Shown piece by piece: positions 1 through 64,000 of a DNA stretch of 64,000 nucleotides. The position numbers were made by a program, and so were the translations under genes. The notes beneath the pieces were generated by a model that saw only the letters and a list, made by a program, of their open reading frames with translations, searched no databases and had not been told where the DNA came from. This stretch comes from a virus. Numbering within the stretch: the first letter of the stretch is position 1; every line of letters starts with the position of its first letter. The DNA is taken from positions 37,725 to 101,724 of the IMG/VR virus record IMGVR_UViG_3300021168_000002; one strand, given 5' to 3'.

Positions 1-2195
1 ACAACGCATGGAGTTCGAACAACACGCCGTTCTCTGCGATCTACGACCCGCTGACTCACGCTTTCTATGTATGCACCGTGAGCGGAATTTCTAACGGCTC
101 AGTGCCGGTATTCACCCCGGGATACGGCAAGACCACGAAGGAAACCAGTGGGCTGACTTGGACCAACGTCGGAGACGGCGTAACGTGGGCCACCGCAACG
201 AAGTGGTATCTTCCTGTGCAAGGCTTCTTCCCGCCCAGCGGCGCAACACCTCTCGGCGGCGCAAGTATTATCGACAATCGGGTACCAGCCGACGTTGAGT
301 TTGTTGTCAACAGCGGATTAAGCGGGACTGTGCAACCGACGTGGCCTCCGATAGGAAACTATACCGACGACAACGGCACCAGCTTTGTATTGAGCCAAGT
401 AGCTGTTTCGGGAGCAACTACAACATACACCGGCACCGGTTTAAGCAACCTAGCAGGTCAACAGCTTATCGTCACCGGTTTCACGAATCCGGGAAACAAC
501 GGATACGTGGTAGCACTGACTGCAAATGCCACGACTTTCACAGTCACCACTACCTCCCAGGTAAATGAGACGCACGCTGCTGCGGCGGCGAATGGTCTGA
601 TCTGGTTTAATGAAGAGGTATTCAGCACCCAATCTTTGACGTTCACGAAGGGATATTCGTACGCGTATTCATACAAGTCTCGCTCTCTTACAGACTTTTA
701 TACGGTAAATATTTTCGGAACATCGATGCCGCCTATTCCTCCCGGCCTATCTGCGCCACTTCCGTTCCCCACGGGCAGCTTGACGGGCGATGTATCGAGC
801 GCATCTCCCGCGACGATTACTCCAATCGGCCCAAACCCGGGCGCTGTGCTGACGATCTCCGGTCCTGTTTCTACCGACCCGGCTGTAGACACAATTGTTA
901 TTTGGCGTTCTGCGGACGGCGGCGGCAGTTCGAACATGTTCGAGCTAACCGAAATTCCGAACCTTCCAAACGGAGGGCCGGGAACGTGGTCGTTCAGAGA
1001 CTTTCTTCCCGACATCCCGTCAACAATTGCGGGCGTATCATACCCGGGGCTTAACGTATTAATTCCTGCGCCGATAAACGGGGTTAACAACCCACCTCCG
1101 TCGAACTTCCGCCCTCAAGAGTTTAACTTCGACCGCATTTGGGGAATCAGCGGAAACCAAGTTGTCTTCAGCGGAGGTCCAGACACACGAGTTGGAAATC
1201 CCAATTCTGCATTCAATGTGGCTGACGAGTTTACTTTCTTAGCGAATCCAGTTCGCGCTATCAAAATTGGGTCGGTGTTGATCGTCTTCACACCGGCAAG
1301 CATTGAAGTTATCTCAGGAGGTCCGGCAACCGGTTCCTTCTTCACTTACACGCTGGTGCGCGGCGTTGGTCTGCTTAGTTGGAATTTCTTAGATGCGCTT
1401 GCGGGAGAAGTATTTTTCTTAGGAGCAGATAGTGTGCTGAGAGTTCTGTCGCCAAATTTGACTCTCACGAACGCGGGCTTCCCAATCCAAGATGAGTTAG
1501 CAAATGCCGCCGTGTCCGGAGTTCAAGACGCTACATGGAATCCGTCAACAGGTTATCTTGCGATTCTGCAGAGCGGCAATGATAACATGATCGCGATTGC
1601 GGACGGCGCAACAGGCTGGTATAGACTCAACCCTCGTCAACAGAACGGCTCGATCAACGGAACAGAACCGATCTGGTCACCGTTCGCGGCCGTCACCAAC
1701 GGCTGCAAGATGGTTGTGACCGTGGAAACGTCCCCGGGCATCAAAAAGCTTCTAGTGGGTGCAACAACCGGTGGTCAAGAAGTTTTGAAACGCGACACAA
1801 CGGTCTACACCGATAATGGAACGCCGTATGATGCGTTCTTTATTCAAGGAACCTTAGCCCTTGCTCGTAGAGGGGAGCTATCGATTCTTCGATTCTTGGA
1901 GGCAGACTTCTCCGGAGTCGCGTATCACCCAACGGTCTCGTATTTGCTCAACGAGGCATTTAGTTCAACCAGCGTGTTCACGCCTTTCACCTTGGCACCG
2001 CAGTTTGACCCGCCAACTGTTTACGGTGCGACTCTGTCTCCAACAAGTTACAGTCCAAACAGATACTACTTTGCAGGAGTCGGTTCTCTAGCGCGCTGCA
2101 TATTCTTGACGTTGAAGGTAGACTTTGGGACAACAGCAAATGCCGACACGATTTACAATTTGTCCGTGAATGGTGCAATCATCAAGGGACAATAA
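1..2195 (+). CDS. Virion tail protein, 5' partial; hub/stabilisation-like candidate
   Basis: The frame is open from base 3 with no stop before the first possible start, so the gene enters from outside the window and at least 730 residues are visible. The protein is rich in Gly, Ser, Thr, Pro and Asn with an alternating hydrophobic pattern typical of beta-structured tail proteins. A segment with IVIWRSADGGG looks like an Ig/fibronectin-type strand pair, and the second half (around DRIWGISGNQVVFSG and IVFTPASIEVI) has blade-like repeats reminiscent of tail hub or DNA-stabilisation proteins of podoviruses. The stop TAA shares its last A with the ATG of the next gene. The structural role is supported by neighbours; the exact component is inferred. 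Confidence 0.55.
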   Translation, partial: NAWSSNNTPFSAIYDPLTHAFYVCTVSGISNGSVPVFTPGYGKTTKETSGLTWTNVGDGVTWATATKWYLPVQGFFPPSGATPLGGASIIDNRVPADVEFVVNSGLSGTVQPTWPPIGNYTDDNGTSFVLSQVAVSGATTTYTGTGLSNLAGQQLIVTGFTNPGNNGYVVALTANATTFTVTTTSQVNETHAAAAANGLIWFNEEVFSTQSLTFTKGYSYAYSYKSRSLTDFYTVNIFGTSMPPIPPGLSAPLPFPTGSLTGDVSSASPATITPIGPNPGAVLTISGPVSTDPAVDTIVIWRSADGGGSSNMFELTEIPNLPNGGPGTWSFRDFLPDIPSTIAGVSYPGLNVLIPAPINGVNNPPPSNFRPQEFNFDRIWGISGNQVVFSGGPDTRVGNPNSAFNVADEFTFLANPVRAIKIGSVLIVFTPASIEVISGGPATGSFFTYTLVRGVGLLSWNFLDALAGEVFFLGADSVLRVLSPNLTLTNAGFPIQDELANAAVSGVQDATWNPSTGYLAILQSGNDNMIAIADGATGWYRLNPRQQNGSINGTEPIWSPFAAVTNGCKMVVTVETSPGIKKLLVGATTGGQEVLKRDTTVYTDNGTPYDAFFIQGTLALARRGELSILRFLEADFSGVAYHPTVSYLLNEAFSSTSVFTPFTLAPQFDPPTVYGATLSPTSYSPNRYYFAGVGSLARCIFLTLKVDFGTTANADTIYNLSVNGAIIKGQ

Positions 2196-4180
2196 TGGCA
2201 AATAAAGACCACATTACAAACGAGAAAGACTTCACCATACCGGAAGGTTGGTCAGAAGTCACAAGACCTCCGATTGAAAGTGGAGGAGGTGCGCAAGTGC
2301 CTCCGGTTGCCGCAGATCGATTCGCGTCCGGCGCGATCTCTACGATGACACTTGGTCTGAATACGGATATCGCGAATAGCCAGATGGGCGGAAACGTCCC
2401 CAATTTCAGGGTTCAGCCGCCTCAGCCTTCTGCTATCGCGGATGTAAACGCTGCTGTACAGAGTTTCCAAAAACTGGTACCTCCGTCAACTGCGGCCAGC
2501 GCTACCACCGATGATGACACGCCTATCATCAACGAGAATGTGCAGACAGGAACGTCTTACCTAGTTACATTGGCCGACCGAGATACGCTGATCTCGATGA
2601 CCAACAACGCTGGCGGTTTTGTCACGCTCCCCGGGTCGGCTAGTTCTTTTGGTTATGTTCAAACAGCAAAGGGTGGTGGAGCAGGAAATTCCGCTCTCGC
2701 TACTTTTTCAAGCGATAATCGTCTCGGTAATTTTTTGATCGCTACAGCATCGAGTTCACAAACGGTTGGGCCAACCAATACCATAGGAGACAGTGCCGGA
2801 AATACTTGGGTTCCTATCGCAACTATCAGCAATTCTGGCAAGACATCACAGTGGTATGCAGCAAACTGTAAAGCCGGACCCAACGCCGTTATAGCTTTTC
2901 AACCCGGACCAATGGGGTCTTTTCAGAGTCTCGTTGTAGATGAATTTTCCGGCATCAGTCTTACCGGGGGACTAGATCAATTTGCCACGGGTGTGGGCAG
3001 CGCCTCGATAGTTCCTACTGTTACAAATACTTTCGCGTTCGTAGCAGCTAGATACGGTCTCAGCACAACTGGAGTTCAACCGACTGCGGGTGCAGGATAT
3101 ACCCAGATTCCGTGGACTGCCATACAATGGTCTGGCCCTCCGTCAGCTAATGAGTTTGTCGTTGGCTTGGATGAATATCTGGTGAATCCTGCGGTGGGAG
3201 CAACGCTCGTCGGTTCCGGAACCGGAGCAGGCATAGGTTCCTTCGAATTCATAATGGCGAACTTTCGCCTGCAAGCTGTGACGAATGCAGTTTTCCCTGT
3301 CGGCTGGTACACTTATGTAGAAAACACTGGCACCGGAACGTTCTTTGTCCAGTCGAGCGCGAATATTGACGGCAAAAATCAGCAAATTAAGCTGCTTCCA
3401 AACACTGGAGTTCTGATAGTTTCTGACGGCTTTGGGTACTGGACAGAACGTGGTGTGGCACCGGTAGTTACATTTGAAACAAACAGCGTGCTGAACTCAT
3501 CGCAAACTGTTTTGAACTTGATCGCTGGTAACAACATGACGATCACGGATTTGGGCGCGGGTGGGATTAGATTCGCGTCTACCGGAGGCGGCGGCGGCGG
3601 TACGTCTCAGTCAATTTTGAGTCTTCCGAAGTTCTTTTCTGCGCCCGCAAATATAAATCCTATAAATGCGCAGAGTTTTAGTTTTACTGCAAATTCAGTG
3701 AAGTTTTTGTATATGCATATAGATGCTCCTATCACTGTCGGGAACTTCACATTCAACGTAACTACTTCGGACACGAATCATTATGATTGGGGAATGTACA
3801 CGACAGCCGGAGTTTTAGTTTGGAATCTAGGGCCGCAAGTGTTCAACTCAGTTGCCGTAGTAACTAAGCCATTTGTCCAAGGTACCATTACTATTCAAGC
3901 AGGTAATTACTGGTTAGCATTCACCGGTGACGGCACCGGTCTAACTTTTAGTGGAGCAACCCCAAGTCAGCAGGTAGAATACTTCTACTTTGCTAATGCC
4001 CCGGCTCAATCGGGAACAGGTCCTACATGGTGGACGAGCGTTACCTCTTCAACCGGAGGTTCATTAACAGGTCTTGGTCCTACCGTTCCGGCTGCTCCTA
4101 CAACGGCAGCTAACTTAACGAGCAACTTTACCACAGGCGTGACCGCAGCATTCTGGCCAATCATAACTCTGTCTACATAA
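2195..4180 (+). CDS. Tail fibre or receptor-binding-like protein
   Basis: A 661-residue protein, low in Cys and rich in Gly, Thr, Ser and Asn. A glycine run (GGGGGG) near residue 467 separates a long N-terminal part from a C-terminal beta-rich domain. The middle part holds a DSAGNTW-type beta-sandwich motif seen in phage fibre and adhesion domains, and SNNAGG/VTLPG-like strands resemble fibre-shaft repeats. It overlaps the upstream tail gene (TAATG) and precedes the GNAT-like gene by 10 bases. Receptor binding is inferred from composition and position; a structural decoration protein is the alternative. Confidence 0.5.
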   Translation: MANKDHITNEKDFTIPEGWSEVTRPPIESGGGAQVPPVAADRFASGAISTMTLGLNTDIANSQMGGNVPNFRVQPPQPSAIADVNAAVQSFQKLVPPSTAASATTDDDTPIINENVQTGTSYLVTLADRDTLISMTNNAGGFVTLPGSASSFGYVQTAKGGGAGNSALATFSSDNRLGNFLIATASSSQTVGPTNTIGDSAGNTWVPIATISNSGKTSQWYAANCKAGPNAVIAFQPGPMGSFQSLVVDEFSGISLTGGLDQFATGVGSASIVPTVTNTFAFVAARYGLSTTGVQPTAGAGYTQIPWTAIQWSGPPSANEFVVGLDEYLVNPAVGATLVGSGTGAGIGSFEFIMANFRLQAVTNAVFPVGWYTYVENTGTGTFFVQSSANIDGKNQQIKLLPNTGVLIVSDGFGYWTERGVAPVVTFETNSVLNSSQTVLNLIAGNNMTITDLGAGGIRFASTGGGGGGTSQSILSLPKFFSAPANINPINAQSFSFTANSVKFLYMHIDAPITVGNFTFNVTTSDTNHYDWGMYTTAGVLVWNLGPQVFNSVAVVTKPFVQGTITIQAGNYWLAFTGDGTGLTFSGATPSQQVEYFYFANAPAQSGTGPTWWTSVTSSTGGSLTGLGPTVPAAPTTAANLTSNFTTGVTAAFWPIITLST

Positions 4181-4190
4181 AGGAATTAGG

Positions 4191-4604
4191 ATGATAAATT
4201 TCTCTGAGTCGACCTCAGCGGATGTGAAACAGATCACCGAGTGGACCTCTCGTGATCTTTATCACTCTGAAGAATATCCGGAATGGTGGTTGACTGGAAA
4301 TGGACTACTCGCCTTCTGCCTGATGGATGAGCGCGGCCCCCTGGCCTACGTTCGTTTGAACGCGGAAGGTGAATATGTTCGCATCCACACGCAGTTTGCT
4401 CCCGAGTCAGTCGTTTCGAAACGCAGATTGGTGGTCGGGATGATCGCGTGTGTGAAGAAGCTGATCGAGATTTACAAAGCAGATGAGAAGAAAGGTTTGA
4501 TCTTCGGTTCCATCAGTCCCACTTTGGTGGCCTTCATGGACAAGCATCTGGGGTTTAAGCCGGTAGGCATCAGCGACCGTCGGTTGGATTTTGAGAGGGA
4601 ATAA
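4191..4604 (+). CDS. GNAT-like acetyltransferase-fold protein in the virion gene block
   Basis: A 137-residue protein with a strong ribosome site (AAGGAATTAGG) before ATG. The order of elements, LLAFCLMDERGPLAYVRL, then an RRLVVGMIACVKKL helix and the ending FMDKHLGFKPV, matches a compact GNAT fold: beta4-beta5, the acetyl-CoA helix, then the last strand. GNAT-like proteins are common between tail and internal-virion genes of T7-like phages, where they are thought to be virion components. The R/Q-x-x-G-x-G/A acetyl-CoA loop is not canonical, so enzymatic activity is doubtful. Confidence 0.55.
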   Translation: MINFSESTSADVKQITEWTSRDLYHSEEYPEWWLTGNGLLAFCLMDERGPLAYVRLNAEGEYVRIHTQFAPESVVSKRRLVVGMIACVKKLIEIYKADEKKGLIFGSISPTLVAFMDKHLGFKPVGISDRRLDFERE

Positions 4605-4606
4605 AT

Positions 4607-5338
4607 ATGGGTGGGATAATTGCACCGATAATTGGCGCGGCGACCGGTAACTGCGGGCCAAGTAAAGCAGAAAAAGATCAGGCAGCGGCAAGCGCCAGTT
4701 TTTCGAAGACACTGCAGTCGAATTATGCCACTCGATTTGGTCAACAGTCAGATGTATTGAGTGCGATTAACCGTGCTATGTCGCCTATCTTGGCGGCTGG
4801 TCCAAGTCAGCGGGGCTTCTCTGCGGAAGAGAGAGCCGCTCTCAACACTGCGGCTATTAACAACGCGGGCGCGGCAAGCCGCAACGCTCAGCAAGCGGCG
4901 GCTAACTTTGGCGCAGGCCAAGGTGGCGGCGGAACCGGAATTATAAGCGGCGTGCAGAGACAGATCGAAGGCTCGATTGCATCTTCGGCGGCTAATCAAC
5001 TTGCGGGTGCGGAGAATCAGATTACCCAAGCGGATTACGCGCAAGGCAATCAGAACTATTGGAAGGCGCAGGGCGGCATGGAACAGTTGTCGCAAGGCTA
5101 CAGCCCGAACGCGGCGATGAGCGGTTCAATTGAGCAAGGTAAAGAAGCCTTCGGTCAAGCGAAAGATGTTTACGCGCAACAGCAGCAAGAAGATCAAGCA
5201 ATTGCTGGCGGCATCACCAGTTTGGCATCGATGGCAGCGGGCGGCATCGGCGGCGGTATATCAGGGGTAGCAAATTCGGCTGCAGGAGCAAGTCAGCCAG
5301 CGGCCTTTGCACAAGGCTTTTTTAATGGCTTAGGGTAA
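4607..5338 (+). CDS. Internal virion protein, gp14-like candidate
   Basis: A 243-residue protein, very rich in Ala, Gly and Gln. It begins with a hydrophobic Gly/Ala segment (GGIIAPIIGAATG), continues with helical Gln/Ala-rich sequence and ends with another Gly-zipper-like stretch (ASMAAGGIGGGISGVA). Small Ala/Gln-rich proteins with hydrophobic ends placed just before two large internal proteins match the layout of T7 gp14-gp15-gp16, which form the DNA-ejection conduit. ATG follows GAGGGAATAAAT. Assignment rests on composition and synteny, not on a specific motif. Confidence 0.5.
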   Translation: MGGIIAPIIGAATGNCGPSKAEKDQAAASASFSKTLQSNYATRFGQQSDVLSAINRAMSPILAAGPSQRGFSAEERAALNTAAINNAGAASRNAQQAAANFGAGQGGGGTGIISGVQRQIEGSIASSAANQLAGAENQITQADYAQGNQNYWKAQGGMEQLSQGYSPNAAMSGSIEQGKEAFGQAKDVYAQQQQEDQAIAGGITSLASMAAGGIGGGISGVANSAAGASQPAAFAQGFFNGLG

Positions 5339-5353
5339 GTAGAGGATAATAAG

Positions 5354-7600
5354 ATGACTGAATTTGACGATCAGAAGCAAGCACCCGACAGCAGCCAATC
5401 TGCGGGACAGGTCGCGTCAAGCGCCGCTCCAGTTCTTGCGGCTTTGGGACCGGTAGCCCAAGGTACGACTCCCGGAACCCCGGCCCCAACGGGTATAGGC
5501 GGAATTTTAGCCGGAACTGGATTGGACGGCATCGTCGCGGGCTATCTAAAACACATTACTGACGTACAAAAGAACTCGCCGTTGGCTGTGAAGACAGCAG
5601 CAGTCGAGAGTCAGAAGAAGGCCCAGGCTGCAGCACCTGCAGTCGACCGTCCGGTTCCCGAAGCTGCGCCGTCGACAGGAAGTTTCGGAGATAAATTATC
5701 CGGCGCATTAGGCGACGCGTCTCACGCCTCTGACACGAAGGGCGGCTGGCTGACCGGTGTAACGAACACGCTGAACGCGCGCAACAAGCGCCTCGCTGAG
5801 GCCAAGAAAGAAGACGCACTTTTGGCGAAAACCCAGGCGGAAACGGTTGCTCTGCACCGCAACATTTATCAGCAAGATCAAGGTATTCGCCAAGCCGCGT
5901 ACAAGGGCAATCAGGAATTTTCTGACGCCTATAAAGAAAATCACGACATCGAAAGTGGTATCAATCACGCCGAGATGGCGAGACGCTTTCAAACTGACAA
6001 GGATTTTGCGACTAAGTACTTCGTTCGCGCCACAGGTGAAGAGCCGGTTCTTAATGCGCAAGGAGAGCCGAAGAAGGATAAGGACGGAGATGTAATCACC
6101 TCTCCGACTTACGACATCATCACCCGCGCAACCAAGAGCGGAGAAAAAGACGACAAGATTGTACCTGCTCAAATGAGCACGGACTTTCAAAAGTACGGTG
6201 TTGCGCAGTATCCTCCAAACACGAAACTAACCAGCAACCAATTTGCTGCGTCGAATGGCGCGTTGAATCTGGCCCGCAATGCGGTTGGCATTTTGAACAA
6301 TTCACGAGAGAAGCCGGTCAGCGATGAAGAGTTGAAGACACTAAGCCCTTACTTGACCGACCCGACTATTCAAGCTGCGATCTCTCACATTCCGGGTTCT
6401 GCGTACGCGGGACTTCTGCAGTATCAACAGAATGCGGACTTGCATATCCAAGACTTGCAGGCACAAGCTGATATAGCGAAGACCCAAAAGAATCAGCAGG
6501 GACTCGACGCGGCTAACTCACAGATCGCGGACCTGACTGCAGAGAAGCAGAAGGTCGCGACATTCACGTCTCAAGCAATCACCGAGAAGCAGGTCGAGGC
6601 ATACAAGAAGGATTCAGAAGAGGGCATCAAGTGGGTCGATAAGATTCTCCACGACCCGACGTCGCTATCCGGCGACAAGGCTTCCGGTGTTATACCTCAA
6701 CTTCAAGAGGCATTGAAGACCGAGACTGACCCGGGAAACAAGGCAAAGTTGACCTCAGCTATCGACGCCGCAAAGTTGGCTCGCGATAACTACTTCGACG
6801 ACATGCAGCGTAAGGCAACGGCTGACCAAGTTGCAAAGCAAGGTGACCCGGTAACTGCAGGTCGCATGCTTGCAAGAGGTGACTTAACTCTGGCCGACCT
6901 TCGCACGCGTCAAACAACAACGGACTTCATCGAGAAGGCGACAACCGAGGCTCAGAAGATTGACAAGAATTACAACCCGGCTGACGAAGTGAACTTCGAG
7001 CACATCGCGAAGTCACCAACAACAGCCACATTCTTCGGCTCTGCTCGTTCGCTTATGTCTAAGGGCGGCACGATGGACCAGCTTACAGAGATGGCAAAGC
7101 AGATTCCAGATAACTCTTTCCCGACTTTGAACACGGCAGAAGATTGGCTGAAGTTGAAGGAAGGTAAGGGTCCACTGTCAGGATACGCGGCCTTGGTACT
7201 TGGTGTGGCCGACGACTACGGTAAGGTTATGGGCGGCGGTACCGCATCTGATACTGCGCGCAATGCTGCACTTGCCTTGTTTGGTGCGGCTCAAACCGCA
7301 GAACAGCGCAGATACGCGATTGCATCGACGCTGGGTGCCGTAGGCTCTCAGTTTGATGGACGCGTTGGAAACAACAGATTCTTGGCGCGAGAGTATGGCG
7401 ATTTCGCTCGTTCGCCGCTTTCACCGCCAACAGAAAATCCAGTACAGCAGCAGATCACGGCAGGTAAGACTCCCGCAACAGCCGCCACAGCGGCTCCAAA
7501 GGGTGGAACACATCCGATGACATCGGAAGACGGTAAGACGAACATTTGGCTACTTAACAATCAGTGGGTAACAGCAGACGGGAAACCGTACAAGCCGTAA
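5354..7600 (+). CDS. Large internal virion (ejection) protein candidate, gp15-like
   Basis: A 748-residue protein, mostly predicted helical and rich in Lys, Gln, Asp and Ala. It has a Pro/Ala/Gly-rich first 100 residues and extended charged helices between about residues 120 and 450. No enzymatic motif was recognised. It sits between the small gp14-like gene and the giant 1972-residue gene, with only 7 bases to the latter, and shares their codon style. A role as the middle component of the ejection apparatus is inferred from order and size (T7 gp15 is about 750 residues). Confidence 0.5.
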   Translation: MTEFDDQKQAPDSSQSAGQVASSAAPVLAALGPVAQGTTPGTPAPTGIGGILAGTGLDGIVAGYLKHITDVQKNSPLAVKTAAVESQKKAQAAAPAVDRPVPEAAPSTGSFGDKLSGALGDASHASDTKGGWLTGVTNTLNARNKRLAEAKKEDALLAKTQAETVALHRNIYQQDQGIRQAAYKGNQEFSDAYKENHDIESGINHAEMARRFQTDKDFATKYFVRATGEEPVLNAQGEPKKDKDGDVITSPTYDIITRATKSGEKDDKIVPAQMSTDFQKYGVAQYPPNTKLTSNQFAASNGALNLARNAVGILNNSREKPVSDEELKTLSPYLTDPTIQAAISHIPGSAYAGLLQYQQNADLHIQDLQAQADIAKTQKNQQGLDAANSQIADLTAEKQKVATFTSQAITEKQVEAYKKDSEEGIKWVDKILHDPTSLSGDKASGVIPQLQEALKTETDPGNKAKLTSAIDAAKLARDNYFDDMQRKATADQVAKQGDPVTAGRMLARGDLTLADLRTRQTTTDFIEKATTEAQKIDKNYNPADEVNFEHIAKSPTTATFFGSARSLMSKGGTMDQLTEMAKQIPDNSFPTLNTAEDWLKLKEGKGPLSGYAALVLGVADDYGKVMGGGTASDTARNAALALFGAAQTAEQRRYAIASTLGAVGSQFDGRVGNNRFLAREYGDFARSPLSPPTENPVQQQITAGKTPATAATAAPKGGTHPMTSEDGKTNIWLLNNQWVTADGKPYKP

Positions 7601-7607
7601 GGATAAC

Positions 7608-10600
7608 ATGGCCGACCAGTCAACTGATCTATCAACAACAAATCAGCCAGCAGGAACCACGAGTATAGATAACGGTATTGCCTACGATGTCGCAGGCAAA
7701 CCGCTTGGACCTGCGAATGTGGGCGATGAACAAGCTGCGCCACCGCCGCCTCCGGGATTTAAGCCGGTAACGGTAAACGCACAGGTTGCGCCACCTCCTC
7801 CCCCAGGATTCCGGCCAGTCGTGGAAGCGCAAGTCGCGCCGCCACCGGGATTCAAGCCAGCCGAAACCAAAGTTCAACCGTCCGGTGTACTCAATCTCAC
7901 TCCTCCTGCGGGCAAGACGTCTATTAGTCCTCGCGAAGGCGGGTTTGAATCTTGGCTGCAGGACGTGCAGACCGATGTGAAGAACGGGAGTGCCTCCACT
8001 TGGGTCGGAGCTATGCTCAAGAAGATGGGTGCGACAGGTACCCATTCGGGAGTCTCGGAAAAAGCAGGAGAGTTTTTTGCAGGCCCAGCCGAGGGACTTC
8101 CCAAGGCTTTGGAGGGCAGCGTTGCCCTTCACAAGCAGGTATATGAAGGTCTCGTCAACAGCGGCATGGATTTGGATAAATCTGCAGCCGCCGCCAACAA
8201 GATTGTCGAGGGTCTATTTCAATCTGCGGGGCCTGTTGGTGCGGTAGCAGCACCGGGCGGGGAGGCACTTGCGGTTGTCCTGCCTGCGATGGTTGCGCAA
8301 ACAAACGCGCAGAAGGCTGCGGAGTATATGGGCGCGTCTCCGGACGTAGCTGAGTTGGTAGGCAACGTCACCGGAGTTGTCGCTGGCGGACTTGTTCACG
8401 AGAAACTTAATCCAGTACTAGACCGTTTCGGTGTCGCAGTAAATACGCACACCGCTGCGGAGCAAGAGTACACAAATCGCTCACGTAATTTGGAAACCGC
8501 GAGAGCGCAGGCAGCGGAAGTACAGCAGCGCGCCTTGGATGCAGCCCAGAAAGAAACTGCGGGACAAGGCACCCCGGCAGCTACCGACGCGGCGAGACAG
8601 TTAGCAAACGAGGCCGCAAAGAACGTAGCCGATGCGCAAAAGGCATTCGATCAAGCCGCTCAGCGTCGCGCCGCCGCGAAGATCGCGGTGGAGAAGTTAG
8701 GCCGTCAGATCACAAAGGCTGCGGATAAGAACAAGGCCGATGAGTACGAATCGAAGGCGTCGGAGCAGAAGAAGGCCAGCGATCTATTCCAGAAGGCCGT
8801 GCCGTCTCGCGGTGCAAACAGATACACTCCGGAAGACGAAGAAATCGCCCGCGCTCACATGGAGGCTGCGAAGGCAGGCGGCGCGAAGATCAACGATCTC
8901 CCGTCTGCGTACGAGGCCGTAGAAGGCGGGCGTCAGGGCATCGAAGACAAGATCAAGCCTTACGTTGAGAAGTATGCCGACGAACCAGTCACCACTAAGC
9001 CGGAAGACAGCCCGAAGATCAAGGTCGCCCAGAAGTTGGAAGAGATGGCGAAGCTGGATGGAAACTTCTCGAACGCGATGGACGCTTTGTCGGAGTTTAA
9101 TCTTACCGACCCGACCATGAGCGAGGCCCAAGACACGCTCACCAAGTTGAACAATTACAACCGCGCTTCCATGAAGGGCGCGAATAATTGGGATATCTAC
9201 AACATGATCGAGACGAACCCAGACTTTGCGGCTCGCTTCTTCATGGCAGACGAACTGCGCAACGCGATCTACAACAATCTGGAAGGTCACGGAGTGGAGG
9301 GAATTCGCGCAGCTAGAGGGGAGACTGCATCTCTTATCAATGTGCGCGATGCAATCGGCGCTCAAATTCGTGCGAACCGTGGCGGCACAACCGTTCGCGG
9401 TAGCGGCAATGCCAGCGCGATGCGCGGCCTACTTGGTCGATTGACCGGGAAGGCTATCAAGGGCATGGGTATCGCGGCTGGGGCGGAAGCGGGGGGAATC
9501 CCGGGCGCTATCGCGGGCGGCGCAATCGGAGAGGCCGTTGGACAGCCTATCGAAGACTTCATCGCACCTCGCGACATGACGCGCGACGAACACATCGAGA
9601 AGTCGATGAAGTTCAAGGGCACTAACCGCAAGCCAGTCGAGATCAAGGGAACTGGAACACCGCCAGTAATTCCAACCGAAGCAATTCCACCGGCTGTGAA
9701 GAATGGACCTAGCTCCGTTGAGTTGACACCTAGGGAGAACACCGACCTGCACGCAGAACTTGCGGCGCACTACGGTGAATCAAATCTAGAAGATTCCTCA
9801 TACAAGGAACTGGAACAGAACCTTCGCGATGATGTTGCGGCGAAGAACCGCAGCGGCGTAGAACTAGACCCTGCAGAGAAGACGCTGCTCACGAAGATTT
9901 TGAAGGCCGACACAGCCGACCGCGCTGCCGCCCAGGCTGCAGGCAAGCCAAACGCGGAAGTCAAGATCGAGCCTGTCAAGGAAAAGGAATTGCTCGCGGA
10001 GGCCGACAAGCGCGCCAACGAAGGCGAGCCGACTAAGTTGAATCCGACGCTCGTCTCACTAGGACGCGGCGACGAGTCTGCGCTGGTATCGCATTCACCT
10101 GCGATGAAGGCTCACGCGCCTGCTGCAGTTATCCCAGGTTTGCCGGAAGGCGTATCAATGGAAGATGCTCACCTACACGAGTGGGCACATATGGCAATTG
10201 GAGCCGTCGATGGCTTAGAGCCTGTCGAGATTCGCTCTGACATTCACCCGAAGAGTGAGAAGGGCGCAGGTGCTACATCCGTATTCAACGGCGCTAGTAT
10301 CCGCGATGCTGCAGGTAATATCGACCCGGAAGCTTTAGCCAATCAGGAAGTACAGTGGCTGACCCAGAAGATGGCAGGACCGGCATCCCACGAAGTTTTC
10401 AAGGGCATGACGAGAGACGAAGTTAAGGCATCCCCGGCAACAAGGGGAGACTTCCGTCAGTCACGCGCCATCATAAGAGAGCTTCACCCAGACTTCACCG
10501 CGTCTCAAGTGGAACAAGTGGTTGATCTCGCTTACGACCGCGCTCATGAATTTTTGACCAAGCCACACATCGCAGACCGCATCCGTGCGAATGCTGCGGT

Positions 10601-13526
10601 GAGAGAAGAAGGACTGTCACAGACGCTCCATGCAAGTCATGGGCGCGTATCTCAATTTGCAGAGGATATCAGAAATGCCCATAATGAATACACAGGAACT
10701 GAGCCTGGGCCAGATGGCGCAGGGGCTGGGGAAGGCGGCGAGAAAGCTGAGAAGGGAGAAGCCGCTGGGAAGAAGACCCCAGGAGAAGGTGAAGACAGAC
10801 GCGGCACAGGAACACCAAAGTCTGCTAGGGAAGCTGCAGCAGCCCGTGGGGTCGCTGAAAGCCAAGTAGGTAAGATTCCTGTCCCGAAGGAAACCACCAC
10901 CGGCAAGCCGGAAATCGATGAGGCTATCCGCGCAGGTGGGGGCATCCCGGGCGGCGTGCAGAAGGGCTTCGAGTACGTGGACAAGGCGACCGGCGAGACC
11001 CGCCAGTATCCCGACACCGCGTACGTCCACGAGCCGACCACCGGCACATCGTTGAACTTCCCCGTAGAGTCGATCACACCGGAGTTGGTGAAGGAACGAC
11101 TCGCTGCGAAGCGCGCCGAATATGCTGCGGCTGAGAAGGGCAAGCCGGAAGAGAGCGCGGTTACAGCGGTAGAGAAACTAGAGAAGCACCCGAATGAAGA
11201 TTTTCATCCGGTTAAATATTCGTACAATTCTGACTTCTCTAACAAGACTGCGCCGGGAATGGTTCTTCCTGACGGACGAATCATCAATGCGAAGAACGCT
11301 CACTCGGATATAGCCGAGGCTGCGGGATATCGTACGCCTACGGGAGAAACAATTGAGGGCGCTGTAAACAAATTTGAGAAGAACACAGGCGCTGCTCGTA
11401 TTGTCTATCCAGAAGGCGGCGACGGAAATATCGGTATTGAAATGCATACCGCTCCCACAGAAGATCAGAGAGCCATTATCGCCCACAATTTGAGAACAGC
11501 CGCGAAGAGTGGAGTAGGCGACGGCACGCTGACATGGGATTTGATGGGCAAGGGTGGAGAGAAAGGAAGAGGACTTTCAGGATACGGTTCTATCGGTGAT
11601 TTTCTACGGGCCGTGGATGATTGGAATAAGGTTCCTGAAAAAGTCACGCCTACGGGCATTGCGGAATCGAAGATTGAAAAGACACCGGAAGTCGCGAAGG
11701 GCGCAGATGAGTATAACAAAGAACGCGGCCTTCCTGCGATAGACGCTATACCGAAGCCGCATAATGTTGAGTTTGCGAAGCGTGTGGCGGATGCCTTTGA
11801 TGCTATGAAGCACGAGCCGAACAATCCGGAAGTTCAAAAAGCATACCAGTCGATGGCAGACGAGGTGCGCAAGCAGTGGGATTACGCGACTCAGAAGATG
11901 GGTATGAAGTTTGAACCGTGGACGAAGGAAGGACAGCCGTATGCTAACTCTGCGGAGATGGCAGATGACGTCCGTAACAACAATCACCTTTACTTCTTCC
12001 AAGGTGGTGATATTAAGCCAGAGAGTCCAATGGCGAAGGTAGACCCGGAGACAGGTCTAACTTCAAACGATATGTTCCGCGCTGTTCATGATCTATTCGG
12101 GCATGCCGCGCATGGATTTGAGTTTGGGCCTAAGGGCGAAGAGAATGCATACTTAGTTCACCGTCAGATGTTTCCACCGGAAGCTATTCCCGCATTGACA
12201 TCGGAAACTCGTGGACAGAATTCTTGGGTGAACTTCGGAAAACATCTGCGCGATGAAGTTGGAAATATTCCTAAGAAGGGCGAGTCTGGATACGTTCCTC
12301 CCGCAGAGCGTCCATATGCAGAGAATAAGGTTGGCCTTCTTCCATCTGATCTACAAGAGAGTCAAGTCGCAAAGTCTCCGAAAGGTTCTTCGGTTCCGCT
12401 GATGAAGAATCCGTTGGAAGTGGAAGGCACCGGAGAGAAGGGACGCATCTCGAATATCGACGTGGCCCAAGCTTTGAATGAATACAGCAAGGAAAAGAAT
12501 CCCGTGTTGGAACCTGGGACGGAAGGCGGGAAGATGACAGCCCGCGCCCAAAGGTTAGCCGAGGACGAGGCAAAGTATCAGCTAGCGCAAGGCAAGACCG
12601 GCACCGAGTGGTACACCACAGAGATGAAGGACCACGACAATTCTTTGCAAGGCATGAGACCGGAGTTGGTGGGCGGGGAAACGCTCGACTCAGTTCCAGG
12701 CCATCCTGTAAAGTTGTCGCTCTTCAAGGCTGCGGAAGCTGTGCTATCATCTGGACAGAAGCCTTACGGCAACTTCAAGGCCGCTGTGAAGGCTTGGGAT
12801 GCGTATAACGAGACTGGTCAGTTCCCTCCTATGAACCCGGCGACCGGAAAGTCGTGGGGGCCTCGCGGAGTGGCTGCGTACGGCAACGCGCTGGAGATGA
12901 TTAACAAGCTGGTCGCTGGGAAGGGCGAGAAGGGCGCAGCCGATTGGCTGATGGCCGATCACCCGGTTTCGGAGTTGAAGGAATACAACAGCGGCGTGAA
13001 GGGCAAGAAGACCGACATGCGTCCGGGCGCTATGATTTTGGGCGAGAAGCGCGGGCCTTTCATGCAGAATCTCCACGGGGTTGAGTCTGCGTTCACCGCC
13101 GATATGTGGGTGTCGCGCACTTGGAACCGTTGGATGGGGACGATGGAGTTCGGTAAGAATTCGTTTGGTGACGATGCGATTCTCTCTGACTCGCCGCGCA
13201 ATGGCGCGGAGCGCGGATTGATGAAGGAGTCGTTCGAGAAGACCGCGAATAAGCTGGGTCTCACCACCTCTAGTCTGCAGGCTGTGCTTTGGTATTATGA
13301 GCAGGCTTTGTATCGTGCTCACGGCATCCCGAAGGAGTCTTGGTCATTCAAGGACGCCGCCGCGCGTGCTGCCAAGGAAGAGGGCGAGACGCCGGAAGCG
13401 GAGCAGACCGGATTCAACTACGGGGCCAACCAGGGCAAGACAGCGGGCGGTATAGAGAATCTAGGCGCGCCGAAGAAGGCCGGACAGGTCGGTGCCGCAC
13501 AGTTTCTGAATGCCTTCAAAAAGTAA
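7608..13526 (+). CDS. Giant multidomain internal virion / polyvalent protein with M41-like protease motif
   Basis: A 1972-residue protein. Residues 44-84 carry three Pro-rich repeats of the type APPPPPGFKPV. Residues about 605-645 are a Gly/Ala-rich amphipathic segment that could insert in membranes. Residues 857-861 read HEWAH (HExxH). A Gly-Pro-Ala segment (QKMAGPASHEVF) and a downstream acidic residue (D948 in RGDFRQSRAI) follow in the order of FtsH-type peptidase M41. Near 1487 a block (FRAVHDLFGHAAHGFEFG) and, from about 1690, a long C-terminal domain resemble modules found in phage polyvalent proteins. It probably enters the cell with the DNA, as T7 gp16 does. The protease call is by motif order only. 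Confidence 0.6.
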   Translation: MADQSTDLSTTNQPAGTTSIDNGIAYDVAGKPLGPANVGDEQAAPPPPPGFKPVTVNAQVAPPPPPGFRPVVEAQVAPPPGFKPAETKVQPSGVLNLTPPAGKTSISPREGGFESWLQDVQTDVKNGSASTWVGAMLKKMGATGTHSGVSEKAGEFFAGPAEGLPKALEGSVALHKQVYEGLVNSGMDLDKSAAAANKIVEGLFQSAGPVGAVAAPGGEALAVVLPAMVAQTNAQKAAEYMGASPDVAELVGNVTGVVAGGLVHEKLNPVLDRFGVAVNTHTAAEQEYTNRSRNLETARAQAAEVQQRALDAAQKETAGQGTPAATDAARQLANEAAKNVADAQKAFDQAAQRRAAAKIAVEKLGRQITKAADKNKADEYESKASEQKKASDLFQKAVPSRGANRYTPEDEEIARAHMEAAKAGGAKINDLPSAYEAVEGGRQGIEDKIKPYVEKYADEPVTTKPEDSPKIKVAQKLEEMAKLDGNFSNAMDALSEFNLTDPTMSEAQDTLTKLNNYNRASMKGANNWDIYNMIETNPDFAARFFMADELRNAIYNNLEGHGVEGIRAARGETASLINVRDAIGAQIRANRGGTTVRGSGNASAMRGLLGRLTGKAIKGMGIAAGAEAGGIPGAIAGGAIGEAVGQPIEDFIAPRDMTRDEHIEKSMKFKGTNRKPVEIKGTGTPPVIPTEAIPPAVKNGPSSVELTPRENTDLHAELAAHYGESNLEDSSYKELEQNLRDDVAAKNRSGVELDPAEKTLLTKILKADTADRAAAQAAGKPNAEVKIEPVKEKELLAEADKRANEGEPTKLNPTLVSLGRGDESALVSHSPAMKAHAPAAVIPGLPEGVSMEDAHLHEWAHMAIGAVDGLEPVEIRSDIHPKSEKGAGATSVFNGASIRDAAGNIDPEALANQEVQWLTQKMAGPASHEVFKGMTRDEVKASPATRGDFRQSRAIIRELHPDFTASQVEQVVDLAYDRAHEFLTKPHIADRIRANAAVREEGLSQTLHASHGRVSQFAEDIRNAHNEYTGTEPGPDGAGAGEGGEKAEKGEAAGKKTPGEGEDRRGTGTPKSAREAAAARGVAESQVGKIPVPKETTTGKPEIDEAIRAGGGIPGGVQKGFEYVDKATGETRQYPDTAYVHEPTTGTSLNFPVESITPELVKERLAAKRAEYAAAEKGKPEESAVTAVEKLEKHPNEDFHPVKYSYNSDFSNKTAPGMVLPDGRIINAKNAHSDIAEAAGYRTPTGETIEGAVNKFEKNTGAARIVYPEGGDGNIGIEMHTAPTEDQRAIIAHNLRTAAKSGVGDGTLTWDLMGKGGEKGRGLSGYGSIGDFLRAVDDWNKVPEKVTPTGIAESKIEKTPEVAKGADEYNKERGLPAIDAIPKPHNVEFAKRVADAFDAMKHEPNNPEVQKAYQSMADEVRKQWDYATQKMGMKFEPWTKEGQPYANSAEMADDVRNNNHLYFFQGGDIKPESPMAKVDPETGLTSNDMFRAVHDLFGHAAHGFEFGPKGEENAYLVHRQMFPPEAIPALTSETRGQNSWVNFGKHLRDEVGNIPKKGESGYVPPAERPYAENKVGLLPSDLQESQVAKSPKGSSVPLMKNPLEVEGTGEKGRISNIDVAQALNEYSKEKNPVLEPGTEGGKMTARAQRLAEDEAKYQLAQGKTGTEWYTTEMKDHDNSLQGMRPELVGGETLDSVPGHPVKLSLFKAAEAVLSSGQKPYGNFKAAVKAWDAYNETGQFPPMNPATGKSWGPRGVAAYGNALEMINKLVAGKGEKGAADWLMADHPVSELKEYNSGVKGKKTDMRPGAMILGEKRGPFMQNLHGVESAFTADMWVSRTWNRWMGTMEFGKNSFGDDAILSDSPRNGAERGLMKESFEKTANKLGLTTSSLQAVLWYYEQALYRAHGIPKESWSFKDAAARAAKEEGETPEAEQTGFNYGANQGKTAGGIENLGAPKKAGQVGAAQFLNAFKK

Positions 13527-13536
13527 GAAATAACGC

Positions 13537-13565
13537 TTGACAAGGGCACATCCTTGTGATACACT
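13537..13565 (+). promoter_or_regulatory. Sigma70-type promoter with internal palindrome
   Basis: TTGACA at 13537-13542, a 17-bp spacer, then TACACT at 13560-13565 preceded by TGA (extended -10). The spacer contains the dyad CAAGG-GCACAT-CCTTG (13541-13556), a possible operator. It lies 16 bp upstream of the ATG at 13582 and is the only plus-strand member of the promoter family seen in this window. Confidence 0.75.
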
Positions 13566-13581
13566 GGTTTAGAGGATTAAT

Positions 13582-13764
13582 ATGAGCGAGAAAGAGAAGA
13601 AATACGGACCCTCAGACTTCCAAGCGGAAGTAGAGCGTTTGCACGCTGCGGGCAAGCTGCCCCAGCTTCACGAGCTACTCGGCGCGGTTGCCGAGAGTAG
13701 AGCCGAATTCGCAGATAAGATTTTGGCCGCAAGGAAGAAAGGCACAGACGCAGAAAATGAATAA
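13582..13764 (+). CDS. Small hypothetical protein
   Basis: A 60-residue charged helical protein (YGPSDFQAEVERLHAAGKLP) with no recognised domain. It is the first gene after the promoter at 13537-13565, has the ribosome site AGAGGA, and its end overlaps the endonuclease start (ATGAATAA). Confidence 0.65.
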   Translation: MSEKEKKYGPSDFQAEVERLHAAGKLPQLHELLGAVAESRAEFADKILAARKKGTDAENE

Positions 13765-14344
13765 TCGTCAAATAACAAGAATGAAAGCCCGTGCCACAGA
13801 TAGCATCGGGAAACTACGAGGAACGCGCATTCGGCTTAATGGAGGCTTGCACGCGGTCTACACGGGGCGAGCGGTTAAATGCTGGGATAACTCTCAAAAG
13901 AATTGGGTTCCTGTATTAAGATGCGAGGCGAACGGTCACGAATTTATAGCTCCGCATTATACACATGGTCGTCAACACCCGGTGAATTGCGCTCAGTGTG
14001 TTAAAGAGAATGGTGGACCTAGGGGATGGAAGCGATTGCTTCTTCAAGTTTCAAGATTCGGCTTATCCATAGATCGTCTTTTGTCAATGAGAAAACGTCA
14101 AACCAACTCTGACGGGGAAGTTGTTTGCGCCATCTGTAAGAAACCGGAAACTATTGAGCGTCTTTGTGTCGACCACGACCATACATGCTGTAACAATGGA
14201 GACGAATCTTGTGGCTCATGCGTTCGATGCCTACTTTGTCGAGCCTGTAATCAAGTAGTTGGCTTGATTGAATCGGGAAAACTTTGTAAGACGTTTGCAC
14301 CTAAGCACGGAGAATATATAGAAAAGGAGAAAATCAAATGCTGA
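13757..14344 (+). CDS. Endonuclease VII-type (His-Cys) nuclease
   Basis: A 195-residue protein. The core near residues 110-175 has a CAIC pair, the VDHDHTCC catalytic His/Asp motif and RCLLCRACNQ, the arrangement of the recombination endonuclease VII/HNH family, in which four Cys bind zinc and DHDH is catalytic. The N-terminal half has further Cys pairs (CAQC). The start at 13757 is chosen because it overlaps the previous stop. Such free-standing enzymes are frequently homing endonucleases; Holliday-junction resolution is the alternative role. Confidence 0.75.
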   Translation: MNNRQITRMKARATDSIGKLRGTRIRLNGGLHAVYTGRAVKCWDNSQKNWVPVLRCEANGHEFIAPHYTHGRQHPVNCAQCVKENGGPRGWKRLLLQVSRFGLSIDRLLSMRKRQTNSDGEVVCAICKKPETIERLCVDHDHTCCNNGDESCGSCVRCLLCRACNQVVGLIESGKLCKTFAPKHGEYIEKEKIKC

Positions 14345-14526
14345 ATAATATTGGTGGTGGCGATGCTTTAGCTCGTGGCTCAATACGAGCGCAGTTCACA
14401 GCGAACATCAGCGTACCGGATAAGAAGTGGGATGCAGCGTTCGACGACTTTGACCCACAGAAGTTTCAGAAAGAAGGGATGCCGAAGGTCGAGGGCGGAC
14501 AGAAAGAATTAAGCCGATCTCGGTAA
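14338..14526 (+). CDS. Small hypothetical protein
   Basis: A 62-residue protein with no recognised domain. The ATG overlaps the endonuclease stop (AAATGCTGA), indicating translational coupling. A hairpin (14535-14556) and a terminator follow. Confidence 0.5.
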   Translation: MLNNIGGGDALARGSIRAQFTANISVPDKKWDAAFDDFDPQKFQKEGMPKVEGGQKELSRSR

Positions 14527-14614
14527 AACTTTGTCGATGATGTTTTTATGTCATCGGCGTTCATAAATGAGGTTTTTCTGGTTTCGATGAAGAATTTGTT
14601 TCATGAAGCAATGA

Positions 14615-14649
14615 GCCGGGAGCGCCTGAATCGCTTCCGGCCTCTTTCT
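14615..14649 (+). terminator. Rho-independent terminator
   Basis: GCCGGGAGCG (14615-14624), a 7-nt loop, then CGCTTCCGGC (14632-14641) form a 10-bp stem with one G-T pair, followed by the T-rich CTCTTTCT. It ends the small operon that starts at 13537 and lies 17 bp before the next gene. Confidence 0.65.
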
Positions 14650-14665
14650 ATTCAGGAGAAAGAAA

Positions 14666-15127
14666 ATGGAATGCTTAAGATGCAGAAAATCAATCAGAAG
14701 AAGTTATCACAACACTAAGAAATATTGTGATGACTGTGTCCTTTATCGCAGCAGAAGATATGGCCGTTTGCGCATGCGAGATCGCAGAAAAAATCCCCAA
14801 TACAGAAAAATTATAAATAGATCAGTGCGAGAAGCTGCGTCGCGATTGCGTCGAGATGTGCTTACATACTATAGTAAAGGTAAATTGAAATGCATGTGCC
14901 TAGGGTGCCGAACAATTTATTTTGGCTTTCTACAACTAGATCACATCAAAGGCAATGGTTATAAACATCTGGGAAAGAACGGCAGAAGAATTTCTAGCTG
15001 TGCTCTCTTAAATTTTCTCAGAAAAAACAGATATCCCAAAGGGTATCAAGTTCTTTGTAATAACTGTAATGGCCCCGGTGGTAAAAGTAACAAGAAAAAA
15101 TGCCCGATGTCCGGGAGGCCACATTGA
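14666..15127 (+). CDS. HNH endonuclease
   Basis: A 153-residue, very basic protein. Two N-terminal Cys pairs (CLRC, CDDC), a further CMCLGC, the catalytic-type QLDHIKGNG, and C-terminal YQVLCNNCN give the usual HNH layout (D-H, N, H/C with zinc Cys). It is probably a free-standing homing enzyme. Base composition is lower in GC than the neighbouring virion genes, as in acquired endonucleases. The stop TGA overlaps the TTG start of the next gene. Confidence 0.75.
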   Translation: MECLRCRKSIRRSYHNTKKYCDDCVLYRSRRYGRLRMRDRRKNPQYRKIINRSVREAASRLRRDVLTYYSKGKLKCMCLGCRTIYFGFLQLDHIKGNGYKHLGKNGRRISSCALLNFLRKNRYPKGYQVLCNNCNGPGGKSNKKKCPMSGRPH

Positions 15128-15927
15128 GCGAGATTATTGTAATACCAACTTTTGCGCGGCCCGAGTTATTAGCACTGTGTCTTGAAAAACTTGAACAAGC
15201 TATCAATGCCCCTGACGACGTCCGAATCTTTCTAGATACGTCTCCTGAGATGCGGGTGGCCGAGGTAGAATATGTCCGAGACAAGTATCTTCCTAGAGCG
15301 CAGATTTTTCACGCCAAGCCCCACACTAAAGTCGCCTCCGGTACCTACAACATTTTGATGTCTCTAAAAGCCGGATACGAAACCGGAGCCGAGCGTTGCT
15401 GGCTGATTGAAGAAGATGTACTCGTGTATCCTCAGACATTTTTTACGTGGCATCGGTCAGCCATTAAAGGTTGTATTGGGCCAGAGCAATCTAATAAGGT
15501 TGCAGCTTCTTGTGGCCGCAAACATCCCGATCTCCGTTGGCAATACAGAGACCTTTATTGTAACCCGGGTTCTTGTCTTCGCAGACCTCTCCTCGATGCC
15601 CTGGTCCCACACATCAACTCTGAATATTTCCAAGACACAAAGGCATACTGCGACAAACACTTCCCGCCGTGGGAGGTTTCAACGCTGGACGATTGGCTGA
15701 TTAGACGGGTGATGAAGCAGGAGGGGATGTCTTGCGTGTATCCGGAGACGCCGGTATGCGCGCATGTAGGATTTCGAGGATACGGCAGCTTGGACATCTA
15801 CCAGAACAACGAGGCGGACCTGGGGAAGAGAATTGAGCGCGCCCGCTACTTGCTAGCGACGGTGAAGCCTACCGATCAGTACGCGAGAGACTTCGAACCT
15901 TACCAATTTTCTTCATCGAAACTATAA
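15124..15927 (+). CDS. GT-A-fold glycosyltransferase-like protein
   Basis: A 267-residue protein starting at TTG (overlap TTGA). The N-terminus IIVIPTFARPELLALCLEKL is the nucleotide-binding strand-loop-helix of GT-A enzymes. WLIEEDVLVYP near residue 98 provides an acidic EED in the place of the DXD metal site. The rest has aromatic and Cys-containing blocks without a known family signature. It would use a nucleotide-sugar donor in the cytoplasm; donor and acceptor are unknown. It is separate from the minus-strand glycan cassette at 26-33 kb. Confidence 0.6.
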   Translation: MSEIIVIPTFARPELLALCLEKLEQAINAPDDVRIFLDTSPEMRVAEVEYVRDKYLPRAQIFHAKPHTKVASGTYNILMSLKAGYETGAERCWLIEEDVLVYPQTFFTWHRSAIKGCIGPEQSNKVAASCGRKHPDLRWQYRDLYCNPGSCLRRPLLDALVPHINSEYFQDTKAYCDKHFPPWEVSTLDDWLIRRVMKQEGMSCVYPETPVCAHVGFRGYGSLDIYQNNEADLGKRIERARYLLATVKPTDQYARDFEPYQFSSSKL

Positions 15928-15965
15928 AAATCTCATTTATTGGTACTGATGATATAGAAACGTCA

Positions 15966-16094
15966 TCACCAGCCGTTGTAATCGTCCTCGAAAGTGGCAA
16001 TGCAGGCTAGGATGAAGACGCCCAAGATCACAAAGGCGCCCAAGATCACAAAGGCGCACAGTCCTGAGAGAGCGAGAATCTGGAGGAGTGTCAT
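15966..16094 (-). CDS. Small single-span membrane protein
   Basis: A 42-residue protein read directly from the sequence: ATG at 16094, TGA at 15966-15968. Residues 5-33 are one hydrophobic segment (LCAFVILGAFVILGVFILAC), and the tail is acidic. The core is encoded by an exact 18-bp tandem duplication (16021-16038 and 16039-16056). The ATG overlaps the stop of the upstream gene. Function unknown. Confidence 0.6.
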   Translation of the reverse strand: MTLLQILALSGLCAFVILGAFVILGVFILACIATFEDDYNGW

Positions 16095-16321
16095 ACTCCA
16101 CCCAGGTTATCGTAAGCCGCCTGGGCGTCTTTCAGTTCCTGTTTTGCTGCGCCCTCTTGCTCTTCCTGGAGCCAAGGAGGAAAACTCGCCACCTGCCTTG
16201 CGCGGTATTGCGCAGAGGCCAACCGATCTTCCATCAGTTTGAAGTCCTTTAACGCTGCGATCATCATGTTGTAGATAACTTGCTCCGTCCTTGTCTGAAA
16301 AGATATAGTCTTCACGCTCAT
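16091..16321 (-). CDS. Small helical hypothetical protein
   Basis: 76 residues from ATG 16321, which overlaps the previous stop (ATGA). Predicted helical and charged (KDFKLMEDRLASAQYRARQV). No recognised domain. Part of a coupled run from 17192 to 15966. Confidence 0.6.
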   Translation of the reverse strand: MSVKTISFQTRTEQVIYNMMIAALKDFKLMEDRLASAQYRARQVASFPPWLQEEQEGAAKQELKDAQAAYDNLGGV

Positions 16322-16704
16322 ACAGCCTCCTCGTCGTCCGGCTTCCTGTATCCCATCTTCGTCGCGATCTTGCGGCACCGCGCCGCCGTGTCCAATAAAG
16401 CCTCTTCAATCTCGTACGCGCCGGGATGAAATGCGCGGAAGAAATACCCGAAGTTGGAATCCTCCACGATGAAGAGACCCGCACCGGCATTCGTTTTAAT
16501 CGCGTTGACGTAAATCTCGTCTTCCTCTCTGTCTTGCATGTTGTCGACTATGGCTATCGCTGCCTTCCTATCCGCGTCTGTCTCCCACTGGCAGATCACA
16601 TTCCAATTTCCGTTCGCGTAATCGTAGAGGATGCCGCCGATCTCGTTCTTGTTCCACACGAGATACATTGCGGCCCACCTGCGGAGGAAGCCGGGGAGCC
16701 TCAT
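16318..16704 (-). CDS. Hypothetical protein
   Basis: 128 residues; ATG 16704 overlaps the stop of the upstream gene. Two hydrophobic/aromatic blocks (MYLVWNKNEIGGILYDY, NFGYFFRAFHPG) suggest a small alpha/beta fold. No family recognised. Confidence 0.6.
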   Translation of the reverse strand: MRLPGFLRRWAAMYLVWNKNEIGGILYDYANGNWNVICQWETDADRKAAIAIVDNMQDREEDEIYVNAIKTNAGAGLFIVEDSNFGYFFRAFHPGAYEIEEALLDTAARCRKIATKMGYRKPDDEEAV

Positions 16705-17192
16705 AGACTCTCCGTCAACTTGCGGAATTTTTCTGCGATTTCGTTTGTCGCCATCTGATGCGCGCCGCAGAGAGATACGACTTTCCCGCTCTGCCACTTG
16801 CAGACGCAGGAGACGCCGAACATTTGAGCATTCATGGTCTTCTCCTGCTCGTCCTTCAAGCAGCGGCCAATCTGCTTTCCGATCTCCCTCTCGTTGTCAA
16901 CTTGGAATATCAGCTTCTGAACCTCCGACTGCAGCCGCAGGTTCTCTCTCTTCAACTCGTCCATCGCCGCGTCTTTCACTTGGAAGATTTTGACTAATGC
17001 GCCCAGGTCGACCGGGCGGAAGATTCCGTCAATCCAGACGCCGAAGGAGTTCTTCTGGTTCACGACCTCGACAGTCTTGTCGAATTCGATTGGCTTCACA
17101 GGACGCCAGTTGCGACAATTCGGGGCACCTGCATTAAACGCGTGGGGTTCTCCCCAGAAGTCACAAATTCCCATCTCTCTAAGATCAGTCAT
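16701..17192 (-). CDS. Coiled-coil hypothetical protein
   Basis: 163 residues with the ribosome site AGGAGG. A heptad-rich segment (about residues 75-120, MDELKRENLRLQSEVQKLIF) predicts a coiled coil. Scattered Cys (CDFW, CRNW, CVCKW, CGAH) might bind metal. First gene of the run 17192-15966. Function unknown. Confidence 0.6.
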   Translation of the reverse strand: MTDLREMGICDFWGEPHAFNAGAPNCRNWRPVKPIEFDKTVEVVNQKNSFGVWIDGIFRPVDLGALVKIFQVKDAAMDELKRENLRLQSEVQKLIFQVDNEREIGKQIGRCLKDEQEKTMNAQMFGVSCVCKWQSGKVVSLCGAHQMATNEIAEKFRKLTESL

Positions 17193-17228
17193 GTTTCCTC
17201 CTAAAAAGGTATAGCTTTTTGACGTTGT

Positions 17229-18128
17229 TTACGCATGAAGATCGAACCCCAAACCTGCCTTATCGGCCCATGTTTTTCTGACCATAATCTGCTCCCCAAA
17301 TTTTGTGTATCTTTCAGAAACATCGCCCGCCGCGTGACCGGCCCAAAACTTCACCAGGGTCGCGGGGACGCTCGCGGCTTGCAGGTGGGTGATGCGGAAG
17401 CGGCGCATGGAGTGAAAACCTTCTAGCCCGAGTTCTTCTATGCGGCGGCGAAGAGTGCGCTCCGAGGATACAAATATTTTTGAATCGCGAATCGCGAATA
17501 CCGAATGCAGGAGGCTATTCAGTGCCGGGTCTAAGTCCACGATACGGGTCCCGGCCTTGGTCTTGGTGGAGTCTTGCAACTTGCCGTTGACCAGGGTCGC
17601 GCGTACCGCGATGGTCCCGGCTGCCGGGTCCCAATAGTTGGACACCCCGTCGTCGATCTTATGCATGGCAAGGGCCTCCCCGACCCGTAGGCCGGTCCCA
17701 GCCAGGAGGGCCACTAATCCCCCCACTTCGCCCCTTACGGCTGCCACAGCGCCTCCCAGCGCCAGGGATGTGGCAATTGGGGTCCTCTGGGCTGATTTGT
17801 CGATCTTCGGGGCGTCGATAAAGCGGGTATTCCACGTTCTGGGATAAAGTTGATTTCCTTCGTCGTCTACCGCAGACTTGACAACCTGCTTCACGAGACT
17901 GACTGCCAAGGTTATGGTGGCGGGACTCAGATCAGCCTCTGCGAGACGGCCAACGAGTACCTTGACAGTTCGGTTGTTGACCTCCTGCAATTCCAGCCCG
18001 CCGATGGCAGGTAGGAGACGGAAGTCGATGATGGAGCGATAGACGCGCAAAGTGTTCACTTTCGCGGGGTCACTTTTGCGAAGGGCAATTTCAGACATGA
18101 AAGTCTCAGCCTGTGATTGAAACGTCAT
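17229..18128 (-). CDS. Tyrosine recombinase / integrase
   Basis: 299 residues. The catalytic set is complete: R148 (GTGLRVGEAL), K191 (TKTKAGTR), H239-x-x-R242 (FHSMRR), H265 (FWAGHA) and Y274 (SERYTKFG). Residues 1-90 form the SAM-like core-binding region. The start at 18128 is preferred over an upstream GTG because the promoter -10 (18149-18154) overlaps that GTG, and GGAG lies before 18128. It would catalyse site-specific integration and excision. No att core could be identified. The nearest tRNA (51.2 kb) is far away. Confidence 0.88.
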   Translation of the reverse strand: MTFQSQAETFMSEIALRKSDPAKVNTLRVYRSIIDFRLLPAIGGLELQEVNNRTVKVLVGRLAEADLSPATITLAVSLVKQVVKSAVDDEGNQLYPRTWNTRFIDAPKIDKSAQRTPIATSLALGGAVAAVRGEVGGLVALLAGTGLRVGEALAMHKIDDGVSNYWDPAAGTIAVRATLVNGKLQDSTKTKAGTRIVDLDPALNSLLHSVFAIRDSKIFVSSERTLRRRIEELGLEGFHSMRRFRITHLQAASVPATLVKFWAGHAAGDVSERYTKFGEQIMVRKTWADKAGLGFDLHA

Positions 18129-18148
18129 CTTGTTTTCTCCATGCACCA

Positions 18149-18177
18149 AGTCTCTCACAGTTCGGAAAGTTTGTCAA
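18149..18177 (-). promoter_or_regulatory. Promoter upstream of integrase
   Basis: On the minus strand: TTGACA (18177-18172), 17-bp spacer, GAGACT (18154-18149) preceded by TGA. The -10 is weak, suggesting low or activator-dependent expression of the integrase. Confidence 0.6.
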
Positions 18178-18180
18178 GGA

Positions 18181-18327
18181 TTATTTTAGTCTCATCACTT
18201 GATACCGGGGTTGGTGCGTCCCATAAATCGCGTTGATGAGTCGGACGCAATACAATCCAGTCGTCAAGAATATTCCAATCGAGATTAAAGTGGCGGCGAT
18301 AAAGATCAGAGCGCGGGTGTGTTTCAT
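18181..18327 (-). CDS. Small membrane protein
   Basis: 48 residues from ATG 18327 (overlapping the previous stop). One transmembrane segment, residues 6-26 (ALIFIAATLISIGIFLTTGL), then a short basic tail. Function unknown. Confidence 0.6.
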   Translation of the reverse strand: MKHTRALIFIAATLISIGIFLTTGLYCVRLINAIYGTHQPRYQVMRLK

Positions 18328-18506
18328 CTTGGTAAGTCTCCCTCGGGACAGAATTCTTGTTTGAAACAGCGATCTTGGCAGGCCCGGTTGCCGTGGGCGC
18401 ATTGGTTGTGGCACTCATTATTTTTGCGGCGGGCGTCGAATGCAACAAGAGTTATCCATGAGAAAAGCACTATCAAAATAAAGACCTCAAGGGTGCGATT
18501 TTTCAT
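18324..18506 (-). CDS. Small membrane-anchored Cys-rich protein
   Basis: 60 residues. N-terminal hydrophobic segment (VFILIVLFSWITLVAF) followed by five Cys in a short polar region (CHNQC, CQDRC, FCPEG). That region would face the periplasm, and disulfides are possible. Coupled by overlap to both neighbours. Confidence 0.6.
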   Translation of the reverse strand: MKNRTLEVFILIVLFSWITLVAFDARRKNNECHNQCAHGNRACQDRCFKQEFCPEGDLPR

Positions 18507-18604
18507 TTTCTTCTCCACAGCCAGCGAGTCCAAATTTCTAGCGCCGCGATCATGAGGATTCCCAGAATGAGACCGGAGATGCTTAACCCGTGTCCGGCTA
18601 TCAT
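18503..18604 (-). CDS. Membrane mini-protein
   Basis: 33 residues from ATG 18604, overlapping the previous stop (ATGATAG). Hydrophobic core ISGLILGILMIAALEIW, basic end WLWRRK. Its size fits toxin-like or lysis-modulating peptides, but nothing specific can be claimed. Confidence 0.5.
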   Translation of the reverse strand: MIAGHGLSISGLILGILMIAALEIWTRWLWRRK

Positions 18605-18795
18605 GCGATCTCCAGCCAGCTTATGAACGTTCGCCACTTCGGTGAATTCGTGTCCACATAATTCACGACATCCGAATCCGGCCAACTAATATATACCACT
18701 GGCCCGATTTTGATTATCACACCTTCCTCGCCACCAGGGCCTTCCAGTCGGACCCGGGAGCCGAGAGGTAAATTGGCTAGTTGTTTGGCTGTCAT
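18601..18795 (-). CDS. Small beta-rich hypothetical protein
   Basis: 64 residues with an SH3-like strand pattern (LPLGSRVRLEGPGGEEGVII, VVYISWPDSD). Probably a small barrel; partner unknown. Confidence 0.55.
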   Translation of the reverse strand: MTAKQLANLPLGSRVRLEGPGGEEGVIIKIGPVVYISWPDSDVVNYVDTNSPKWRTFISWLEIA

Positions 18796-19175
18796 GATTT
18801 TCCTTTCGGGTTGCAGCTTTGGTATTTTTTGGCCTTGAACTTCGGGTCAATCGTCACGCCACCGAGTCCAAAGCGCTTGCCTGTGATATTACAGCGCAGG
18901 CATATCGCTGTATCGTAAGCCTCGTGACCCTTGATAATCGTGACCAGATTGGTCTTGTGCCATTCGTGGGGAGCAACGGCCACGCTGTCTGGAGATTCTT
19001 GAACACCTACATATTCTCGCGGCTCTTCGTAGGACCTCAAAGAGTCGTTGAATGCGTCTATCAGCTTGCGGCCCCAATGGGCTGCCTCGTCCAGATTGAG
19101 AACATCTGTTCGGTTGTAATCTTCCCGCCACGTCTCTTTTTTACCTTGCTTACGAACTATAATACTAAATTTCAT
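18792..19175 (-). CDS. Hypothetical protein
   Basis: 127 residues; ATG 19175 overlaps the stop of the lipoprotein gene. The C-terminal half has CLRC and a later Cys with His (HEWHKTN, GHEAYD), possibly a zinc site. No family recognised. Confidence 0.6.
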   Translation of the reverse strand: MKFSIIVRKQGKKETWREDYNRTDVLNLDEAAHWGRKLIDAFNDSLRSYEEPREYVGVQESPDSVAVAPHEWHKTNLVTIIKGHEAYDTAICLRCNITGKRFGLGGVTIDPKFKAKKYQSCNPKGKS

Positions 19176-19657
19176 GGCATTGTCTCCGCGTAGTCGTCGA
19201 TCAGAATCTCTCGGAAAGCGCCTTGCGCATCCAGATTCAGCATGCAACTGCGCCAATGTCGCCCGTGATCGACTTGGTCGCCGTTCCGGTCCATATCCTG
19301 CATCCAAGTCTGGACGTGGCACATTTCGTGAAGAAGGGTCTGGTCCCCGACTCGGGGCGCTAAGACGAACTTTAGATTAAAGTGAATGATGCAACTACGG
19401 TCCACATCACAAAGGGTGCTCGCCATATTCCCGTCGTCTGACTCCAGCATGTCGATTACCGGTGTCTTGGTCAGCTTGTTTTGAAAATAACCCTCGTTGT
19501 AGACGGCGTAAGCTTGCTGTAGATGCGCTACGTCAGTTATGCCGTTGGTGGGAGAAGGAACACCGACATAGTGTTCCCTCTTACATCCGAAGAGCCAGGA
19601 GCACAGAACGGCTGCCAAAATTACCAGCAGAAATTTCTCCCGCGTGGTGAGCGTCAT
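19172..19657 (-). CDS. SprT-like zinc metallopeptidase lipoprotein
   Basis: 161 residues. A basic N-terminus, a hydrophobic core and the lipobox LFGC near residue 25 mark an exported lipoprotein. TLLHEMCHVQTW (HExxH) followed about 20 residues later by DHGRHW matches the SprT-like zinc peptidase layout, with two His and a Glu plus a later His. It would act on the periplasmic side. It is coupled to small membrane-protein genes downstream. Substrate unknown; lysis or superinfection roles are guesses. Confidence 0.65.
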   Translation of the reverse strand: MTLTTREKFLLVILAAVLCSWLFGCKREHYVGVPSPTNGITDVAHLQQAYAVYNEGYFQNKLTKTPVIDMLESDDGNMASTLCDVDRSCIIHFNLKFVLAPRVGDQTLLHEMCHVQTWMQDMDRNGDQVDHGRHWRSCMLNLDAQGAFREILIDDYAETMP

Positions 19658-19953
19658 TCCTTCACCTCTTCCTCTAAATTGATAATGTCTTGATGCTCAA
19701 ACAGCGTATCAGAGTTTTCCCCCGTTGTCAAGGGAAATAATTCGACCTCCGGGAGGGTCGGTTGGGACAGAAGCGGCGAGTCAACCGGCAAGACGGAGAA
19801 CTTCGGCTTCACCATAATCCATTCAAAGGTCTCCGGGTCCTCCCTGTAGATAACGGCCTCCGGAACGTTGTAGCGGTTCGGGACAGTCTCGTTCGGCTGC
19901 AGCACGACGCGCGCATCCCGCACGCTGCCTCCCGGCTGGAATCCAACGATCAC
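19654..19953 (-). CDS. Hypothetical protein
   Basis: 99 residues from GTG 19953 overlapping the upstream stop (CAGTGA). Pro-, Val- and Glu-rich, ending EEEVKE. A family-type promoter (19703-19731) lies inside its 3' end. Confidence 0.55.
   Translation of the reverse strand: MIVGFQPGGSVRDARVVLQPNETVPNRYNVPEAVIYREDPETFEWIMVKPKFSVLPVDSPLLSQPTLPEVELFPLTTGENSDTLFEHQDIINLEEEVKE
19703..19731 (-). promoter_or_regulatory. Internal promoter before the lipoprotein gene
   Basis: Minus strand: TTGACA, 17-bp spacer, TACGCT preceded by TGA. It is embedded in the end of the 19654-19953 gene and would drive the metallopeptidase gene and the genes after it. The -10 is identical to that at 41082. Confidence 0.65.
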
Positions 19954-20183
19954 TGTCTATCATCCTTGTGTAGCCGCAGGAAGTCCACGATCTCCTGGGT
20001 ACAATCGACATCGAATATTGCATTGTTAAGCGTGCCCCACACATATCGCCGCCAAGTGGGGCGATACTCGATGAAGCCAAGCTGGCCCGAGCCGGTATCT
20101 GGGTCACCTGCGGGATTGACGATCAACCACCGGCAGGTCTTGTTGCCGGGATTCGGTTTTAGATCAAATCTTAGATGACTCAT
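19950..20183 (-). CDS. Hypothetical protein
   Basis: 77 residues from ATG 20183 overlapping the previous stop (TATGAGTC). Beta-rich with many Trp/Tyr (CRWLIVNPAG, YRPTWRRYVWG). No family recognised. Confidence 0.6.
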   Translation of the reverse strand: MSHLRFDLKPNPGNKTCRWLIVNPAGDPDTGSGQLGFIEYRPTWRRYVWGTLNNAIFDVDCTQEIVDFLRLHKDDRQ

Positions 20184-20398
20184 ACGTGGCTCCATTCCCT
20201 GCAATCAGCGTTCTTCGGGTGCGGCGTTCGATGAGTCGCGCACGCTCCCAGGGGCATAGCGATATCTTCGAATACGTCTGCTAGGTATCGCTGTTTATCA
20301 CCTGTCACCGGTATAGTGAGATCGTAGAAGCCGCTGCCCTCGGACTTGACGGCCTCCACGAGAACTCCGTAGATCAGGTATTGTTTCTTTTCGTTCAC
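20180..20398 (-). CDS. Hypothetical protein
   Basis: 72 residues from GTG 20398, which overlaps the preceding TGA. Contains YLIYGVLVEAV and a C-terminal CATHRTPHPKNADC that could bind metal. Function unknown. Confidence 0.55.
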   Translation of the reverse strand: MNEKKQYLIYGVLVEAVKSEGSGFYDLTIPVTGDKQRYLADVFEDIAMPLGACATHRTPHPKNADCREWSHV

Positions 20399-20550
20399 TT
20401 CCCCGCCTTGGCCCATCGAATCAACTTCGTGCGGTTCACGCCAACGAAGCGCATACAACCGATGGAGAACGCCTGCGCGAGCATCTTGGATTGGCGCTCT
20501 GAAATTGTTGTCAAACGCTTAATCTCGACTTGATAAGGTGCGTTGCTCAT
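20395..20550 (-). CDS. Small basic hypothetical protein
   Basis: 51 residues read from ATG 20550 to TGA 20395-20397. Helical and basic (ISERQSKMLAQAFSIGCMRF, NRTKLIRWAKAGK). Overlaps both neighbours by 4 bases, which supports translation. Confidence 0.6.
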   Translation of the reverse strand: MSNAPYQVEIKRLTTISERQSKMLAQAFSIGCMRFVGVNRTKLIRWAKAGK

Positions 20551-21479
20551 TTTATCCTTTCAATGCGACCCGATTCGACCGCTTTCAAAAATTTCTCCAC
20601 GTAATCCTTATTGTACAGCAGAATGATATTGTCGTAGTTCTCCACGGCCCACTCGCGAAACCAGCCAGAGCACAGCGTGGTGCAGATTCGCATCACGGCC
20701 CACTTGTATGCGGCCAGGGGATTGGCGATCTTTTCGCCCTCGAAGAGCATCGGTATCATCGCCCGCTCCAGCGCGATAACATATGCCTCCTCTTGCACGC
20801 AGGCGGCGCGCTCCCGATAATGCAGCGCGTAAAACTTTTCCTTGGAACACGCGACCTTGTCCGGGTCGATCTTGATCTTCTCGAACATCGGTCGATCACC
20901 GTGCGCCATCACCTCGTGAATCTGGTCGTGGATGAAGGTGCGATTCGAGACTTTGTCATCGAAGAAGTCTACCGTGGACTTGTTTAGACTTGGGGTGCGC
21001 AGCTTTTCTCTAGCCGCGACCTCCGCGTATCGCGTCGCCGTAATCTTGGAGAACGCATCCTTGCCATTAAAGATCACGCGAAGAGCATTGTAGTCTTTGA
21101 CATGCTTCTCGAACATCCGGGGACTGTGGCGATGCGACTTCTTCAAGCTGTACAGCATCTCCAGCGGCGCGACCTCGATCTGCATCCCAAAGAACTCGGC
21201 GGTATCTAGCTTCGCCATTGTCTCGGCCCACTGATCGTACAATACGTTTGATGTCCCAGGACGCGTGTAATCAATTTCGATCATATTGCCGTGCGGCGAC
21301 TTCAAAAGTGCTTTGTCTTGGCTAACCTTTACAACGGTTAGATTAGCTCCTCCAACTAGGTCTGCCAATTGGCGCTCGCCTGGACGTGCGAGAAAATCGA
21401 AGTCGGTCGGCACTCTGCCTAGAGGCAGACCGATCTTTTCCAATCCAATCTTGAGTGCTTGTGAGCCAATCAGAATCAT
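20547..21479 (-). CDS. Nucleotidyltransferase-fold protein
   Basis: 310 residues. The N-terminus has G5-S6 (LIGSQAL), D26-x-D28 (TDFDFL) and a third acid, D70 (MIEIDYTRPG). This is the hG[GS]...Dh[DE]h...D signature of the pol-beta nucleotidyltransferase superfamily. The C-terminal two thirds is helical with HDQIHEVMAHGD. Such proteins move NMP to nucleic acids, proteins or antibiotics; the substrate here is unknown. It overlaps the next gene by 4 bases. Confidence 0.6.
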   Translation of the reverse strand: MILIGSQALKIGLEKIGLPLGRVPTDFDFLARPGERQLADLVGGANLTVVKVSQDKALLKSPHGNMIEIDYTRPGTSNVLYDQWAETMAKLDTAEFFGMQIEVAPLEMLYSLKKSHRHSPRMFEKHVKDYNALRVIFNGKDAFSKITATRYAEVAAREKLRTPSLNKSTVDFFDDKVSNRTFIHDQIHEVMAHGDRPMFEKIKIDPDKVACSKEKFYALHYRERAACVQEEAYVIALERAMIPMLFEGEKIANPLAAYKWAVMRICTTLCSGWFREWAVENYDNIILLYNKDYVEKFLKAVESGRIERIK

Positions 21480-21733
21480 CAGTAGCTCGAAGAAGAACTT
21501 TCATAGACTGGCTCCACGTATGTACTTGATTCATACGAGGAAATGGAATTTTTTCTAATTTCTTGGAAGTCGGCCAACAAGTAATCCGCTCTGAAATTGA
21601 GACCAGCCTTCGCGGCCTTGGCTTTCAGTTTGTTCAATTCGTCAACAGCCTCCTCCGGTGTGGTAACGCCAGATTCAACGGCGACGATGATGCCAAGCAA
21701 GGTTCTTTGTATTTCCGTTAATGTTTGAGCCAT
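21479..21733 (-). CDS. Hypothetical protein with Ser/Tyr-rich tail
   Basis: 84 residues, helical (LTEIQRTLLGIIVAVESGVT), ending in a low-complexity Ser/Tyr tail. Strong ribosome site AAAGGAGGGCC; the ATG overlaps a TAA. Confidence 0.6.
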   Translation of the reverse strand: MAQTLTEIQRTLLGIIVAVESGVTTPEEAVDELNKLKAKAAKAGLNFRADYLLADFQEIRKNSISSYESSTYVEPVYESSSSSY

Positions 21734-21876
21734 TAGGCCCTCCTTTTGAACAACGATACGACTCTAGCATAATGCATCTGACATGTCAAGTACAAAATTC
21801 CTGGGTCGCTCCCGGTGAGGAACGCGATAACGACTGCAGGAATCCCGTGTTGAGGGCAGAATAACAGTTCAAACAC
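21733..21876 (-). CDS. Possible small protein overlapping a promoter
   Basis: 47 codons from GTG 21876 (inside the previous stop) to TAA overlapping the next ATG. The product is hydrophobic with two Cys (FELLFCPQHGIPAVVIAFL). Start and stop overlaps favour a real gene, but the 3' half coincides with a promoter, so it could be a leader. Confidence 0.4.
   Translation of the reverse strand: MFELLFCPQHGIPAVVIAFLTGSDPGILYLTCQMHYARVVSLFKRRA
21761..21789 (-). promoter_or_regulatory. Promoter with GTAC box
   Basis: Minus strand: GTACTTGACA, 17-bp spacer, TAGAGT preceded by TGC. It drives 21479-21733 and the nucleotidyltransferase gene. Confidence 0.7.
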
Positions 21877-22012
21877 GTTGATATTCCTTTAACTCTTGTT
21901 CCATTTCCTGACGTTCCTTCTGATATTCGCGCCATTGATCGTCGGACAACGCATTCACATCTACCTTCTTGTGAATGCTTATCATAATCTCGATGAGGCG
22001 TTTGTTTTTCAT
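21869..22012 (-). CDS. Small charged helical protein
   Basis: 47 residues read from ATG 22012 (overlapping the previous stop, CGATGA) to TGA 21869-21871. Glu/Lys/Arg-rich helix (YQKERQEMEQELKEYQRV). Function unknown. Confidence 0.6.
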   Translation of the reverse strand: MKNKRLIEIMISIHKKVDVNALSDDQWREYQKERQEMEQELKEYQRV

Positions 22013-22347
22013 CGCGGGTACGAGTGCAGTCTTCCGAAAGGATTCTCCGGGGTATTGGTGTTCTCCAACACCGTAAGTAAAATTGCTCCCGAGGCGATGC
22101 TCAACCCGGCCTGGGGCTGGGGCGGCTTACCCGCGTACTCTCTATGGACAGCCTTCTTCAATTCCTTCACGAGTTGACCGTGGGACAATTTCGGCAACGC
22201 GCGAGCGAAAAGTTCGACGCGCTCTCGTTCCGCCTTCGCTTCCGCTTGGGCCTTCACCTTTGCGATCTGCAATGCGGCAAACTCTTCCTGCGTTAACGGC
22301 GCGGCCTGCTTCTGGGGCTGTTTCTTGTGTAGCTTTTTGTCACTCAT
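22009..22347 (-). CDS. Hypothetical protein
   Basis: 112 residues. The first half is a basic Ala/Lys/Glu helix, likely a coiled coil (IAKVKAQAEAKAERERVELF). The second half has a short hydrophobic segment (LSIASGAILLTVLE). No family recognised. Confidence 0.6.
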   Translation of the reverse strand: MSDKKLHKKQPQKQAAPLTQEEFAALQIAKVKAQAEAKAERERVELFARALPKLSHGQLVKELKKAVHREYAGKPPQPQAGLSIASGAILLTVLENTNTPENPFGRLHSYPR

Positions 22348-22522
22348 GTAGTCTCCCGTCTAAGATGACTTCCTCGAACTTGCCCTTCTTTGTTTTCCAC
22401 ATCCACTGATCTGCGTCGAAAAAGAAAACCGCTCTGTGATAACAAACGTAACAGAGTTGGCAGCGGGAGCATAGCCATATGTACTCCCCGGCCTTACCCT
22501 TTGCGAAGCAGTCGTGTCTCAC
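22340..22522 (-). CDS. Small zinc-ribbon-like protein
   Basis: 60 residues with CSRCQLCYVCYH, a four-Cys cluster suggesting zinc binding. It overlaps both neighbours. Confidence 0.55.
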   Translation of the reverse strand: MRHDCFAKGKAGEYIWLCSRCQLCYVCYHRAVFFFDADQWMWKTKKGKFEEVILDGRLHE

Positions 22523-22950
22523 GGCTGGTGATTGCTAAACCAGCAAGCTGGCATAGCCAGCACATCGATCTGGTAGTGCTCCATACGGTCCAACACTTCG
22601 CCTAGTTTAAGCGACGGCGTATCGAATGCCACCGCCAGTTTCATGCTGTGGGTCCACACCGCGCGACCGGACGGCTTAATTCCTGCTAGGTAGTGAGGTG
22701 CTTCCTGCCGCGCGATTACGACGCGGTCGGAGATTGCTGTAATTTGAATCAGTTCCGGCTTTTCGTCGTCGTAAAAGGCGACGTCGCTGGCATCGTGACG
22801 CGTCATCTGTTCCGTCGCGGTCTTCACGAGATGCTGCAAATCTTCTCCTGGGTTGAACATAGTTGCCGCCTTATTGGAGACGTGCTCCACGCGATGGAAT
22901 ACAGCGCCGCTTCGCTCCAATTCCTTGATGTATTCCTTCGCGTTTTGCAT
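22519..22950 (-). CDS. Hypothetical protein
   Basis: 143 residues, mixed alpha/beta, with His-rich motifs (FHRVEHVS, TRHDASD). No recognised domain. Transcribed from the promoter at 23058-23086. Confidence 0.6.
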   Translation of the reverse strand: MQNAKEYIKELERSGAVFHRVEHVSNKAATMFNPGEDLQHLVKTATEQMTRHDASDVAFYDDEKPELIQITAISDRVVIARQEAPHYLAGIKPSGRAVWTHSMKLAVAFDTPSLKLGEVLDRMEHYQIDVLAMPACWFSNHQP

Positions 22951-22951
22951 G

Positions 22952-24175
22952 TTACTCTCCGATCTCTGTCTGGACGGTAAGCGTCCCGTTCTGATCGTCT
23001 GCCAGCTTCAAGGTGATCTGGTTCAAACTGATCTTGTGCTGTTTCAAGTACAAGACCACTCTACCAGATTCCACCGGGCCTGTCAAGACAATTCTTGCAT
23101 TATTATTTACCCCAATTGCGCCCACGGCTTCGTCTAGAATTACGTAGCAGCCGGGGTCTGGGATGCTGTTGTGAAGTTTGCAAAAGCCGATAGTCGCGAT
23201 CTTGGTACTGGCCTTGCAGACCCGGGTATAGTGAACCGGAACCGCCTTGGGCTGATTGCAGTCTGGGGACGGCTGGGCTGCTATCGGGGCCAGAACGGGT
23301 TGTGGGGCTGGTACAACGATAACCTGCGGCTGAGGGGCTGCTGGGGGCTGTGGGACCACGATCTGGGGGACTGGCGGAACCACGATAGCTAGGCAATCAT
23401 CCAAGGTCAGCTTGGCGCGTCTGGCAGCATCGCTGCTGCAAAGTATCCTCGCCGCTGCGGTCTTGTTGCCGAGTGCGTAGAAAACAACTGCGGTCTGTCG
23501 GGAATCGCAACCCTTGTCGGTCTTGCTCACCCCTAGACTGCCTGCGCCACCCGGGAGAGATACGCCACCTGAGAAGCCTTTCACGCACGGTGACGTGGTG
23601 AAGGCCGCGTCCGGAGCGTATGCCATCGGCGTCTGGCGGACCTGATTGTCGACGAAGCTGGTGACATTACCGGCAGAATTGTTTGATGAACTCGCGGAAC
23701 CTCCCGTACCACCGTTTGCTGTGGTATTGTTTGTATTGGATGAATTCCCTGAGTTGGTCAATATGGAATTGCCACTGTTCTTCACCACCGAAGACCCGCC
23801 CGTAGCTGTCGCGGAGCCACCTGTGGATGTACTTGTCGAGTTGCCCCCCGTTACGCTGGAGGTAGATTTCGAATTCGCGCTGGAATTCGAAGTCGCATTT
23901 GAGTTTGCGGAGGAGTTCTGCGTCTGATTCTGCGATTGATTGACCGTAGGCGGTGTTGGCGGTGTTACCGGTGGTTTCGGAACTTGACATTGGTATAGTT
24001 GTCCTTTCGTTCCTTCGCTACCTGTGCCAAGGAACAGTTGGCCGTCTCCATTCCCGAAGGAACCGGACGTGCCAGATACTACCGGGACGCGTGATGCAAG
24101 CGGGTCGCTACAATTCCACGCGAACGCGGGCGATGCAAATGCGAGAAAAACTAATGCTAGGATGGTCTTTTTCAT
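22952..24175 (-). CDS. Secreted Asn/Ser-rich protein
   Basis: 407 residues from ATG 24175. A classical signal peptide (MKKTILALVFLAFASPAFA) precedes a mature protein with paired Cys. Residues about 75-205 are a low-complexity Asn/Ser/Thr/Gly region. A Cys-containing domain follows (SPCVKGFSGGVSLPG, CDSRQTAVVFYALG), then a Pro/Val/Gln linker and a C-terminal Cys domain. It should be exported to the periplasm or beyond. The Asn/Ser/Thr block would be a good substrate for glycosylation. Function unknown. Confidence 0.7.
   Translation of the reverse strand: MKKTILALVFLAFASPAFAWNCSDPLASRVPVVSGTSGSFGNGDGQLFLGTGSEGTKGQLYQCQVPKPPVTPPTPPTVNQSQNQTQNSSANSNATSNSSANSKSTSSVTGGNSTSTSTGGSATATGGSSVVKNSGNSILTNSGNSSNTNNTTANGGTGGSASSSNNSAGNVTSFVDNQVRQTPMAYAPDAAFTTSPCVKGFSGGVSLPGGAGSLGVSKTDKGCDSRQTAVVFYALGNKTAAARILCSSDAARRAKLTLDDCLAIVVPPVPQIVVPQPPAAPQPQVIVVPAPQPVLAPIAAQPSPDCNQPKAVPVHYTRVCKASTKIATIGFCKLHNSIPDPGCYVILDEAVGAIGVNNNARIVLTGPVESGRVVLYLKQHKISLNQITLKLADDQNGTLTVQTEIGE
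23058..23086 (-). promoter_or_regulatory. Internal promoter
   Basis: Minus strand: TTGACA, 17-bp spacer, TAGAGT preceded by TGG. It lies inside the 3' end of the secreted-protein gene and points to the 22519-22950 gene. Confidence 0.6.
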
Positions 24176-24200
24176 TGTTACCTCTTTCCGGCTTAGCCGA

Positions 24201-24422
24201 TCAATCTTTTGAACTCGAATTGGAACTTTTGAATGCGGTGCCGAAGAATACATTGAGAACGAGGGCCTTCCAAAAACCGATCTTCGCGGCACCGAAAACG
24301 AAAGTCAGTAATTGGGCGGTGAACAGATAGTTCACAATCCACATCGTGGGATATGCCATCAACATCGATAAGCCCAGGACCATTGCAACAAGAATAACTA
24401 AAGATGCGAACAGTTTTGTCAT
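24201..24422 (-). CDS. Small two-span membrane protein
   Basis: 73 residues with two hydrophobic segments (ASLVILVAMVLGLSMLMAYP and LLTFVFGAAKIGFWKALVLN) and a Ser-rich tail. First gene after the promoter at 24438-24466 and close to the endolysin gene. A holin is possible on size and topology, but nothing proves it. Confidence 0.6.
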   Translation of the reverse strand: MTKLFASLVILVAMVLGLSMLMAYPTMWIVNYLFTAQLLTFVFGAAKIGFWKALVLNVFFGTAFKSSNSSSKD

Positions 24423-24437
24423 AATACCTCCAAAAGT

Positions 24438-24466
24438 AGGCTAACAGACTTCTTCGGTTTTGTCAA
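24438..24466 (-). promoter_or_regulatory. Promoter before membrane and secreted protein genes
   Basis: Minus strand: TTGACA, 17-bp spacer, TAGCCT preceded by TGT. It overlaps the end of the 24441-24968 gene and drives the 24201-24422 and 22952-24175 genes. Confidence 0.7.
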
Positions 24467-24968
24467 GCACTATTTTTTCACACCAAAGACAGGTCGGAGG
24501 GGACTGCAGTTCATAGAAATAGATGGGGGCCGCGCATACGATGCACAGCGTGGCGGGCGGCGGGGGAGGGGTAAACGGGGAAACATACGGAGGGCGGGGC
24601 GGCAGGTCGGAGGCATCGATGTAGCCTTTCTCAGGAATCACCACCGCGTTTGCAATCTGCTCCGCTATCTTCAACTTTTTCTTCGAAGCCTTGTTGTGGC
24701 TGGCTGCCTTGGCTTTGATCTCGGCGTTCTTCTCCTCCATCGCAGCCATAGGGGTATACTGCGCCCGGGCTTCCGGGGAGATAGTGAGTAACCCGGGACG
24801 GAGGGTGCGTAACTTTGTAAGAGGTCCAGCCTTCAACGTGTGCCATATCCACCCCGGTGCCCCGTCTGTCTTGAATCCTGCTTCTTTGACGGCGGCGAGG
24901 TCTCCTGCAAAATCACCAGAGAATTCTGCTTCGAACCGTCTCAGGAAACTATTCCAGCGAAGGTTCAC
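24441..24968 (-). CDS. Hypothetical protein with C-terminal zinc ribbon
   Basis: 175 residues. N-terminal alpha/beta region, a Lys-rich helix, a Pro-rich linker (DLPPRPPYVSPF) and a C-terminal CIVC...CLWC pair expected to bind zinc. No family recognised. Confidence 0.6.
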   Translation of the reverse strand: MNLRWNSFLRRFEAEFSGDFAGDLAAVKEAGFKTDGAPGWIWHTLKAGPLTKLRTLRPGLLTISPEARAQYTPMAAMEEKNAEIKAKAASHNKASKKKLKIAEQIANAVVIPEKGYIDASDLPPRPPYVSPFTPPPPPATLCIVCAAPIYFYELQSPPTCLWCEKIVLDKTEEVC

Positions 24969-25186
24969 AGTGCCAGTGCTTCTCTCATAAGCTGTACTTT
25001 GCGACGTAGATTAGCGTTCTCTCGAAGGACGTCGTCCAGCCCCTCGTCGATGACCTGCCACTGCTCCATGACTTTCTTTGCAATTGTGGTGTCGCCGTCA
25101 TTTGCTGTAATATCATTAGCAGCATTCGCCAACTCATTTCCTAGCCAACCTTGCGCGAATTGAATCGTTGATATCAAGTGCCTCAT
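24965..25186 (-). CDS. Small helical protein
   Basis: 73 residues, helical with a coiled-coil end (DVLRENANLRRKVQLMREAL). It overlaps both neighbours by 4 bases. Confidence 0.6.
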   Translation of the reverse strand: MRHLISTIQFAQGWLGNELANAANDITANDGDTTIAKKVMEQWQVIDEGLDDVLRENANLRRKVQLMREALAL

Positions 25187-25578
25187 AAGCCCATCCTCCT
25201 GCGTTTCTCCGGGTTGTCGCCGGAATTTGCTTTATCCTGATCGTCTAACTCTTTGAAATAATTCCGATTCACCATCGTATAGTTCGCATACAGTGCATGG
25301 AACATGTCGTAACACAGATGACAAACTGGATGTGGCCTGCTAAGTCCCGTCCTCTGACAGTCGCAGGATGTATCTCCGCATTTAAAGACTAACTCTCGAA
25401 CGGCCTTCTCGTCCCGGGTGACAACAAAGTTGCAGATTTTGCATCGTCCGGTTATGGCGCGGCGGACCCGGTCGTACTCATAGCAGTTCATATAGATTAT
25501 CTTGGGAGTAGCGGGATGCTTCAACCCAGGAATCCACGAGACCAACGCGCTCATCCAATGTCGGCCCATCGTTATCAC
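25183..25578 (-). CDS. Cys-rich zinc-binding hypothetical protein
   Basis: 131 residues; GTG 25578 overlaps the endolysin stop (an ATG at 25569 is an alternative). It has nine Cys in the middle (CKIC, CGDTSCDC, CHLC), giving two zinc-ribbon-like knuckles. Confidence 0.6.
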   Translation of the reverse strand: MITMGRHWMSALVSWIPGLKHPATPKIIYMNCYEYDRVRRAITGRCKICNFVVTRDEKAVRELVFKCGDTSCDCQRTGLSRPHPVCHLCYDMFHALYANYTMVNRNYFKELDDQDKANSGDNPEKRRRMGL

Positions 25579-26084
25579 GAATTAATCCTACGTACCCAAT
25601 TATTCGCGAACTGTGCCTTCGCCGGATTGTGGTTGATGATATTCATGCAGTGATTGATGAACGTGGTCTTGTAAGCGGGCAGCAGATTTGCGGACTGGTT
25701 CACCGCCGATAGCGTGCCGAGACCAAACTCACCATCGGTGACTAAGCTGATCTTGTTGGCCATTGTGATTTGTAGCAGCTTCACGGCCTCCCCGACGCCG
25801 AAGAGAACACCCAGGTCGAATAGTTTGTCAGCCAGCAATTGATCAGTGATCTGAGAGTAACCATCCTTCCAATAGCCTTCCCGGTAAATCTGGATGGCCT
25901 GATCTTGGGTCAGATTGAAGATGTCGAGGTTGGGGAATTCGGCGGCGCTGATACCATATTTCGTGCCCCTCAGTTCGCCCTTGCCGACCTCGCCCCCGGT
26001 CCAGTTGCCGCTGTCGCCGTGGATGTTTTGGAAACCGCCCTCGTTGATTAAAGTCTTCTGCACCGCCTGATTGAAGTCCGCCAT
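25575..26084 (-). CDS. Endolysin, GH108-type N-acetylmuramidase
   Basis: 169 residues. The opening TLINEGGFQNIHGDSGNWTG carries the catalytic Glu of the EGG motif. GTKYGIS, the YREGYWKDGY block and LFDLGVLFGVGEAVKLLQ follow in the order of glycoside hydrolase family 108. It would cut peptidoglycan during lysis. There is no signal peptide, so release needs a holin; the 73-residue two-span protein at 24201 and the 233-residue membrane protein at 53779 are candidate partners. A strong AAGGAGG precedes ATG. Confidence 0.85.
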   Translation of the reverse strand: MADFNQAVQKTLINEGGFQNIHGDSGNWTGGEVGKGELRGTKYGISAAEFPNLDIFNLTQDQAIQIYREGYWKDGYSQITDQLLADKLFDLGVLFGVGEAVKLLQITMANKISLVTDGEFGLGTLSAVNQSANLLPAYKTTFINHCMNIINHNPAKAQFANNWVRRINS

Positions 26085-26092
26085 AATCCTCC

Positions 26093-26248
26093 TTATCGTT
26101 CAAATTCTCTGAGTCGATTACATACCGTGCAGCGCCAGGAATAAACAACATCATGCCAGCCGCCGTTGTCGGTAAAGAGTGTTTGTATATTTTCTGGCAC
26201 ATCATCGTGTTCAAAAAAGAAGCACATGATTTTATTGAGCACTGTCAT
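26093..26248 (-). CDS. Small Cys-pair protein
   Basis: 51 residues read from ATG 26248 to TAA 26093-26095, with AAGGAA upstream. The end WRCTVCNRLREFER contains a CxxC knuckle. It lies just upstream of the endolysin gene and downstream of a hairpin terminator. Confidence 0.6.
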   Translation of the reverse strand: MTVLNKIMCFFFEHDDVPENIQTLFTDNGGWHDVVYSWRCTVCNRLREFER

Positions 26249-26265
26249 TGTTATTCCTTGTCACG

Positions 26266-26289
26266 AAACCCCCCGAATGAGGGGGTTTT
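26266..26289. terminator. Bidirectional hairpin terminator
   Basis: AAACCCCC / GGGGGTTT (8 bp) with a 7-nt loop. On the plus strand it ends in TTTT, on the minus strand in TTTC. It separates the glycan operon (ending 26301) from the lysis-side genes. A TTGACA/TAGAGT pair with an 18-bp spacer at 26345-26374 lies upstream. Confidence 0.65.
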
Positions 26290-26300
26290 GATGAAATATA

Positions 26301-27296
26301 TCACTTCAAATACAGCCAATGCCTGTTTTCTGCTCGCACCATCCACTCTACCGTATTTTTGAGATTGGTGTCAAGGCTTTTCGATGGCATCCATCCCATC
26401 GCGGCCAGCTTGCTGCCGTCCATACCGTATCGAACGTCGAAGCCGGGGCGAATCGTTTGAGGGTAAATCTCGCGATAAGCTAGTTCCCTTCCTAGGACTT
26501 TCGCGATCACTCTAGCGACATGCAAATTCGAATACTCTTGCATTCCTGTGATATTGTACTTCTCACGGTTCAGTCCACGCTCCAATAAAAACATGACGGC
26601 CTCGGACACGTCCTGGCAGTGTAGGTAATTTCTTGTGCCGGGATTGCCGGTCACCGGGTCAACGTGGATATCGAGGGTCCTTCCGTTGAGAAGTGCGCTG
26701 ACCACCCGTGGGATGAATTTCTCCGGATGCTGGCGCTCCCCATAAACGTTCATCGTGTGGCTGATGATTACGGGGACGCCGTACGTGTTAGACCACGCCA
26801 GTGCCAATTCCTCCCCACCGGCCTTTGTTGCGGAATACGGATTGGTCGAATTGTAGCGGTCCCACTCTCTGAATGCCTCTCCAACTTTGGCTGGCCCGAA
26901 GACCTCGTCGGTCGAGAAGTAGAAGAACTTTTTGAGTCCTGGGATGCGGCGGGCGTATTCGAGCATCTCGAAGGTTCCGAAGATATTCGCCTCCACAAAG
27001 TCGCGGGGACACGCAATCGAGCGGTCGACATGGGTCCCAGCTGCCATGTGAAGCAGGTAGTCGATGTGGCCGATCTCTGCCTCCAGGCACTTGCCCAGCG
27101 GTTTCGCGACATCTGCAACGTGAATCTTGACGCGCGGATTGTTAGGCCATGCACCGATCTCCATTAAACGCTGGAGACCATTCGATGCGTACGTTAACTT
27201 GTCGAGAAGGACGACGTCCCAATCAGTTGTTTTCAAAACATGATCGACAAAATGCGCGGCAATAAATCCTGCGCCACCTGTGATGAGAATTTTCAC
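26301..27296 (-). CDS. Sugar-nucleotide 4,6-dehydratase (RmlB-like SDR)
   Basis: 331 residues from GTG 27296, which overlaps the TGA of the upstream glycosyltransferase. ILITGGAGFIAAH is the NAD-binding Rossmann motif, STDEVFG carries the Thr-Asp-Glu catalytic set typical of dTDP-glucose 4,6-dehydratases, and YSATKAGGEEL gives the YxxxK pair. NVYGERQHPEKFIPRV is the usual sugar-nucleotide site. It makes a 4-keto-6-deoxy nucleotide sugar in the cytoplasm, presumably a donor precursor for the adjacent transferases. GDP- or UDP-sugar specificity cannot be excluded. Confidence 0.85.
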   Translation of the reverse strand: MKILITGGAGFIAAHFVDHVLKTTDWDVVLLDKLTYASNGLQRLMEIGAWPNNPRVKIHVADVAKPLGKCLEAEIGHIDYLLHMAAGTHVDRSIACPRDFVEANIFGTFEMLEYARRIPGLKKFFYFSTDEVFGPAKVGEAFREWDRYNSTNPYSATKAGGEELALAWSNTYGVPVIISHTMNVYGERQHPEKFIPRVVSALLNGRTLDIHVDPVTGNPGTRNYLHCQDVSEAVMFLLERGLNREKYNITGMQEYSNLHVARVIAKVLGRELAYREIYPQTIRPGFDVRYGMDGSKLAAMGWMPSKSLDTNLKNTVEWMVRAENRHWLYLK

Positions 27297-29371
27297 TTTC
27301 CCTCCGGGAATATGTCTGGATGATTTCTTCGAATCGCTGCGCACATCTGCTCATGAGTCTGGCCCGCTATGCTCCTCATCGAGCCGGGGCGCATCCGGTA
27401 TTTGAATAACGGTTCATGCAGGACAGCGCACTTCCAAGTTCGCTTCAAAATGTCTAAGGAAAGATTCCAATCACCGTAGGCCCAGATATCCAGATTCATG
27501 CTGTATCCACCGGCCTGCTCGAAAGCCTCTCGAAGGATGAGGCGGCAGTACGGCATCTGATTGGATACTTTCTGCTGCTCCAAAGTCTCGGCGGTCGGTA
27601 TTCGCAGGTCGGATAACCCGAAGTACTGCATATCCGTTGAGACTATGCCGACGCCTGCCTTCATAAGCGGCACGGTTTTCTCAAGATAGTGGGAGTCGAG
27701 TAAGTCGTCAGCGTCTAAGAATAGGAGCAAATCGCCTGTGGCGGCCTTGGCTCCGGTATTGCGGGCCACATTCAGTCCCTGGTTTTCTTGTCGTATCCAC
27801 ACGATTGAATCTACGAACTGCTGGGACACTGTGTGAACATTGTCCATCGAGCCGTCGTCGACCACGATCACTTCGAAGTTTCTGTAAGTCTGCGCCAAGG
27901 CCGATTCGATGGTCTCTTTCAAATACTCCTTCATGTTGTAGCAAGGAATCACTATGGATACTCGGGTCTCTACGCTGTTTCGGACCTTCAGTTCTTCAAA
28001 CAAAGACCTCGGGTGATATATTTTATTAGGCACCAAAGCGCCGTCGGTCCAGGCAGATGTTCTCAAGTGAATCAAGTAAGACCGGTCTGTGAAATTCCAT
28101 CGCTTGAGTCCGGGAGATACGAAGTGCAGCATCTCATCATATCGCATGGCATCGAGTACTATCGGGGCCTTGACATATTTGCTCAGCCCGAATTTCGGGA
28201 CGGCCTCTTTGAATAGCGCGGGGCCGAAGGATATCCAACTTTCCGGGTGCATCTTATCCATGCTCTCGATCTTGTTGGCAATGTACTTCAAAACTTCCGC
28301 GTCCTTCGGTGCCTTGAAGACGCAGCCGCTGAGATACTCTTGGACTTTGTCGGAAGATGGGATGACATCCGTATCGGGAGATCGACGAGCGCCCAATTTC
28401 TCTTCTGATACGAAGGCGTAAGGCTCCGGGAAGTCTAGTTTGCGCAGGCACACCGTATCCAAATCTACATACCAGCCGCCCTCTCTCAAGATCAGGAGGA
28501 CCCGAAAGTAGTCGCAGAAGTGCACGCTGTTGTCAAACTCCGCTAATCTAGACTTGGGTAGAATCTCGTTTGCATCTTTGACTACCGTTCCCTTCGGGAT
28601 GCCTTCCGTTGGCTGTGTTACATACAAGTGGAACTCATGGCCGTGCCGCATGTAAGAGCGGATGCACAGTTTCTGGATGTTCGTTAATTCTGGACCAGAC
28701 CAAAAGCCTCTGACGATCTTGTTGCTATCCTTCCAAGACTGGTCGGGCTTCTCTAAGTGCTGAATCTTGGGGACCAGCCCGGTCCAGCCTTCCGGATAAG
28801 CGTAGGCGGGAGATAAGACCTTTCCAGGCGGGTTGTCGTGCAGATAGCGATTCAAGTGCGATTCATCGAACCAGACTGCGGTAATTCCCTTCTCATTGTC
28901 TGCGTCGATGCTCTTGCTTATACTGGCGCACATGTGAAGAAATGCGCCGGTGCTTCCACCAACGAAGCAGCCTTGATAATATGTGGAGCCATTGCCGACG
29001 TAAGCGGCAGATTGCGGGCGACGCTCCCAAGCCTCCGGGAAACCCGGATGTAGGACTGCGGTGATTCCGCCAGCAAAAATTTCGTCGAGTGCTATCTTGC
29101 TGACGACCCGTAAGTCCACGTCCATGTAATAAACGTGGTCATACGCCAGCAGGAAGCCCCGCTGCTCGTAGATGGCGTGATAGCGCATCATGGTAGCGTC
29201 CGGCCATCCCAGGTCCAGATAATCAAACTTGATTGCGTCAAAAGAATCTTTGCTGTCGGTGAACAAGAGTATATCGCACGGTGGGAAGAAATCTCTCAGA
29301 GATGCGATCATCGGCGCGATGTGCCCTGCGTAACGTTCGCCTGTCGCGACTAGGATGACAGCGGTCTTCAT
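27293..29371 (-). CDS. Triple-domain glycosyltransferase GT6-GT32-GT2
   Basis: 692 residues. Residues 1-210: GT6 family (animal ABO/alpha-1,3-Gal transferases), with YMDVDL (DVD 84-86), LHPGFP, ERRPQSAAYV, QGCFVGGS and AVWFDESHLNRYL. Residues about 215-450: GT32-like (OCH1-type), with FWSGPEL, FCDYFRVLLILREGGWYVD and DLD 303-305. Residues 470-690: GT2, with VSIVIPCYN, VVDDGS and the LDADD metal site at 552-556. All three metal-binding acidic motifs are present. It probably adds several sugars to one glycan in the cytoplasm. It is coupled by ATGA to the GT11 gene and by GTGA to the dehydratase gene. Confidence 0.85.
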   Translation of the reverse strand: MKTAVILVATGERYAGHIAPMIASLRDFFPPCDILLFTDSKDSFDAIKFDYLDLGWPDATMMRYHAIYEQRGFLLAYDHVYYMDVDLRVVSKIALDEIFAGGITAVLHPGFPEAWERRPQSAAYVGNGSTYYQGCFVGGSTGAFLHMCASISKSIDADNEKGITAVWFDESHLNRYLHDNPPGKVLSPAYAYPEGWTGLVPKIQHLEKPDQSWKDSNKIVRGFWSGPELTNIQKLCIRSYMRHGHEFHLYVTQPTEGIPKGTVVKDANEILPKSRLAEFDNSVHFCDYFRVLLILREGGWYVDLDTVCLRKLDFPEPYAFVSEEKLGARRSPDTDVIPSSDKVQEYLSGCVFKAPKDAEVLKYIANKIESMDKMHPESWISFGPALFKEAVPKFGLSKYVKAPIVLDAMRYDEMLHFVSPGLKRWNFTDRSYLIHLRTSAWTDGALVPNKIYHPRSLFEELKVRNSVETRVSIVIPCYNMKEYLKETIESALAQTYRNFEVIVVDDGSMDNVHTVSQQFVDSIVWIRQENQGLNVARNTGAKAATGDLLLFLDADDLLDSHYLEKTVPLMKAGVGIVSTDMQYFGLSDLRIPTAETLEQQKVSNQMPYCRLILREAFEQAGGYSMNLDIWAYGDWNLSLDILKRTWKCAVLHEPLFKYRMRPGSMRSIAGQTHEQMCAAIRRNHPDIFPEGK

Positions 29372-30147
29372 ATTTTAATCCATCGCTCCGGTACGATATC
29401 TGAGTAGTCTTCTCCCGACCCGTCAGCAAACCACTTTGCGGGAGCAATCACCGTGCGGTTCTTTTGCTTGTCGCCCAACCACGCGCCCCACCACGAGAAA
29501 GAACTGTTAGCGATGATCGCGTGGTTGCAGATCGACATCAGGTAAATATCTTCTGATTCGGTGCCTGGTTCCACAAAGGTGAATGGTTCGGAAGAAAAAT
29601 TGCTCTTCACCCATTTTATGTCGTCGGAGAATATGAAAAATCGAGCACTGAGTCCACGCTCGTGCCAAATGCGCGTCATAGCATCGGCGTAGTATTTATC
29701 TGAGAGTATGCCGTGAAAACTCTTGTGCGGTTCATTCAGATAGTCGCCGCGACGAACATGAACTGCGACTGAATTGCTTTGAAAAATTTGTTTCAATAAA
29801 TCCCGCGATCTGATAGACCAAGTCAGCGGTGTGAACTCGCCGCGCAATGCATCCGGGTCGTAGAAATACTTTTCGCTCTGCCAATAGCCTTGTAGAACGT
29901 CGCCGTCCTTAATGCTATCCACTGTCGCCTGATTGTACCGCATGCCTTGTTCGTGAACGGTGGCAGCGTGACGGGGCGCTAATTGGAGAGCATCTATATT
30001 CCACTGATGGAGAGCAAGAGGTCGATTGACTCCCAGGAGGGATGTATCAAGCTGGACGCGAGTATCGAGGCGACGCGCCACCGCCAGTCCCATAGCGTAT
30101 TGAAACATCTGATTGCCCATCCCGCCCATCAGCTTCACTGTAATCAT
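29368..30147 (-). CDS. GT11 alpha-1,2-fucosyltransferase
   Basis: 259 residues from ATG 30147 (4-base overlap with the GT6 gene). The family's motifs are all there: GGMGNQMFQYA (residues 8-18), HVRRGDY (130-136), FIFSDD (171-176) and ANSSFSWWGAWL (213-224). GT11 enzymes transfer fucose from GDP-fucose to the 2-OH of galactose, the H-antigen reaction. GDP-fucose must come from the host or from genes outside the window. Confidence 0.92.
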   Translation of the reverse strand: MITVKLMGGMGNQMFQYAMGLAVARRLDTRVQLDTSLLGVNRPLALHQWNIDALQLAPRHAATVHEQGMRYNQATVDSIKDGDVLQGYWQSEKYFYDPDALRGEFTPLTWSIRSRDLLKQIFQSNSVAVHVRRGDYLNEPHKSFHGILSDKYYADAMTRIWHERGLSARFFIFSDDIKWVKSNFSSEPFTFVEPGTESEDIYLMSICNHAIIANSSFSWWGAWLGDKQKNRTVIAPAKWFADGSGEDYSDIVPERWIKI

Positions 30148-30830
30148 TTGCCCGCCTTGGTTAACGCCAGAATCTTTGGAGTGACAATCAAGCCTGCGGC
30201 CTTCCACTTGCTTGTGTAGTATGGACCTGCGTTCTCCGGGTAGCAGTAAGACGGGTCGAGAACTTTCGTTGGACCATTCAAGTATAGGTATCTGTTTAAG
30301 TGCGATTCATCGTGCCATATAGCTGTGATTCCTCTACTCGCATCTTCGTCGACTGCTCCTTTTATAGCTTGTGCCATGCGCAGAAAATGCCCCGAAGTCC
30401 CGCCATTGAAACCTCCGCAGAAATACCTGTTGTTGCTTCCTTGTGGAATAACTGCCATCGACTCAGCGCGACGCTCCGGTGTACCCGGTGTGCCGACATA
30501 GCCCGGATGTAGCGTGGCCGTTATACCATCAGAGAATATCTCCTCCCCTACCGGGGCAACGAATCGCATGTCTACGTCGATGTAAAACAAGTAGTCGTAC
30601 TTCTCAAGAAATTGATACTGTTCAAAGAAGGTGTGGTATCTGTACAGCGTCTCGTTTGGAAATCCCAAGGCATACTTTTGAAGTTGAAATTTCGCGATGC
30701 TGGGAATTAGTTCGTCCGCCCATAAGAACGCGTCGTGCTCCACGAAAAATTCTTTAGCAGACTCCAGCAGTGGATTAACATACTGGTGATATCGCTCTCC
30801 TGTGGCTATAACTAAAAGCGCGGTCTTCAT
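30144..30830 (-). CDS. GT6 family glycosyltransferase
   Basis: 228 residues from ATG 30830 (GGATGA overlap). FYIDVDM (DVD 85-87), ATLHPGY, PERRAES, CGGFNGGTSG and AIWHDESHLNRYL align with the ABO/alpha-1,3-galactosyltransferase family. It is a soluble form without membrane anchor. The known reaction of the family is transfer of Gal or GalNAc from UDP-sugar to galactose, usually fucosylated. It is clearly related to the N-terminal domain of the triple transferase but divergent, so it is not a recent duplicate. Confidence 0.88.
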   Translation of the reverse strand: MKTALLVIATGERYHQYVNPLLESAKEFFVEHDAFLWADELIPSIAKFQLQKYALGFPNETLYRYHTFFEQYQFLEKYDYLFYIDVDMRFVAPVGEEIFSDGITATLHPGYVGTPGTPERRAESMAVIPQGSNNRYFCGGFNGGTSGHFLRMAQAIKGAVDEDASRGITAIWHDESHLNRYLYLNGPTKVLDPSYCYPENAGPYYTSKWKAAGLIVTPKILALTKAGK

Positions 30831-31540
30831 CCGTTCACCGTCTTGTTCACTAGGTGCGCAGCTTCCATCCACTTCAGCTTCGGGTCATAACCGGACCCGT
30901 ACTTCAATTGCGGGAAGTGCTGCGAGTAAGCGCCCGCTGGTAGATCGAGCGCGAGCATGTCGCCCTTAGCGAATTCTGGCCCTAATACTTGTCCAACCCA
31001 CAAGTCTTCTGCCCACCCCTTAGGATAAGAATCTGAGATCAAGAACATCGCCTCCCTAGATAGGAAGTAACCGTAACCACCGCTAGCCCACGGGTGGCAC
31101 TCAGCGATATGCGTAGTAACGCCGCGACGGTCAACCGCGTCGTAAGGAAAAGTTTCGCCAATTGGCTTGCTGATCTTACCAGCATAGTCAAATCTCCGAT
31201 ATCCGCACGTCAGAAGCCTGCTTGCATTCACATAAGTATCTGTGTCGCAGAGAAAAACGTGGTCGATATTCTTGGTGGTCACCCAATGACAGATTGAGCG
31301 GACCTTGAAAGGCAACGCGTCGTAATCATCCGCGCTATCTGCGACAACCTCGTCGCTCTTCAACGTCCGAGCGTCGGCCTTGGGGTGCGCTAGAAAATAA
31401 TCCGCCCCGGTATGACCTACGAAGAACCGGACTAAGACGTTTCGGTTCCTCAAGTCTTGGCCCCAGGTCGCGCGAATCACATCGTGGTAGCCGCGATCTA
31501 AGTCAGCGCGGCACGACTTAACAGCAACGAGTAAGGTCAT
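30827..31540 (-). CDS. GT31-like beta-1,3-glycosyltransferase
   Basis: 237 residues; ATG 31540 overlaps the DHH-gene stop. VAVKSC, then IRATWG, RFFVG, FLCDTDTYVN (DTD 99-101) and the GGYGYFLSREA and EDLWVGQVL blocks match the beta-1,3-galactosyltransferase (GT31/fringe-like) pattern of animals. It would add beta-1,3-Gal, GalNAc or GlcNAc using a UDP-sugar. It sits directly upstream of the GT6 and GT11 genes in the same coupled operon. Confidence 0.8.
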   Translation of the reverse strand: MTLLVAVKSCRADLDRGYHDVIRATWGQDLRNRNVLVRFFVGHTGADYFLAHPKADARTLKSDEVVADSADDYDALPFKVRSICHWVTTKNIDHVFLCDTDTYVNASRLLTCGYRRFDYAGKISKPIGETFPYDAVDRRGVTTHIAECHPWASGGYGYFLSREAMFLISDSYPKGWAEDLWVGQVLGPEFAKGDMLALDLPAGAYSQHFPQLKYGSGYDPKLKWMEAAHLVNKTVNG

Positions 31541-32490
31541 TTTACACATCCTCCTGGCTGAACGAATGTGGTGTAAGTGATTCGATTCAGAATTTTGTCA
31601 ACTAAAATGCGGCCTTCCGGCATAGATAGCTGGAAGCCTGCGGCTGTTCCGTGGCCGCCGCCCCCGTACTTCTTTGCAATTGCACTCACGTCTACGTTGC
31701 CACTGTGTAAGCTGCGGAGAGAAAACTGCGTGATACCGTCGCCGCGTTCGAACCACAGTAAGCCGATATCGTAGCCCTTGTCGATCAGCGCCGCGCCTGC
31801 CTCGCTTACTCCGACGTACGGGATGTTTAGTACGCCAGTCTTGTAGCCTTCGAACACACCTTCCTGCGCCTCCGCGACTACGGAGCGGGTATAGTATTCG
31901 ATGTATTCGCGGACGCCCATACCGCTGCGTCGCGCGTCGTTTGCGGAAATTTTGTTTTGGATAATATCCCACGTTTCCATAGTACGTGGTTGAACCATCA
32001 GCCACGCGTTGATGAGTTGTGAATCAGGCAACGCCCAATTCCAGAGGTCTTGATCTTCGGTGTAGTTCACCCACCACGGACGCGATTCAAACATATACAT
32101 CACGCCGCCCGGTTTATCCAAACTCTGAGCGGGACGATCTTTACAATCTTTGCCGAAGAGATAATCCCACGCAAGTCCCGCGCCCGAGCGTTTCATGTCG
32201 AATGTGGCGTACTCTGCGCCGTTGAGCGCAGCCTGGGCTGTCTTGTGGTGGTCGAGGATGCGGAACGATTTCGCGACCAAATTTAGTTGGTCATTCAACT
32301 CACGAGTGCGGAGCGAGTAGTCAACCATGATGACATCTTTGCCTGCGCAGATATTGAATAGCGAATTAAGCTGGTTATCGTTAAGACCGTGATTCAGCGG
32401 CAACAGTTCTGCTTCCGGATACTTCATCTTGCAGATGTAGGCCGCCGCCCAACCATCAGGACAATTTTGGTGGAAAAGGACGAGGTCCAT
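31537..32490 (-). CDS. DHH-family phosphoesterase
   Basis: 317 residues. FHQNCPDGWAAAY, VDYSL, ILDHHKTA (the DHH motif) and a C-terminal DHHA1 loop, KYGGGGHGTAAGF, are visible. The family cleaves oligonucleotides, cyclic dinucleotides or phosphates with Mn2+. Its place inside a glycan operon is unusual. A role in nucleotide recycling or in degrading a signalling nucleotide is possible. Confidence 0.8.
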   Translation of the reverse strand: MDLVLFHQNCPDGWAAAYICKMKYPEAELLPLNHGLNDNQLNSLFNICAGKDVIMVDYSLRTRELNDQLNLVAKSFRILDHHKTAQAALNGAEYATFDMKRSGAGLAWDYLFGKDCKDRPAQSLDKPGGVMYMFESRPWWVNYTEDQDLWNWALPDSQLINAWLMVQPRTMETWDIIQNKISANDARRSGMGVREYIEYYTRSVVAEAQEGVFEGYKTGVLNIPYVGVSEAGAALIDKGYDIGLLWFERGDGITQFSLRSLHSGNVDVSAIAKKYGGGGHGTAAGFQLSMPEGRILVDKILNRITYTTFVQPGGCVK

Positions 32491-32687
32491 TAGCGCACCA
32501 GTCGAAGTGCTTGAATGGGAATCTCGGACTTCGCGAGACGTGAGTCATCGGCTTCCCAAATTACGGTGAGAATTGGGTTAGGGTTTGAGACGGCGCTGAC
32601 CACTGTCATAAGCGACCCGCCACTCTTCAATTGAACTACCGAGCCAATCGTGATCGGCTTCACTTTCTTCTGTCTCTTGATCTTCAT
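32490..32687 (-). CDS. Small DUF2158/YodC-like protein
   Basis: 65 residues. GSVVQLKSGGSLMTVVSAV followed by a W-containing strand and PIQALRLV matches the small beta-barrel DUF2158 type. Overlaps the DHH gene by one base. Function unknown. Confidence 0.55.
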   Translation of the reverse strand: MKIKRQKKVKPITIGSVVQLKSGGSLMTVVSAVSNPNPILTVIWEADDSRLAKSEIPIQALRLVR

Positions 32688-32695
32688 GTTGCCTC

Positions 32696-33481
32696 CTATT
32701 TTACTTGCTCATCAAATCCGTAGTAGTGCTTGATGTTGCGCTTCTTCATCATCAGCGCGTGGCCGGTCGTAACAGCGCGGCAGCGAAGTTTGTTGTAATC
32801 CGGGTGCTGCTTGCTCGCGTCGTACGGTATCTGATTGATATTTGCATACGGCGATGAGAATACTACCTTCATGCCCGCTTCCTTTAAGTCGAGGAACCAA
32901 TCCGCATGTTCCCCTCCTATTGGCTTAATGCTCTCGTCCCACGGCATAGCTCGTAGAACTTCGGTGCGGGCCAGGAAGTAATTCGCAGCGATATCGATCT
33001 CCCACAGCACGAACGGCTTCAACCTGAACGGAAGTTCATTGCGAAGAGCGTGCTCTTTGATATACTCACCTGGGACGTACTCAAGGAATCCTTCGTAAGA
33101 GCGGTCATTGACCCTTCCGGCGACCACGTCGATCTCTCGCCCTATATCGATCTCGGATGATTTCAGTATCCGGACCATCCGGATGATACCTTCTCGTACT
33201 TCTGGCGTAGAAAAGTCGAAGTCATCGCTGCCCATTAATGTATATTGCGTATCCACTAATCTAACCGCCGCGTTGCGCTTCGCGGTGAGACCGCTGTCGT
33301 ACGGCAGCTTCGCCCAATAATACGTGTTGTATGCGCTTTGTTCCAGCGTGCAGTCGCCATCATCGTCTTGCGCAATTCTCACTTGACACTCAGGCAAGTT
33401 CTTTTGAATCCCATCGAGACAGTCCCGCAGATAGCCTCGGCGGTGGAAGGTCGGAATGACAATGGTAATATCTTTTAGCAT
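32696..33481 (-). CDS. GT2-like glycosyltransferase
   Basis: 261 residues. ITIVIPTFHRRGYLRDCLDG, RIAQDDDGD and LMGSDDFDFS (acidic metal site) give the GT-A fold of family 2. The last part has HADWFLDLKEAGMKV. Probably the first-acting transferase gene in the operon order. Substrates unknown. Confidence 0.75.
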   Translation of the reverse strand: MLKDITIVIPTFHRRGYLRDCLDGIQKNLPECQVRIAQDDDGDCTLEQSAYNTYYWAKLPYDSGLTAKRNAAVRLVDTQYTLMGSDDFDFSTPEVREGIIRMVRILKSSEIDIGREIDVVAGRVNDRSYEGFLEYVPGEYIKEHALRNELPFRLKPFVLWEIDIAANYFLARTEVLRAMPWDESIKPIGGEHADWFLDLKEAGMKVVFSSPYANINQIPYDASKQHPDYNKLRCRAVTTGHALMMKKRNIKHYYGFDEQVK

Positions 33482-33801
33482 ATCGGCTCCGCTGTCTCAA
33501 TGCGCCTGATTCTCATCTTCATATCAGGCGGCAGTACCGCTCGAAATTTGATGAAACTCGGGTCATCGCAATCACAAGTATCCACAACTAAAAGCTGCAC
33601 ACCGTCGCAGCATGGGCAGTTAGCGATCAACGAGCGGCTCGTAGCACCAATCTTGCCGCCTCCGCAAATACAATCTCGTGCGTCATTAGTTGGCGGCGTG
33701 AAATTCTCCCGCTTTGCAAAGAGGTGCGTGTGCTTCCCGATTATATCTTGATGCGGGTCAAGAGGTACTCCAATTGGTACAATGAGAAGAGAGTCGCTCA
33801 T
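33475..33801 (-). CDS. Cys-rich hypothetical protein
   Basis: 108 residues with CICGGGKIG, NCPCCDG and TCDCDD, a likely zinc-binding module resembling half of a DnaJ-type zinc finger. Coupled to neighbours by overlaps. Confidence 0.6.
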   Translation of the reverse strand: MSDSLLIVPIGVPLDPHQDIIGKHTHLFAKRENFTPPTNDARDCICGGGKIGATSRSLIANCPCCDGVQLLVVDTCDCDDPSFIKFRAVLPPDMKMRIRRIETAEPIC

Positions 33802-34337
33802 AGCAGTCCCAGGTTGATGCGGCGAGACCGATCTGCGCGTCGCCGTACCGCGCGATCTTTAAACTCGCGCTCCCTACGGATGTCGCGGGCGGCCAGTACC
33901 CGGCAGCGTTGGAGGTTCTCTTGAAAGTTCGCTGCCTTGTCGTCTAGCGAGAACTCAAGCTGAGAGAAGACCTCCCGGGTCTTTTGAATGAACAGCAACT
34001 TCATTTTAGATGGGTGCGGCTTCAATCGCTTCCTCGCGAAGGACGCGCGGCCCATAACCTGCCCACGAGTCGGCTTCTCATCCGGGCGCGTCGCGGTGCG
34101 ATAATCGGGGACTAGCTCGCCCTTGTCGTCTTCTCGGAAATATTCGTAGTCTCCGATAGTGTATGTGAAAACCTGTTCGCACTGGCGCTCATTCTTGCGG
34201 TGGCGACTATCGCAAAATTGGCAGTTCACCATCTTGCCTAGTTCGGGATGGCGACCAGAAAACGGGCGATCTGCGATTTCGAAAAGAACTGCGTTGATGG
34301 CTTTTTGAGCGTCCCCCACAACGTTGATCTTAATCAT
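33798..34337 (-). CDS. Basic hypothetical protein
   Basis: 179 residues with a CQFC...CEQ cluster near residue 40 and a strongly Arg-rich C-terminus (RDIRREREFKDRAVRRRADR) that could bind nucleic acid. No family recognised. Confidence 0.6.
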   Translation of the reverse strand: MIKINVVGDAQKAINAVLFEIADRPFSGRHPELGKMVNCQFCDSRHRKNERQCEQVFTYTIGDYEYFREDDKGELVPDYRTATRPDEKPTRGQVMGRASFARKRLKPHPSKMKLLFIQKTREVFSQLEFSLDDKAANFQENLQRCRVLAARDIRREREFKDRAVRRRADRSRRINLGLL

Positions 34338-34978
34338 ATGGTCCTCCCAAAATCGTAATCTCGGCCTTCACCGCGCGCCGCATTATTGTCTGGCTCCATC
34401 CTTATCTGCACCAGCAAATGGCCTCTGCAGTCATCGTCAAGACCCGCATATTCTGCCCAGGCCGCATCAAATTCTTCGTTGGTAAGTCCCTCTGCCAGCA
34501 TGCGCAATTGTTCCTTCACAATCAATAGGCCGTATTGATCTATTCTCTTCGCGGCCTCCGGTACCTTGTCCACGTATGCCCTCACAATATGTTTTGATTC
34601 TACAGTTGCCACCCTAGGCGTCTTCGGAGCGAGCCACTTGCGCTTCTTCTTCTCGCTCTCATCTACTGAATCGGCGCTCGTGTAAACGATATCGGTGCCG
34701 GGAATATCTTCGACGTATGTCTCTTCTTGTTTCCCGGTTCCGCTGCACTTGGCGCAGATTTTGATCTCTGTACCGCCCTTGCAGTGAGAGCAGGCGACTA
34801 GGCGAACGCCTCGCTTACGTGATTTCACAATCCACTTGGCTTCGCCTCGCTTCACGATGGCTGTAGCCTCCGCGACGGTTATCTTACGTCTGCAGTTACA
34901 CTTCGGCGCTGGCGGTTCTTTCTCTTCTAGAACTACGGCCTCCTGCCCACGGCAGGAGTGAATTTTCGATACGATCAT
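34334..34978 (-). CDS. DnaJ-like zinc-finger protein
   Basis: 214 residues. CSHCKGGTEIKICAKCSGTG is the CxxCxGxG-type repeat of DnaJ zinc domains (about residues 64-83). An earlier CNCRRK adds Cys. There is no J domain. It may be a DNA- or protein-binding adaptor. Confidence 0.6.
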   Translation of the reverse strand: MIVSKIHSCRGQEAVVLEEKEPPAPKCNCRRKITVAEATAIVKRGEAKWIVKSRKRGVRLVACSHCKGGTEIKICAKCSGTGKQEETYVEDIPGTDIVYTSADSVDESEKKKRKWLAPKTPRVATVESKHIVRAYVDKVPEAAKRIDQYGLLIVKEQLRMLAEGLTNEEFDAAWAEYAGLDDDCRGHLLVQIRMEPDNNAARGEGRDYDFGRTI

Positions 34979-35017
34979 CGGGTCTCCGGTGCTGCCTCAC
35001 TAGGTGTCTGAGGGGGG

Positions 35018-35434
35018 TCATTTATTCTTACGAGGGCGACCTCTGCCAGTATGTATGAGTGGTGCAGTGTTGTCTGCGCGACGGCCCTTAGCAACGCGGC
35101 GAATATGGCTCAATGTTGTTTTGACCACATTAAGGGACATATTCATCTCTTTGGCAACTTGGAAGTTAGGCATCTGCACGCGATAGTAGAGGTGGATAAG
35201 ACGCATCCAGCGACCAGCGCAGATAGCAGCTTTATTGTCGGTGCGCAGTCGGGGAAACGCGCGAAGGAGAACCTTCTGAACTTCTTTATCATTTAACGTC
35301 CAAGCCGGAATCTCGCGCTCCATCGTTCTTGTCTTTGTGATCTGAAAGGCATTCATGAAATTATCGTTTACGTCCATACGGCGGCGTAATTTTATCATGT
35401 CTTTGTTGCGGGTCAGCTTAATGTCGCGCGCCAT
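35018..35434 (-). CDS. Helix-turn-helix, sigma-region-4-like protein
   Basis: 138 residues with a strong GGAGGAAATAG ribosome site. The C-terminal part FQVAKEMNMSLNVVKTTLSH fits a sigma-70 region 4 or LuxR-type HTH, followed by a basic RGRPRKNK tail (AT-hook-like). A role in switching transcription between operons is inferred. Confidence 0.6.
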   Translation of the reverse strand: MARDIKLTRNKDMIKLRRRMDVNDNFMNAFQITKTRTMEREIPAWTLNDKEVQKVLLRAFPRLRTDNKAAICAGRWMRLIHLYYRVQMPNFQVAKEMNMSLNVVKTTLSHIRRVAKGRRADNTAPLIHTGRGRPRKNK

Positions 35435-35579
35435 CTATTTCCTCCAGTGTTTCGTTGTCAGTTATTTCTGGTTCCTCCTGTAGCCCCAATTGCCTCTCGC
35501 CCAGGCCGTGCGATTCTAAAACTTCTTCCCAATACAATCGATCTTCCCGGGTAATATCCGGTTTGTTAATTCGTTTCAT
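35418..35579 (-). CDS. Small acidic hypothetical protein
   Basis: 53 residues from ATG 35579. Glu-rich (YWEEVLESHGLGERQLGLQE). It overlaps the nuclease gene by 14 bases and the HTH gene by 17. Confidence 0.5.
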   Translation of the reverse strand: MKRINKPDITREDRLYWEEVLESHGLGERQLGLQEEPEITDNETLEEIDGARH

Positions 35580-36777
35580 GTGGTGCCTCGTTGTCTTCCT
35601 CCGCGAAGATATCAATATCCTCGTCGGATTTGGTGAAATTCGTTTCTCTGTAATCTTTGTTATTCAAGACGAACGCTTGAAAGTATGGGTCGCTGCGGTC
35701 GTCGTGCGGGTATCGCACGCCGAAAGTGTTCTCATAGTTACCGGAGTGCCAAGCGTTCACGATGTTTATGATCTGCCGCTGTGCGATCTTGCCCGCGTCG
35801 TCCGCCGATTCCACGGTCACGAAGCCCGCGTTGAACTGCAGCCGCTGCTTGGTAACCGACTCCTCGGCAGCGAACGTTCCGTTAATATCCAGCCAAGCGG
35901 CGCGGCGTTCCTTAGCGACGTTGGTCTGTTCTGTCTTACCATTCTTCTTGCCTTGGACTCGTTCCATTTCCTCGATCATGAAGTCATTCGGCAACAACCA
36001 TATTCCGTCGTCCTCTACCATCGCGACTACAGCCTCCTGGCCCGCCTTCATACATCCCTCGTCTTCCAGTAGCGTGACCGAGTAGCCCTTCTGGATAGTC
36101 AGACCTTTCTTGACGAACCAAAGTAGCGCCACGTCTCGAATGCCAGAGAGCCATGAGTAGCGTCGTAGTTGAGTATCGTATGCGGCGATTCCGTATTGTT
36201 CAGGAAAATCTGCCCCAGCGGTCTTGATGTCCACGATGATTGGACGGAAGGCCCCATACTCGGGGAGCCAGTTAAGCTTGGGAAGCATAGGATGATTAGG
36301 CTCGACGAAGGCCACAATATCAAGTTTTCCTGCATCTTCGATTTCTCCGTAGTTCGGGTCGCCAGGAAATACTTCCTTGACGTACTCCCGCTGAAACACT
36401 ATCTGGCCGCCGAGCGGAATGGGCAGAGTCGGCTGGCGAATCGCGTACAACTTCAACCAGTCGGTCGCGATATGTTCGCACTGCGCCCAATCCTTTTCGA
36501 CTCGCGTGTACTGCAGTTCCTTGTTGTCTCGAAACGAGGCCCACTGAGTTTGAAAGTGCTTGATCGCATCGCCCAACACCCCGCGATTCTCGTGGTAGTA
36601 CTGAATAGCCGATTCGAATGCCTTGCCTAACTCAAAGCGGGCCTTGTTGTTCTTCTCGCGCCAGCCGTGAATCTTCTGCAGTTTGTATTTCAGCGGGCAT
36701 TGGTCCCAAGTGTTGCCCGCACTGTAACTGTGTTTGCGCCACGGTTTTCCGGCGCTATTAATATAAAGGAACGCCAT
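35566..36777 (-). CDS. RecB/Cas4-like PD-(D/E)XK nuclease
   Basis: 403 residues. SAGNTWDQCPLKYKLQKIHG, GKAFESAIQYY (the GxxxH-like helix), DIVAFVE and IIVDIKTAG (D...DxK) plus YDTQLRRYSWL form the RecB-family nuclease core. It is likely a 5'-3' or processing exonuclease working with the adjacent UvrD-type helicase and the candidate annealing protein in recombination. Both neighbouring genes overlap or abut. Confidence 0.8.
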   Translation of the reverse strand: MAFLYINSAGKPWRKHSYSAGNTWDQCPLKYKLQKIHGWREKNNKARFELGKAFESAIQYYHENRGVLGDAIKHFQTQWASFRDNKELQYTRVEKDWAQCEHIATDWLKLYAIRQPTLPIPLGGQIVFQREYVKEVFPGDPNYGEIEDAGKLDIVAFVEPNHPMLPKLNWLPEYGAFRPIIVDIKTAGADFPEQYGIAAYDTQLRRYSWLSGIRDVALLWFVKKGLTIQKGYSVTLLEDEGCMKAGQEAVVAMVEDDGIWLLPNDFMIEEMERVQGKKNGKTEQTNVAKERRAAWLDINGTFAAEESVTKQRLQFNAGFVTVESADDAGKIAQRQIINIVNAWHSGNYENTFGVRYPHDDRSDPYFQAFVLNNKDYRETNFTKSDEDIDIFAEEDNEAPHETN

Positions 36778-36971
36778 TATTCGTTCCTTGGGTCGGTGAA
36801 GGTGAAGCGACCGTCGATTCGACTATCGTTAAAATCGTGACCTTCGTAAAATACTTCGTCATCTTCCGACGATGCTACCCACTCATCGAACGCATTTTCT
36901 TGGCCTACACGAACGAAATATTCGTGACCACTTTCATCTGCCAAAATTTGATATCGCTCTTCATTGCTCAT
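36777..36971 (-). CDS. Small acidic hypothetical protein
   Basis: 64 residues from ATG 36971, overlapping the helicase stop. Acidic (WVASSEDDEVFYEGHDFNDS) with strands. Could be a helicase or nuclease modulator by position; no direct evidence. Confidence 0.6.
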   Translation of the reverse strand: MSNEERYQILADESGHEYFVRVGQENAFDEWVASSEDDEVFYEGHDFNDSRIDGRFTFTDPRNE

Positions 36972-38595
36972 CTTCTTCTCCAAATACTTCCACATCTTCC
37001 GCGAACTCATTAAGAAATTGACTCCTATTTTTCGTGAAAGAGATTTGCAATTCATCGGCGGCCCTGCTCGCGGCGACGAAGAAAATACGATGCTCTTCTA
37101 GTAGCTCGCCTTCCTTGTGCGGCATCGTGCCCTGGTTGCAGCCGACCACGAATACCCGCTTCCATTCCCGGCCCTTGGCTTGGTGGACCGTGGACAGCGT
37201 CAGAATTGGTTCCGTCTTGGAGCGTCGCATATAGGTGATCTTGCGGAGCCAATCTAGGAATTGCGGGACGGTGAGCGGCAGGCCGGTCTCCTTGCTGCGG
37301 CGGCCAGCCATGCGGACGATGTCGTTCAGATTTTCGATAGGGTCCTTCTCCATCGGGTTGCCCTTCGTATTCGTGTAGCGATAGACCAGATTGTGCTCCC
37401 GGATAAGGTCCGTCATTACTGTGGCGGCGGGGCGAGGGTCGCCGGTCTTTTCCTTGGTCAGGTCGATCAGGTGCTTCACCTCGTTCTCTTGCCACACGTT
37501 CTTCTTGCCGAGAATTTCGGCCTTGATGTTGCGGCTCATCGCGCGGCGCTGAATAAGCTGTAGTTGGCGATTGGTGCGAGCCAATATGGCAGACTCGTCC
37601 TCGATGCCGCGCTCACTGATTTCGCTTAACACCTCGTTGGCTTCCTCGTCTTCCGTTGAGTAATTTATGAAACGAAGTTCGTCGCGAATGTCGGCGGCTG
37701 AGGGACGCGCCGAGATCATGTGACTCGCGAGTCCGTTGTCGACCGGTATAATTTTCTTAAAGAAGTCTACAAGTCTAACAGTCGACCGATAATTTTGCCC
37801 AAGATATAGCGTTCTTGCTCCGGGGAATGTTTTGGAAAAGTTAGAGAGATTTCCAGATTGCGCGCTTCTCCATTCGTAGATAAGTTGATTTTCATCTCCG
37901 ACCACAAAGATGTTTCCTCCGTAGAGGAGTTTGAGAAGTTGGAATTGGGTGGTGTCAGTATCTTGGCACTCGTCGACTGCAATATATCTTCTAGTGTTGC
38001 GCGCTCTAACAGCATCTTTGCCCTCCAAAAGTTTGACTGTCTCTTTCACCAACGAATCAAAATCGAGCCAGCCTTGCTCCCGGCACCTGATCTCGTAGTC
38101 GCGATACGCCAGAGCATAAAAGTAACCGACGCCCGAGTTGAATTCTTCTTCGATAGCTTGATCGGTGCTGACGTTCCCAGCCTTCCACTCGCTGATGCGG
38201 TCGGACAGCGCGCGGTATGATGTGATCGGCGGGTAAAGTTTGAGCAGGTCCTTCATCAACATGAATTGTTCCCCGCGTACCGGTATGATCGTGGGGCACG
38301 TCGGGAATGGGATGTGAGCGCGCTCCCGTTTGAGCAAGTCGAGGCAGAAGCTGTGGAAGGTGCGGAAGACATTGGAGGCATCTACCATACTGACGCGCTC
38401 CACCATCTCTTTGGCGGCGCTGGCTGTGAATGTCAGATTCAAGATGTCGCTGTCAGGAATTCCTGCTTCCCGCATCTTCAAGTAACGTCCCACTAACACG
38501 CGGGTCTTCCCCGCGCCGGGACCTGCGATCATTACGAAGTCGCCGTCCACGGCATCGACGCCTAGCTGTTGTTCGGGATTGAATTCAAGACTCAC
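36961..38595 (-). CDS. UvrD/PcrA-type superfamily 1 DNA helicase
   Basis: 544 residues from GTG 38595 (GTGA overlap). Motifs: Q-motif FNPEQQ, Walker A AGPGAGKT, Ia FTASAAKEM, II VDECQDTD, III FVVGDENQLIYEW, IV LGQNYRST, V STVHQAKGREWKRV and VI FFVAASRA. It is shorter than UvrD (about 720). It unwinds DNA 3'-5' with ATP, probably in recombination or replication with the neighbouring nuclease. Confidence 0.92.
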   Translation of the reverse strand: MSLEFNPEQQLGVDAVDGDFVMIAGPGAGKTRVLVGRYLKMREAGIPDSDILNLTFTASAAKEMVERVSMVDASNVFRTFHSFCLDLLKRERAHIPFPTCPTIIPVRGEQFMLMKDLLKLYPPITSYRALSDRISEWKAGNVSTDQAIEEEFNSGVGYFYALAYRDYEIRCREQGWLDFDSLVKETVKLLEGKDAVRARNTRRYIAVDECQDTDTTQFQLLKLLYGGNIFVVGDENQLIYEWRSAQSGNLSNFSKTFPGARTLYLGQNYRSTVRLVDFFKKIIPVDNGLASHMISARPSAADIRDELRFINYSTEDEEANEVLSEISERGIEDESAILARTNRQLQLIQRRAMSRNIKAEILGKKNVWQENEVKHLIDLTKEKTGDPRPAATVMTDLIREHNLVYRYTNTKGNPMEKDPIENLNDIVRMAGRRSKETGLPLTVPQFLDWLRKITYMRRSKTEPILTLSTVHQAKGREWKRVFVVGCNQGTMPHKEGELLEEHRIFFVAASRAADELQISFTKNRSQFLNEFAEDVEVFGEEDEQ

Positions 38596-39938
38596 TTGAC
38601 TCCGAGTGAATCGTTGATGTACTTGACCAAACCTTTCGTTGTATTCTTAGTAACGAAACTTTCGAACCACCCCAGCATCTCTTCCCACTGGTCGGTTGTC
38701 ATGTACTGCGGCGCGGTGCCGGTGTTCTTAGTGATGAAGGCACGCATCTTCTGCACGCTGCCCATATTCTCGCTGCTGGGCAATTCGGAGGTGTAGACCG
38801 AGACACGCTTACGGTAGTCGGCCATCTGGGTGTCGGTCGGCTTGCCTATGAAGCCAGGGTCCCCTGTACCCTGATTGGATACGCTCGTACCCGCAACGGG
38901 TACAGGTGGGGGCGGTGCTGGCGCTGGGGAGCACAGAGGCGCGACATCAAGTACTTGTGGCGGCACAGCAGCAACCGCTTGCGTTGGCGCGGCGGGGGGC
39001 GCGGTACGCGAAAGGCCGAGGCCACTGAGAATTGCTGCCGAGGCGAATGCCGGGGCCGGGGTTAAAACTGTCTCCGGTTCCACCTCCATGCTGATCGTGT
39101 TCTTTTGCTTCCGGGCGCGCTTTGGCTTGGCCGCTTCTTTGGCCGATTCCGGATTAGCCGTAAGTGCTGCAACTGCAGGAGTTATGGGGACCGGGGGCTG
39201 TTGAATGTCCGGTTTAATGTCCGCTTCCGGGTCCCTCGCCTTGAGAAAGGCGGCTGCAGCCGCGTGAATGGCCTTTTGGGTTGTTGCGAAATCTGCCCAC
39301 TCGCCCGAAGGCGCGGGGGCCTCATGGGTTACCGTGCCGGTGGCGTGATCGATAGTTGTCATTTCTATCACTCGCCCGGGGGCGTTGTTGGGCGTGGCGG
39401 TCGGAGCCGGGATAACCATCGGGCCGTTCGCCAGCGTTGCGCCTGCGGCGGGATTCGATGTGTCGCCTACCAGCGATTGGACTTCACTCTCGTCTAGGAT
39501 GCCTAGAGAGGTGAACTGCATGGTCAAGCGGCGCAAAGCGCGGGTGCTCGCGGTCATGATGGCGTCGTCGAGCGCCTTGCCTACCAGTCCGGTAATATAT
39601 TTTGAGCCTGTCGCGATCTCGTTGCGACCACCGACCACTCCGTTATCGTCTGGCTTCCTACCTGCGGCGGTGAAGACTATAGAACCGTTAATCATCTGAT
39701 TCGTAAGGGATTGCACCTCGATGCGTAGAATATTGCGTAGAATCTCAGCGGTGCCTCGGCGCGCGTAAACCACCAGCGACTGGCCGGGGCCGTTCTCATT
39801 CTTCATCCATATCGTGTCCAGCCCGTTCAAGCCTGGGTCCAGCCCGATGAATACGCTGACATCGGCCAGATACTTCGCGACTTCTTCCGGCGTCAGCTTC
39901 GAAAGATCGTGCTGGATAACCAATTGTTGTTTGCTCAT
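38592..39938 (-). CDS. Candidate single-strand annealing recombinase
   Basis: 448 residues; ATG 39938 follows GGAGATAT. Residues 1-165 hold the domain. A VVYARRGTAEILRN strand-helix and a KALDDAIMTASTRALRRLTM helix followed by SLGILDESEVQS strongly recall the T-x-A-x-RR...G-x-LDE-EV core of phage annealing proteins (RecT/Erf-like). The rest is a long Ala/Pro linker and a helical C-terminus. Its place next to helicase and nuclease genes supports recombination. Confidence 0.6.
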   Translation of the reverse strand: MSKQQLVIQHDLSKLTPEEVAKYLADVSVFIGLDPGLNGLDTIWMKNENGPGQSLVVYARRGTAEILRNILRIEVQSLTNQMINGSIVFTAAGRKPDDNGVVGGRNEIATGSKYITGLVGKALDDAIMTASTRALRRLTMQFTSLGILDESEVQSLVGDTSNPAAGATLANGPMVIPAPTATPNNAPGRVIEMTTIDHATGTVTHEAPAPSGEWADFATTQKAIHAAAAAFLKARDPEADIKPDIQQPPVPITPAVAALTANPESAKEAAKPKRARKQKNTISMEVEPETVLTPAPAFASAAILSGLGLSRTAPPAAPTQAVAAVPPQVLDVAPLCSPAPAPPPPVPVAGTSVSNQGTGDPGFIGKPTDTQMADYRKRVSVYTSELPSSENMGSVQKMRAFITKNTGTAPQYMTTDQWEEMLGWFESFVTKNTTKGLVKYINDSLGVK

Positions 39939-39945
39939 ATATCTC

Positions 39946-40626
39946 CTATTTGTAATTTTCCGCTTCAATACGAGTTAGAAAAAAGTGAATTCCACCAGAG
40001 CATTCTTCCCAGCGATTTTCATCCCATTTATCGGCTCGTACCCACTGCCCTGTTTTGTAGGTGAATGTAGAGTCATGTTTAGAAATACCAATTTCTGCGC
40101 CGATAACTTCGAGCACTTTTGCTCGCTCTGCACGGCACTTACGCCCGGTCGCATTAGATCGACGGGCCTTGGAAGGAATGAATAGCCGGACAAGAACATT
40201 ATTTTCACATATTTTCCATCCAAAAAGCGGGCCGTGATCTGGAACGATGGATGTTTGTGCCCATACCAATTCTGCATTTTTCGCGCCGTACAGGTCCGCG
40301 CCGTACAGGTCCGCGCCGGACAGGTCCGCGCCGTACAGGTCCGCGCCGCGCAGGTCCGCGCCGCGCAGGTTCGCGCCGTACAGGTTCGCGCCGTACAGGT
40401 TCGCGCCGCGCAGGTTCGCGCCGTACAGGTCCGCGCCGGACAGGTCCGCGCCGGACAGGTCCGCGCCGGACAGGTCCGCGCCGGACAGGTTCGCGCCGGA
40501 CAGGTTCGCGCCGCGCAGGTTCGCGCCGGATTTAATAGCGGCTAAGATTAGCGCAGCAAAACTTTCTGCTTCCGCTTGATAAAGAACTTTTGAACTATCA
40601 TATTTTGATAAAATTTGTCGATTCAT
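39946..40626 (-). CDS. Pentapeptide-repeat protein with DUF5758-like C-terminus
   Basis: 226 residues. About 17 pentapeptides of A(N/D)L(R/S/Y)G type (residues about 35-118) would form a right-handed square beta-helix. The C-terminal domain has [35 protein letters not shown] and [14 protein letters not shown], as in DUF5758 proteins. Some such helices mimic DNA. The repeat is almost perfect at DNA level, suggesting recent expansion. Function unknown. Confidence 0.75.
40282..40530. repeat. 15-bp tandem repeat within the pentapeptide gene
   Basis: About 16 copies of the plus-strand unit CAGGTYCGCGCCGNN (codons for A-N/D-L-x-G on the minus strand). The variable two bases are TA, GA or CG. The array is in codon phase and has no spacers. 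Confidence 0.85.
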
Positions 40627-40644
40627 GATTTCACCTCTTTTAGA

Positions 40645-40673
40645 ATACTAGCACAATTCTGATGCTTTGTCAA
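40645..40673 (-). promoter_or_regulatory. Promoter of the recombination / glycan operon
   Basis: Minus strand: TTGACA, 17-bp spacer, TAGTAT preceded by TGC. It is the best -10 of the family. It lies 19 bp before ATG 40626. No other promoter was seen down to 26.3 kb, so it may drive the whole 14-kb run. Confidence 0.75.
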
Positions 40674-40676
40674 GGG

Positions 40677-41075
40677 CTATTTATCGTCTCGAACGATCTC
40701 GATCTTGACCTTCTCTACTCCAAACTTTTTGATATCGATACGCCGCGCCACCCGGGCTGAGACGTCGATCTCCCGGCCCTCCTCGTACGGCCCCCGGTCG
40801 GTGACCACCGCAAACTCGCTGTGCCCGGTGCGTACGTTCGTAATACGGAGCCACGTCCCGCATGGCAGATACGGGTGTGCCGCTGTCAGTTTTTCAGGGT
40901 CGAATTTCTGACCGCAGGCGGTCTTCTTTCCCGCCCAAGCGTCGCCGTACCACGAAGACATTCCGGTCCAAGACTTGCTGTACTTTGGTTTCGGACTCGT
41001 CTTCGGAGCCTGCGCTTGCAGCGTCAACATCGGTAACATCACCGCAACTGTCAGAACCGCGAGTAGTTTTCTCAT
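40677..41075 (-). CDS. RlpA-like exported double-psi beta-barrel protein
   Basis: 132 residues. Signal peptide MRKLLAVLTVAVMLPMLTLQ with an AQA cleavage site. GMSSWYGDAWAGKKTACGQ, LTAAHPYLPCGTWLRITNV, VVTDRGPYEEGREIDVS and AARRID-type blocks match RlpA. In bacteria RlpA acts on glycan strands in the periplasm. Here it may assist lysis or remodel the wall. The catalytic-type Asp (TDRGPY) is kept. Confidence 0.85.
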   Translation of the reverse strand: MRKLLAVLTVAVMLPMLTLQAQAPKTSPKPKYSKSWTGMSSWYGDAWAGKKTACGQKFDPEKLTAAHPYLPCGTWLRITNVRTGHSEFAVVTDRGPYEEGREIDVSARVARRIDIKKFGVEKVKIEIVRDDK

Positions 41076-41081
41076 CTGGAA

Positions 41082-41110
41082 AGCGTATCATATTCTCTCC
41101 ATGTTGTCAA
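41082..41110 (-). promoter_or_regulatory. Promoter of the RlpA-like gene
   Basis: Minus strand: TTGACA, 17-bp spacer, TACGCT preceded by TGA, just before ATG 41075. The -10 (41087-41082) overlaps the ribosome-binding region, so the leader is very short. Confidence 0.65.
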
Positions 41111-41822
41111 GTCCTGAAAATTTACACCTTGGGTCATGGTAACTGTTCATCGCGGTCGCCATGTCGATCAACCAAAACTTGCCATCGACATCCTCCACGA
41201 AGTCTACGCTCCACTTGAGTTGTCCCATCGCCTTCGCAGCCTCTTTCGCAGCGTCTTGTAAGTCGGTGCGCATCCATTCGCGCGTCCAAAGATTTAGGGG
41301 CACGGGACCTCCGTCATCCATTTTATCTTTCAGCGCCTCGTCCGGCCAGTAGTGGTGAAAGCACTGGTGTCCCCGCTGGTCCGCGAAGACGCGCCACTCG
41401 TTGCCGATAGGCAGCCCGTTGAATGCGGTGCGCTCGTGCTTCACGTTTATGAGTTGGCGCACCATAATGGCGCTTGACTTCACCTTCGAATGGTAGCTCT
41501 TCAATTGCGCGCAAGACAACGTAGTGAGCAGCGCGTGATTCCAATCATCCTCGTCGTTGATGATGTAGGCGTCCTTACCCGCGTGCTTCGCACTGGTGAG
41601 ATCAGTGCGGATGAAGCAGGGAACGCCGATATTGTAAATGGCTGCTCCCACAGCGTAGTACAGCCGATCATACTCCTTGCTGCGCTGGCCGAGTAGCGCA
41701 GGCGCTAGTAGCTCTTCGTCATAGTCAACTAGAACTGTCTTCGGTAGCCAATCCCTCATCCACTGCCACGGGTGCGACTCCAACTTTGGGAACCAAAACT
41801 TTGCACTGTCTTGTGCGATCAT
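41088..41822 (-). CDS. ATP-grasp-like protein
   Basis: 244 residues with GGAGGGATACA before ATG. CFIRTDLTSAKHAGKDAYII, MVRQLINV, GNEWRVFAD and VDFVEDVDGKFWLIDMATAM follow the order of an ATP-grasp core (nucleotide-binding strands, then the metal-binding D...E/D motif). Substrate unknown. The 5' end overlaps the upstream small gene by 98 bases. Confidence 0.5.
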   Translation of the reverse strand: MIAQDSAKFWFPKLESHPWQWMRDWLPKTVLVDYDEELLAPALLGQRSKEYDRLYYAVGAAIYNIGVPCFIRTDLTSAKHAGKDAYIINDEDDWNHALLTTLSCAQLKSYHSKVKSSAIMVRQLINVKHERTAFNGLPIGNEWRVFADQRGHQCFHHYWPDEALKDKMDDGGPVPLNLWTREWMRTDLQDAAKEAAKAMGQLKWSVDFVEDVDGKFWLIDMATAMNSYHDPRCKFSGLDNMERI

Positions 41823-41937
41823 TGTATCCCTCCAAAATTTCCTCTGCTGAAATCATTGTCGGCTTCTTCGATTCCATAGGTATCCGACGAAACGGGCTAG
41901 CTGCCCACGGCGTCCATTGCAATTCTTTGTCGTCCAT
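41725..41937 (-). CDS. Small hypothetical protein overlapping the ATP-grasp gene
   Basis: 70 residues from ATG 41937 with GAGGTAAAT upstream, 7 bases after the polymerase gene. Trp- and Pro-containing start (WTPWAASPFRRIP), acidic end. The long overlap with the next gene in another frame is unusual. Confidence 0.5.
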   Translation of the reverse strand: MDDKELQWTPWAASPFRRIPMESKKPTMISAEEILEGYNDRTRQCKVLVPKVGVAPVAVDEGLATEDSSS

Positions 41938-41944
41938 ATTTACC

Positions 41945-43087
41945 TCACTTGTGATAATACGTTCCTTGAAAACCGTCCGCGCCCAACAAGAGGCCGGGTG
42001 CCCACTCAACTTCCTTACTCATGATCTCGACCATGTCGTGATACGTCGGGCTGAGTAAATCGTCTTCGACTTGGCAGATTCCCTCGTCGTGAACGTGGCC
42101 GATGACTGGCATCTCTGCGGCCTCGAATTCGAGCAGCTTCACCGCCAAGACGTCGCGCGCGATTCCTTGTACTGCGTTCTGAAATGTGTGCCCGCCGTGG
42201 GTGGATATGCTGTTGCACCACTGCTTGGTCTTCTGGTTCATGCCCGCGTAAATGAGCGAGTCGCGGTAGACGTCGATCTCGCTGCCCTCGTCGTCCTGTG
42301 TCTTCCACGGCATCATCGTCAGTTCCAGGCGCGCATCCAAGTAGTGGAGGTACCGCCCGCTGGGCAGCCGCATCCTCATCATCGGCTCCCGTTCCTTGTT
42401 GCCCGCTGCGTCGATGAAGTTGACACGGTCAATTACCACGCAGCCGCCTGGACCTAGACGGCGGGAGGTGGCCGGGTGGTCTGGGTGCATCACGTCTGCG
42501 ACCGCGACCTCGAATTGTTTCCAGATTCCAGTTTTAGGGTCACATATTTCTGGATAAGAGTCTCGGAAGATACGCACAACTTCCGCCGCCTGTTCCTGCG
42601 ACATCTCCACACCCATATTATCCGCGTAACCCCAAAGCCCGGTCTTGACGCGGTCGCGGACCTCTTCGCAGTAGCAGTACTTCTTGCCTATCTTCTTGAC
42701 CTTCCCATTCTGCTGGACGTATGTATCGTCGGCATTGCAAAGGTCGCCGTGGTCCTTGTACGCGTTTGGACTTTTGCCCCATCCGCCGCCCGATTGACGG
42801 TAGACGGCGGCCAGCACTCCCGGCTTCGCCAATTGGCGCATGCGCTTCGCAGCCAGCTTGCGTTCCTTGCCGTTCCTTCCCGTGTAGTCGGCCCAAAGGT
42901 GATCGTAACTCATGCCAAACATCTTCGCCGCGAAGGCGATGTATGGGTCCCGACCGTTCCGCCAATATACTCCAAACTGATCTGTGTAAGGGACGAATAC
43001 ATTCATCAAGTCGGTGCAGCCCGAGAGCCACGCGGAGACGCGAGTCTCAATACCGTTCAAGTCGCAGACATTGAAGCGAGTGCTCAC
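41945..43087 (-). CDS. DNA polymerase A, C-terminal (palm/fingers) subunit of a split enzyme
   Basis: 380 residues from GTG 43087, overlapping the stop of the 68-codon gene (GTGA). It begins exactly at palm motif A: FNVCDLNGIETRVSAW (D9, E14). Motif B is in the RKLAAKRMRQL...AAVYRQSGGGW region, and motif C is VIGHVHDEGI (near residue 333). All catalytic acids are present, so polymerisation should be possible if it pairs with the N-terminal product at 43300-44490. Confidence 0.9.
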   Translation of the reverse strand: MSTRFNVCDLNGIETRVSAWLSGCTDLMNVFVPYTDQFGVYWRNGRDPYIAFAAKMFGMSYDHLWADYTGRNGKERKLAAKRMRQLAKPGVLAAVYRQSGGGWGKSPNAYKDHGDLCNADDTYVQQNGKVKKIGKKYCYCEEVRDRVKTGLWGYADNMGVEMSQEQAAEVVRIFRDSYPEICDPKTGIWKQFEVAVADVMHPDHPATSRRLGPGGCVVIDRVNFIDAAGNKEREPMMRMRLPSGRYLHYLDARLELTMMPWKTQDDEGSEIDVYRDSLIYAGMNQKTKQWCNSISTHGGHTFQNAVQGIARDVLAVKLLEFEAAEMPVIGHVHDEGICQVEDDLLSPTYHDMVEIMSKEVEWAPGLLLGADGFQGTYYHK

Positions 43088-43290
43088 TTTAGCCTCGTGT
43101 ACGCCAGCCGTCGAAGCGGCGTTTCGCAAATCAGGTGCGCGAGCCACAGAGGAAAGCCTTTGCGGTGAACCCATATTTGCGTGTCGGGTTCGCCGCTCCA
43201 GGCTATCATCTGTCTAGCTCTTTCAATGGCGGCTTCCTTCGTATCGTACAAAGGCTCTCCGTCTTTTTCATCGAATCCTGTGAATGTCAT
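43084..43290 (-). CDS. 68-residue protein encoded between the two polymerase halves
   Basis: Strong ribosome site GAGGAGG before ATG 43290. The start lies 9 bases after the N-terminal polymerase gene, and the TGA overlaps the GTG of the C-terminal gene. The pattern YDTKEAAIERARQMI and IWVHRKGF faintly resembles small DUF2188-type domains. It is not an endonuclease or an intein fragment by motif. It might bridge the polymerase halves, but that is speculation. Confidence 0.65.
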   Translation of the reverse strand: MTFTGFDEKDGEPLYDTKEAAIERARQMIAWSGEPDTQIWVHRKGFPLWLAHLICETPLRRLAYTRLK

Positions 43291-43299
43291 AAAGCCTCC

Positions 43300-44490
43300 T
43301 CATGATGTGACGAACACCGTACGGATTAACGACTTCACCACCAGCAAGACGCTCAGATACTTTGCTTTAATGCCTTCGTAATCTTCCGCGTATACCATTG
43401 CGCGAGCATCTTGAACTACCTTCTGATCTTCGAAATCGTGGCCTCCCACAACCAGTGGACGTGCCAAATTATGAAGTTGTACAGCCGTACCAGACCATCT
43501 ACCACAGCGAGGGCTGCCGAGGAAAATAAACTGCCCACGTAACCTCCCATCAGGTGAAACTGATTCCAATATCTTGCCCAGCTTTTGATAGCTCGTGCTG
43601 GCCGCTTCCGCGCGCATCTTTAGCGCGGCGCGGCACGCGTCTGTCAACTTGATGTCCGGGTCCTTCAAGACCGATGTGACCGTATCCTTACGGATGGTGC
43701 CATACGGATAGCCCTGCGTCTTGGCCCACGCCTTAACCTGGGTGGGTGAATTCGCATTCGTTACGCCGGTCATCTTTTCGAAGTTCAACTTGGCCTCTTC
43801 CTTCGCGCGAATGGCCAGCGCATACATCTTACGAACGAATTCCACGTCCACCGGCATCCCGCGATCATTCACCGTCTGATCGAAGAGCCACAGCTTCTGT
43901 TCAAATTCAGGCAGCGGCAGCGCCTTCAAGATTCGCATGCGTCTGAGTAGCTCACCTTCCGCGATCAAGTCCTGCCGTCCATATTCGAGAAACTCTGCCC
44001 ATTCTTTAGGATGCGAATTCCAATCGTTGTAGTATTCGCGGCCTTCCCTCTTCTTCGTTGCCGTCACGATGACCTTGTCGCAGAACAGTTTAATCAGCGC
44101 GTCTCCGCGTGCATCCTTTGCCAAGTGCGTTGGCACGCCTAGGACTTCGCACTGCACCTCCAGGCTGGCCGGGAGCGAGAGATAGCGACCACCGACTTGG
44201 GGGTCGATGAAACGGCTGGCCGGGATTTCATGATGCAGCTTCTGAAACATATAACGTTCAAAGCAAGAATTGAAGGCTACGAAATATGCGTCCGGATGAT
44301 TCGCTGCCTGCCATAATTCATCATGTATCTTCTCGCCTTCCCAGATACGCCAGCATTTATAGTCGCCCGTGCCGATTCGGTACCACAAAAATAAAGGTTC
44401 TGTATCCAGCGAGAAGATGTAGTTATACAGTCCCCGGTCGGAAGGAGAGAAGGTGCTGCGCGATTCAAAGTCGATCAAGACTTCAATCAT
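43300..44490 (-). CDS. DNA polymerase A, N-terminal (3'-5' exonuclease/thumb) subunit of a split enzyme
   Basis: 396 residues from ATG 44490 (a TTG at 44502 is an alternative). Exonuclease motifs: IDFESRS (D7, E9), VAFNSCFERYMF and YGRQD. The thumb region follows, then GSPRCGRWSGTAVQLHNLAR, the conserved block just before the palm. It stops after SLIRTVFVTS, at the point where motif A should follow. The full proofreading set is kept. The partner gene is 213 bases further on. Confidence 0.9.
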   Translation of the reverse strand: MIEVLIDFESRSTFSPSDRGLYNYIFSLDTEPLFLWYRIGTGDYKCWRIWEGEKIHDELWQAANHPDAYFVAFNSCFERYMFQKLHHEIPASRFIDPQVGGRYLSLPASLEVQCEVLGVPTHLAKDARGDALIKLFCDKVIVTATKKREGREYYNDWNSHPKEWAEFLEYGRQDLIAEGELLRRMRILKALPLPEFEQKLWLFDQTVNDRGMPVDVEFVRKMYALAIRAKEEAKLNFEKMTGVTNANSPTQVKAWAKTQGYPYGTIRKDTVTSVLKDPDIKLTDACRAALKMRAEAASTSYQKLGKILESVSPDGRLRGQFIFLGSPRCGRWSGTAVQLHNLARPLVVGGHDFEDQKVVQDARAMVYAEDYEGIKAKYLSVLLVVKSLIRTVFVTS

Positions 44491-46522
44491 TGTCGCCGCC
44501 AAACATCATGTCACGAGTCATGCGAACCACACACGGGTCGCCCTTGCAGCCCTTGCCCTCGATAATGATGAAGCCTTCTTGCACCAGCGCGTAGAAACTT
44601 TTACGCCAGACCGACAGCCCGTACTTGTTGGCGTTCAACGCACGCTCCACGTCGCGCTTCTCCATCGTGCCGCCGTTCTTCTTGAGCAGCCGCACGACGC
44701 CCTGCTGGATGGCGGACTCGTCGTTCTTGGCCTCGAAGGTCATGAGGTAGTCCTTGACGGACTCCTCGTATTTCACCATCTCGATGCCGCGTGCGACGCA
44801 GTCTTCGTCTATTTCGCCATCGAGTCCCAGGTCAATCGCGAAGTACAGCGCCCACTTCTCAGCGCGGGCGGCGGCGCGGTTGCCGTAAACTTCCAAAATA
44901 CGTTGCAGCGGGGTCTTGTCGAAGAACTGGTAGCTGCCTCTCGTTACGGCTGCATCGATCACCTTGCGGGTCGCCAGGGCGGCCTCGTTGTAGTTTACCG
45001 CATGCTCCAGCTTCAGTGTGGGTAGCGTCTTCGGTTCCAGAATCCAAGTGAATCGATCATTCAATCCGGTGTCTTCCCCGGCGAGTTGAGACCACAGTTC
45101 CGCAAATTTGCGGTCGGTGGTCGCGGTGACAAGCGTCGCGCAGTATGTACCAGGGTCTATGTTGAAGGTATCCTTCTTAGTTTTAATCGAATTGGAAAAA
45201 CTATTCGAGTCGTACAATTTTAGCAGCGCGCTATTCATCCCGCTGCCCTCGATGCGGGCCTTGCCTACCAAAGCAGATAGCTCGTCGTAAACCAAGATCG
45301 GATTCTTGCAGTTGGTACGCATCATGTCGGTGCCCAACCCTTCCGGCGAGCCTGCTTCCCACACGAGCGACTTCCCGTCGGCATTCTTAATATTCCTCGA
45401 ATACATTGAGAGCACACTGGCGAATTCTAAAAACCGCATCGCGTCCCTGATCGAAGATGACTTATTCGAGCGGCCTTTCTTTCCGATCAGCACCATGTAA
45501 AAGCTGGGCTTCCACGATACGTACGGCACAGAGACCTTGGTACCGAGGTAGTTCATCATCATCGCGGCGGTTGGGAGAAACATGAAGTAGTCAACCCGAG
45601 AATTGCTCTCGCAGTACGGCTTCACGAATCCTTCATAGATAGACGTGCCAAACATGACGTGGCGGGGAAACAACGGGTATTCAATCGGCTCAAAATTCAG
45701 CGGCTCCGCTGACTCCATCGGGACGACTGTTGGTATCTGATTCAAGATGATAGCCGTTTCTTCGCCCACCGGGAAGTTGCAAATAGACCTCGACATCAGA
45801 ATAACTTTCGAATCGTCAATCGGTTCTTCGCATTGCTCGTGAACAATGCGCAGCAGCGCGACCTCGATCTCCTCGTGCGTGAGACCTGCGTTGCGCATCC
45901 TGCCAGCCTGCGACAACATGAAACCGTGGATGCTGCCGTGAGGAACCTTACCGCGCTCATTGCGGGGCGCGTCGTCTGGCGCGGCGGTTTGCTTCTGAAT
46001 CTTCTGTGACATCAGCCACTGGACGAGCCAGTCCGGTGCCTCCGCGATTGGCGTAGCCCAATTTAGCGCCGTGTAAGGCTGGCCAGTATCTGGATGGATG
46101 CTGCCGGGGCCGACAACATACTCGCGATTCGTGCGAACGGACCAGTCTTGGCCGACGACGTAAGTCTGGCTAATATTGCCCATCTCAAGAGAGACAGCGG
46201 TATGGCGAAAATAGAAGTGACCGCGTCCGGGGCGAGAGCGCACCATGAATGTCGCAGGCATCTGCTGGCCGGTATCGCGCAGTATGCGGGGCAGAACGTC
46301 CTTAGAATCTGTTTCAAAAAACCAGACGCCGCTAACTTCTGCGCGGGCCACGCAGGCCACGTTGCTGTCGGGAAATTGAGCGTCCCACGCGGTGATCTGG
46401 TCGAGGCTGGTAGTTGCTGTGGTGGGGAAATCTGGTAGGAAGGCGCGCTTCGTGCCGGGGCGCACGGGTGTGACTGGCACGCCCAACTTTGCTAGCGGTT
46501 CGGCAATCTGTTTAAATCCCAT
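44483..46522 (-). CDS. Primase-polymerase / helicase fusion
   Basis: 679 residues. Residues 1-170 are a bifunctional primase-polymerase (AEP) domain: FFETDSKD (E70-x-D72), SRPGRGHFYFRH and YVVGPGSIHPDTGQPY. Residues from about 280 are a DUF3987-like ATPase with P-loop IGKKGRSNKSS (about 346-356), Walker B-type ILVYDEL and a DRFTWILEP arginine-finger-like block. It would prime and unwind at the replication fork with the adjacent polymerase, SSB-like protein and exonuclease. Confidence 0.85.
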   Translation of the reverse strand: MGFKQIAEPLAKLGVPVTPVRPGTKRAFLPDFPTTATTSLDQITAWDAQFPDSNVACVARAEVSGVWFFETDSKDVLPRILRDTGQQMPATFMVRSRPGRGHFYFRHTAVSLEMGNISQTYVVGQDWSVRTNREYVVGPGSIHPDTGQPYTALNWATPIAEAPDWLVQWLMSQKIQKQTAAPDDAPRNERGKVPHGSIHGFMLSQAGRMRNAGLTHEEIEVALLRIVHEQCEEPIDDSKVILMSRSICNFPVGEETAIILNQIPTVVPMESAEPLNFEPIEYPLFPRHVMFGTSIYEGFVKPYCESNSRVDYFMFLPTAAMMMNYLGTKVSVPYVSWKPSFYMVLIGKKGRSNKSSSIRDAMRFLEFASVLSMYSRNIKNADGKSLVWEAGSPEGLGTDMMRTNCKNPILVYDELSALVGKARIEGSGMNSALLKLYDSNSFSNSIKTKKDTFNIDPGTYCATLVTATTDRKFAELWSQLAGEDTGLNDRFTWILEPKTLPTLKLEHAVNYNEAALATRKVIDAAVTRGSYQFFDKTPLQRILEVYGNRAAARAEKWALYFAIDLGLDGEIDEDCVARGIEMVKYEESVKDYLMTFEAKNDESAIQQGVVRLLKKNGGTMEKRDVERALNANKYGLSVWRKSFYALVQEGFIIIEGKGCKGDPCVVRMTRDMMFGGDND

Positions 46523-46530
46523 TTGCCCTC

Positions 46531-46564
46531 AATTCAAAAAGAAGGGGGCCGCGCGGGGCGGCCC
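46531..46564 (-). terminator. Rho-independent terminator between SSB-like and primase genes
   Basis: On the minus strand: GGGCCGC, loop CCCGC, GCGGCCC, then CCTTCTTTTTG. The 7-bp G+C stem with T-run lies in the 50-base gap. Read-through must occur, or primase needs its own start; GAGGGCAA precedes its ATG. Confidence 0.75.
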
Positions 46565-46572
46565 ACCGGGGG

Positions 46573-47184
46573 TTAGAATGCTTCTGGGGTTGCTGGCGGC
46601 ACGCTGAGCGAGACAGTGTTCTGATTCTGAGGCGGCGGCACGAATTGCTGGGGCTGTGTATAAGTCTGCACCGGCACGCCTTGTGGTCCGGCCTGCGTCT
46701 TCGGCTTGTTCTTGGAGCGAACGAAGCCTGCGGGCGCTTGCGGGATAGGCATACCTGTCTGCATCGGGAGAATGCCGACCGGGTTGACGTAAAATTCATT
46801 CTGCTTCCCGGGGACAGCTTCCTTGGTGACCATCAGCACATTGGAGCGACCGAGTAGAACCTGTTCCAGTTGCGCGGTGGATGTGATGAGCGGCGGCTGC
46901 TGTCCGTTCAACACGCCCGATACAACCTTGTACAGATTGCGGAACAAAGGCTGGCTCGACTTCTCGCTCATAGAAGCGGTGGTGTAAATCGAGACTTGAT
47001 ACGGCAGACCCTCCGGGTCCAGATACGGCGCTCCGTTCAATTGGGTGATGACCCAGAGAATGAGAACCTTGTTCTTGAGTCCGTACGTGGTCTGTACCTG
47101 CGGCTTATCAACGACGTCGATGATCGTGCCGAGGTACGTTCCCGCTTCCGGTTTGAAAAATACTTTGCCTTGACTAATGTCCAT
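46573..47184 (-). CDS. Single-stranded DNA-binding-like (OB-fold) protein candidate
   Basis: 203 residues. The first 140 have a beta-barrel pattern (GTYLGTIIDVVDKPQVQ, VLILWVI, YQVSIYTTASMS, RSNVLMVTKE). The last 60 are a Pro/Gln-rich, flexible tail, the layout of SSB proteins. The end (PATPEAF) lacks the classic acidic DDDIPF. Position between exonuclease and primase supports the role. Confidence 0.55.
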   Translation of the reverse strand: MDISQGKVFFKPEAGTYLGTIIDVVDKPQVQTTYGLKNKVLILWVITQLNGAPYLDPEGLPYQVSIYTTASMSEKSSQPLFRNLYKVVSGVLNGQQPPLITSTAQLEQVLLGRSNVLMVTKEAVPGKQNEFYVNPVGILPMQTGMPIPQAPAGFVRSKNKPKTQAGPQGVPVQTYTQPQQFVPPPQNQNTVSLSVPPATPEAF

Positions 47185-47201
47185 TGTTGCTCCTTTTGAC
47201 T

Positions 47202-47924
47202 TTATTGTTCGTCTTCCAAATCCTCCGGTAGGAGGTCTAGAACTTGTAACCCAAATTCTCCGTTTACTGCGGCGGATAGATCATTCAGGTCAATCTCTTT
47301 CACTGCCTTCCACCAAATCTTATGATCTGGGTTCCAGCGAAATTTGTGCTTTTTGGCTGCATTGTTATTGCTGTAGTCTTGCTTCGATTGTACCACAACG
47401 ATGGGACTCTTTGCACGCTCTAATACGGTGGCGAATTCAAACTTGGCCACTAGTCGGAGCATCGCGCCGACATCCGAGCCAGCCTCGTGCGGGTCGTAGT
47501 AGATTCCCATCTTGGCGCACATTGTAATCAACTCTTGCCCTCGCATCGGCAGGTCGGTGAACGGGTCGATCAACAATTTATCGGGGAAACATTTCTTAAC
47601 TCTGTTCGCCCATGATTGACACATCGGCATATCGAATCGTCTGCCGTTGAATGCGACAATAGCGTCCGCGCGATCTACAAAGTAAATGACCTCGTCGAAT
47701 GCCTCTTCCGGCGTGTAGCCAAATCTATCGCACATATCCTGCGTGACACCAGTAATCTCTGTAATCTCTTTGGTCACAGAAACGCCATCGGACTGGATAA
47801 GAAGCGTACGAGTATCAAGACTACGGTTGAATTTTGTAGTCCACAAGGCAACGCCAGCTTCTATTGGGCGGTCTTTCACCTTGTCGAGTCCTGTAGCTTC
47901 TAAGTCGAGACCAATTATTATCAC
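47202..47924 (-). CDS. DnaQ-like 3'-5' exonuclease
   Basis: 240 residues. IIGLDLEATG (Exo I), TEITGVTQ, VAFNGRRFDMPM (Exo II) and HEAGSDVGAML (Exo III, HxxxxD) form the DEDDh set. The C-terminal 70 residues are an extra domain with NAAKKHKFRWNPDHKIWWK, like the DUF3820-type tail. It degrades 3' ends or proofreads; its partner is unknown. Confidence 0.88.
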   Translation of the reverse strand: MIIIGLDLEATGLDKVKDRPIEAGVALWTTKFNRSLDTRTLLIQSDGVSVTKEITEITGVTQDMCDRFGYTPEEAFDEVIYFVDRADAIVAFNGRRFDMPMCQSWANRVKKCFPDKLLIDPFTDLPMRGQELITMCAKMGIYYDPHEAGSDVGAMLRLVAKFEFATVLERAKSPIVVVQSKQDYSNNNAAKKHKFRWNPDHKIWWKAVKEIDLNDLSAAVNGEFGLQVLDLLPEDLEDEQ

Positions 47925-47952
47925 GATAAGCCTCCCCGAGTCAAGTACTTTC

Positions 47953-48303
47953 TCATTGTTTAACTGGCTCTTCGCCGTTCTCCAAACGCTCAGTGCCCTT
48001 CTCGTCCGCCATCGGGAACTCTCCGGTCATAGGAAAGACATCAACATCGATGAACGCAATCCATCGCATTGGAACCATCATGCGTTCTGCGGGCATCTGC
48101 TTTATATCGATCAATTTGCCTTGGTCTTTTTGGACAATCATACACTGCGATCTTAAAAAGGCACCGCATTGAGCCTCGATGGCAGTATTAAACATTTCAT
48201 GGTCATAGCCCTTCATCATCAAGAAGGCATATATCACCTCAGGCAGGCCGTTCATTTGCCCATCCCATGATATGTGTCCATTGAATCTGATTACATGGTC
48301 CAT
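47953..48303 (-). CDS. Hypothetical protein
   Basis: 116 residues, mixed alpha/beta, ending in a Glu-rich tail (EGEFP-like MTGEFPMADEKG). No recognised domain. ATG overlaps the upstream stop. Confidence 0.6.
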   Translation of the reverse strand: MDHVIRFNGHISWDGQMNGLPEVIYAFLMMKGYDHEMFNTAIEAQCGAFLRSQCMIVQKDQGKLIDIKQMPAERMMVPMRWIAFIDVDVFPMTGEFPMADEKGTERLENGEEPVKQ

Positions 48304-48767
48304 TAACTCAGCTTGACCTTGACTGATTGGCCTTCGCGGATTGCGGCATCGGCCTGCCGTGCATTCGCTGCGGCCTGGGCGGCTGCTGCGATGGCTGCTG
48401 GATTAGCTGCGGTGATGATCTTCGGTGGTTCCGGAATATTGTGCGTTCCGGTAGCAGCGCCCTTCACCTCGCAGGTGTCGGAGCAATACACGATATTGCG
48501 GCCATCGGCAGTCTGGGTCACGCGAGTCGAGCGCAACCAGACGTTCTCCGGTTTCTCGAATGTCTGCTTCTCCTGCGTGCGGTCGTATGCGATCTGCTTG
48601 TCGCATCCGGGGCCGTCACAAGTAATGGTACGAAATTGCGCATCTGCGACCGACACCTTGTGCTTTTCGAAGTTTTCCTTCTCTTGAGCGCGGTCGAAGA
48701 TGGCTTGCTTCTCGCCCTCGTGGCCGCTGCATGTGATGGTACGAATGACGCTATCGATTATTGACAT
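48303..48767 (-). CDS. Duplicated Cys/His-motif protein
   Basis: 154 residues. Two similar units, TCSGHEGEKQAIFDRAQEK and TCDGPGCDKQIAYDRTQEK, then YCSDTCEVKG near residue 95 and an Ala/Gln-rich tail. The Cys/His pattern suggests zinc knuckles. The internal duplication is clear by eye. Confidence 0.65.
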   Translation of the reverse strand: MSIIDSVIRTITCSGHEGEKQAIFDRAQEKENFEKHKVSVADAQFRTITCDGPGCDKQIAYDRTQEKQTFEKPENVWLRSTRVTQTADGRNIVYCSDTCEVKGAATGTHNIPEPPKIITAANPAAIAAAAQAAANARQADAAIREGQSVKVKLS

Positions 48768-48779
48768 TGGTGTTTCTCC

Positions 48780-49331
48780 TTAAAGTTGCGGTCCACCGTA
48801 GTAAAGGACATTGTAGAATCGATCTAGGAATAAAGCCTTGTTCACCCAAAACGACGTCTCTATGATCTTAACATCGGCGGCCTTCATATCCTCGCTCCAC
48901 TTATTCTTCCACTCTTTCGGAAACATGACCTGTGCCTTCTCGGCGTACAGCATCTGATTGTCGATCTCGTGGATTATCGGCGGGTCTTCTCCGACCAGCC
49001 CGAATTTGTTGTAAACCAATGCCTGGATGGGCGCTTCGATTTTTCTGTACTCGTCGCCCGCTGGCGTGAAGTGTTTCAACGGCCCATTGACATCGCCTAT
49101 GTACGTCTCGCTGCCATCGTGAAGCAGGAACCGCAAGGCGTATACCATCGGCACAAGATAGCTTCCAAGTCGGCTGTGCTGCGATACCGGGTAAGGGAAT
49201 CTGGTGTGGCCGGTGAAACGATTGCACATGCTAGACGAGTGCGCGATATCCTCGATGCATATCATGTCCGTTGTCGGTTCCAAGATATCGAAATACAGTC
49301 CGGTCGAAGTGAGAATTGTTGCTTTGCTCAT
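48780..49331 (-). CDS. HD-domain 5'-nucleotidase (YfbR-like)
   Basis: 183 residues. PVSQHSRLGSYLV (first His), FLLHDGSETYIGDVNGPLKH (HD) and EIDNQMLYAEK match the HD hydrolases that dephosphorylate dNMPs. Likely balances nucleotide pools with the neighbouring dNMP kinase. Confidence 0.8.
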   Translation of the reverse strand: MSKATILTSTGLYFDILEPTTDMICIEDIAHSSSMCNRFTGHTRFPYPVSQHSRLGSYLVPMVYALRFLLHDGSETYIGDVNGPLKHFTPAGDEYRKIEAPIQALVYNKFGLVGEDPPIIHEIDNQMLYAEKAQVMFPKEWKNKWSEDMKAADVKIIETSFWVNKALFLDRFYNVLYYGGPQL

Positions 49332-49340
49332 TTTGACTCC

Positions 49341-49862
49341 TCAGCTTCCTGCGTATTCCAGGCTAACTAGGTCCCAATACAAGGCCAGCGTGTTGATCTT
49401 CAATTGCTCCGGTGTCCCATTGTTATCGATGGTGTAGTTTGCCATCGCCTGCGTCACTGAGACGGACGTTGGCGGCTCCGGGGCGACATGCTTACTGCGG
49501 TCCACCCAGATGCTGTAGTTGTACAGAACTTCCTTACGCACGGCCTCCAGTTCGACTTCGTTTCGCATGCCGACGTAGATGTCATTCTCCGCATAAATCT
49601 CCCGAGCGAGTCGAGCGCCGTCCGGCGTGTTGTACGCCTTGATCTGCTCGTACCAGTCTTGACGATGATTGACGCGGTCGGCGTAGCACTCGTCCAGGCT
49701 CGCGTACGTTATGCCCTTCGCTGCCAAGAATGGTACCATCACCTTCTGAGCGGCTGCGAAGGACGAGGACGCGAACGTCAGCCCAAGATTGTCGCGCAAG
49801 ATTTCTGCGACGGTGTCTTTGCCGTGGCGGGCGTGCCCGAGAATCATCAGCTTCAATTTCAT
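49341..49862 (-). CDS. Deoxynucleoside monophosphate kinase-like P-loop protein
   Basis: 173 residues. LMILGHARHGKDTVAEIL is a Walker A of the adenylate/dNMP-kinase type (GKDT). The YADRVNHRQDWYEQIKAYN region resembles the phage dNMP kinase lid, and YSIWVDRSKHV the dNMP-kinase core. It phosphorylates dNMPs to dNDPs. Confidence 0.75.
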   Translation of the reverse strand: MKLKLMILGHARHGKDTVAEILRDNLGLTFASSSFAAAQKVMVPFLAAKGITYASLDECYADRVNHRQDWYEQIKAYNTPDGARLAREIYAENDIYVGMRNEVELEAVRKEVLYNYSIWVDRSKHVAPEPPTSVSVTQAMANYTIDNNGTPEQLKINTLALYWDLVSLEYAGS

Positions 49863-50098
49863 GCGGCCCTCTTAATTGCTTCTTTGATATCGTTTGGTTC
49901 CCCGTCTACAGGGCACGGTACAACCTTGCGTTCCGGATTCAAGTCGCTCACGAACCATCCCCGGCCACAGCGACCACAGCGTAGATTGCCGGTGAAGTGG
50001 AGGACGTTTTTCACACCTTGTCGCTCCCGGCGCTTGGTGCGAACTTCTCTACCGACTGCGGCCTGTTCTTGCGTGATCGGTTTGCGTTGTTCGCTCAT
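49859..50098 (-). CDS. Small zinc-ribbon protein
   Basis: 79 residues with LRCGRCGRGW and a later VVPCPVDG. Both ends overlap the neighbours by 4 bases. Confidence 0.6.
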   Translation of the reverse strand: MSEQRKPITQEQAAVGREVRTKRRERQGVKNVLHFTGNLRCGRCGRGWFVSDLNPERKVVPCPVDGEPNDIKEAIKRAA

Positions 50099-51135
50099 GC
50101 GTATGTCCCCCTATGATTTGCTCCTCCGCTATAATAAGGAGGTGTCAAACTTGCGGTCTTCTCGTAACGCGGCGAACCAAATCGAACATACCAGTCCTTG
50201 ATTACCTTTGAACGGTCTGATGGTGATACTGCCGTATGATAGTACACACCCCGCTTATTGCCGTGGTGTGTTGACGCCTTCTTCTCGATCTTGATTTGAA
50301 CCAAATCGTGGCCCATAAATTCTACTCCGAGAGCCTCCAGAGGCGTCATGTTTAGTACTTCAAGGGCCTTAAAGAAGGCGGCAATCCTGCGTCTGCGCGG
50401 ACTCGCGCCGTCTCCGATAGGCTTGCCGTGCTCTTTGCAGCACACCTTTCGCCACACACAACCCGGAACCGTACACCACTTTTCTTGATTTACTCCGTCG
50501 TGAGCCTGCGTTTTCGTTGGCGCGAGAGGCAAAGGATTCTTACAATCCTCTGTACAATTGGGGCAGTGCAGACGGAGGAAAGCCATCATCTTTTTATATA
50601 CCTCATCATCCACGCCCTCGTGTCCGGTTCCTTGCGTCTCTCCCAAATGTTTATAGATACGTGAGTACTGCGTCGCCTTGTTTCCGCCAAATAGCGATGT
50701 AGTCGTGATACCCATCAGGCTTTGTCCATATCTATCCTCTACAAAATCTCCGAGAGTATAGGCGATCATCGCCATCAACTTGCCGAGATTCCAGTGCCAG
50801 CCAATCGGCTGTGCGGCCACGCAGACGCTCATATCCATGTACCCCTGTATTACTTTTCCCTTCTCTTGCTTTGCCATGCCAGGGAAGAGATAGGCATCTC
50901 TCACAGAGAGAGCGAGGACCGGGCTGGCTAAAAAGATTAATCCCAGCAAGTGCTCTCCGTGAACCACTAGAAAACCAAGTTTGCGGCCAAAAGCGGGACG
51001 CCAAACTGCCTTCGACATTTGCTTCTGGTAGTAGGTCATTACACCTGCTGATACTTGTATGACTTCGATCTTATTCGGTTCGATCTCGAAAAGCGGAGTC
51101 GTCACCGAGTAACTTTTTAACTTCTCGTCTGTCAT
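50095..51135 (-). CDS. DruA-like (DUF4338) protein
   Basis: 346 residues. GRKLGFLVVHGEHLLGLI, SVRDAYLF, YMDMSVCVAA, NLGKLMAMIAY, EDRYG, ITTTSLFGG and SRIYKHLGETQGTGH occur in the same order as in DruA (DUF4338) of the Druantin anti-phage system and related proteins. A Cys cluster (HCPNCTEDCKNP, CVWRKVCC) is inserted or added C-terminally. The molecular activity of DruA is not established. The other Druantin genes are not adjacent. Confidence 0.6.
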   Translation of the reverse strand: MTDEKLKSYSVTTPLFEIEPNKIEVIQVSAGVMTYYQKQMSKAVWRPAFGRKLGFLVVHGEHLLGLIFLASPVLALSVRDAYLFPGMAKQEKGKVIQGYMDMSVCVAAQPIGWHWNLGKLMAMIAYTLGDFVEDRYGQSLMGITTTSLFGGNKATQYSRIYKHLGETQGTGHEGVDDEVYKKMMAFLRLHCPNCTEDCKNPLPLAPTKTQAHDGVNQEKWCTVPGCVWRKVCCKEHGKPIGDGASPRRRRIAAFFKALEVLNMTPLEALGVEFMGHDLVQIKIEKKASTHHGNKRGVYYHTAVSPSDRSKVIKDWYVRFGSPRYEKTASLTPPYYSGGANHRGTYA

Positions 51136-51152
51136 CCTTTCTCCTATAAACT

Positions 51153-51222
51153 TGGAGCGGGGTGGTGGAGTCGAACCACTGTCGACGGTTGGACCGCTGT
51201 TCTGCTGTTGAACTATCCCCGC
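51153..51222 (-). tRNA. Unusual short tRNA, probably Trp (anticodon CCA)
   Basis: 70 nt including an encoded CCA end. Acceptor GCGGGGA pairs with ACCCCGC over 6 bp (A7-A mismatch). The D arm is GTTC/GAAC with a 7-nt loop lacking GG. The T arm is GTGG-TTCGACT-CCAC. Between D and T arms only 18 nt remain. The best 7-nt loop is GTCCAAC with T33 and anticodon CCA, but its stem has an A-C mismatch and one residue is shared with the D arm. Isotype and function are uncertain; it could be a decaying or suppressor tRNA. Confidence 0.65.
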
Positions 51223-51229
51223 GTAAACT

Positions 51230-52042
51230 TTAGGCTGCTTGTTTTTCTGCGTGAGCGCTCTCCCACTTTCGCAAAATATCCGATCTCAACTGTTTAAGAA
51301 CTTTACGGAGAGCGAACATCTTCAAAAGGCCATCAGAATCCTCCGCTGTTAAACCGATACTGTGGATGGTAACTCTGTTAGCGCAATCTGGGTGGTAGAA
51401 GGCTGGGTTGACTACGCTTATTTCCACTTTTATGTCGCCGGATGATTCCCGTGTCGCCGTCATCTCGGACTCTACAAAATTTTCAGAAGAAAAATAAGAA
51501 AGAGCAACATGGGCAGTGGCCGGAATCAGAATCGCGTCGATCATTGTTTCGTCGCTCCTTGGCCCTATCAATTGCGCGTCAACAATGTGCGCTCTTTCAA
51601 CGCCTTTAAGAACGAGGCCATTGGGGGAAGAGAACTCCGGTTGGCGCGAGACGTGAGAGGCCGGAAGGGATGAGTGGGCGCGCTTCCTAAAAACGAAAAC
51701 CTCATCAATCAGGCCCTTCAAACTCGGAAAGTTCTTAGCAACCCACACAAGATTAAGTCCCTTGGGTAACTTACTCTGCGCCCAATCTGCTGAATCAACA
51801 GGTAGCCCGGTGAAATAATATCCACCTTTGTCTTTGTAAATCAATCCGACTGGCTCATAAATTAGTCCCGCTTGGTTCGACCACGAGCCGTATGGTGTAA
51901 TCTCGAAACCAAGAGTCTTTTCGGCCTCATTCAAAAGTTTATGTCCGGCATCGCCAAAAGCGTCGTCCATGAGTTTGTCGCCCTCTCTCATGAGCGTGGA
52001 CATCACTAAATCAAACCTTTCTTTTGCTGTCATCCTTCGCAT
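51230..52042 (-). CDS. Hypothetical protein
   Basis: 270 residues, alpha/beta, no Cys clusters except DCANR. Starts with a helical region (MTAKERFDLVMSTLMREG). First gene after the promoter at 52085-52113 and directly upstream of the tRNA. No family recognised. Confidence 0.65.
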   Translation of the reverse strand: MRRMTAKERFDLVMSTLMREGDKLMDDAFGDAGHKLLNEAEKTLGFEITPYGSWSNQAGLIYEPVGLIYKDKGGYYFTGLPVDSADWAQSKLPKGLNLVWVAKNFPSLKGLIDEVFVFRKRAHSSLPASHVSRQPEFSSPNGLVLKGVERAHIVDAQLIGPRSDETMIDAILIPATAHVALSYFSSENFVESEMTATRESSGDIKVEISVVNPAFYHPDCANRVTIHSIGLTAEDSDGLLKMFALRKVLKQLRSDILRKWESAHAEKQAA

Positions 52043-52084
52043 CTTGTTCCTGCTTTCTGATCGCTCTGCGACCTCATCTTACTA

Positions 52085-52113
52085 GGTGTATCACAGTTCC
52101 CGGCTCTTGTCAA
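52085..52113 (-). promoter_or_regulatory. Promoter with GTAC box
   Basis: Minus strand: AGTACTTGACA, 17-bp spacer, TACACC preceded by TGA. It drives 51230-52042, the tRNA and possibly the replication genes down to the terminator at 46.5 kb. Confidence 0.72.
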
Positions 52114-52121
52114 GTACTATT

Positions 52122-53765
52122 TTACGCGCGCCATTGGTCTGCATAGATTGTGATAATGCTACGCTTACCATTCGGATACGTTACGATATGCGAGTGCGTC
52201 CAATTGCTGGGTCCCTTCGTGTAATCCCATCGCAGCTTGCTGCTCGTCCCCGCGACGTACAGCCCATTGTAGATGCCCGTGGCATGAGTGTGGGCGGTAT
52301 TCGCCTTCCGGCCCATCTTAGATAAGTTGTCCGGTGTTCCGAAGCGTCCTGCGGGTCCCAGGTGCCCGTGCATGCCGTTCTCGATCTTCCGCCCGCAGGT
52401 CTTGAATGGTTCATCTGCCGACAAGAATTTCGCGTATTTGTAGCCTGCTTCTCGGAGCGCGTATTCAAGCACGTTGATGTCGCGTACAAACTTTGGATTT
52501 GCCGTGCGGGCGCGAGATTCTTCCTCCGTCACCCCATTGCGAATCTTCCCATACAGATATGACTGCAGTTTCAAAAAGATTTCGGTGTTCGGCGGGTCCT
52601 TACGATAATCGTACTCGCGGAGCCAACGTTTAATCCACGCATCGTCGTGGTTCGAGTCGACGATCACGGTCGAAGAAAATTTACGCTCATATCGGGTCAA
52701 CAGCTTGACGGTGTCCACCAGTTCATTCTCCAGCTTGTGGTATCCGCGTAGCCAAGTGTGGAACTTCTCGTGATTCGTTTGGTACTTACGCTGGTGCGGA
52801 TTGACAGCCGCGCCCTCCATCACATCATGCAGGAACTGAAACTTCGGCTGTAGTTCGTCGACCATCTGCAGCGAGGTAGTAACGATGGCCGGGTCTGCGA
52901 ATACACCATGCAGGTCGCCGTGTGTTACAGCCTCCACTCGGTTACCGGTTGTGATCTTGCCGTTGTTTGATATCACATCCAAATCTTGGATGGTGCCCTT
53001 CTCATCTTCATTCAATTGGCGCACCCACCAGTTGCCTGTGGAATTAACTTCAACTAGCAGCCCGCCGTAGATGTGATGAAATTCTGCGATCACGCCTTCG
53101 CGCTTCTGGATATAATTGCGCTGAGTAACTGTGCCGGTGGTGTAATTCAGTTTCACATCCTCGCCCTGCATCGTCGCGATACTGCGCATCGCCAGCTTGG
53201 CGTGGGGAAAGATTGCAGACGCGCGGCCTGTGTACGATTCGAGTCCTGCCAGCGGGTTAACTGCGGTCGGGAGGATATTCATCTCTCCGCACCACACTAG
53301 CCCGGGCGCGAGTTGAACGCGCACATCTTGAATGTAATCGATGACCTTTGGGTCGTACCACAATTCGTGCTCGTACCGTGCTTTCTTGCCGCGCTTCACA
53401 CTCAACTTGCCATATCGATTCTGATTGTAAGTGTACGTGCCGACAATGATCTGCGCGTCATAGTGCTCCGCGAGCGCGAGTAGATTCTGCCACGCTGAAT
53501 CGTGAACGTACGTATTGTTCTGCGCGGAGGTGAGGATGTAACGACGCACCTCGCCGGTCGCTGGCAGCTTCTGCTTCTCTGTCTTCACGCCTTCGATGCT
53601 GCCCGCTGCGAGCGGCTTCTTCATCGCACCCAGCGGTGCCAATGTGCGGCGCACGGTGGAGCGGGCGATGCCTAACTCTACTGCCGTCGCGCGCACATTT
53701 CCGGCGTTGCGCTCGAATGCTGCCAAGACTAAGTCTTCTGATACACGATGCTTTGATATGCTCAT
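52122..53765 (-). CDS. HTH - metallophosphoesterase fusion
   Basis: 547 residues. Residues 1-50 are a helix-turn-helix (NVRATAVELGIARSTVRRTL). Later blocks fit a calcineurin-like phosphoesterase: VTHGDLHGVF (DxH), FLHDVMEG, VIVDSNHDDAW (NHD) and HGHLG with THAHATGIYNGLYVAGT. It may cut or dephosphorylate nucleic acid at sites chosen by the HTH. Function in the phage is not known. Confidence 0.75.
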   Translation of the reverse strand: MSISKHRVSEDLVLAAFERNAGNVRATAVELGIARSTVRRTLAPLGAMKKPLAAGSIEGVKTEKQKLPATGEVRRYILTSAQNNTYVHDSAWQNLLALAEHYDAQIIVGTYTYNQNRYGKLSVKRGKKARYEHELWYDPKVIDYIQDVRVQLAPGLVWCGEMNILPTAVNPLAGLESYTGRASAIFPHAKLAMRSIATMQGEDVKLNYTTGTVTQRNYIQKREGVIAEFHHIYGGLLVEVNSTGNWWVRQLNEDEKGTIQDLDVISNNGKITTGNRVEAVTHGDLHGVFADPAIVTTSLQMVDELQPKFQFLHDVMEGAAVNPHQRKYQTNHEKFHTWLRGYHKLENELVDTVKLLTRYERKFSSTVIVDSNHDDAWIKRWLREYDYRKDPPNTEIFLKLQSYLYGKIRNGVTEEESRARTANPKFVRDINVLEYALREAGYKYAKFLSADEPFKTCGRKIENGMHGHLGPAGRFGTPDNLSKMGRKANTAHTHATGIYNGLYVAGTSSKLRWDYTKGPSNWTHSHIVTYPNGKRSIITIYADQWRA

Positions 53766-53778
53766 ATGTCCCTCGTTT

Positions 53779-54480
53779 CTATAATCCGAAGTGAACGAAT
53801 TGTCTGCCTATGAATCCTATCGCGATTCCCGCGCCAAGCCACTTCAATTTCGATTTCCGCGCGTTGTCTTTTACCAACTTGAGTTCCTCGTTGTCTTTCT
53901 TGATTTGCCCTGCGAGAACTACTGCATCCTGCTTGATGATACCTGCTTGGTCAGATATTGTACCCTCCTGATTCTTGATGACGCCTGCTTGTTGCACCAC
54001 AGTCTGCGCATCAGCGAGTCCCTGGTCCAACTTCGCGACGATCTGTTGACCCAACGGCAGCGGTACAATCAAATCCTGAGATGAGTCGAGAGTGATAGTG
54101 CCCTGCTTAAACCCGGTAATAGTCTCTATGCGGTGGCCAAGTTCTGGCGCAGGAAGCGCTTGGTCGTGGATTATTTGAACCTTCGTTTGGGATTGGATTT
54201 GCGCTATGGATGCGAGGAATGTGGCATTTTCTTTCTGGCGCTCCACCTCATTGGCTGCGTACGCGGCTGCCAGTTGAGAGGAGTGATCTTTCTCTACAGC
54301 CAGGGCCTGCTCTGCGGCTGTAGCGCGGGCTTCTTGAAGAGAGGCCCACTTCGCTTCGACGGAGTAAACTCCGAAGGTCAGCGCGCCTGCTAAGGCCAAG
54401 TAAAGTATGATGTGGTGGCCTGTGAGGAACACGCCGATCTTTGATTCGACCGCTTTGATTTCGCCTGGAATTGCCATCAT
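53779..54480 (-). CDS. Membrane protein with long coiled coil, possible spanin-like
   Basis: 233 residues. N-terminal transmembrane segment (ILYLALAGALTFGVYSVEA), a long Ala/Gln coiled coil (residues 48-110 and 160-210) and a second hydrophobic segment near the end (WLGAGIAIGFIGRQF). One-span inner spanins have a similar start, but the C-terminal hydrophobic segment differs. Function inferred weakly. Confidence 0.6.
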   Translation of the reverse strand: MMAIPGEIKAVESKIGVFLTGHHIILYLALAGALTFGVYSVEAKWASLQEARATAAEQALAVEKDHSSQLAAAYAANEVERQKENATFLASIAQIQSQTKVQIIHDQALPAPELGHRIETITGFKQGTITLDSSQDLIVPLPLGQQIVAKLDQGLADAQTVVQQAGVIKNQEGTISDQAGIIKQDAVVLAGQIKKDNEELKLVKDNARKSKLKWLGAGIAIGFIGRQFVHFGL

Positions 54481-54938
54481 TTACCTCTTCCTTGGTTCAA
54501 TAGCGGTTCCAGGGGGGTCATCAATTTAGCCTCTCGTCTGAGTCTTTTTCTGTGTGCCTTAGTGCCGGTGCGGCCAGGGTATCCGAAGTGATCTCTGCCG
54601 AGTGCTAGCCACGCTGGTGTTAGTTCCAAGTAATACGCGATTCTCTTAGCGAATATCGCCACGGTGAGAGTCGTGATCTTGCCGAGTCCGTACCGTTTGT
54701 ATGCGTTCTCGATCTTGCCGAGTAACGGATTGCATCTTGAACACAGCAGCCCGCGAATCTTTCCAGTGGTGTGGTCGTGGTCCACCGATAGTCGACGGCC
54801 TTTCACAGGCTCCGGTTGTTCGCAGGCATAACAAACGCCGCCTTGAAATGCAAAGATCGCATCGTACATTTCGACGGTCAGCTTGTAGTTGTCCATCAGC
54901 CGCTTAGCGCGAGCGCGTTCTTTTGCTTTGTCGTTCAC
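54477..54938 (-). CDS. Recombination endonuclease VII
   Basis: 153 residues. GGVCYACEQPEPVKGRRLSV, DHDHTTGKIRGLLCSRCN and the LLGKIENAYKRYG tail are the endonuclease VII signature (zinc Cys, catalytic DHDH). It can resolve branched DNA before packaging. A second, different member lies at 13757-14344. Confidence 0.85.
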   Translation of the reverse strand: MNDKAKERARAKRLMDNYKLTVEMYDAIFAFQGGVCYACEQPEPVKGRRLSVDHDHTTGKIRGLLCSRCNPLLGKIENAYKRYGLGKITTLTVAIFAKRIAYYLELTPAWLALGRDHFGYPGRTGTKAHRKRLRREAKLMTPLEPLLNQGRGK

Positions 54939-55020
54939 ATTGTGCTCCCCTAAGGCTCCATTTTATGTGTAAGTAGCCCCTCCCCGCTTGATCTTGCTCG
55001 TTGAAAATTAGTAAAACTTT

Positions 55021-55284
55021 TCAAAGGTCCGGAAGGTGTTCCGGCTTGATCGTGCCATCAGTATCACTGTAAAATTGTGTGATGGAACGGGTCGGGTCTT
55101 GCTCTGTAAGTTTGGCGGCACATTCCATGCAGTACGGCACATCATTTTCTTGATACCAGCATTCGGGCAGGCGCGCTTCTCCGCTCGACGCGCTAGAATA
55201 TAGCGCGGTGCCTCCGATGCCGGTGCGCGTGCATCCTGTGCATGTTAAGGTGATGGCGGTGCCCTCGATTAGCGATAGCTTCAC
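55021..55284 (-). CDS. Zinc-ribbon-containing hypothetical protein
   Basis: 87 residues from GTG 55284 (GTGA overlap). LTCTGCTRTG and PYCMECAAKL give two CxxC knuckles 45 residues apart. The 82 bases between it and the endonuclease VII gene carry no recognised feature. Confidence 0.6.
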   Translation of the reverse strand: MKLSLIEGTAITLTCTGCTRTGIGGTALYSSASSGEARLPECWYQENDVPYCMECAAKLTEQDPTRSITQFYSDTDGTIKPEHLPDL

Positions 55285-55493
55285 AGCGCGGCCTCCGAGT
55301 ATGCGTAGCATGGGGGGTAATCATCAAATCCAGTTCTGTGCGACGTGAGAATAGCGCGCCCGATCTCGACTTCCGGCCCGTCGTCGGTCGGGTCGTACTC
55401 GTAAACGAATGGGCAGTTGTTGCGCTCCCAGAAAATTTGATGGGCCGTCTGGATTGGCCAGAGGGGACTGTGGAACGGCGTATTATTCAGCAT
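55281..55493 (-). CDS. Hypothetical protein
   Basis: 70 residues from ATG 55493, overlapping the end of the next upstream gene by 11 bases. Aromatic, acidic (FVYEYDPTDDGPEVEIGRAI). No family recognised. Confidence 0.6.
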   Translation of the reverse strand: MLNNTPFHSPLWPIQTAHQIFWERNNCPFVYEYDPTDDGPEVEIGRAILTSHRTGFDDYPPCYAYSEAAL

Positions 55494-55632
55494 GCTGTGC
55501 CTCCTGAGGAGGCTGTAGGGCCTCGCGAATCTCGTTCTGGGCTTCCGCCTTGCGCAGACGGTCAATCGTCGCCTGGGGCGACGCGTCGGTAGTTTGGGTG
55601 CGGCTGTTTGCGTGTTTCCAAGTCTTGCTCAT
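55483..55632 (-). CDS. Small helical hypothetical protein
   Basis: 49 residues read from ATG 55632 to TAA 55483-55485. Polar helix (TIDRLRKAEAQNEIREALQP). The ATG overlaps the preceding TGA. Confidence 0.6.
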   Translation of the reverse strand: MSKTWKHANSRTQTTDASPQATIDRLRKAEAQNEIREALQPPQEAQHAE

Positions 55633-55790
55633 GACTGTATATCCTCTCTATCGACAATCTGTATTCGTCCTTCAACCAAAATTATGACGCGCTTGCCGCT
55701 CTCAAGTGTGTCGAGAACAATTGCCTCTGCTTGTGTGCCGCGTTCCTGCAGCACTGTGACGCGCTGGTTCTTCATCAGTTCAGAAGCCAT
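55629..55790 (-). CDS. Small beta-rich hypothetical protein
   Basis: 53 residues read from ATG 55790 to TGA 55629-55631 (an internal ATG gives 48). Strands VTVLQ, AIVLDTL, KRVIILVEGRIQIV suggest a small barrel. Confidence 0.6.
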   Translation of the reverse strand: MASELMKNQRVTVLQERGTQAEAIVLDTLESGKRVIILVEGRIQIVDREDIQS

Positions 55791-55959
55791 TGGCCGGGTC
55801 CTCCTCTATCTTTTGTGACTGCAAAGATTTGAGACGCTTCTTACAGCACTCCCAACACGACGCCTGCCATTCACCTTTCTTATCTTGCAGGGCATACCCC
55901 TCGTCTAATTCTGTGCAGAAAAAGCAAAGCTTTGGCTCCAGTGTCCACTCGGCGCTCAT
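55780..55959 (-). CDS. Small zinc-finger protein
   Basis: 59 residues read from ATG 55959. CFFC and CWECCKK form a likely zinc ribbon 25 residues apart. Overlaps both neighbours. Confidence 0.65.
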   Translation of the reverse strand: MSAEWTLEPKLCFFCTELDEGYALQDKKGEWQASCWECCKKRLKSLQSQKIEEDPANGF

Positions 55960-56066
55960 TCGTGCCTGCCTTTCACGCGGCCCATGTCGATCATGTTGAT
56001 AGCGATAATGCCCATCAATATGAAGAAAATTATCCAGCCGCCTGCCTCGCCAAAATTAGGACTCAA
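55956..56066 (-). CDS. Membrane mini-protein
   Basis: 36 residues from TTG 56066 with AGGAGCG upstream. One hydrophobic segment (WIIFFILMGIIAINMI), basic end. The stop overlaps the next ATG. Confidence 0.5.
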   Translation of the reverse strand: MSPNFGEAGGWIIFFILMGIIAINMIDMGRVKGRHE

Positions 56067-56084
56067 TGTACGCTCCTGTGCAAT

Positions 56085-56297
56085 TTTGAAAAATGGGACG
56101 ATATTGTGCAATCGATGCGCCTAGCAGAAGGGCCTTGGACCTTTGGCCGTTCCCGGGTCTAACCTAGTCGCGCTCCCCGACTCGCCAAGGTGAGGGTTTT
56201 CCCCTCTTCGGTGTCGGACGCGACATTGGTCGTGCCCCTCTGCGAGAAGCATCTGGCCGGGAGGAAGGTCTCTCAGGTCTTCCTCCTGTGCTCTACT
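56085..56297 (-). ncRNA. Candidate structured leader or small RNA
   Basis: Between a promoter (56304-56332) and the first gene (56066). Read on the minus strand it has consecutive hairpins: GGAGGAAG/CTTCCTCC, CGAC-CAAT-GTCG, GAGGG-GAAAA-CCCTC, AGTCG/CGACT and GGCC/GGCC. The first hides an AGGAGGA ribosome site. A 43-codon frame (56252-56121, starting MLLAEGHDQCRV) is open here, so a leader peptide is the alternative. Confidence 0.4.
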
Positions 56298-56303
56298 AAA
56301 ACC

Positions 56304-56332
56304 AGCCTACCACCGATCTAGTTTTCTTGCAA
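56304..56332 (-). promoter_or_regulatory. Promoter with double GTAC box
   Basis: Minus strand: GGTACC-AAA-GTACTA, then TTGCAA, 17-bp spacer, TAGGCT preceded by TGG. The two GTAC elements are the clearest copy of the putative operator. Confidence 0.68.
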
Positions 56333-56356
56333 TAGTACTTTGGTACCGAAAAAGTC

Positions 56357-56797
56357 CTATGACTTCGGCACGCTGGCGGCATACCGCCCGACTTGGTTGC
56401 GAACGAACTGGAGGTGCTTGCAGTTCAATCCCTTCGCGAATTGGGACATCATGAAATTGTCGCAGGAACAAATCCAACCGCGAAAGGTCTTGCGACGGAA
56501 GTACGCGAAGCGGTAGGTCTTACCAGATTCGCCTAGTACCTGTCCGTATACTTTCAGGCCGGTGTCCTTGTGCTTCGTTCGTTTGATGCTGACGATCTCC
56601 ATCACGCTGTCATTGGCACCTGCCGGTCGCAAATCCCTTGCTTCGAAGCCACCTGTCTTTCCGGTCGCTCGCCCGGTGAGCATGTTCACGAGAATATATT
56701 CATCTTCAATACAAAGGCGCGTGACTACACCTTCGCCTGTCCAGTAACTATTCGCGGACGCGGGAATAAAAACCTTATCTCCAATTTGAAATGACAT
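56357..56797 (-). CDS. SWIM zinc-finger protein with KOW-like start
   Basis: 146 residues from ATG 56797. N-terminal FQIGDKVFIPA is a KOW/SH3-like strand pair. ICSCDNFMMSQFAKGLNCKH gives the CxC...CxH SWIM signature (near residue 113), which binds DNA or proteins. AAGG-type site upstream. A hairpin (GGGGCG/CGCCCC, 56830-56852) lies between this gene and the DUF932 gene. Confidence 0.7.
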   Translation of the reverse strand: MSFQIGDKVFIPASANSYWTGEGVVTRLCIEDEYILVNMLTGRATGKTGGFEARDLRPAGANDSVMEIVSIKRTKHKDTGLKVYGQVLGESGKTYRFAYFRRKTFRGWICSCDNFMMSQFAKGLNCKHLQFVRNQVGRYAASVPKS

Positions 56798-56863
56798 GTG
56801 CACTTCCTTTCTCGACTAGAGTCGAACTAGAGGGGCGAGCCATCCCGCCCCCTTGATTCGCAT

Positions 56864-57670
56864 CTAGGCTGCTGCCATGCGCTCCGCGCTGGCCCAGATA
56901 ACTTGATTCAGGTTGACCAGATTGTCGATGCTCTTGACTTCACGAGTCCGGATACGACGCTCGTTGGAGGTGAGACGCTCACCGCGTACGCCGCCGCGAA
57001 TCACGTTCTCTTGGATGCGGTTAAGAACGGTCCACAGGTCTTGTTTGTTGTCGTCATAGCGACGGGCAGCGAGTAGGGAAGCGGGGGTAACGCGTTCCGC
57101 CAGGGGGCTGTCTTCGAAGCGTGCAGCGTGGGCCTCGACGGCCATTTGCAGTGCCTGGGCGTCTGTGAGTTGAATTCCCTGCCACTTTCCGATGGTCTCG
57201 GCAATCTTGGGGGCCTGCCCCATGATGTTGTTCGTTTCTTCGATGACGCGGTCCAAAATGTTACCGGTGTGCCGAATCTTGACCGACTTGCAAGTGGCCT
57301 CTGCCACGATCAAGCCATTCAAGCAACGGACGCGGAAGACGCCGCAGGACAAATCGTAAGTAGAGGTGCCATCATGCGCGTTGGACATCACGGCCTCCAG
57401 AATGTATTCACCAACGGAGGTGACATTCAGGTTCATCTGACGGAAGCGGATTAGATGCTTCGTGAACAATTCCTTGCCCACGATGCGGGAAGAGGACTGC
57501 TGTGCAGAAACGGGAACGAAACCGTTCTTGCGCATTTCATCGATGATGTCTGACGTGGGGATGAAAGTGTAGCGTGAAGACTGTCCCGAGTAGGGTTGAC
57601 CGGCGAAAATTGATGGTGCCCGCTGCTGCAGTTCCTCGTTGGTCAGTTCCCGTGTCGTGAAGTTATTCAT
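56864..57670 (-). CDS. DUF932-type phage/plasmid protein
   Basis: 268 residues. The pattern YTFIPTSDIIDEMRKNGFVP, then SVGEYILEAVMSNAHDGTS and the central GVFRVRCLNGLIVAEA is that of DUF932/DUF945 proteins, frequent on phages and plasmids near ssDNA-handling genes. Function unknown. Confidence 0.75.
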   Translation of the reverse strand: MNNFTTRELTNEELQQRAPSIFAGQPYSGQSSRYTFIPTSDIIDEMRKNGFVPVSAQQSSSRIVGKELFTKHLIRFRQMNLNVTSVGEYILEAVMSNAHDGTSTYDLSCGVFRVRCLNGLIVAEATCKSVKIRHTGNILDRVIEETNNIMGQAPKIAETIGKWQGIQLTDAQALQMAVEAHAARFEDSPLAERVTPASLLAARRYDDNKQDLWTVLNRIQENVIRGGVRGERLTSNERRIRTREVKSIDNLVNLNQVIWASAERMAAA

Positions 57671-57716
57671 TGTTGCTCCTAAGTGAGGCGGCTTCGTGCC
57701 GTTCCTCAGTGTTCAC

Positions 57717-57745
57717 AGTATCTCATGAATCCCGAAATGTGTCAA
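57717..57745 (-). promoter_or_regulatory. Promoter of the DUF932 gene with GTAC box
   Basis: Minus strand: AAAGTACTATTGACA, 17-bp spacer, GATACT preceded by TGA. A 5' leader with a small hairpin (GGC-ACGAA-GCC) precedes the ATG at 57670. Confidence 0.72.
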
Positions 57746-57757
57746 TAGTACTTTAGT

Positions 57758-57958
57758 TTAATGCCCGCCATAGTCGATACTCGGCCTATAGGCCACTTCG
57801 TATTGGACCTCCTCTGCCTGCCTGTGGTGTTTTGGTGGCTTCCTGCGCTTGTCTTCGATCTTGCGCGTAGCTCCAGGCTTCTGTGCCTGATTTCGGGCCA
57901 CCCGGCGCGCGTTGGTGGCTTGATCGAAGACCCCTGTTAGCTTTGTTCGTTTGCCCAT
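57758..57958 (-). CDS. Small very basic protein
   Basis: 66 residues rich in Lys, Arg, Gln (RKIEDKRRKPPKHHRQAEEV). Likely nucleic-acid binding. It overlaps the upstream gene by 22 bases. Confidence 0.6.
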   Translation of the reverse strand: MGKRTKLTGVFDQATNARRVARNQAQKPGATRKIEDKRRKPPKHHRQAEEVQYEVAYRPSIDYGGH

Positions 57959-58239
57959 CGCAGTGCCTCTTCTCCTGTTTCGAATCTCTTAACCTTGCAC
58001 TTGCCAATCCAGCCCGACCATCCGGTATGCTCATTGAAACCATAGGTGCGGCGCTTGCTGCGCGGTACGATAGGCCCACACTCCTCGGGGCCAAGGCACT
58101 CTGCGATTGCGTCTGCTATAGTGACGTCGCCTTCTAATATCAGCGCGCCAGGATACAGCGGTGTCGCCATGCCATCGCCTTGCTGATAAAACATGTTGAT
58201 CGCTTCCAGAATCTCAATTGCCCTTGCGAGTCTGCTCAT
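57937..58239 (-). CDS. Hypothetical protein
   Basis: 100 residues from ATG 58239. Alpha/beta, with TYGFNEHTGWSGWIGKCKVK and a helical end. No family recognised. Confidence 0.6.
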   Translation of the reverse strand: MSRLARAIEILEAINMFYQQGDGMATPLYPGALILEGDVTIADAIAECLGPEECGPIVPRSKRRTYGFNEHTGWSGWIGKCKVKRFETGEEALRWANEQS

Positions 58240-58420
58240 TTTCTGCCTCCGTCTTCCGAATCTGGGTGTACGTGATATCGAGGATGCGTGTAAAGGTGCC
58301 GGTGCCGCGCGCTCTACTGCGGCGCTCCGCATGTGGCATTCCAGCGTCCATAAGACTGCTGCATACTGACCGCTTCAACCCGCAGCCGTGGCAGAATCCG
58401 TCTACGTATGCGTCGCTCAC
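58214..58420 (-). CDS. Small Cys-containing hypothetical protein
   Basis: 68 residues. CHGCGLKRSVC near the start could bind zinc. It overlaps both neighbours. Confidence 0.55.
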   Translation of the reverse strand: MSDAYVDGFCHGCGLKRSVCSSLMDAGMPHAERRSRARGTGTFTRILDITYTQIRKTEAENEQTRKGN

Positions 58421-58746
58421 ACTGCCTCCCTTTCGAGTTTCTCCACGTAATCTTTGGCTTCTTTCAAGCCCAGAATTGCGTTGGCGCGCACCAGCTTGAT
58501 TGCATCGATCTTGTAACCGCCCTGCATCAAACTAAGGGCCTCCGCGTTCATAACAGTGGTGGTGAGTTGCTCCGACAATACTGTGGCGCGGTCAGCCAGT
58601 GTGCGAATGAGATTCGCATCCTGTTCGAAGCCGTCGCGCAGGTACGCGCTTATATTCGACTCCGATAACGTGCGGTATTCTTGAGAAAGCATACGCAGCG
58701 CATCCACGATTAACTTTCTTTCTTCCGGTGTGATTCGAAATATCAT
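58417..58746 (-). CDS. Protein with ribosomal L7/L12 C-terminal-like domain
   Basis: 109 residues from ATG 58746 with TGGAGGCAATC upstream. The last 35 residues, GYKIDAIKLVR and ILGLKEAKDYVEKLE, match the bL12 C-terminal domain (KIxxIKxVR...LGLKEAKxxVE), which recruits translation GTPases. The N-terminal helical part is not L12-like. A role in host translation control is possible; such domains also occur as general small folds. Confidence 0.6.
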   Translation of the reverse strand: MIFRITPEERKLIVDALRMLSQEYRTLSESNISAYLRDGFEQDANLIRTLADRATVLSEQLTTTVMNAEALSLMQGGYKIDAIKLVRANAILGLKEAKDYVEKLEREAV

Positions 58747-58976
58747 GATTGCCTCCAAGTGTAAGTTTGTGATGGCAGCGTAAGCAACATGCTGCCGAGA
58801 TAACTTTGACGCCAGTAGCCCCACAACGTTGCGGTGCGTGTCTTCCAAGGAGTAAGTCTATCGTAAACACGCGTTCGATGCTGGCCGAGTCCGTATAGAT
58901 ACCACGCGTTGCTCGTGGCCTGCGCCGGGTCCTGACATTCAAGTACCTGCACAGAAAATGGGACGCGTACTTTCAA
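58743..58976 (-). CDS. Hypothetical protein
   Basis: 77 residues from TTG 58976 (TTGA overlap). Rich in Trp/Tyr (WYLYGLGQHRTRVYD, LWGYWRQSY). No family recognised. Confidence 0.5.
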   Translation of the reverse strand: MKVRVPFSVQVLECQDPAQATSNAWYLYGLGQHRTRVYDRLTPWKTRTATLWGYWRQSYLGSMLLTLPSQTYTWRQS

Positions 58977-59059
58977 GACTGCGCCGCTAACTTGCGCTCG
59001 ATCTTCTTGGCCTTGAGAATGAGATACACGACAAATACAGGAATAATCAATCCAGTCAT
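58973..59059 (-). CDS. Membrane mini-protein
   Basis: 28 residues read from ATG 59059: TGLIIPVFVVYLILKAKKIE, one span with a basic end. Overlaps the stop of the upstream gene and the start of the downstream gene. Confidence 0.5.
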   Translation of the reverse strand: MTGLIIPVFVVYLILKAKKIERKLAAQS

Positions 59060-59226
59060 GATTGCCTCCTCGTGGCTTTCAGTCCTTCGTTCATCAAATC
59101 AGCTTCCTGACGTAGCTCCCGGGCCTTAACTCGACCAGCCTCGCTCTGCCTGTCTTCGAACAAATTTGCCTCCCGGTAGAGCATCGAAATCTTTGCGCGT
59201 ATCTGGTAACGCTCGCCTTTGCTCAT
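59056..59226 (-). CDS. Small charged helical protein
   Basis: 56 residues read from ATG 59226 to TGA 59056-59058. Basic/acidic helices (YREANLFEDRQSEAGRVKAR). AGGAGG in its end serves the next gene. Confidence 0.6.
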   Translation of the reverse strand: MSKGERYQIRAKISMLYREANLFEDRQSEAGRVKARELRQEADLMNEGLKATRRQS

Positions 59227-59405
59227 TATCGCACCATGCTCCCAAGTTGACCGAGCGGGTTAGTGGTCGCCGCTTGGTAATAGCGCTCCGAGATAATTGC
59301 CACCTCGCCATTGCTTGCATACAGCACCCGATACTCGACGCCGGGGTTTGCACTCGCCAGCTTGGTGAGTGCGTTCTTGATTTGCCGCTGTGTTGGTCTC
59401 TGCAT
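59226..59405 (-). CDS. Small hypothetical protein
   Basis: 59 residues read from ATG 59405 to TAA overlapping the next ATG. VEYRVLYASNGEVAIISERY suggests a small alpha/beta fold. First gene after the promoter at 59425-59453. Confidence 0.6.
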   Translation of the reverse strand: MQRPTQRQIKNALTKLASANPGVEYRVLYASNGEVAIISERYYQAATTNPLGQLGSMVR

Positions 59406-59424
59406 TATGTTCTCCAGTGTTTGA

Positions 59425-59453
59425 AGTGTACCGCGAATTCGAGTTTATTGCAA
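59425..59453 (-). promoter_or_regulatory. Promoter with double GTAC box
   Basis: Minus strand: GGTACC-TTT-GTACCA, then TTGCAA, 17-bp spacer, TACACT. The only member without a TG extended -10. The boxes overlap the end of the 59445-60074 gene. Confidence 0.65.
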
Positions 59454-60074
59454 TGGTACAAAGGTACCGATCTTTGCTAGTACTGCGCGGCGCTGGTATT
59501 CTGCAGCATCGAAGCGGGGTCGGGCCTCGACTGCAGGCGGCGCTGGTGCGACCACAGCGGCCTGAGGCAAGACTTCTATCGTCGGCTGGGCTGGCTGTAT
59601 GATCTCCCAGCAAGATGTCATGAGCGCACGCATCTTGCTCTTGCCTAGATTGTCGAATAGCACGCCGTCAACGTATGCAAATGCGTGGGAGGTGCAGGTC
59701 AGGTAGAATCGCCCTTTACGTGGCAGGTGGCGCAGCGCGGCTGCTACTGTGCTGCCTGTCTGCCTGGGGCGACGCGCGTACATTCTGTATCCTTGAATGA
59801 CTGCAGGACTACAGGTGTTGAAAGCGGGGCGCATACGAATGTAAGGCTTAAAAATGACATCCAGAATCTGGCCGCTGTTTTTCATTTTGGTGAGCACAGA
59901 TTGAATGTCGCAGTCGCGCATCCCGCGACGATTGCGTCGACCTTGCTGTGCACAAATCGTGTGGGCCTCGGCGTACGATATGCCCACGCTGTGCGCCAGA
60001 GCAATCACGCTGCAGTCGCGCGTCTCGAATGGGTGAGTCTTGCTGCGTCCCGCGTCTGAGGTGTGCGTGAGCAT
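59445..60074 (-). CDS. Cysteine-peptidase-like protein
   Basis: 209 residues from ATG 60074 (GGAG upstream). RDCSVIALAHSVGISYAEAH, then GRRNRRGM and RFYLTCTSHAFAYVDGVLFD. A Cys followed by a helix, then a His and an Asp in a strand pair, is the order of papain/C39-like peptidases and their inactive relatives. The C-terminal 50 residues are Pro/Ala-rich. The catalytic call is from motif order only. Confidence 0.5.
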   Translation of the reverse strand: MLTHTSDAGRSKTHPFETRDCSVIALAHSVGISYAEAHTICAQQGRRNRRGMRDCDIQSVLTKMKNSGQILDVIFKPYIRMRPAFNTCSPAVIQGYRMYARRPRQTGSTVAAALRHLPRKGRFYLTCTSHAFAYVDGVLFDNLGKSKMRALMTSCWEIIQPAQPTIEVLPQAAVVAPAPPAVEARPRFDAAEYQRRAVLAKIGTFVPLQ

Positions 60075-60075
60075 G

Positions 60076-60363
60076 TCAGTCTCCGTAGTTATCATTCAGG
60101 CCCATGACTTCCCGGCGATATCCCTCCGGGTCGGCTTCCCTGGTGCATCCGTCGCAATGATAGTGGTGCGCTTTCTGATAAGACGTCAGACTCATTTCAC
60201 CGCAGGTCGGGCACTTGAGTCCGCGAGGAGTCTGCTCGACTCCGGTGACGCAGGTCTTGCACTTGCCTTCGTGTTCCCGCGCGTACTTCCTAGATGTCTT
60301 GTTGCCACAGGCACAAGAGACGAGGTATTGAGAGAACTGGCTGCCGTAGTTTCGGTGAAACAT
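60076..60363 (-). CDS. Multi-zinc-ribbon protein
   Basis: 95 residues from ATG 60363 (TAATG overlap). CACGNK, CKTCVTG, CPTCGEM and CDGC give four knuckles, two zinc ribbons. May be a transcription-related or DNA-binding factor. Confidence 0.65.
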   Translation of the reverse strand: MFHRNYGSQFSQYLVSCACGNKTSRKYAREHEGKCKTCVTGVEQTPRGLKCPTCGEMSLTSYQKAHHYHCDGCTREADPEGYRREVMGLNDNYGD

Positions 60364-60596
60364 TATTCGGCCACCCTTTCCGTATCCTGAGACCATTTCC
60401 GACCATCGGGGCCAAAGTTGAGGTCTTCCTCGCTGCCATCCAGTTCTTCGATTGAGACCACGTCAACGTGAGAGCGATTGCAGCGTAGGCAGACCACAGT
60501 CTCATAACCGTGAATCTCGGCCAGTTCAAATTGGGGGTTCGTTTCACCGTTCAGCGTTCCGTTACCGCAGTCCTTGCAGATTGCTATGATATTCAT
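60363..60596 (-). CDS. Zinc-ribbon protein
   Basis: 77 residues from ATG 60596 after GGAGG. CKDCGNG and CLRCNRSH form one ribbon; the rest is acidic (IEELDGSEEDLNFG). First gene after the promoter at 60622-60650. Confidence 0.65.
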   Translation of the reverse strand: MNIIAICKDCGNGTLNGETNPQFELAEIHGYETVVCLRCNRSHVDVVSIEELDGSEEDLNFGPDGRKWSQDTERVAE

Positions 60597-60621
60597 AATC
60601 TGGTGTTCCTCCAGTGGATAC

Positions 60622-60650
60622 ATGGTCTCATGGAAGCAAGTTTAATGCAA
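60622..60650 (-). promoter_or_regulatory. Promoter with double GTAC box
   Basis: Minus strand: GGTACC-TCC-GTACTA, then TTGCAT, 17-bp spacer, GACCAT preceded by TGA. The same architecture as at 56304 and 59425. Confidence 0.6.
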
Positions 60651-60695
60651 TAGTACGGAGGTACCGATTTTGACTAGTACTAATTTACGCCGATC

Positions 60696-60830
60696 TCAGG
60701 ACTTTTTATCATCTTGTCTTTCCTTTCCGCACGTTTCGCAGTATGTGTACTTCCCAATTTTGACGCGCAGGTCCTGGGCCTGGATTTGAGTCGGGCAAGA
60801 TGCACAGCGTTGGCTGTTTGTGGTGTTCAT
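60696..60830 (-). CDS. Zinc-ribbon mini-protein
   Basis: 44 residues read from ATG 60830 to TGA 60696-60698. CASCPTQ and CETCGKE, a minimal four-Cys ribbon. The ATG overlaps the upstream stop. Confidence 0.65.
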   Translation of the reverse strand: MNTTNSQRCASCPTQIQAQDLRVKIGKYTYCETCGKERQDDKKS

Positions 60831-61027
60831 AGTTCCTCTGGCATCGATAGCGGGCCAATCCAATGTGTATATAAAAATCCTCTGTCATACCAGCGCTGTG
60901 TGTTTGGATAAAATACGCATGTGTCCATGTGACTAGAAATGTAACCACTGTCGTGTTCCAAAGTTCTGATTACAAGGTATACACCATACTCAGTAGGTAA
61001 CCCGTTTGAGACTTTATTCCAGTTCAT
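60827..61027 (-). CDS. DUF551-like small protein
   Basis: 66 residues. The pattern WNKVSNGLPTEYGVYLVIR...TQRWYD...THWIGPLSMPEEL matches the DUF551 type common in phages. Function unknown. Confidence 0.65.
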   Translation of the reverse strand: MNWNKVSNGLPTEYGVYLVIRTLEHDSGYISSHMDTCVFYPNTQRWYDRGFLYTHWIGPLSMPEEL

Positions 61028-61175
61028 ATTTCACCGGTGCCAAGACAGCGCCTTGCTTTCGAAATTGTTCGCGGAAGGCTTTAATCTCGGCTCTCTGTTT
61101 CTTATTAAATCCGCGTGACGTTTTTGTGACAAACGTTTTGACGATCTTTCCGTCTTGCTTAAATTCGATTCGCAT
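61014..61175 (-). CDS. Small basic hypothetical protein
   Basis: 53 residues read from ATG 61175 to TAA 61014-61016; GGAGGAAATACTA upstream. Basic (RGFNKKQRAEIKAFREQFRK). Confidence 0.6.
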   Translation of the reverse strand: MRIEFKQDGKIVKTFVTKTSRGFNKKQRAEIKAFREQFRKQGAVLAPVKYELE

Positions 61176-61261
61176 TAGTATTTCCTCCCGTGTATCAGCC
61201 CGAGCAGCGCCAGGGCGGTGAATTTGAAGATGAACATCAGTGTCATGAGTTTAGTTGACAT
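61175..61261 (-). CDS. Membrane mini-protein
   Basis: 28 residues read from ATG 61261 to TAA overlapping the next ATG. One hydrophobic stretch (LMTLMFIFKFTALALLGLIH). It may also serve to place the strong ribosome site of the next gene. Confidence 0.5.
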   Translation of the reverse strand: MSTKLMTLMFIFKFTALALLGLIHGRKY

Positions 61262-61547
61262 AAGCCACGATCTCGTAATTGCCGGACTCCATGCGGTACA
61301 AAGACACGTGCAGCCACTTGCCATCGCCTACGGCCTCGCTATATCCCTTTGATGCGCCGCAGGTCCCGGTAAACTCTGAGTAGTAAGATGATGTCGCTTC
61401 GAATCCGCTTTCCATCAGGATGTCTTGAATCTTCTCGACCGGGTTATACTTGTGGTATATCTGCCCGAGTTTGGCAAGTGCTTCATTGACGCGATTCTGA
61501 CGCCTCGCGAGTGTGGGAATCTTTGCGTTGCATGTTGCGCAGTTCAT
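61251..61547 (-). CDS. Hypothetical protein with N-terminal Cys pair
   Basis: 98 residues from ATG 61547 after GGAGG. NCATCNAKIPTLARRQNRV then a beta-rich domain ending WLHVSLYRMESGNYEIVAYV. No family recognised. Confidence 0.6.
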   Translation of the reverse strand: MNCATCNAKIPTLARRQNRVNEALAKLGQIYHKYNPVEKIQDILMESGFEATSSYYSEFTGTCGASKGYSEAVGDGKWLHVSLYRMESGNYEIVAYVN

Positions 61548-61565
61548 GATTGCCTCCATATTTGA

Positions 61566-61594
61566 ATTATCCCACCGATCTCGAATTCCGTCAA
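61566..61594 (-). promoter_or_regulatory. Promoter with double GTAC box
   Basis: Minus strand: AGTACTAACGTACCA, then TTGACG, 17-bp spacer, GATAAT preceded by TGG. Drives the genes 61547 to 60696. Confidence 0.68.
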
Positions 61595-61607
61595 TGGTAC
61601 GTTAGTA

Positions 61608-61793
61608 CTAGCCGACGTGGATAGTGCTTTGAAGGAATAGGATATCTTGTGTGTAACGTTCAGACTTGTTACTACCTAAGCACCGGCTGCTGGGTGTCTC
61701 TAAATGCCAGACCATGATAGGCTCGCCCTTTGTGTTAGTGGCGAGAGATTCGAGACGCACCAGCTTTTTGCAGAGTGGACATTTTACTTTCAA
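61608..61793 (-). CDS. Small zinc-finger-like protein
   Basis: 61 residues from TTG 61793 (TTGA overlap). KCPLCKKLVRLE plus a later HLETPSSRC could hold zinc. Confidence 0.55.
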   Translation of the reverse strand: MKVKCPLCKKLVRLESLATNTKGEPIMVWHLETPSSRCLGSNKSERYTQDILFLQSTIHVG

Positions 61794-61870
61794 TTCGTCC
61801 TCCTGATCTCTTGCTCCAAACGTTTAATGCGCAGTTCCAGAAGTCGGTCCATCAGTTCGCGGTCGGTCAT
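61790..61870 (-). CDS. Mini-protein, helical
   Basis: 26 residues read from ATG 61870 to TGA 61790-61792: an amphipathic charged helix (RELMDRLLELRIKRLEQEIR). Overlaps on both sides favour translation. Confidence 0.45.
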   Translation of the reverse strand: MTDRELMDRLLELRIKRLEQEIRRTN

Positions 61871-62046
61871 ACGTCCTCCTCGATTGCCTCGTCCACATCG
61901 GCCTGGGTGTATCCCGTTAGAATCTCGGGGCGATACCGTGATAGCTTATCGTCGACACACTCGCCGCACACGCGACAAAGCGGAATGCCTTGTGCATCGT
62001 GTTCCCACCAGCTTTGCTCACCGCTGCCGCATCCGCATATATTCAT
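61867..62046 (-). CDS. Zinc-binding small protein
   Basis: 59 residues from ATG 62046. ICGCGSG and CRVCGECVD are Cys clusters; acidic C-terminus (DVDEAIEEDV). Confidence 0.6.
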   Translation of the reverse strand: MNICGCGSGEQSWWEHDAQGIPLCRVCGECVDDKLSRYRPEILTGYTQADVDEAIEEDV

Positions 62047-62207
62047 GACTTCCTCCCTTTCAACATATCTTGCAGCGCCTTCTTGCTGGCTTGTTCCAGT
62101 GTCCACCCTGCCTGGATGTATTCGCGCATGATCTTGTCGTGGAGCGCGATACTCGATTTGATTTTGCGTTCTTCTCCCTTGCGCATCGCAGGTCTGCCTA
62201 AACTCAT
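62043..62207 (-). CDS. Small basic helical protein
   Basis: 54 residues read from ATG 62207 to TGA 62043-62045. HDKIMREYIQAGWTLEQASK suggests a small helical DNA-binding-like fold (ribbon or HTH). Function unknown. Confidence 0.55.
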   Translation of the reverse strand: MSLGRPAMRKGEERKIKSSIALHDKIMREYIQAGWTLEQASKKALQDMLKGRKS

Positions 62208-62416
62208 GGCTTCCTCGCTTTCATCGCTGCTGCTATCTGACCTTCATCGGGCCGCTTGCTGACATTCAGCCTTAGGACTGTGGTGCTTTGTTTACCGTCG
62301 ACCCAGGTCTCTGTGAACGCGGTGCACTCGCGGCCTTGCACATTCATGATAATGGCTAACCGCGTGCGCTGCTCCGCGCCTGCGTCGGTGTTGGGGAATG
62401 TGAATGTGTCGGTCAT
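62204..62416 (-). CDS. Hypothetical protein
   Basis: 70 residues from ATG 62416 overlapping the previous stop. Beta-rich (RLAIIMNVQGRECTAFTETW). Confidence 0.55.
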   Translation of the reverse strand: MTDTFTFPNTDAGAEQRTRLAIIMNVQGRECTAFTETWVDGKQSTTVLRLNVSKRPDEGQIAAAMKARKP

Positions 62417-62643
62417 GTGCCGTACGTTCCGCCTTTCTGCTGACGTGCAGTTTCCGGTGTCCACTCGTTGGTGTTGAAATAATCGAGAGCGTCGAAGGTA
62501 TGTGTCATCACATTGACCTTGACGCGGTCGATTTGTTTTGCGAGCAAGCGGTCGATTTTGTGCGCCACCTCGCTCAAGTCTTCGTGCTCTTTGCGGACCT
62601 CGATTAAGCTCATGAGTCGGATTACCGTGCTGGTGAATTCCAT
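62413..62643 (-). CDS. Hypothetical helical protein
   Basis: 76 residues from ATG 62643 (TAATG). Helices (VIRLMSLIEVRKEHEDLSEV) with a polar C-terminal tail ending KGGTYGT. Confidence 0.55.
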   Translation of the reverse strand: MEFTSTVIRLMSLIEVRKEHEDLSEVAHKIDRLLAKQIDRVKVNVMTHTFDALDYFNTNEWTPETARQQKGGTYGT

Positions 62644-62810
62644 TATGCCCTGCCTTTCTCCTTCAAGACTTTGTCGTACGCTGCCTCGGCTTGCGCTTGC
62701 GTTGTTGTGATGCCTTCTCGGGCCTGGGTTGCTATGATGCAAGCGACCATCAGTTTGCGGCGCAACACTGGGTTTGCCAGGACGGCCTTAATGTCGACTC
62801 GTTTGCTCAT
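62643..62810 (-). CDS. Small helical protein
   Basis: 55 residues read from ATG 62810 to TAA 62643-62645. VLANPVLRRKLMVACIIATQ then an Ala-rich helix. First gene after the promoter at 62817-62845. Confidence 0.6.
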   Translation of the reverse strand: MSKRVDIKAVLANPVLRRKLMVACIIATQAREGITTTQAQAEAAYDKVLKEKGRA

Positions 62811-62816
62811 GTATGC

Positions 62817-62845
62817 ATCGTCTCATGCCTTCGTCGGGCTGTCAA
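62817..62845 (-). promoter_or_regulatory. Promoter with GTAC box
   Basis: Minus strand: CAAAGTACTATTGACA, 17-bp spacer, GACGAT preceded by TGA. It overlaps the end of the winged-helix gene. Confidence 0.65.
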
Positions 62846-63116
62846 TAGTACTTTGGTTTGCCTCGATATCGGGGTAATTTACGTGACCGCATAACGCACA
62901 CTTGTTGAACGGCCAAGTTTTATTGGGTGCGATTCTAATAGGGCTGCCTCGGCGGCCTGTGCCTAACACGTTCACGTATCCAGCGCCTATTAGGTTCGAA
63001 AGCTCTTGCGATGCCCGGGCGCGTCGCGACTTGTCGAATGCCTCGATTAACTCATGACGGCTGACCGGCTTGTTTGCTTCCTGTATCTTGCGAATCAAAC
63101 GCTCTTTGATGTTCAT
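62823..63116 (-). CDS. Winged-helix DNA-binding protein candidate
   Basis: 97 residues. IQEANKPVSRHELIEAF and SRRARASQELSNLIGAGYV form helix-turn-helix, followed by a wing (VLGTGRRGSPIRIA) and a CALCG knuckle. It is the first gene of the leftward region, next to the repeat-rich segment. It could be the factor that binds the GTAC boxes or the repeats; this is inference. Confidence 0.6.
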   Translation of the reverse strand: MNIKERLIRKIQEANKPVSRHELIEAFDKSRRARASQELSNLIGAGYVNVLGTGRRGSPIRIAPNKTWPFNKCALCGHVNYPDIEANQSTIDSPTKA

Positions 63117-63143
63117 GCTTCCTCCTAGAATTCGACCAATTTA

Positions 63144-63172
63144 TGATGATAGCACGATTCTGGTGCATTGTC
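63144..63172 (-). promoter_or_regulatory. First leftward promoter
   Basis: Minus strand: TTGACA, 17-bp spacer, TATCAT preceded by TGC. Drives the winged-helix gene. No GTAC box. Confidence 0.75.
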
Positions 63173-63185
63173 AAGCATTTTCTTC

Positions 63186-63544
63186 AACATTTTTATCCTA
63201 GGTGTCAGGTATACTCAAAAAATTTGCTAATAGAATCAACAACTTACGCCGACACAAAAGTGGCCTCCTGCGTTATACACAAACGATTTGAAAGTGTCAT
63301 AGACAGAATATCATATATAACACACAAAAAGGTTTCATAGCATAGAGCATAGAGCGCGCGACCTGCTCGGCCATCGTAATCGAGACCAGTTTGATCTAGC
63401 TACTTTGGCGCGTGGTTCGCATCTTGTTGAAACGTCTATGTATAACGCAGGGAGCCGCTTTTGTGTCAGAATCGTTTGTTGCAAACAAAGGCACTTGCAG
63501 CCGATTATTAGAGCGCGCGACCGAAACCTAGGATAAAAATGTTG
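63186..63544. repeat. Outer 19-bp perfect inverted repeat
   Basis: CAACATTTTTATCCTAGGT at 63186-63204 is exactly complementary to ACCTAGGATAAAAATGTTG at 63526-63544. The arms are 321 bp apart and enclose a second, longer inverted repeat. Confidence 0.9.
63251..63467. repeat. Inner 35-bp imperfect inverted repeat
   Basis: 63251-63285 and the reverse complement of 63433-63467 agree at 30 of 35 positions; both start GACACAAAAG and share CTGCGTTATACA. Confidence 0.85.
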
Positions 63545-63822
63545 TCAATGACATAATCCTGGGCCAGCGCGTCGCGTCCGGAGCGCGCAGCATATTTCGG
63601 ACACAAATCAAAACATGACCCTTCTCGAACCTCTATTGACAGGTTGCAGGTGACGTGGCCGGGTGACGACTCATTTCGAGCCAACCCAATTGAAACGCTC
63701 GGCATCACTCATAAGTTGAACAAACGAAAGCATTTACTGACACATGTCGAGAGCGCGAGAGCGCCGCGAAGTTGTCAGAAAATTCCTGATCGCGAGTTTT
63801 CGTCGCGTAACTCGTTTGTTTT

Positions 63823-63970
63823 CAACGATCTGCGAGATTGGCAACGATTTTGCTCCCCTAGCAAGCCAATGGCCAAAGCGTAAATCACTGATTCGACAGC
63901 ACTTAGCCTCGATCTCGCCGTTTGTCAGTTAATAGCGCATTAACTGCCAAGCGTGCAACGATGCAACGAT
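63823..63970 (+). repeat. CAACGAT iteron-like repeats
   Basis: Exact CAACGAT at 63823, 63842, 63956 and 63964, three of them as GCAACGAT. The last two are 8 bp apart. A related AAACGATT occurs at 63281 and its complement near 63470. Confidence 0.6.
63926..63946. promoter_or_regulatory. Operator-like 8+8 dyad
   Basis: Half-sites CAGTTAAT and ATTAACTG are perfect complements separated by AGCGC. The size suits a dimeric DNA-binding protein. Confidence 0.55.
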
Positions 63971-64000
63971 TCGACCGCGCGCGGCGCGCAGGTCCAATCC

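Follow-up and report, generated by a model that had tools for sequence, protein, structure and literature searches.

Gene neighbourhood and overall layout of P0001

The stretch of DNA analysed here (64,000 nt, referred to as the window) carries at 7608..13526 (+) a single ATG-started ORF for a protein of 1972 aa, P0001. The frame is uninterrupted, as had been described in an earlier note on this DNA, and it is the last of a trio of genes arranged in order of increasing size. The other two encode proteins of 243 aa (4607..5338, +) and 748 aa (5354..7600, +), and they are preceded by the gene for a 137-aa protein (4191..4604, +). An upstream 1241-aa protein and the 137- and 243-aa proteins match gp19 (E 1e-8), gp22 (BLASTP E 2e-7) and gp23 (37% identity, E 1e-23) of Tunturi_3 (PP885686), a podovirus isolated on Tunturiibacter (Acidobacteriota). 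These three counterparts occur in the same order in both viruses, ahead of two long genes, so that P0001 is encoded within a region syntenic with a podovirus virion block. At the positions of the window's two long genes, for the 748- and 1972-aa proteins, Tunturi_3 has gp24 and gp25 (797 and 1070 aa), but BLASTP found no meaningful similarity between the 748-aa protein and gp24 or between P0001 and gp25, and the M41-like domain described below was not detected in gp25. A second comparison, with the podovirus ctQRb9, was dropped, since the 748- and 243-aa proteins were not similar by BLASTP to the products of its corresponding genes.

The sizes of the window trio (243, 748 and 1972 aa) resemble the size order of the T7 ejection proteins gp14, gp15 and gp16 (196, 747 and 1318 aa; PMC8954989). 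By its position and its match to gp23, the 243-aa protein is likely to be the small ejection protein, and gene order makes the 748-aa protein the likely middle one. P0001 would then probably be the largest of the ejection (internal virion) proteins of a short-tailed soil phage, a podovirus of Acidobacteriota type. The earlier note had called it a giant ejection protein, a description supported by gene order and podovirus synteny, and it would accordingly be packaged and injected. Like gp16 of T7 and P22, it closes a small-medium-large series after the tail genes, has hydrophobic segments and belongs to a group in which enzymatic cargo is swapped among relatives (PMC8954989); the likeness is one of gene order and sizes, sequence similarity between P0001 and the two gp16 proteins being undetected by Pfam or PHROGs. 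The cargo also differs, in that T7 gp16 carries a transglycosylase and P0001 a candidate peptidase.

Near the N-terminus, a repeat search recovered three Pro-rich repeats of the form (Q)(A/V)APPP..GF(K/R)P (7730..7861, +), in agreement with the earlier description of the protein. The place of these repeats is constant among relatives and their sequence varies, being APPPPPGFKP in the window and in the viral contig L002, ASGFxFGFKP in L003 and PDSGIQLDMSKSVP in L004. The hydropathy maxima of P0001 (19-residue windows) lie at residue 212 (1.65) and residue 622 (1.22), and mark a hydrophobic segment at residues 212-230 (8241..8297, +) and a Gly/Ala-rich one at residues 622-640 (9471..9527, +). 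A membrane-like segment had been proposed; the two stretches recur at similar positions in L002-L004, and their hydropathy is modest. The M41-like peptidase domain follows at residues 831-1031 (10098..10700, +), and beyond it lie modules that are common to, or swapped among, the window, L002, L003 and L004, making P0001 a polyvalent protein.

Predicted fold and active site of the M41-like domain

The translation confirms the sequence HEWAH at residues 857-861 (10176..10190, +) and an aspartate at residue 948 (10449..10451, +), which had been read in the earlier note as the site of an FtsH-type zinc peptidase. That reading found no backing in searches for the M41 family itself: PF01434 gave no match by hmmscan, nor did it when all six frames of the 101.7-kb source contig were searched with E values of up to 10 allowed. 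The peptidase region likewise had no matches in Pfam, PHROGs or NCBIfam, and a sequence search of the PDB with the domain returned chance matches only. HEWAH is the sole HExxH motif in P0001, and since such a motif arises by chance in about 6% of shuffled P0001 sequences, it is weak evidence by itself; the case depends on the conservation of the motif, which is what makes it more than chance, and on the fold.

Structure prediction, one of the checks that the earlier note had suggested, returned the fold of the FtsH peptidase domain. The AlphaFold2 model, built from an alignment of five sequences and of moderate confidence, has a mean pLDDT of 76 and a pTM of 0.78; the HExxH helix and the helix bundle are well predicted, but model residues 43-57 (protein residues 873-887), where pLDDT falls under 50, are not. 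When the model was compared with the PDB by Foldseek, the first 13 rows were all FtsH-family proteins (probability 1.00). With VIA-align, Z ranged from 14.1 (FtsH 2ce7_C) down to 10.6 over 21 entries of the FtsH family and dropped to 5.3 in the next row, an unrelated protein. Sequence identity between the domain and these structural matches is 12-18%. A Foldseek search of viral models gave weak matches only, and those named M41 or FtsH came from giant viruses.

Profile comparison agrees with the predicted structure. Five phage copies of the domain were compared by hhalign with 13 FtsH peptidase domains (E. coli FtsH and homologues from a plasmid collection), giving a probability of 92.6% and a score of 49.3, against a highest score of 20.5 in 100 column shuffles. 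Common ancestry with FtsH is thus detectable at the profile level. In the joint alignment of the 18 sequences, HExxH and the third-ligand Asp share columns between phage and FtsH proteins: H857, E858 and H861 fall on the FtsH HEAGH, and D948 on the Asp of STGASND (D492 in the E. coli record). The zinc ligands are therefore predicted to be H857, H861 and D948, with E858 as the general base. The helix MAGPASHE (residues 922-929; 10371..10394, +) is the counterpart of FtsH YGGRLAEE in the same alignment.

The phage domain thus resembles FtsH and the m-AAA and i-AAA proteases (MEROPS M41, PF01434) in its predicted fold, its HExxH helix, its Asp third ligand and a long helix bearing a G-x-A-x-x-E-like motif. 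It differs from them in residing within a 1972-aa phage protein, in having no PF01434 score and in lacking an AAA+ module, neither such a module nor a Walker A motif being found in P0001 by Pfam scan and motif search. The Glu that is invariant in the GGRxAE motif of FtsH is replaced by His928 in the window and by Asp in a second copy of the domain in L003, and the joint alignment shows that the PRG-ALG strand motif of FtsH is not kept. In view of these departures we use the name M41-like and leave the domain outside PF01434. In all, the model and the alignments support an FtsH-type (M41) peptidase fold and an equivalent site; catalysis is something that we infer.

Conservation of the domain

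Relatives of the domain were found in three viral contigs (L002, L003 and L004; 72-89% identity over the region), and no further ones beyond these. None was found among GenBank phages or, in two scans, in bacterial genomes, and a combined phage and FtsH profile run over all fetched loci gave no other clear copy. The contig L003 holds a second M41-like copy in the same polypeptide (8985-9551 of L003; HELGH at residue 1181) that is 30% identical to the first and retains both the HExxH and the Asp aligned with D948. Thus all five copies (the window, the three relatives and the second L003 copy) have H857, E858, H861 and D948 without exception.

Residues 851-1050 form the best-conserved stretch of P0001 across all three relatives, at 66-94% identity per 50-residue block. 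Elsewhere identity is mostly far lower, save in blocks that the window has in common with a single relative, for instance the C-terminal module shared with L002. In comparisons of the domain with its relatives, dN was 0.09-0.16 and dS 1.2-2.5, the latter near saturation, so that dN/dS is about 0.06-0.13. Judged by these ratios, the domain is under strong purifying selection, which, together with an intact site, is not expected of a dead remnant.

Downstream modules and junction peptides

The C-terminal polyvalent-protein modules mentioned in the earlier note were borne out by a match to phrog_3170 at residues 1390-1543 (E 2e-28). The module containing it, at residues 1360-1553 (11685..12266, +), was delimited from 97 viral loci, an alignment of 51 sequences and an AlphaFold2 model, and is referred to here by its HDxxGH motif. 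Among the 51 aligned sequences H1494, D1495 and H1499 are invariant, and E1533, which sits 34 residues after the second His, is nearly so. Besides the 97 viral loci, the module occurs in about 200 GenBank phages, mostly mycobacteriophages, where it is annotated 'hypothetical protein'. Its model is confident (pLDDT 89.3) and has no clear match among solved structures (best VIA Z 2.3). The order of its residues resembles the His-x4-His...Glu of the iron site in aromatic amino acid hydroxylases, but this identity was dropped, as the fold search did not bear it out (tryptophan hydroxylase, E 9.4, probability 0.02).

The C-terminal module, at residues 1600-1954 (12405..13469, +), is about 84% identical to that of L002 and had no matches in a PDB profile search. 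One part of it (GEKRGPFMQNLHG..FTADMWVSRTW) bears a by-eye likeness to the DTH region of HhH-GPD DNA glycosylases, and the likeness is closer in the DUF7178-bearing C-terminus of L004 (HKVRNFYNNI..VTIDTHA). The arrangement past the peptidase domain varies among the relatives: L002 is without the HDxxGH module, and L004 has an ADP-ribosyltransferase-like stretch (a weak Pfam match) and DUF7178.

Short peptides of the form ESx(V/I)xK lie at the module junctions downstream of the peptidase domain, and are encoded with differing Ser codons. They are ESQVGK (residues 1084-1089; 10857..10874, +), ESKIEK (1353-1358; 11664..11681, +) and ESQVAK (1584-1589; 12357..12374, +), with a weaker copy, ESAVTA, at 1182-1187 (11151..11168, +). 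The pattern ES[EQK][VI]xK has three sites past residue 1040, compared with 0.006 expected from shuffling, and is absent from the window's other long frames, which total 23,202 aa. As it was picked by eye after inspection, and did not come first in an unbiased scan for repeats, it is treated as a lead only, and the peptides are candidate self-cleavage sites.

Junction repeats are also seen in other proteins. L004 keeps the peptidase, and its junctions carry GGSNVDK and GGSQV. In 24 non-redundant HDxxGH proteins, flanking peptides match more within than between proteins (match scores of at least 28 in 4/24 within proteins, against 0.5% between; combined p 0.001). Several giant phage proteins (L024, L025, L057, L058, L073, L091 and L092) have short repeats specific to each protein and often placed at junctions; examples of junction repeats are SLLAKQPIRES, KHLQGQHDQ, NKNHDA, [FW]DESxHPR, RYSPGR and NAASLD. 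These observations suggest that a junction tag is general among giant phage proteins, yet protein-specific in sequence. Because such repeats are also present in giant phage proteins in which no M41 domain was detected, the junction peptides are not proof of cleavage by the domain of P0001, and may serve something else.

Proposed function and alternative explanations

We consider it somewhat probable that P0001 is a polyvalent ejection protein with an AAA+-free, FtsH-fold peptidase, the likeliest substrate of which would be the linkers between its own modules. Residues ~831-1031 would bind zinc through H857, H861 and D948, with E858 acting as the general base. In FtsH the ATPase is required for the unfolding of substrates, and without one the phage domain should cut only exposed, unstructured segments. 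The linkers between the C-terminal modules, bearing ESx(V/I)xK, would be the likeliest of these. A cut made at about the time of packaging, or once the protein has been ejected, would set the HDxxGH module and the C-terminal one free inside the host. The fuller proposal, of an injected polyprotein whose motor-free FtsH-type peptidase cuts the junction tags and so frees effectors that include the HDxxGH module, is put forward tentatively. Metallopeptidases of polyvalent proteins have been proposed either to self-process or to target the host (PMC5512222). Given an active peptidase, self-processing would be a credible outcome, short of an even chance, and a host target a somewhat less credible one.

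The domain could instead be an injected effector protease that acts on a host protein of the membrane or cytoplasm, such as a defence or envelope factor, and performs no self-cleavage. This is possible but doubtful. The domain comes after hydrophobic segments, the inner membrane is spanned by ejection proteins of this class (PMC8954989), host targeting is one of the options given for the metallopeptidases of polyvalent proteins (PMC5512222), and the two diverged copies in L003 would fit two substrates; however, no host target is indicated, and the junction peptides suggest a substrate in cis. A cytoplasmic, non-virion P0001, whose gene merely follows the tail genes, is unlikely: it would suit the finding that neither the 748-aa protein nor P0001 resembles its positional counterpart in Tunturi_3 (gp24 and gp25) by BLASTP, but the adjacent genes match the block of that podovirus isolate in order, and the trio follows T7 gp14, gp15 and gp16 in size order (PMC8954989).

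Two further explanations concern the site itself. The M41 fold may have been kept as a structural or peptide-binding remnant that is not a protease, as the loss of the FtsH-invariant Glu and of the PRG-ALG strand might indicate, and FtsHi proteins are among the VIA matches. FtsHi proteins are FtsH-fold relatives lacking the protease site. Dead copies usually lose HExxH, however, whereas here strong purifying selection acts and all four site residues persist in five copies, even in one with just 30% identity, and there is little probability that the domain is such a remnant. It is very improbable that the HExxH belongs to an already described zincin clade of polyvalent proteins, the M41 likeness being convergent. 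Polyvalent proteins carry zincins more often than any other kind of peptidase, and those of Iyer et al. (2017, PMC5512222) resemble the predicted P0001 metallopeptidase in lying within giant multi-module proteins encoded among virion genes. They are described, however, with a three-stranded sheet and with a Glu on the next helix as third ligand, whereas beyond HExxH the P0001 model consists mostly of helices, the conserved candidate ligand is an Asp (D948) 87 residues past the second His, and high-Z matches are limited to the FtsH family. The 12 zincin clades in that study are said not to be close to any earlier-defined clade, and neither M41 nor FtsH is named there (PMC5512222).

Metallopeptidases in polyvalent proteins are thus already known, and the motor-free FtsH-type variant is, as far as our searches show, apparently new: no description of such a peptidase in a polyvalent protein was found in the open-licence literature searched. 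One paper that mentions both an M41 peptidase and a phage genome was set aside, as it deals with a replication protein of the AAA+ type. In P0001 the M41 fold would have been put to use independently and with no motor, and the protease that the phage may bring in could trim either the injected protein itself or some target in the host. This touches on the question of how giant multi-enzyme phage proteins cross a narrow tail and then become separate activities in the host, and the presence of an AAA+-free FtsH-type peptidase beside recurring junction peptides offers a specific and testable hypothesis of self-processing.

Other genes in the window

Elsewhere in the window, a gene at 27293-29371 (-) encodes a 692-aa protein in which a glycosyltransferase family 6 domain (Pfam E 9e-24) is fused to a GT2 domain. 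It adjoins a gene for a GDP-mannose dehydratase-like epimerase at 26301-27344, and by their sequence assignments the two are phage-encoded sugar-modification genes.

Follow-up and report, generated by a model that had tools for sequence, protein, structure and literature searches.

Within the window, i.e. the whole 64,000-nt stretch of DNA that was analysed, positions 31540 to 26301 of the minus strand carry five consecutive genes encoding, in this order, a GT31-fold enzyme (30827..31540, 237 aa), a GT6 glycosyltransferase (30144..30830, 228 aa), a GT11-family fucosyltransferase (29368..30147, 259 aa), a GT6-GT32-GT2 fusion (27293..29371, 692 aa) and an RmlB-like SDR of the dTDP-glucose 4,6-dehydratase type (26301..27296, 331 aa). 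The start codons are ATG at 31540 (GT31, behind an AGGAGG ribosome-binding site), 30830 (GT6), 30147 (GT11) and 29371 (fusion), and GTG at 27296 (dehydratase). The preliminary description had proposed five consecutive genes with 4-base overlaps, and the junction sequences bear out this arrangement with its coordinates and order. Precisely, five such overlaps couple the cassette genes, the upstream junction included: ATGA at DHH/GT31, GT31/GT6, GT6/GT11 and GT11/fusion, and GTGA at fusion/dehydratase. Through the same type of overlap the operon reaches further upstream to a DHH/DHHA1 phosphoesterase gene (31537..32490, minus strand; PHROG 4771, 3.4e-62; DHHA1, 4e-7), which is probably co-transcribed with the cassette and whose homologues adjoin the cassette in 6 related phages. 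Just upstream, on the same strand, lies a GT2-like glycosyltransferase gene (32696..33481; Pfam GT2 0.0036, below the cut-off), kept beside the cassette in 12 of 23 related loci with a conservation of 34-69%.

Terminase, portal, DNA polymerase and helicase genes are on the same record and, as a glycosyltransferase operon within a tailed-phage genome, the cassette belongs to the phage-encoded glycan cassettes. Its bearer is a soil-type phage with morphogenesis genes resembling those of an Acidobacteriota podophage and with no clear lysogeny module; the cassette is placed between the replication and the lysis genes. No membrane segments were found in any cassette protein, and none of these proteins is closer than a distant relative to any characterised enzyme.

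To our knowledge, the GT31 beta-1,3-glycosyltransferases are essentially a eukaryotic family; its activities comprise Gal, GlcNAc, GalNAc, Glc and Fringe types. The first cassette protein scored above the curated cut-off of Pfam Galactosyl_T (PF01762, 6.4e-10, 39.6 bits vs 23). A single-sequence PDB search with it gave no match and a profile search was needed, in which human B3GALT5 was matched at 4e-11. When its AlphaFold (AF2) model (pLDDT 91.9) was searched with Foldseek, ranks 1-30 were B3GNT2, B3GalT6 and B3GalT5, followed by CHSY, C1GalT1 and Fringe; the GT31 fold is thus the nearest among solved structures, at an identity of only about 20%. The GT31 call, weak at first, is now firm because of the B3GALT5 profile match and of a model that matches GT31 enzymes first. 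The motifs IRATWGQ, CDTDTY and EDLWVG, containing the TW, DxD and E-D-(V/L)xxG signatures, are intact, and the motif core is invariant across 13 aligned sequences.

Of 20 GT6-carrying viral records, 13 had Galactosyl_T above cut-off. In a pattern-limited scan, no fewer than 106 viral stretches belonged to the viral GT31 lineage, whereas 84,980 prokaryote species gave two matches only, one of them on what is itself a phage contig. A putative cellular GT31 of an "uncultured archaeon LFW-28" (L027) was rejected, the contig being a phage of the same lineage. One GT31 match fell in the Planctomycetes. Three different GT31 queries, run by tblastn against the phage record collection, returned no GT31 relative. 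The "galactosyl transferases" gp300 and gp301 of Tunturi_5 were also considered as a GT31 precedent and discarded, as they resemble pyruvyl-transferases and GT2/GT7 enzymes and gave no GT31 match.

Both GT6 copies are above the Pfam PF03414 cut-off of 25 bits (stand-alone enzyme, 7.9e-34, 117 bits; fusion domain, 9.4e-24, 84 bits); the NCBIfam Gltr_6 score is below its 250-bit cut-off. With phmmer, the stand-alone GT6 matched Bacteroides ovatus BoGT6a, its closest solved GT6, at 6e-33 and the ABO transferases at about 6e-29. Both copies have a DVD metal motif and the catalytic Glu, within WHDESHLN in the stand-alone enzyme and WFDESHLN in the fusion. In this they differ from most bacterial GT6 enzymes, which have NxN (PMC3961637). 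BoGT6a, which binds and uses UDP-GalNAc (PMC3961637), is likewise NxN and metal-independent, whereas the phage GT6 is predicted to be metal-dependent. The donor-site triplet of the stand-alone enzyme, CGG, resembles the A-type LGG and the AGG of BoGT6a (PMC4202792), and these active-site residues suggest GalNAc (A-type) rather than Gal as the more likely donor. The triplet of the second GT6, QGC, is unlike either the A or the B type.

The GT11 protein is above the curated cut-off of Pfam PF01531 (4.1e-34), matches PHROG 2644 (2.3e-49) and shows the HxRRxD family motif as HVRRGDY, besides SSFSWWGAWL. In the fusion, residues 1-212 are GT6, about 216-460 probably GT32 (Gly_transf_sug, 3.5e-7) and 470-692 GT2 (4.7e-34), all above the curated Pfam cut-offs. 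For the GT32 domain the score was 31 bits vs a cut-off of 23, with relatives (present in L010, L013 and L126) borderline only; its low-confidence model (pLDDT 67), with best fold matches to GT-A toxin glycosyltransferases and GT6, was not used as evidence. The dehydratase has a STDE motif and matches PHROG 540 (4e-80); its best-scoring model, TIGR01181 (dTDP-glucose 4,6-dehydratase), gave 268 bits, below the equivalog cut-off of 365, and for this reason we considered RmlB-like a safer name than RmlB. The HMM searches therefore uphold the earlier family assignments, with GT6 and GT11 unambiguous in Pfam and GT31 above cut-off and firmed by profile and fold, and all the GT31, GT11 and GT6 motifs noticed there proved intact in the alignments.

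We found the GT31+GT6+GT11 trio in 23 other distinct loci besides that of the window. The full trio was present in 23/78 GT31-seeded and 24/80 GT6-seeded loci, vs 2/64 dehydratase-seeded loci. The gene order is also shared: GT31 adjoins GT6 in 16 of the 23 trio loci, with 3 expected under random placement, a count that takes in related phages and hence not independent cases. In L007, L009 and L088 the two are joined in a single polypeptide, in L099/L101 in the reverse order, and L126 encodes GT31-GT32-GT6-GT2 as one polypeptide; both Pfam families are above cut-off in the fusions of L009, L088, L099 and L126. Fusions in both orders imply a shared pathway. GT31, GT6 and GT11 diverge in a correlated manner (Mantel r 0.46-0.58, reached by none of 2000 permutations), and other contigs retain the module at identities as low as 30-50%, so that chance is not an issue. 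The cassette is a real conserved module.

Its content differs between close relatives, some related loci carrying extra PseB/FnlA-like and RmlD-like genes or a DegT aminotransferase, and GT11 appears to have been exchanged against the phage backbone. GMD (GDP-mannose dehydratase, of the GDP-fucose route) passes its curated cut-off in 14 of the 23 trio records, and GDP-fucose-synthase-like genes occur in 7 of the trio loci. These genes of relatives indirectly suggest a GDP-fucose donor and an alpha-1,2 linkage for the cassette GT11. Neither GMD nor fucose synthase was found in the window's own phage, whose GT11 therefore needs host GDP-fucose. Together with the GT31-GT6 fusions, these linked genes strengthen the view that the enzymes act in a single pathway.

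In the animal ABH pathway, B3GALT enzymes are GT31, FUT1/2 are GT11 and ABO is GT6. The cassette shares these three CAZy families and a DxD-type GT6; it differs in having soluble rather than Golgi-anchored enzymes, a GT31 of only about 20% identity, and an extra GT32, GT2 and dehydratase. In E. coli O86 the beta-1,3-galactosyltransferase is GT2, not GT31, and the locus is chromosomal, with flippase and polymerase. This blood-group-B-active O-antigen locus encodes the GT6 WbnI and an H-type alpha-1,2-fucosyltransferase (PMC4202792), i.e. a prokaryotic GT6 and the alpha-1,2-fucosyltransferase family in one locus, as here. Capsid glycosylation in chlorovirus PBCV-1 involves the three-domain Gal-Xyl-Fuc transferase A111/114R and a virus-encoded GMD (PMC9614988). 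Viral multidomain glycosyltransferases and GDP-fucose synthesis that serve a single glycan are here a likeness of kind, for which we claim no domain homology; PBCV-1, unlike our phage, is a eukaryotic giant virus whose major capsid protein bears an N-glycan.

Cyanophages commonly have GT6 beside GT11 (P-SSM2, Bellamy, ACG-2014f, DSL-LC02, B23), and S-SCSM1 carries GMD, GDP-fucose synthase and an alpha-1,2-fucosyltransferase (GT11) together (PMC9602691). The cassette resembles these in its phage-encoded GT6 adjoining GT11 and, among its relatives, in GDP-fucose genes like those of S-SCSM1; the tblastn searches of the phage record collection found no GT31 relative and no GT31-GT6 fusion was seen there, and the phage lineage differs. 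Hence the combination, presented earlier as unusual for a phage, is so for its GT31 component but not for the GT6+GT11 pair, GT6 itself being widespread, with 71 phage records and no fewer than 529 IMG/VR stretches. The novelty lies in the GT31 enzyme and in its fusions with GT6; open-licence PMC text yielded no paper describing a phage GT31-GT6-GT11 module.

On balance, we favour a phage-encoded glycan-assembly operon whose glycosyltransferases extend one oligosaccharide, to be presented on virion or host envelope. Its product would most likely be a fucosylated oligosaccharide with branches, perhaps resembling A-type ABH glycans, on either surface. Soluble, cytosolic glycosyltransferases would add sugars stepwise, with UDP-sugars supplied by the host and GDP-fucose supplied by the host here and by phage genes in many relatives. 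GT31 would lay down a beta-1,3-linked hexose (Gal most likely, GlcNAc or GalNAc less so), GT11 would attach fucose, usually alpha-1,2, the stand-alone GT6 would attach an alpha-1,3-linked sugar, GalNAc more likely than Gal, and the fusion and dehydratase would lengthen or vary the chain. The finished glycan would probably change recognition, through receptor masking, superinfection exclusion or protection. We infer linkages, sugars, order, acceptor and display site alike. The analysis identified neither an initiating transferase or flippase nor a glycosylation sequon or acceptor protein; an S/T/N-rich exported protein (22952-24292) was rejected as acceptor, as no homologue was found in the related loci searched, which extend to 10 kb only.

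A literal ABH-type product is possible from the predicted enzymes. We consider it rather unlikely that soil-type phages independently carry the whole animal-type ABH toolkit and put genuine A-like blood-group glycans on their virions or hosts; ABH synthesis needs no GT32, GT2 or 6-deoxysugar-type dehydratase. The same kind of cassette could well make instead an unrelated O-antigen-like or capsule-like oligosaccharide of other sugars (a 6-deoxy sugar via the RmlB-like dehydratase, GlcNAc, Glc). The breadth of GT31 activities, the mixture of B3GNT2 with B3GalT5/6 among the best fold matches, the GT32 and GT2 domains brought by the fusion, the dehydratase closing the operon, the PseB/FnlA-like, RmlD-like or DegT genes of some relatives and the QGC triplet all agree with this, while the frequent GMD points to fucose and the active-site pattern of the stand-alone GT6 is like that of BoGT6a and A-type enzymes.

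As regards the display site, it is a real, if tentative, possibility that the cassette alters host LPS or O-antigen (seroconversion, superinfection exclusion) and not the virion. The proteins all look cytosolic and could act on an undecaprenyl-linked oligosaccharide before export, bacterial GT6 and GT11-type enzymes have such a role in E. coli O86 (PMC4202792), and such cyanophage genes were interpreted as cell-wall modification (PMC9602691). However, the cassette lacks membrane proteins of the GtrA/GtrB type, a flippase and a polymerase, and from its position in a phage of this kind host conversion would act only briefly; the GT11 exchange is compatible with either site.

Accidental moron cargo with no joint function is very improbable: phages often carry glycosyltransferase genes as cargo and close relatives differ in cassette content, but translational coupling, motifs that persist at 30-50% identity, the several architectures of the GT31-GT6 fusions and correlated divergence all speak against it. 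Phage glycosyltransferases acting on hydroxymethylated bases do exist, but glycosylation of modified bases of the phage DNA is hardly credible here, as we know of no DNA glycosyltransferase family among GT6, GT11 and GT31, no base-hydroxymethylating enzyme was found among the subset of genes scanned, and GMD and four glycosyltransferase families would be left unexplained.

Under the favoured reading of a glycan-assembly operon, the repeated GT31-GT6 pairing and fusion offers a compact, directly testable enzyme set for blood-group-like glycans and insight into phage glycosylation beyond the cyanophages, and ABH-like antigens may have an environmental source in these phages. Should the glycan be destined for the virion, the cassette would parallel, on the prokaryotic side, the capsid glycosylation of chloroviruses. 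GT31 enzymes also act in other contexts, because half of the GT31-seeded loci (38/78) have neither GT6 nor GT11.

The five minus-strand genes of the cassette (31540-26301) lie between minus-strand replication genes on one side and a GH108 endolysin (25575-26084) on the other. Reading of the junctions gave 4-base overlaps at all four internal boundaries and a further one with the DHH phosphoesterase upstream, hence translational coupling seems to link six genes or more. Pfam and PHROGs bore out the families proposed for the five products in the preliminary description, with two refinements: the "GT6-containing fusion" does contain GT6, followed by GT32-type and GT2 domains, and the dehydratase is RmlB-like but scores below the RmlB equivalog cut-off. 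The cassette itself was confirmed, and it is more significant than had been stated, since its GT31-GT6-GT11 module is conserved and sometimes fused.

The GT31 call was the weakest part of the original finding. The protein had no PHROG match, and no PDB match by single-sequence search. A profile of 13 phage homologues retrieved human B3GALT5 at 4e-11, then B3GALT6, B3GNT2 and C1GALT1; the AlphaFold2 model (mean pLDDT 91.9, pTM 0.90) ranked GT31 enzymes first in Foldseek, and the GT31 core motifs are invariant. We consider the family firm and the donor sugar not. The nearest predicted viral structures come from a pithovirus and an elephant herpesvirus, together with a single myovirus protein labelled "Fringe-like", so that the fold is not wholly new to phages.

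Co-occurrence was scored by running home-made profiles across all fetched loci. All three families were present in 23 of 78 GT31-seeded and 24 of 80 GT6-seeded loci, compared with 2 of 64 dehydratase-seeded loci. Once loci with an identical GT6 stretch were removed, 23 distinct trio loci were left, the window excluded. GT31 is adjacent to GT6 in 16 of them (median gap 30 bases; random placement expects 3), and GT6 to GT11 in 9. The 23 include both relatives and what appear to be separate occurrences: 11 have the same phage backbone as the window, and the other 12 have no helicase or exonuclease match to it. Divergence of GT31, GT6 and GT11 is correlated (Mantel r 0.58, 0.50, 0.46), and that of GT11 departs from the backbone: helicase and GT11 are 82% and 40% identical to the window's in one locus (L004), and 57% and 55% in another (L006). 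We interpret this as apparent module exchange, the pattern to be expected of surface-glycan variation.

GT31-GT6 forms one open frame in three loci (L007, L009, L088), and the reverse order, GT6-GT31, occurs in L099 and its near-copy L101; a single GT31-GT32-GT6-GT2 frame of 1016 aa lies at L126:8444-11491 (plus strand). Pfam GT31 and GT6 both exceed curated cut-offs in the same frame in L009, L088, L099 and L126. Fusion in both orders is strong evidence that GT31 and GT6 work in one pathway. The phage contig L088 also encodes an ice-binding-like protein (3850-5289, minus strand; PF11999, 4e-25), whose cluster recurs in L009, L010, L013 and L192.

The combination had been described as unusual in phages. 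For GT6 and GT11 this did not hold, since tblastn found them in 71 and 102 phage records, respectively, mostly cyanophages, and the two genes abut in Bellamy, DSL-LC02 and B23. Three different GT31 queries found no relatives in the same collection; at least 106 IMG/VR stretches encode them. A pattern-based scan of 84,980 prokaryote species, which diverged cellular members may escape, gave two. One of these (L027; CABMCB010000059.1, "uncultured archaeon LFW-28") was rejected as a cellular archaeal GT31: the contig carries the trio in a phage of the window's lineage (helicase and exonuclease 54-56% identical), and its archaeal bin is probably a mis-binning. Phage glycan cassettes are already known as a kind, and the GT31 component and its fusions are new.

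Over the catalytic domain, the phage GT6 aligns with BoGT6a of Bacteroides and with the ABO transferases of humans. Both cassette copies have DVD, whereas bacterial GT6 are mostly NxN and metal-independent (PMC3961637). Of the 86 distinct GT6 domains retrieved from viruses, 67 are DxD on a loose count of the motif. At the positions aligned with ABO 266-268 the fusion has Q-G-C and the stand-alone GT6 (30144-30830) C-G-G. As the donor triplet is L-G-G in A-type enzymes and A-G-G in BoGT6a (PMC4202792), a low-weight guess favours GalNAc over Gal for the stand-alone enzyme.

Since no cassette protein has a membrane segment, the enzymes would act in the cytosol, on a phage protein or a lipid-linked host glycan. 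From the animal pathway, and from the fucosylated acceptors that GT6 enzymes of bacteria and humans are known to use (PMC4202792), we infer that GT31 would act first, then GT11 and GT6; the ABH label is hypothetical. With low confidence, we lean slightly towards display on the virion rather than the host surface, given that flippases, polymerases and membrane proteins of the Gtr type are all absent. As for donor supply, 14 trio records out of 23 encode GDP-mannose 4,6-dehydratase above its 415-bit cut-off, and 7 have GDP-fucose-synthase-like genes that score strongly, though below the cut-off of the best NCBIfam model; neither enzyme was found in the window's phage. In some relatives there are further genes, for SDRs of PseB/FnlA-like and RmlD-like type or for a DegT aminotransferase, so the glycans probably differ from phage to phage.

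The source record has 101,724 bases, of which the window covers positions 37725-101724. The virus is a tailed phage: its plus strand encodes terminase, portal and a structural protein of the virion, and its minus strand DNA polymerase, primase, helicase and exonuclease. Matches to Tunturi_3, a podovirus that infects the acidobacterium Tunturiibacter (PMC11924767), comprise the portal (35% over 605 aa), the major head protein and several structural proteins. Our best guess is therefore a podovirus infecting Acidobacteriota or some comparable soil bacterium, although the distance is too great for certainty. DNA polymerase I is apparently split, two minus-strand ORFs (41945-43174 and 43300-44502) matching consecutive parts of PHROG 17. 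A protein of 346 aa (50095-51135, minus strand) matches the Druantia-associated DruA family (PF14236, 1.7e-10), and a weak tyrosine-recombinase match lies at 17229-18158 (minus strand; PF00589, 3e-4, below cut-off). Adjoining the lysis genes on their far side, a minus-strand ORF of 446 aa (22952-24292) has a long Ser/Thr/Asn-rich stretch (58% over 110 residues); its product is probably exported and is conceivably a glycosylation target.

Follow-up and report, generated by a model that had tools for sequence, protein, structure and literature searches.

Why would a phage carry three glycosyltransferases in one polypeptide, and what would such a protein build? The question is raised by a 692-residue open reading frame, P0001, in the window (the whole 64,000-nucleotide stretch analysed here), which is part of a 101,724-base IMG/VR virus contig that encodes a terminase and a portal of SU10 type. 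The 37.7 kb of this contig outside the window were read as two further loci. The viral record may be incomplete.

A single frame with three glycosyltransferase domains

The sequence-only reading had placed a GT6-GT32-GT2 fusion at 27293..29371. A frame of 692 codons with an ATG start lies exactly there, but it sits on the minus strand, and the plus-strand reading of 27293-29371 contains stops. Pfam matches above the curated cut-offs were obtained for Glyco_transf_6 (residues 56-206, E 9e-24), Gly_transf_sug (279-313, E 3.5e-7) and Glycos_transf_2 (472-597, E 5e-34). Profiles built from relatives cover residues 2-211 (GT6), 217-465 (GT32) and 467-685 (GT2) with E-values of 5e-74 or better, so that the domains are separated by gaps of 1-5 residues within a single frame. 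The G+C content by codon position is similar in the three domains (0.57/0.42/0.64 in GT6, 0.51/0.37/0.63 in GT32 and 0.54/0.37/0.65 in GT2), which argues that one frame is coding throughout, and chance is ruled out as its source. The metal motifs were found where they had been predicted, DVD at 84-86, DLD at 303-305 and DADD at 553-556, and the proposal of three complete GT-A domains of these families is borne out by Pfam, the relatives' profiles, the motifs and the models.

In the AlphaFold2 model of full-length P0001, domains 1 and 3 mostly reach a pLDDT above 90; the pTM is 0.48, and the relative arrangement of the domains is not fixed by the model. A simple hydropathy scan predicted no transmembrane segments in P0001. 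An exact-peptide search found no close copy of the whole protein in another viral contig, and the exact frame therefore rests on one assembly.

The middle domain

Is the middle segment an enzyme or a linker? Domain 2 (residues 217-465, 27977..28723, minus strand) is GT32-like by profiles and model and carries D303-L-D305 and H435...W441. It scores 31.3 bits against Gly_transf_sug (cut-off 23), a family matched by 40 of its 46 relatives, while the C-terminal region of Gb3_synth is matched by 15 of the 46 and not by the window domain. Modelled alone from an alignment with 46 GT32 rows (A6), the domain gave a pLDDT of 90.8 and a pTM of 0.90. In VIA-align 2 comparisons, this model aligns with YeGT over 188 residues (Z 16.5, rmsd 3.2), with glycogenin over 209 (Z 14.9, rmsd 3.6) and with Och1, a GT32 enzyme, over 185 (Z 13.3, rmsd 3.4). 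On its own, the model does not tell GT32 apart from other, related families of retaining GT-A enzymes. The matches to GT-A enzymes span the full length of the domain. The family profile also retrieves Och1 from the PDB by sequence (E 9e-5), whereas a single-sequence phmmer search of the PDB gave no match. Free-standing relatives of 246-256 aa (L014, L031) span domain 2 end to end. On the basis of the lone-domain model, the fold matches, the profile and the free-standing relatives, the middle segment is a complete GT-A domain, as had been claimed for it.

A linker is ruled out by the confident lone-domain model and its fold matches. In the full-length AlphaFold2 run the middle domain was poor, with pLDDT values of 25-70 over most of its length. 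The cause is most likely that MAFFT misplaced the GT32 rows of the alignment used there (A5), in which the identity of these rows was 11-22%, compared to 24-48% in A6. Because the domain alone was rerun with the clean alignment, the poor middle of the full-length model is no evidence against the fold.

Exact peptides retrieved no copies of domain 2 from the viral collection, whereas an alignment-based search returned 75 viral relatives. Among the loci kept, the nearest is L015 with 47% identity. The known counterparts are GT32 alpha-transferases (Och1; Gb3 synthase type), of which Och1 is matched by domain 2 in both profile and fold. The eukaryotic enzymes of this kind are free-standing and membrane-anchored.

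The first and third domains

Domain 1 (residues 1-212, 28736..29371, minus strand) is assigned to GT6 by Pfam (84.2 bits against a Glyco_transf_6 cut-off of 25), motifs and model. It carries D84-V-D86 and D169-E170-S171, and the latter motif is present without change in all 98 viral GT6 domains. In a Foldseek search of the PDB, its fold is matched by BoGT6a and by ABO transferases (E 1e-19, rmsd about 2 Å over 219 columns). BoGT6a from Bacteroides ovatus and human ABO thus have the same family (GT6), fold (GT-A) and catalytic motif (DES) as domain 1, but they are single-domain enzymes, whereas domain 1 is part of a three-domain chain. Moreover, BoGT6a is metal-independent and carries NXN (PMC3961637), in contrast to the DVD of domain 1. 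The donor-selecting triplet of domain 1, QGC, matches neither that of GTA (LGG) nor that of GTB (MGA), and therefore the sugar it transfers cannot be called. Its nearest phage relative among the loci kept is L015 (54% identity). The phage GT6 proteins of PHROG 3317, found in cyanophage P-SSM2, have the PHROG family and DXD in common with domain 1, but they are stand-alone proteins of 230-240 aa, whereas the GT6 of P0001 is fused.

The metal motif is distributed differently in viruses and bacteria. DXD is kept in 96 of the 98 viral GT6 domains (loci L008-L092), while the 77 bacterial ones (L168-L247) are divided, with NXN in 42 and DXD in 33. Just two bacterial GT6 enzymes with DXD were known to a 2014 paper (PMC3961637).

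Domain 3 (residues 467-692, 27296..27973, minus strand) is a GT2 domain by Pfam, motifs and model, with VDDGS at 504-508, DADD at 553-556 and D634 of GDWN. It scores 118 bits against Glycos_transf_2 (cut-off 23.3). The nearest relative among the loci kept is the stand-alone GT2 of L022 (56% identity), and phage GtrB-type PHROGs also match the domain.

A cassette of overlapping genes

P0001 is one member of a larger glycosyltransferase cassette, not a stand-alone system. Five minus-strand genes in the order GT31-GT6-GT11-[GT6-GT32-GT2]-epimerase are linked by four successive 4-base stop/start overlaps (ATGA, ATGA, ATGA and GTGA). Pfam identifies the first as a GT31-like beta-1,3-glycosyltransferase (30827..31549), the second as a stand-alone GT6 that is 47% identical to domain 1 (30144..30830), and the third as a member of the alpha-1,2-fucosyltransferase family GT11, with an ATGA overlap on each side (29368..30147). 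P0001 follows, and the GTG start of the last gene, a nucleotide-sugar dehydratase/epimerase by Pfam and PHROG (26301..27296), overlaps its stop. The head of the cassette is formed by a GT2-like protein (32696..33481, minus strand, Pfam), which is kept in the sister phages L024, L028 and L030, and a DHH-family phosphoesterase lies within it (31537..32490, minus strand, Pfam), as it also does in L024. The cassette is located in a replication/lysis operon.

The neighbouring GT11 is of particular relevance to the GT6 domains. Characterised GT6 enzymes (ABO, BoGT6a) use Fuc(alpha1,2)Gal acceptors (PMC3961637, PMC4202792). By analogy, the GT11 product would be Fuc(alpha1,2)Gal, and GT11 followed by GT6 would reproduce the H-then-A/B order of blood-group synthesis. 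Among the viral loci kept, GT11 was found near GT6 in 33 of 37 GT6 clusters, whereas it lies near 8 of the 46 GT32 clusters that lack GT6 (p 2e-11 by Fisher's test), a count that is indicative because it was made on 80%-identity clusters with 6- and 7-kb flanks. Pfam confirms 45 of the 46 members of the GT11 set and 23 of the 24 in the GT31 set. In bacteria, GT11 is nearby in 41 of 73 GT6 clusters. This linkage, together with the acceptor preference of GT6, supports a step order in which GT31 would act before GT11, and GT11 before GT6.

GT6 and GT11 are also fused, in both orders, in four bacterial contigs from metagenome-assembled genomes (L180:870-2570, L189:5416-7590, L211:5998-7629 and L224:3774-5363), three of them confirmed with Pfam. 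Such fusions place two successive blood-group steps within one chain.

Fusions in other viruses and a possible origin of P0001

How unusual is the fusion? Our viral survey comprised about 160 loci. An alignment search with GT6 gave 342 viral relatives, of which the best 80 loci were retained, and one with GT32 gave 75. Within these, the exact order GT6-GT32-GT2 occurs only in the window, which agrees with the original remark that no described protein had this combination. The uniqueness implied by that remark is nevertheless too strong: three-GT viral polypeptides have been published (PMC7826918), and at least 17 other non-redundant phage ORF clusters fuse these families in other orders, so that P0001 is not a lone oddity. 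The orders seen include GT31-GT32-GT6-GT2, GT32-GT2-GT2, GT31-GT6, GT6-GT31, GT2-GT6, GT32-GT31, GT32-GT32, GT32-GT2 and GT2-GT32, among others; Pfam was run on several of these fusions. Four separate records (L016-L019) carry the GT6-GT31 form. The fusions have terminase, portal and head genes among their neighbours, indicating that the contigs bearing them are phages. One phage ORF of 1016 aa (L039:4444-7491) holds GT32, GT6 and GT2 in one chain, as P0001 does, but its order is GT31-GT32-GT6-GT2 and its GT2 is more distant; the other cassette genes were not found beside it in its 12.6-kb locus.

The published case is A111/114R of chlorovirus PBCV-1, an 860-aa protein with three domains, GalT-XylT-FucT, which has been proposed to add three sugars of a short, fixed glycan to the major capsid protein without recourse to the ER-Golgi pathway of the host (PMC7826918). 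P0001 likewise contains three complete GT domains in a single virus-encoded polypeptide. On the other hand, A111/114R belongs to an algal virus and combines GalT, XylT and FucT, whereas P0001 belongs to a phage and combines GT6, GT32 and GT2. Among the open-access papers searched, none dealt with glycosyltransferase fusions in phages or with a cassette of blood-group type in a phage. What is new in the material searched is the family combination and the phage setting, while the principle of a multi-GT viral chain was already known.

Related phages suggest how P0001 may have arisen. In L024, L028, L030 and L032, the GT31 and GT6 genes are adjoined by separate GT2 and GT11 frames, and GT32 is absent from these loci. 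The upstream gene order in L024 is that of the window, whose stand-alone GT31 (75%), GT6 (68%) and first GT2 (63-66%) are nearest to the sister phages and whose GT11 is nearest to L028 and L024 (52-53%). GT2 and epimerase are adjacent genes in L022 and L026, where the nearest relative of domain 3 (56%) is found and with both of which the window epimerase shares 72% identity. Judged by these identities, the affinities of the P0001 domains and of the cassette are mosaic, and P0001 appears to have arisen when a module of GT6 and GT32 was joined to a GT2 that formerly preceded the epimerase.

Proposed product and acceptor

From the domains, folds, motifs, gene overlaps and GT6-GT11 linkage we infer the reactions, their order and the acceptor as follows. 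Three glycosyltransferases that normally act in turn would have become one chain, each domain adding one sugar. As the family analogy suggests, the GT6 domain would supply a sugar of Gal or GalNAc type in alpha-1,3 linkage; the GT32 domain would add an alpha-linked hexose, and the GT2 domain one further sugar. Translated in a coupled operon with the GT31-like beta-1,3-transferase, the GT6, the GT11 fucosyltransferase and the nucleotide-sugar epimerase, P0001 would contribute to a joint product, a short oligosaccharide of fixed structure built around Fuc(alpha1,2)Gal. The fusion would hold intermediates and enzymes together, in a fixed ratio. The sequence-only reading spoke of processive assembly, for which there is no sign: each domain belongs to a different family, none shows signs of polymerase activity, and three different single-step enzymes imply sequential addition.

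We consider it probable that this soluble three-step enzyme and its operon neighbours build a short fixed fucosylated oligosaccharide whose acceptor is most likely a virion protein in the cytoplasm, with a host surface glycan as the alternative. In mycobacteriophages, glycosylation of virions is known (Freeman et al. 2023, as cited in PMC12691614). Downstream of the cassette, a 446-aa ORF (22952-24292) combines a hydrophobic, signal-like segment with a stretch in which Ser and Thr together make up 46%. It is a possible candidate for the glycan acceptor.

Could the same enzymes instead remodel the LPS or capsule of the host during infection, for instance to keep out superinfecting phages? Bacterial GT11 and GT6 enzymes do act on O-antigen (E. 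coli O86 WbwK and WbnI; PMC4202792), and the match of domain 3 to GtrB-type PHROGs points in the same direction. However, P0001 has no transmembrane segment, and simple hydropathy scanning across the 101.7-kb record predicted no polytopic membrane proteins, whether a flippase like GtrA, a polymerase or any other, which argues against a phage-encoded flippase/polymerase route; the flippase GtrA and membrane-anchored GtrB of gtr-type O-antigen conversion were not found in the record. The position in a replication/lysis operon suits neither a virion nor a host-glycan acceptor strongly. We regard modification of the host surface as rather unlikely. A virion protein is favoured over it, though not proven, since genes for a flippase, a polymerase or DNA hypermodification were not seen.

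The glycosyltransferases might also attach sugars to a hypermodified base in the DNA of the phage, since they are soluble and lie beside replication genes. In favour of this explanation, other phages are known to modify their DNA with several sugars. Nevertheless, no thymidylate-synthase-like hydroxymethylase, TET/JBP dioxygenase or similar hypermodification enzyme was recognised among the window ORFs scanned, which included only part of the small ones, and we judge DNA decoration very improbable. It is extremely unlikely that two or three adjacent genes were joined into this frame by an error of sequencing or assembly: only one copy was seen and the neighbouring genes overlap by 4 bases, so that a one-base error could join them, but two junctions would both need errors, the domain edges lie within 1-5 residues in one frame, and the same glycosyltransferases are fused in at least 17 other clusters, one of which occurs in four separate records.

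The locus has wider implications. Multi-sugar viral polypeptides are known from an algal virus, and the same solution recurs in bacterial viruses, with blood-group-type domains shuffled; the tight GT6-GT11 linkage carries ABO-type biosynthetic logic over to phages. It is conceivable, if doubtful, that many environmental phages encode modular GT31/GT32/GT6/GT2 assembly-line proteins with GT11, making ABO/P-like terminal oligosaccharides on their own virions. If so, glycan structure would be partly readable from domain make-up. Whether a single phage gene encodes a surface glycan structure is testable, and the phage fusions offer a supply of soluble multi-step enzymes for the synthesis of defined oligosaccharides.

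Elsewhere in the 101.7-kb phage record, an integrase-like protein (PHROG 1) is encoded at 17229-18158 of the window. The window proteins also include a match to the DruA domain (PF14236), a pentapeptide-repeat protein and three endonuclease VII homologues (alignment A4).
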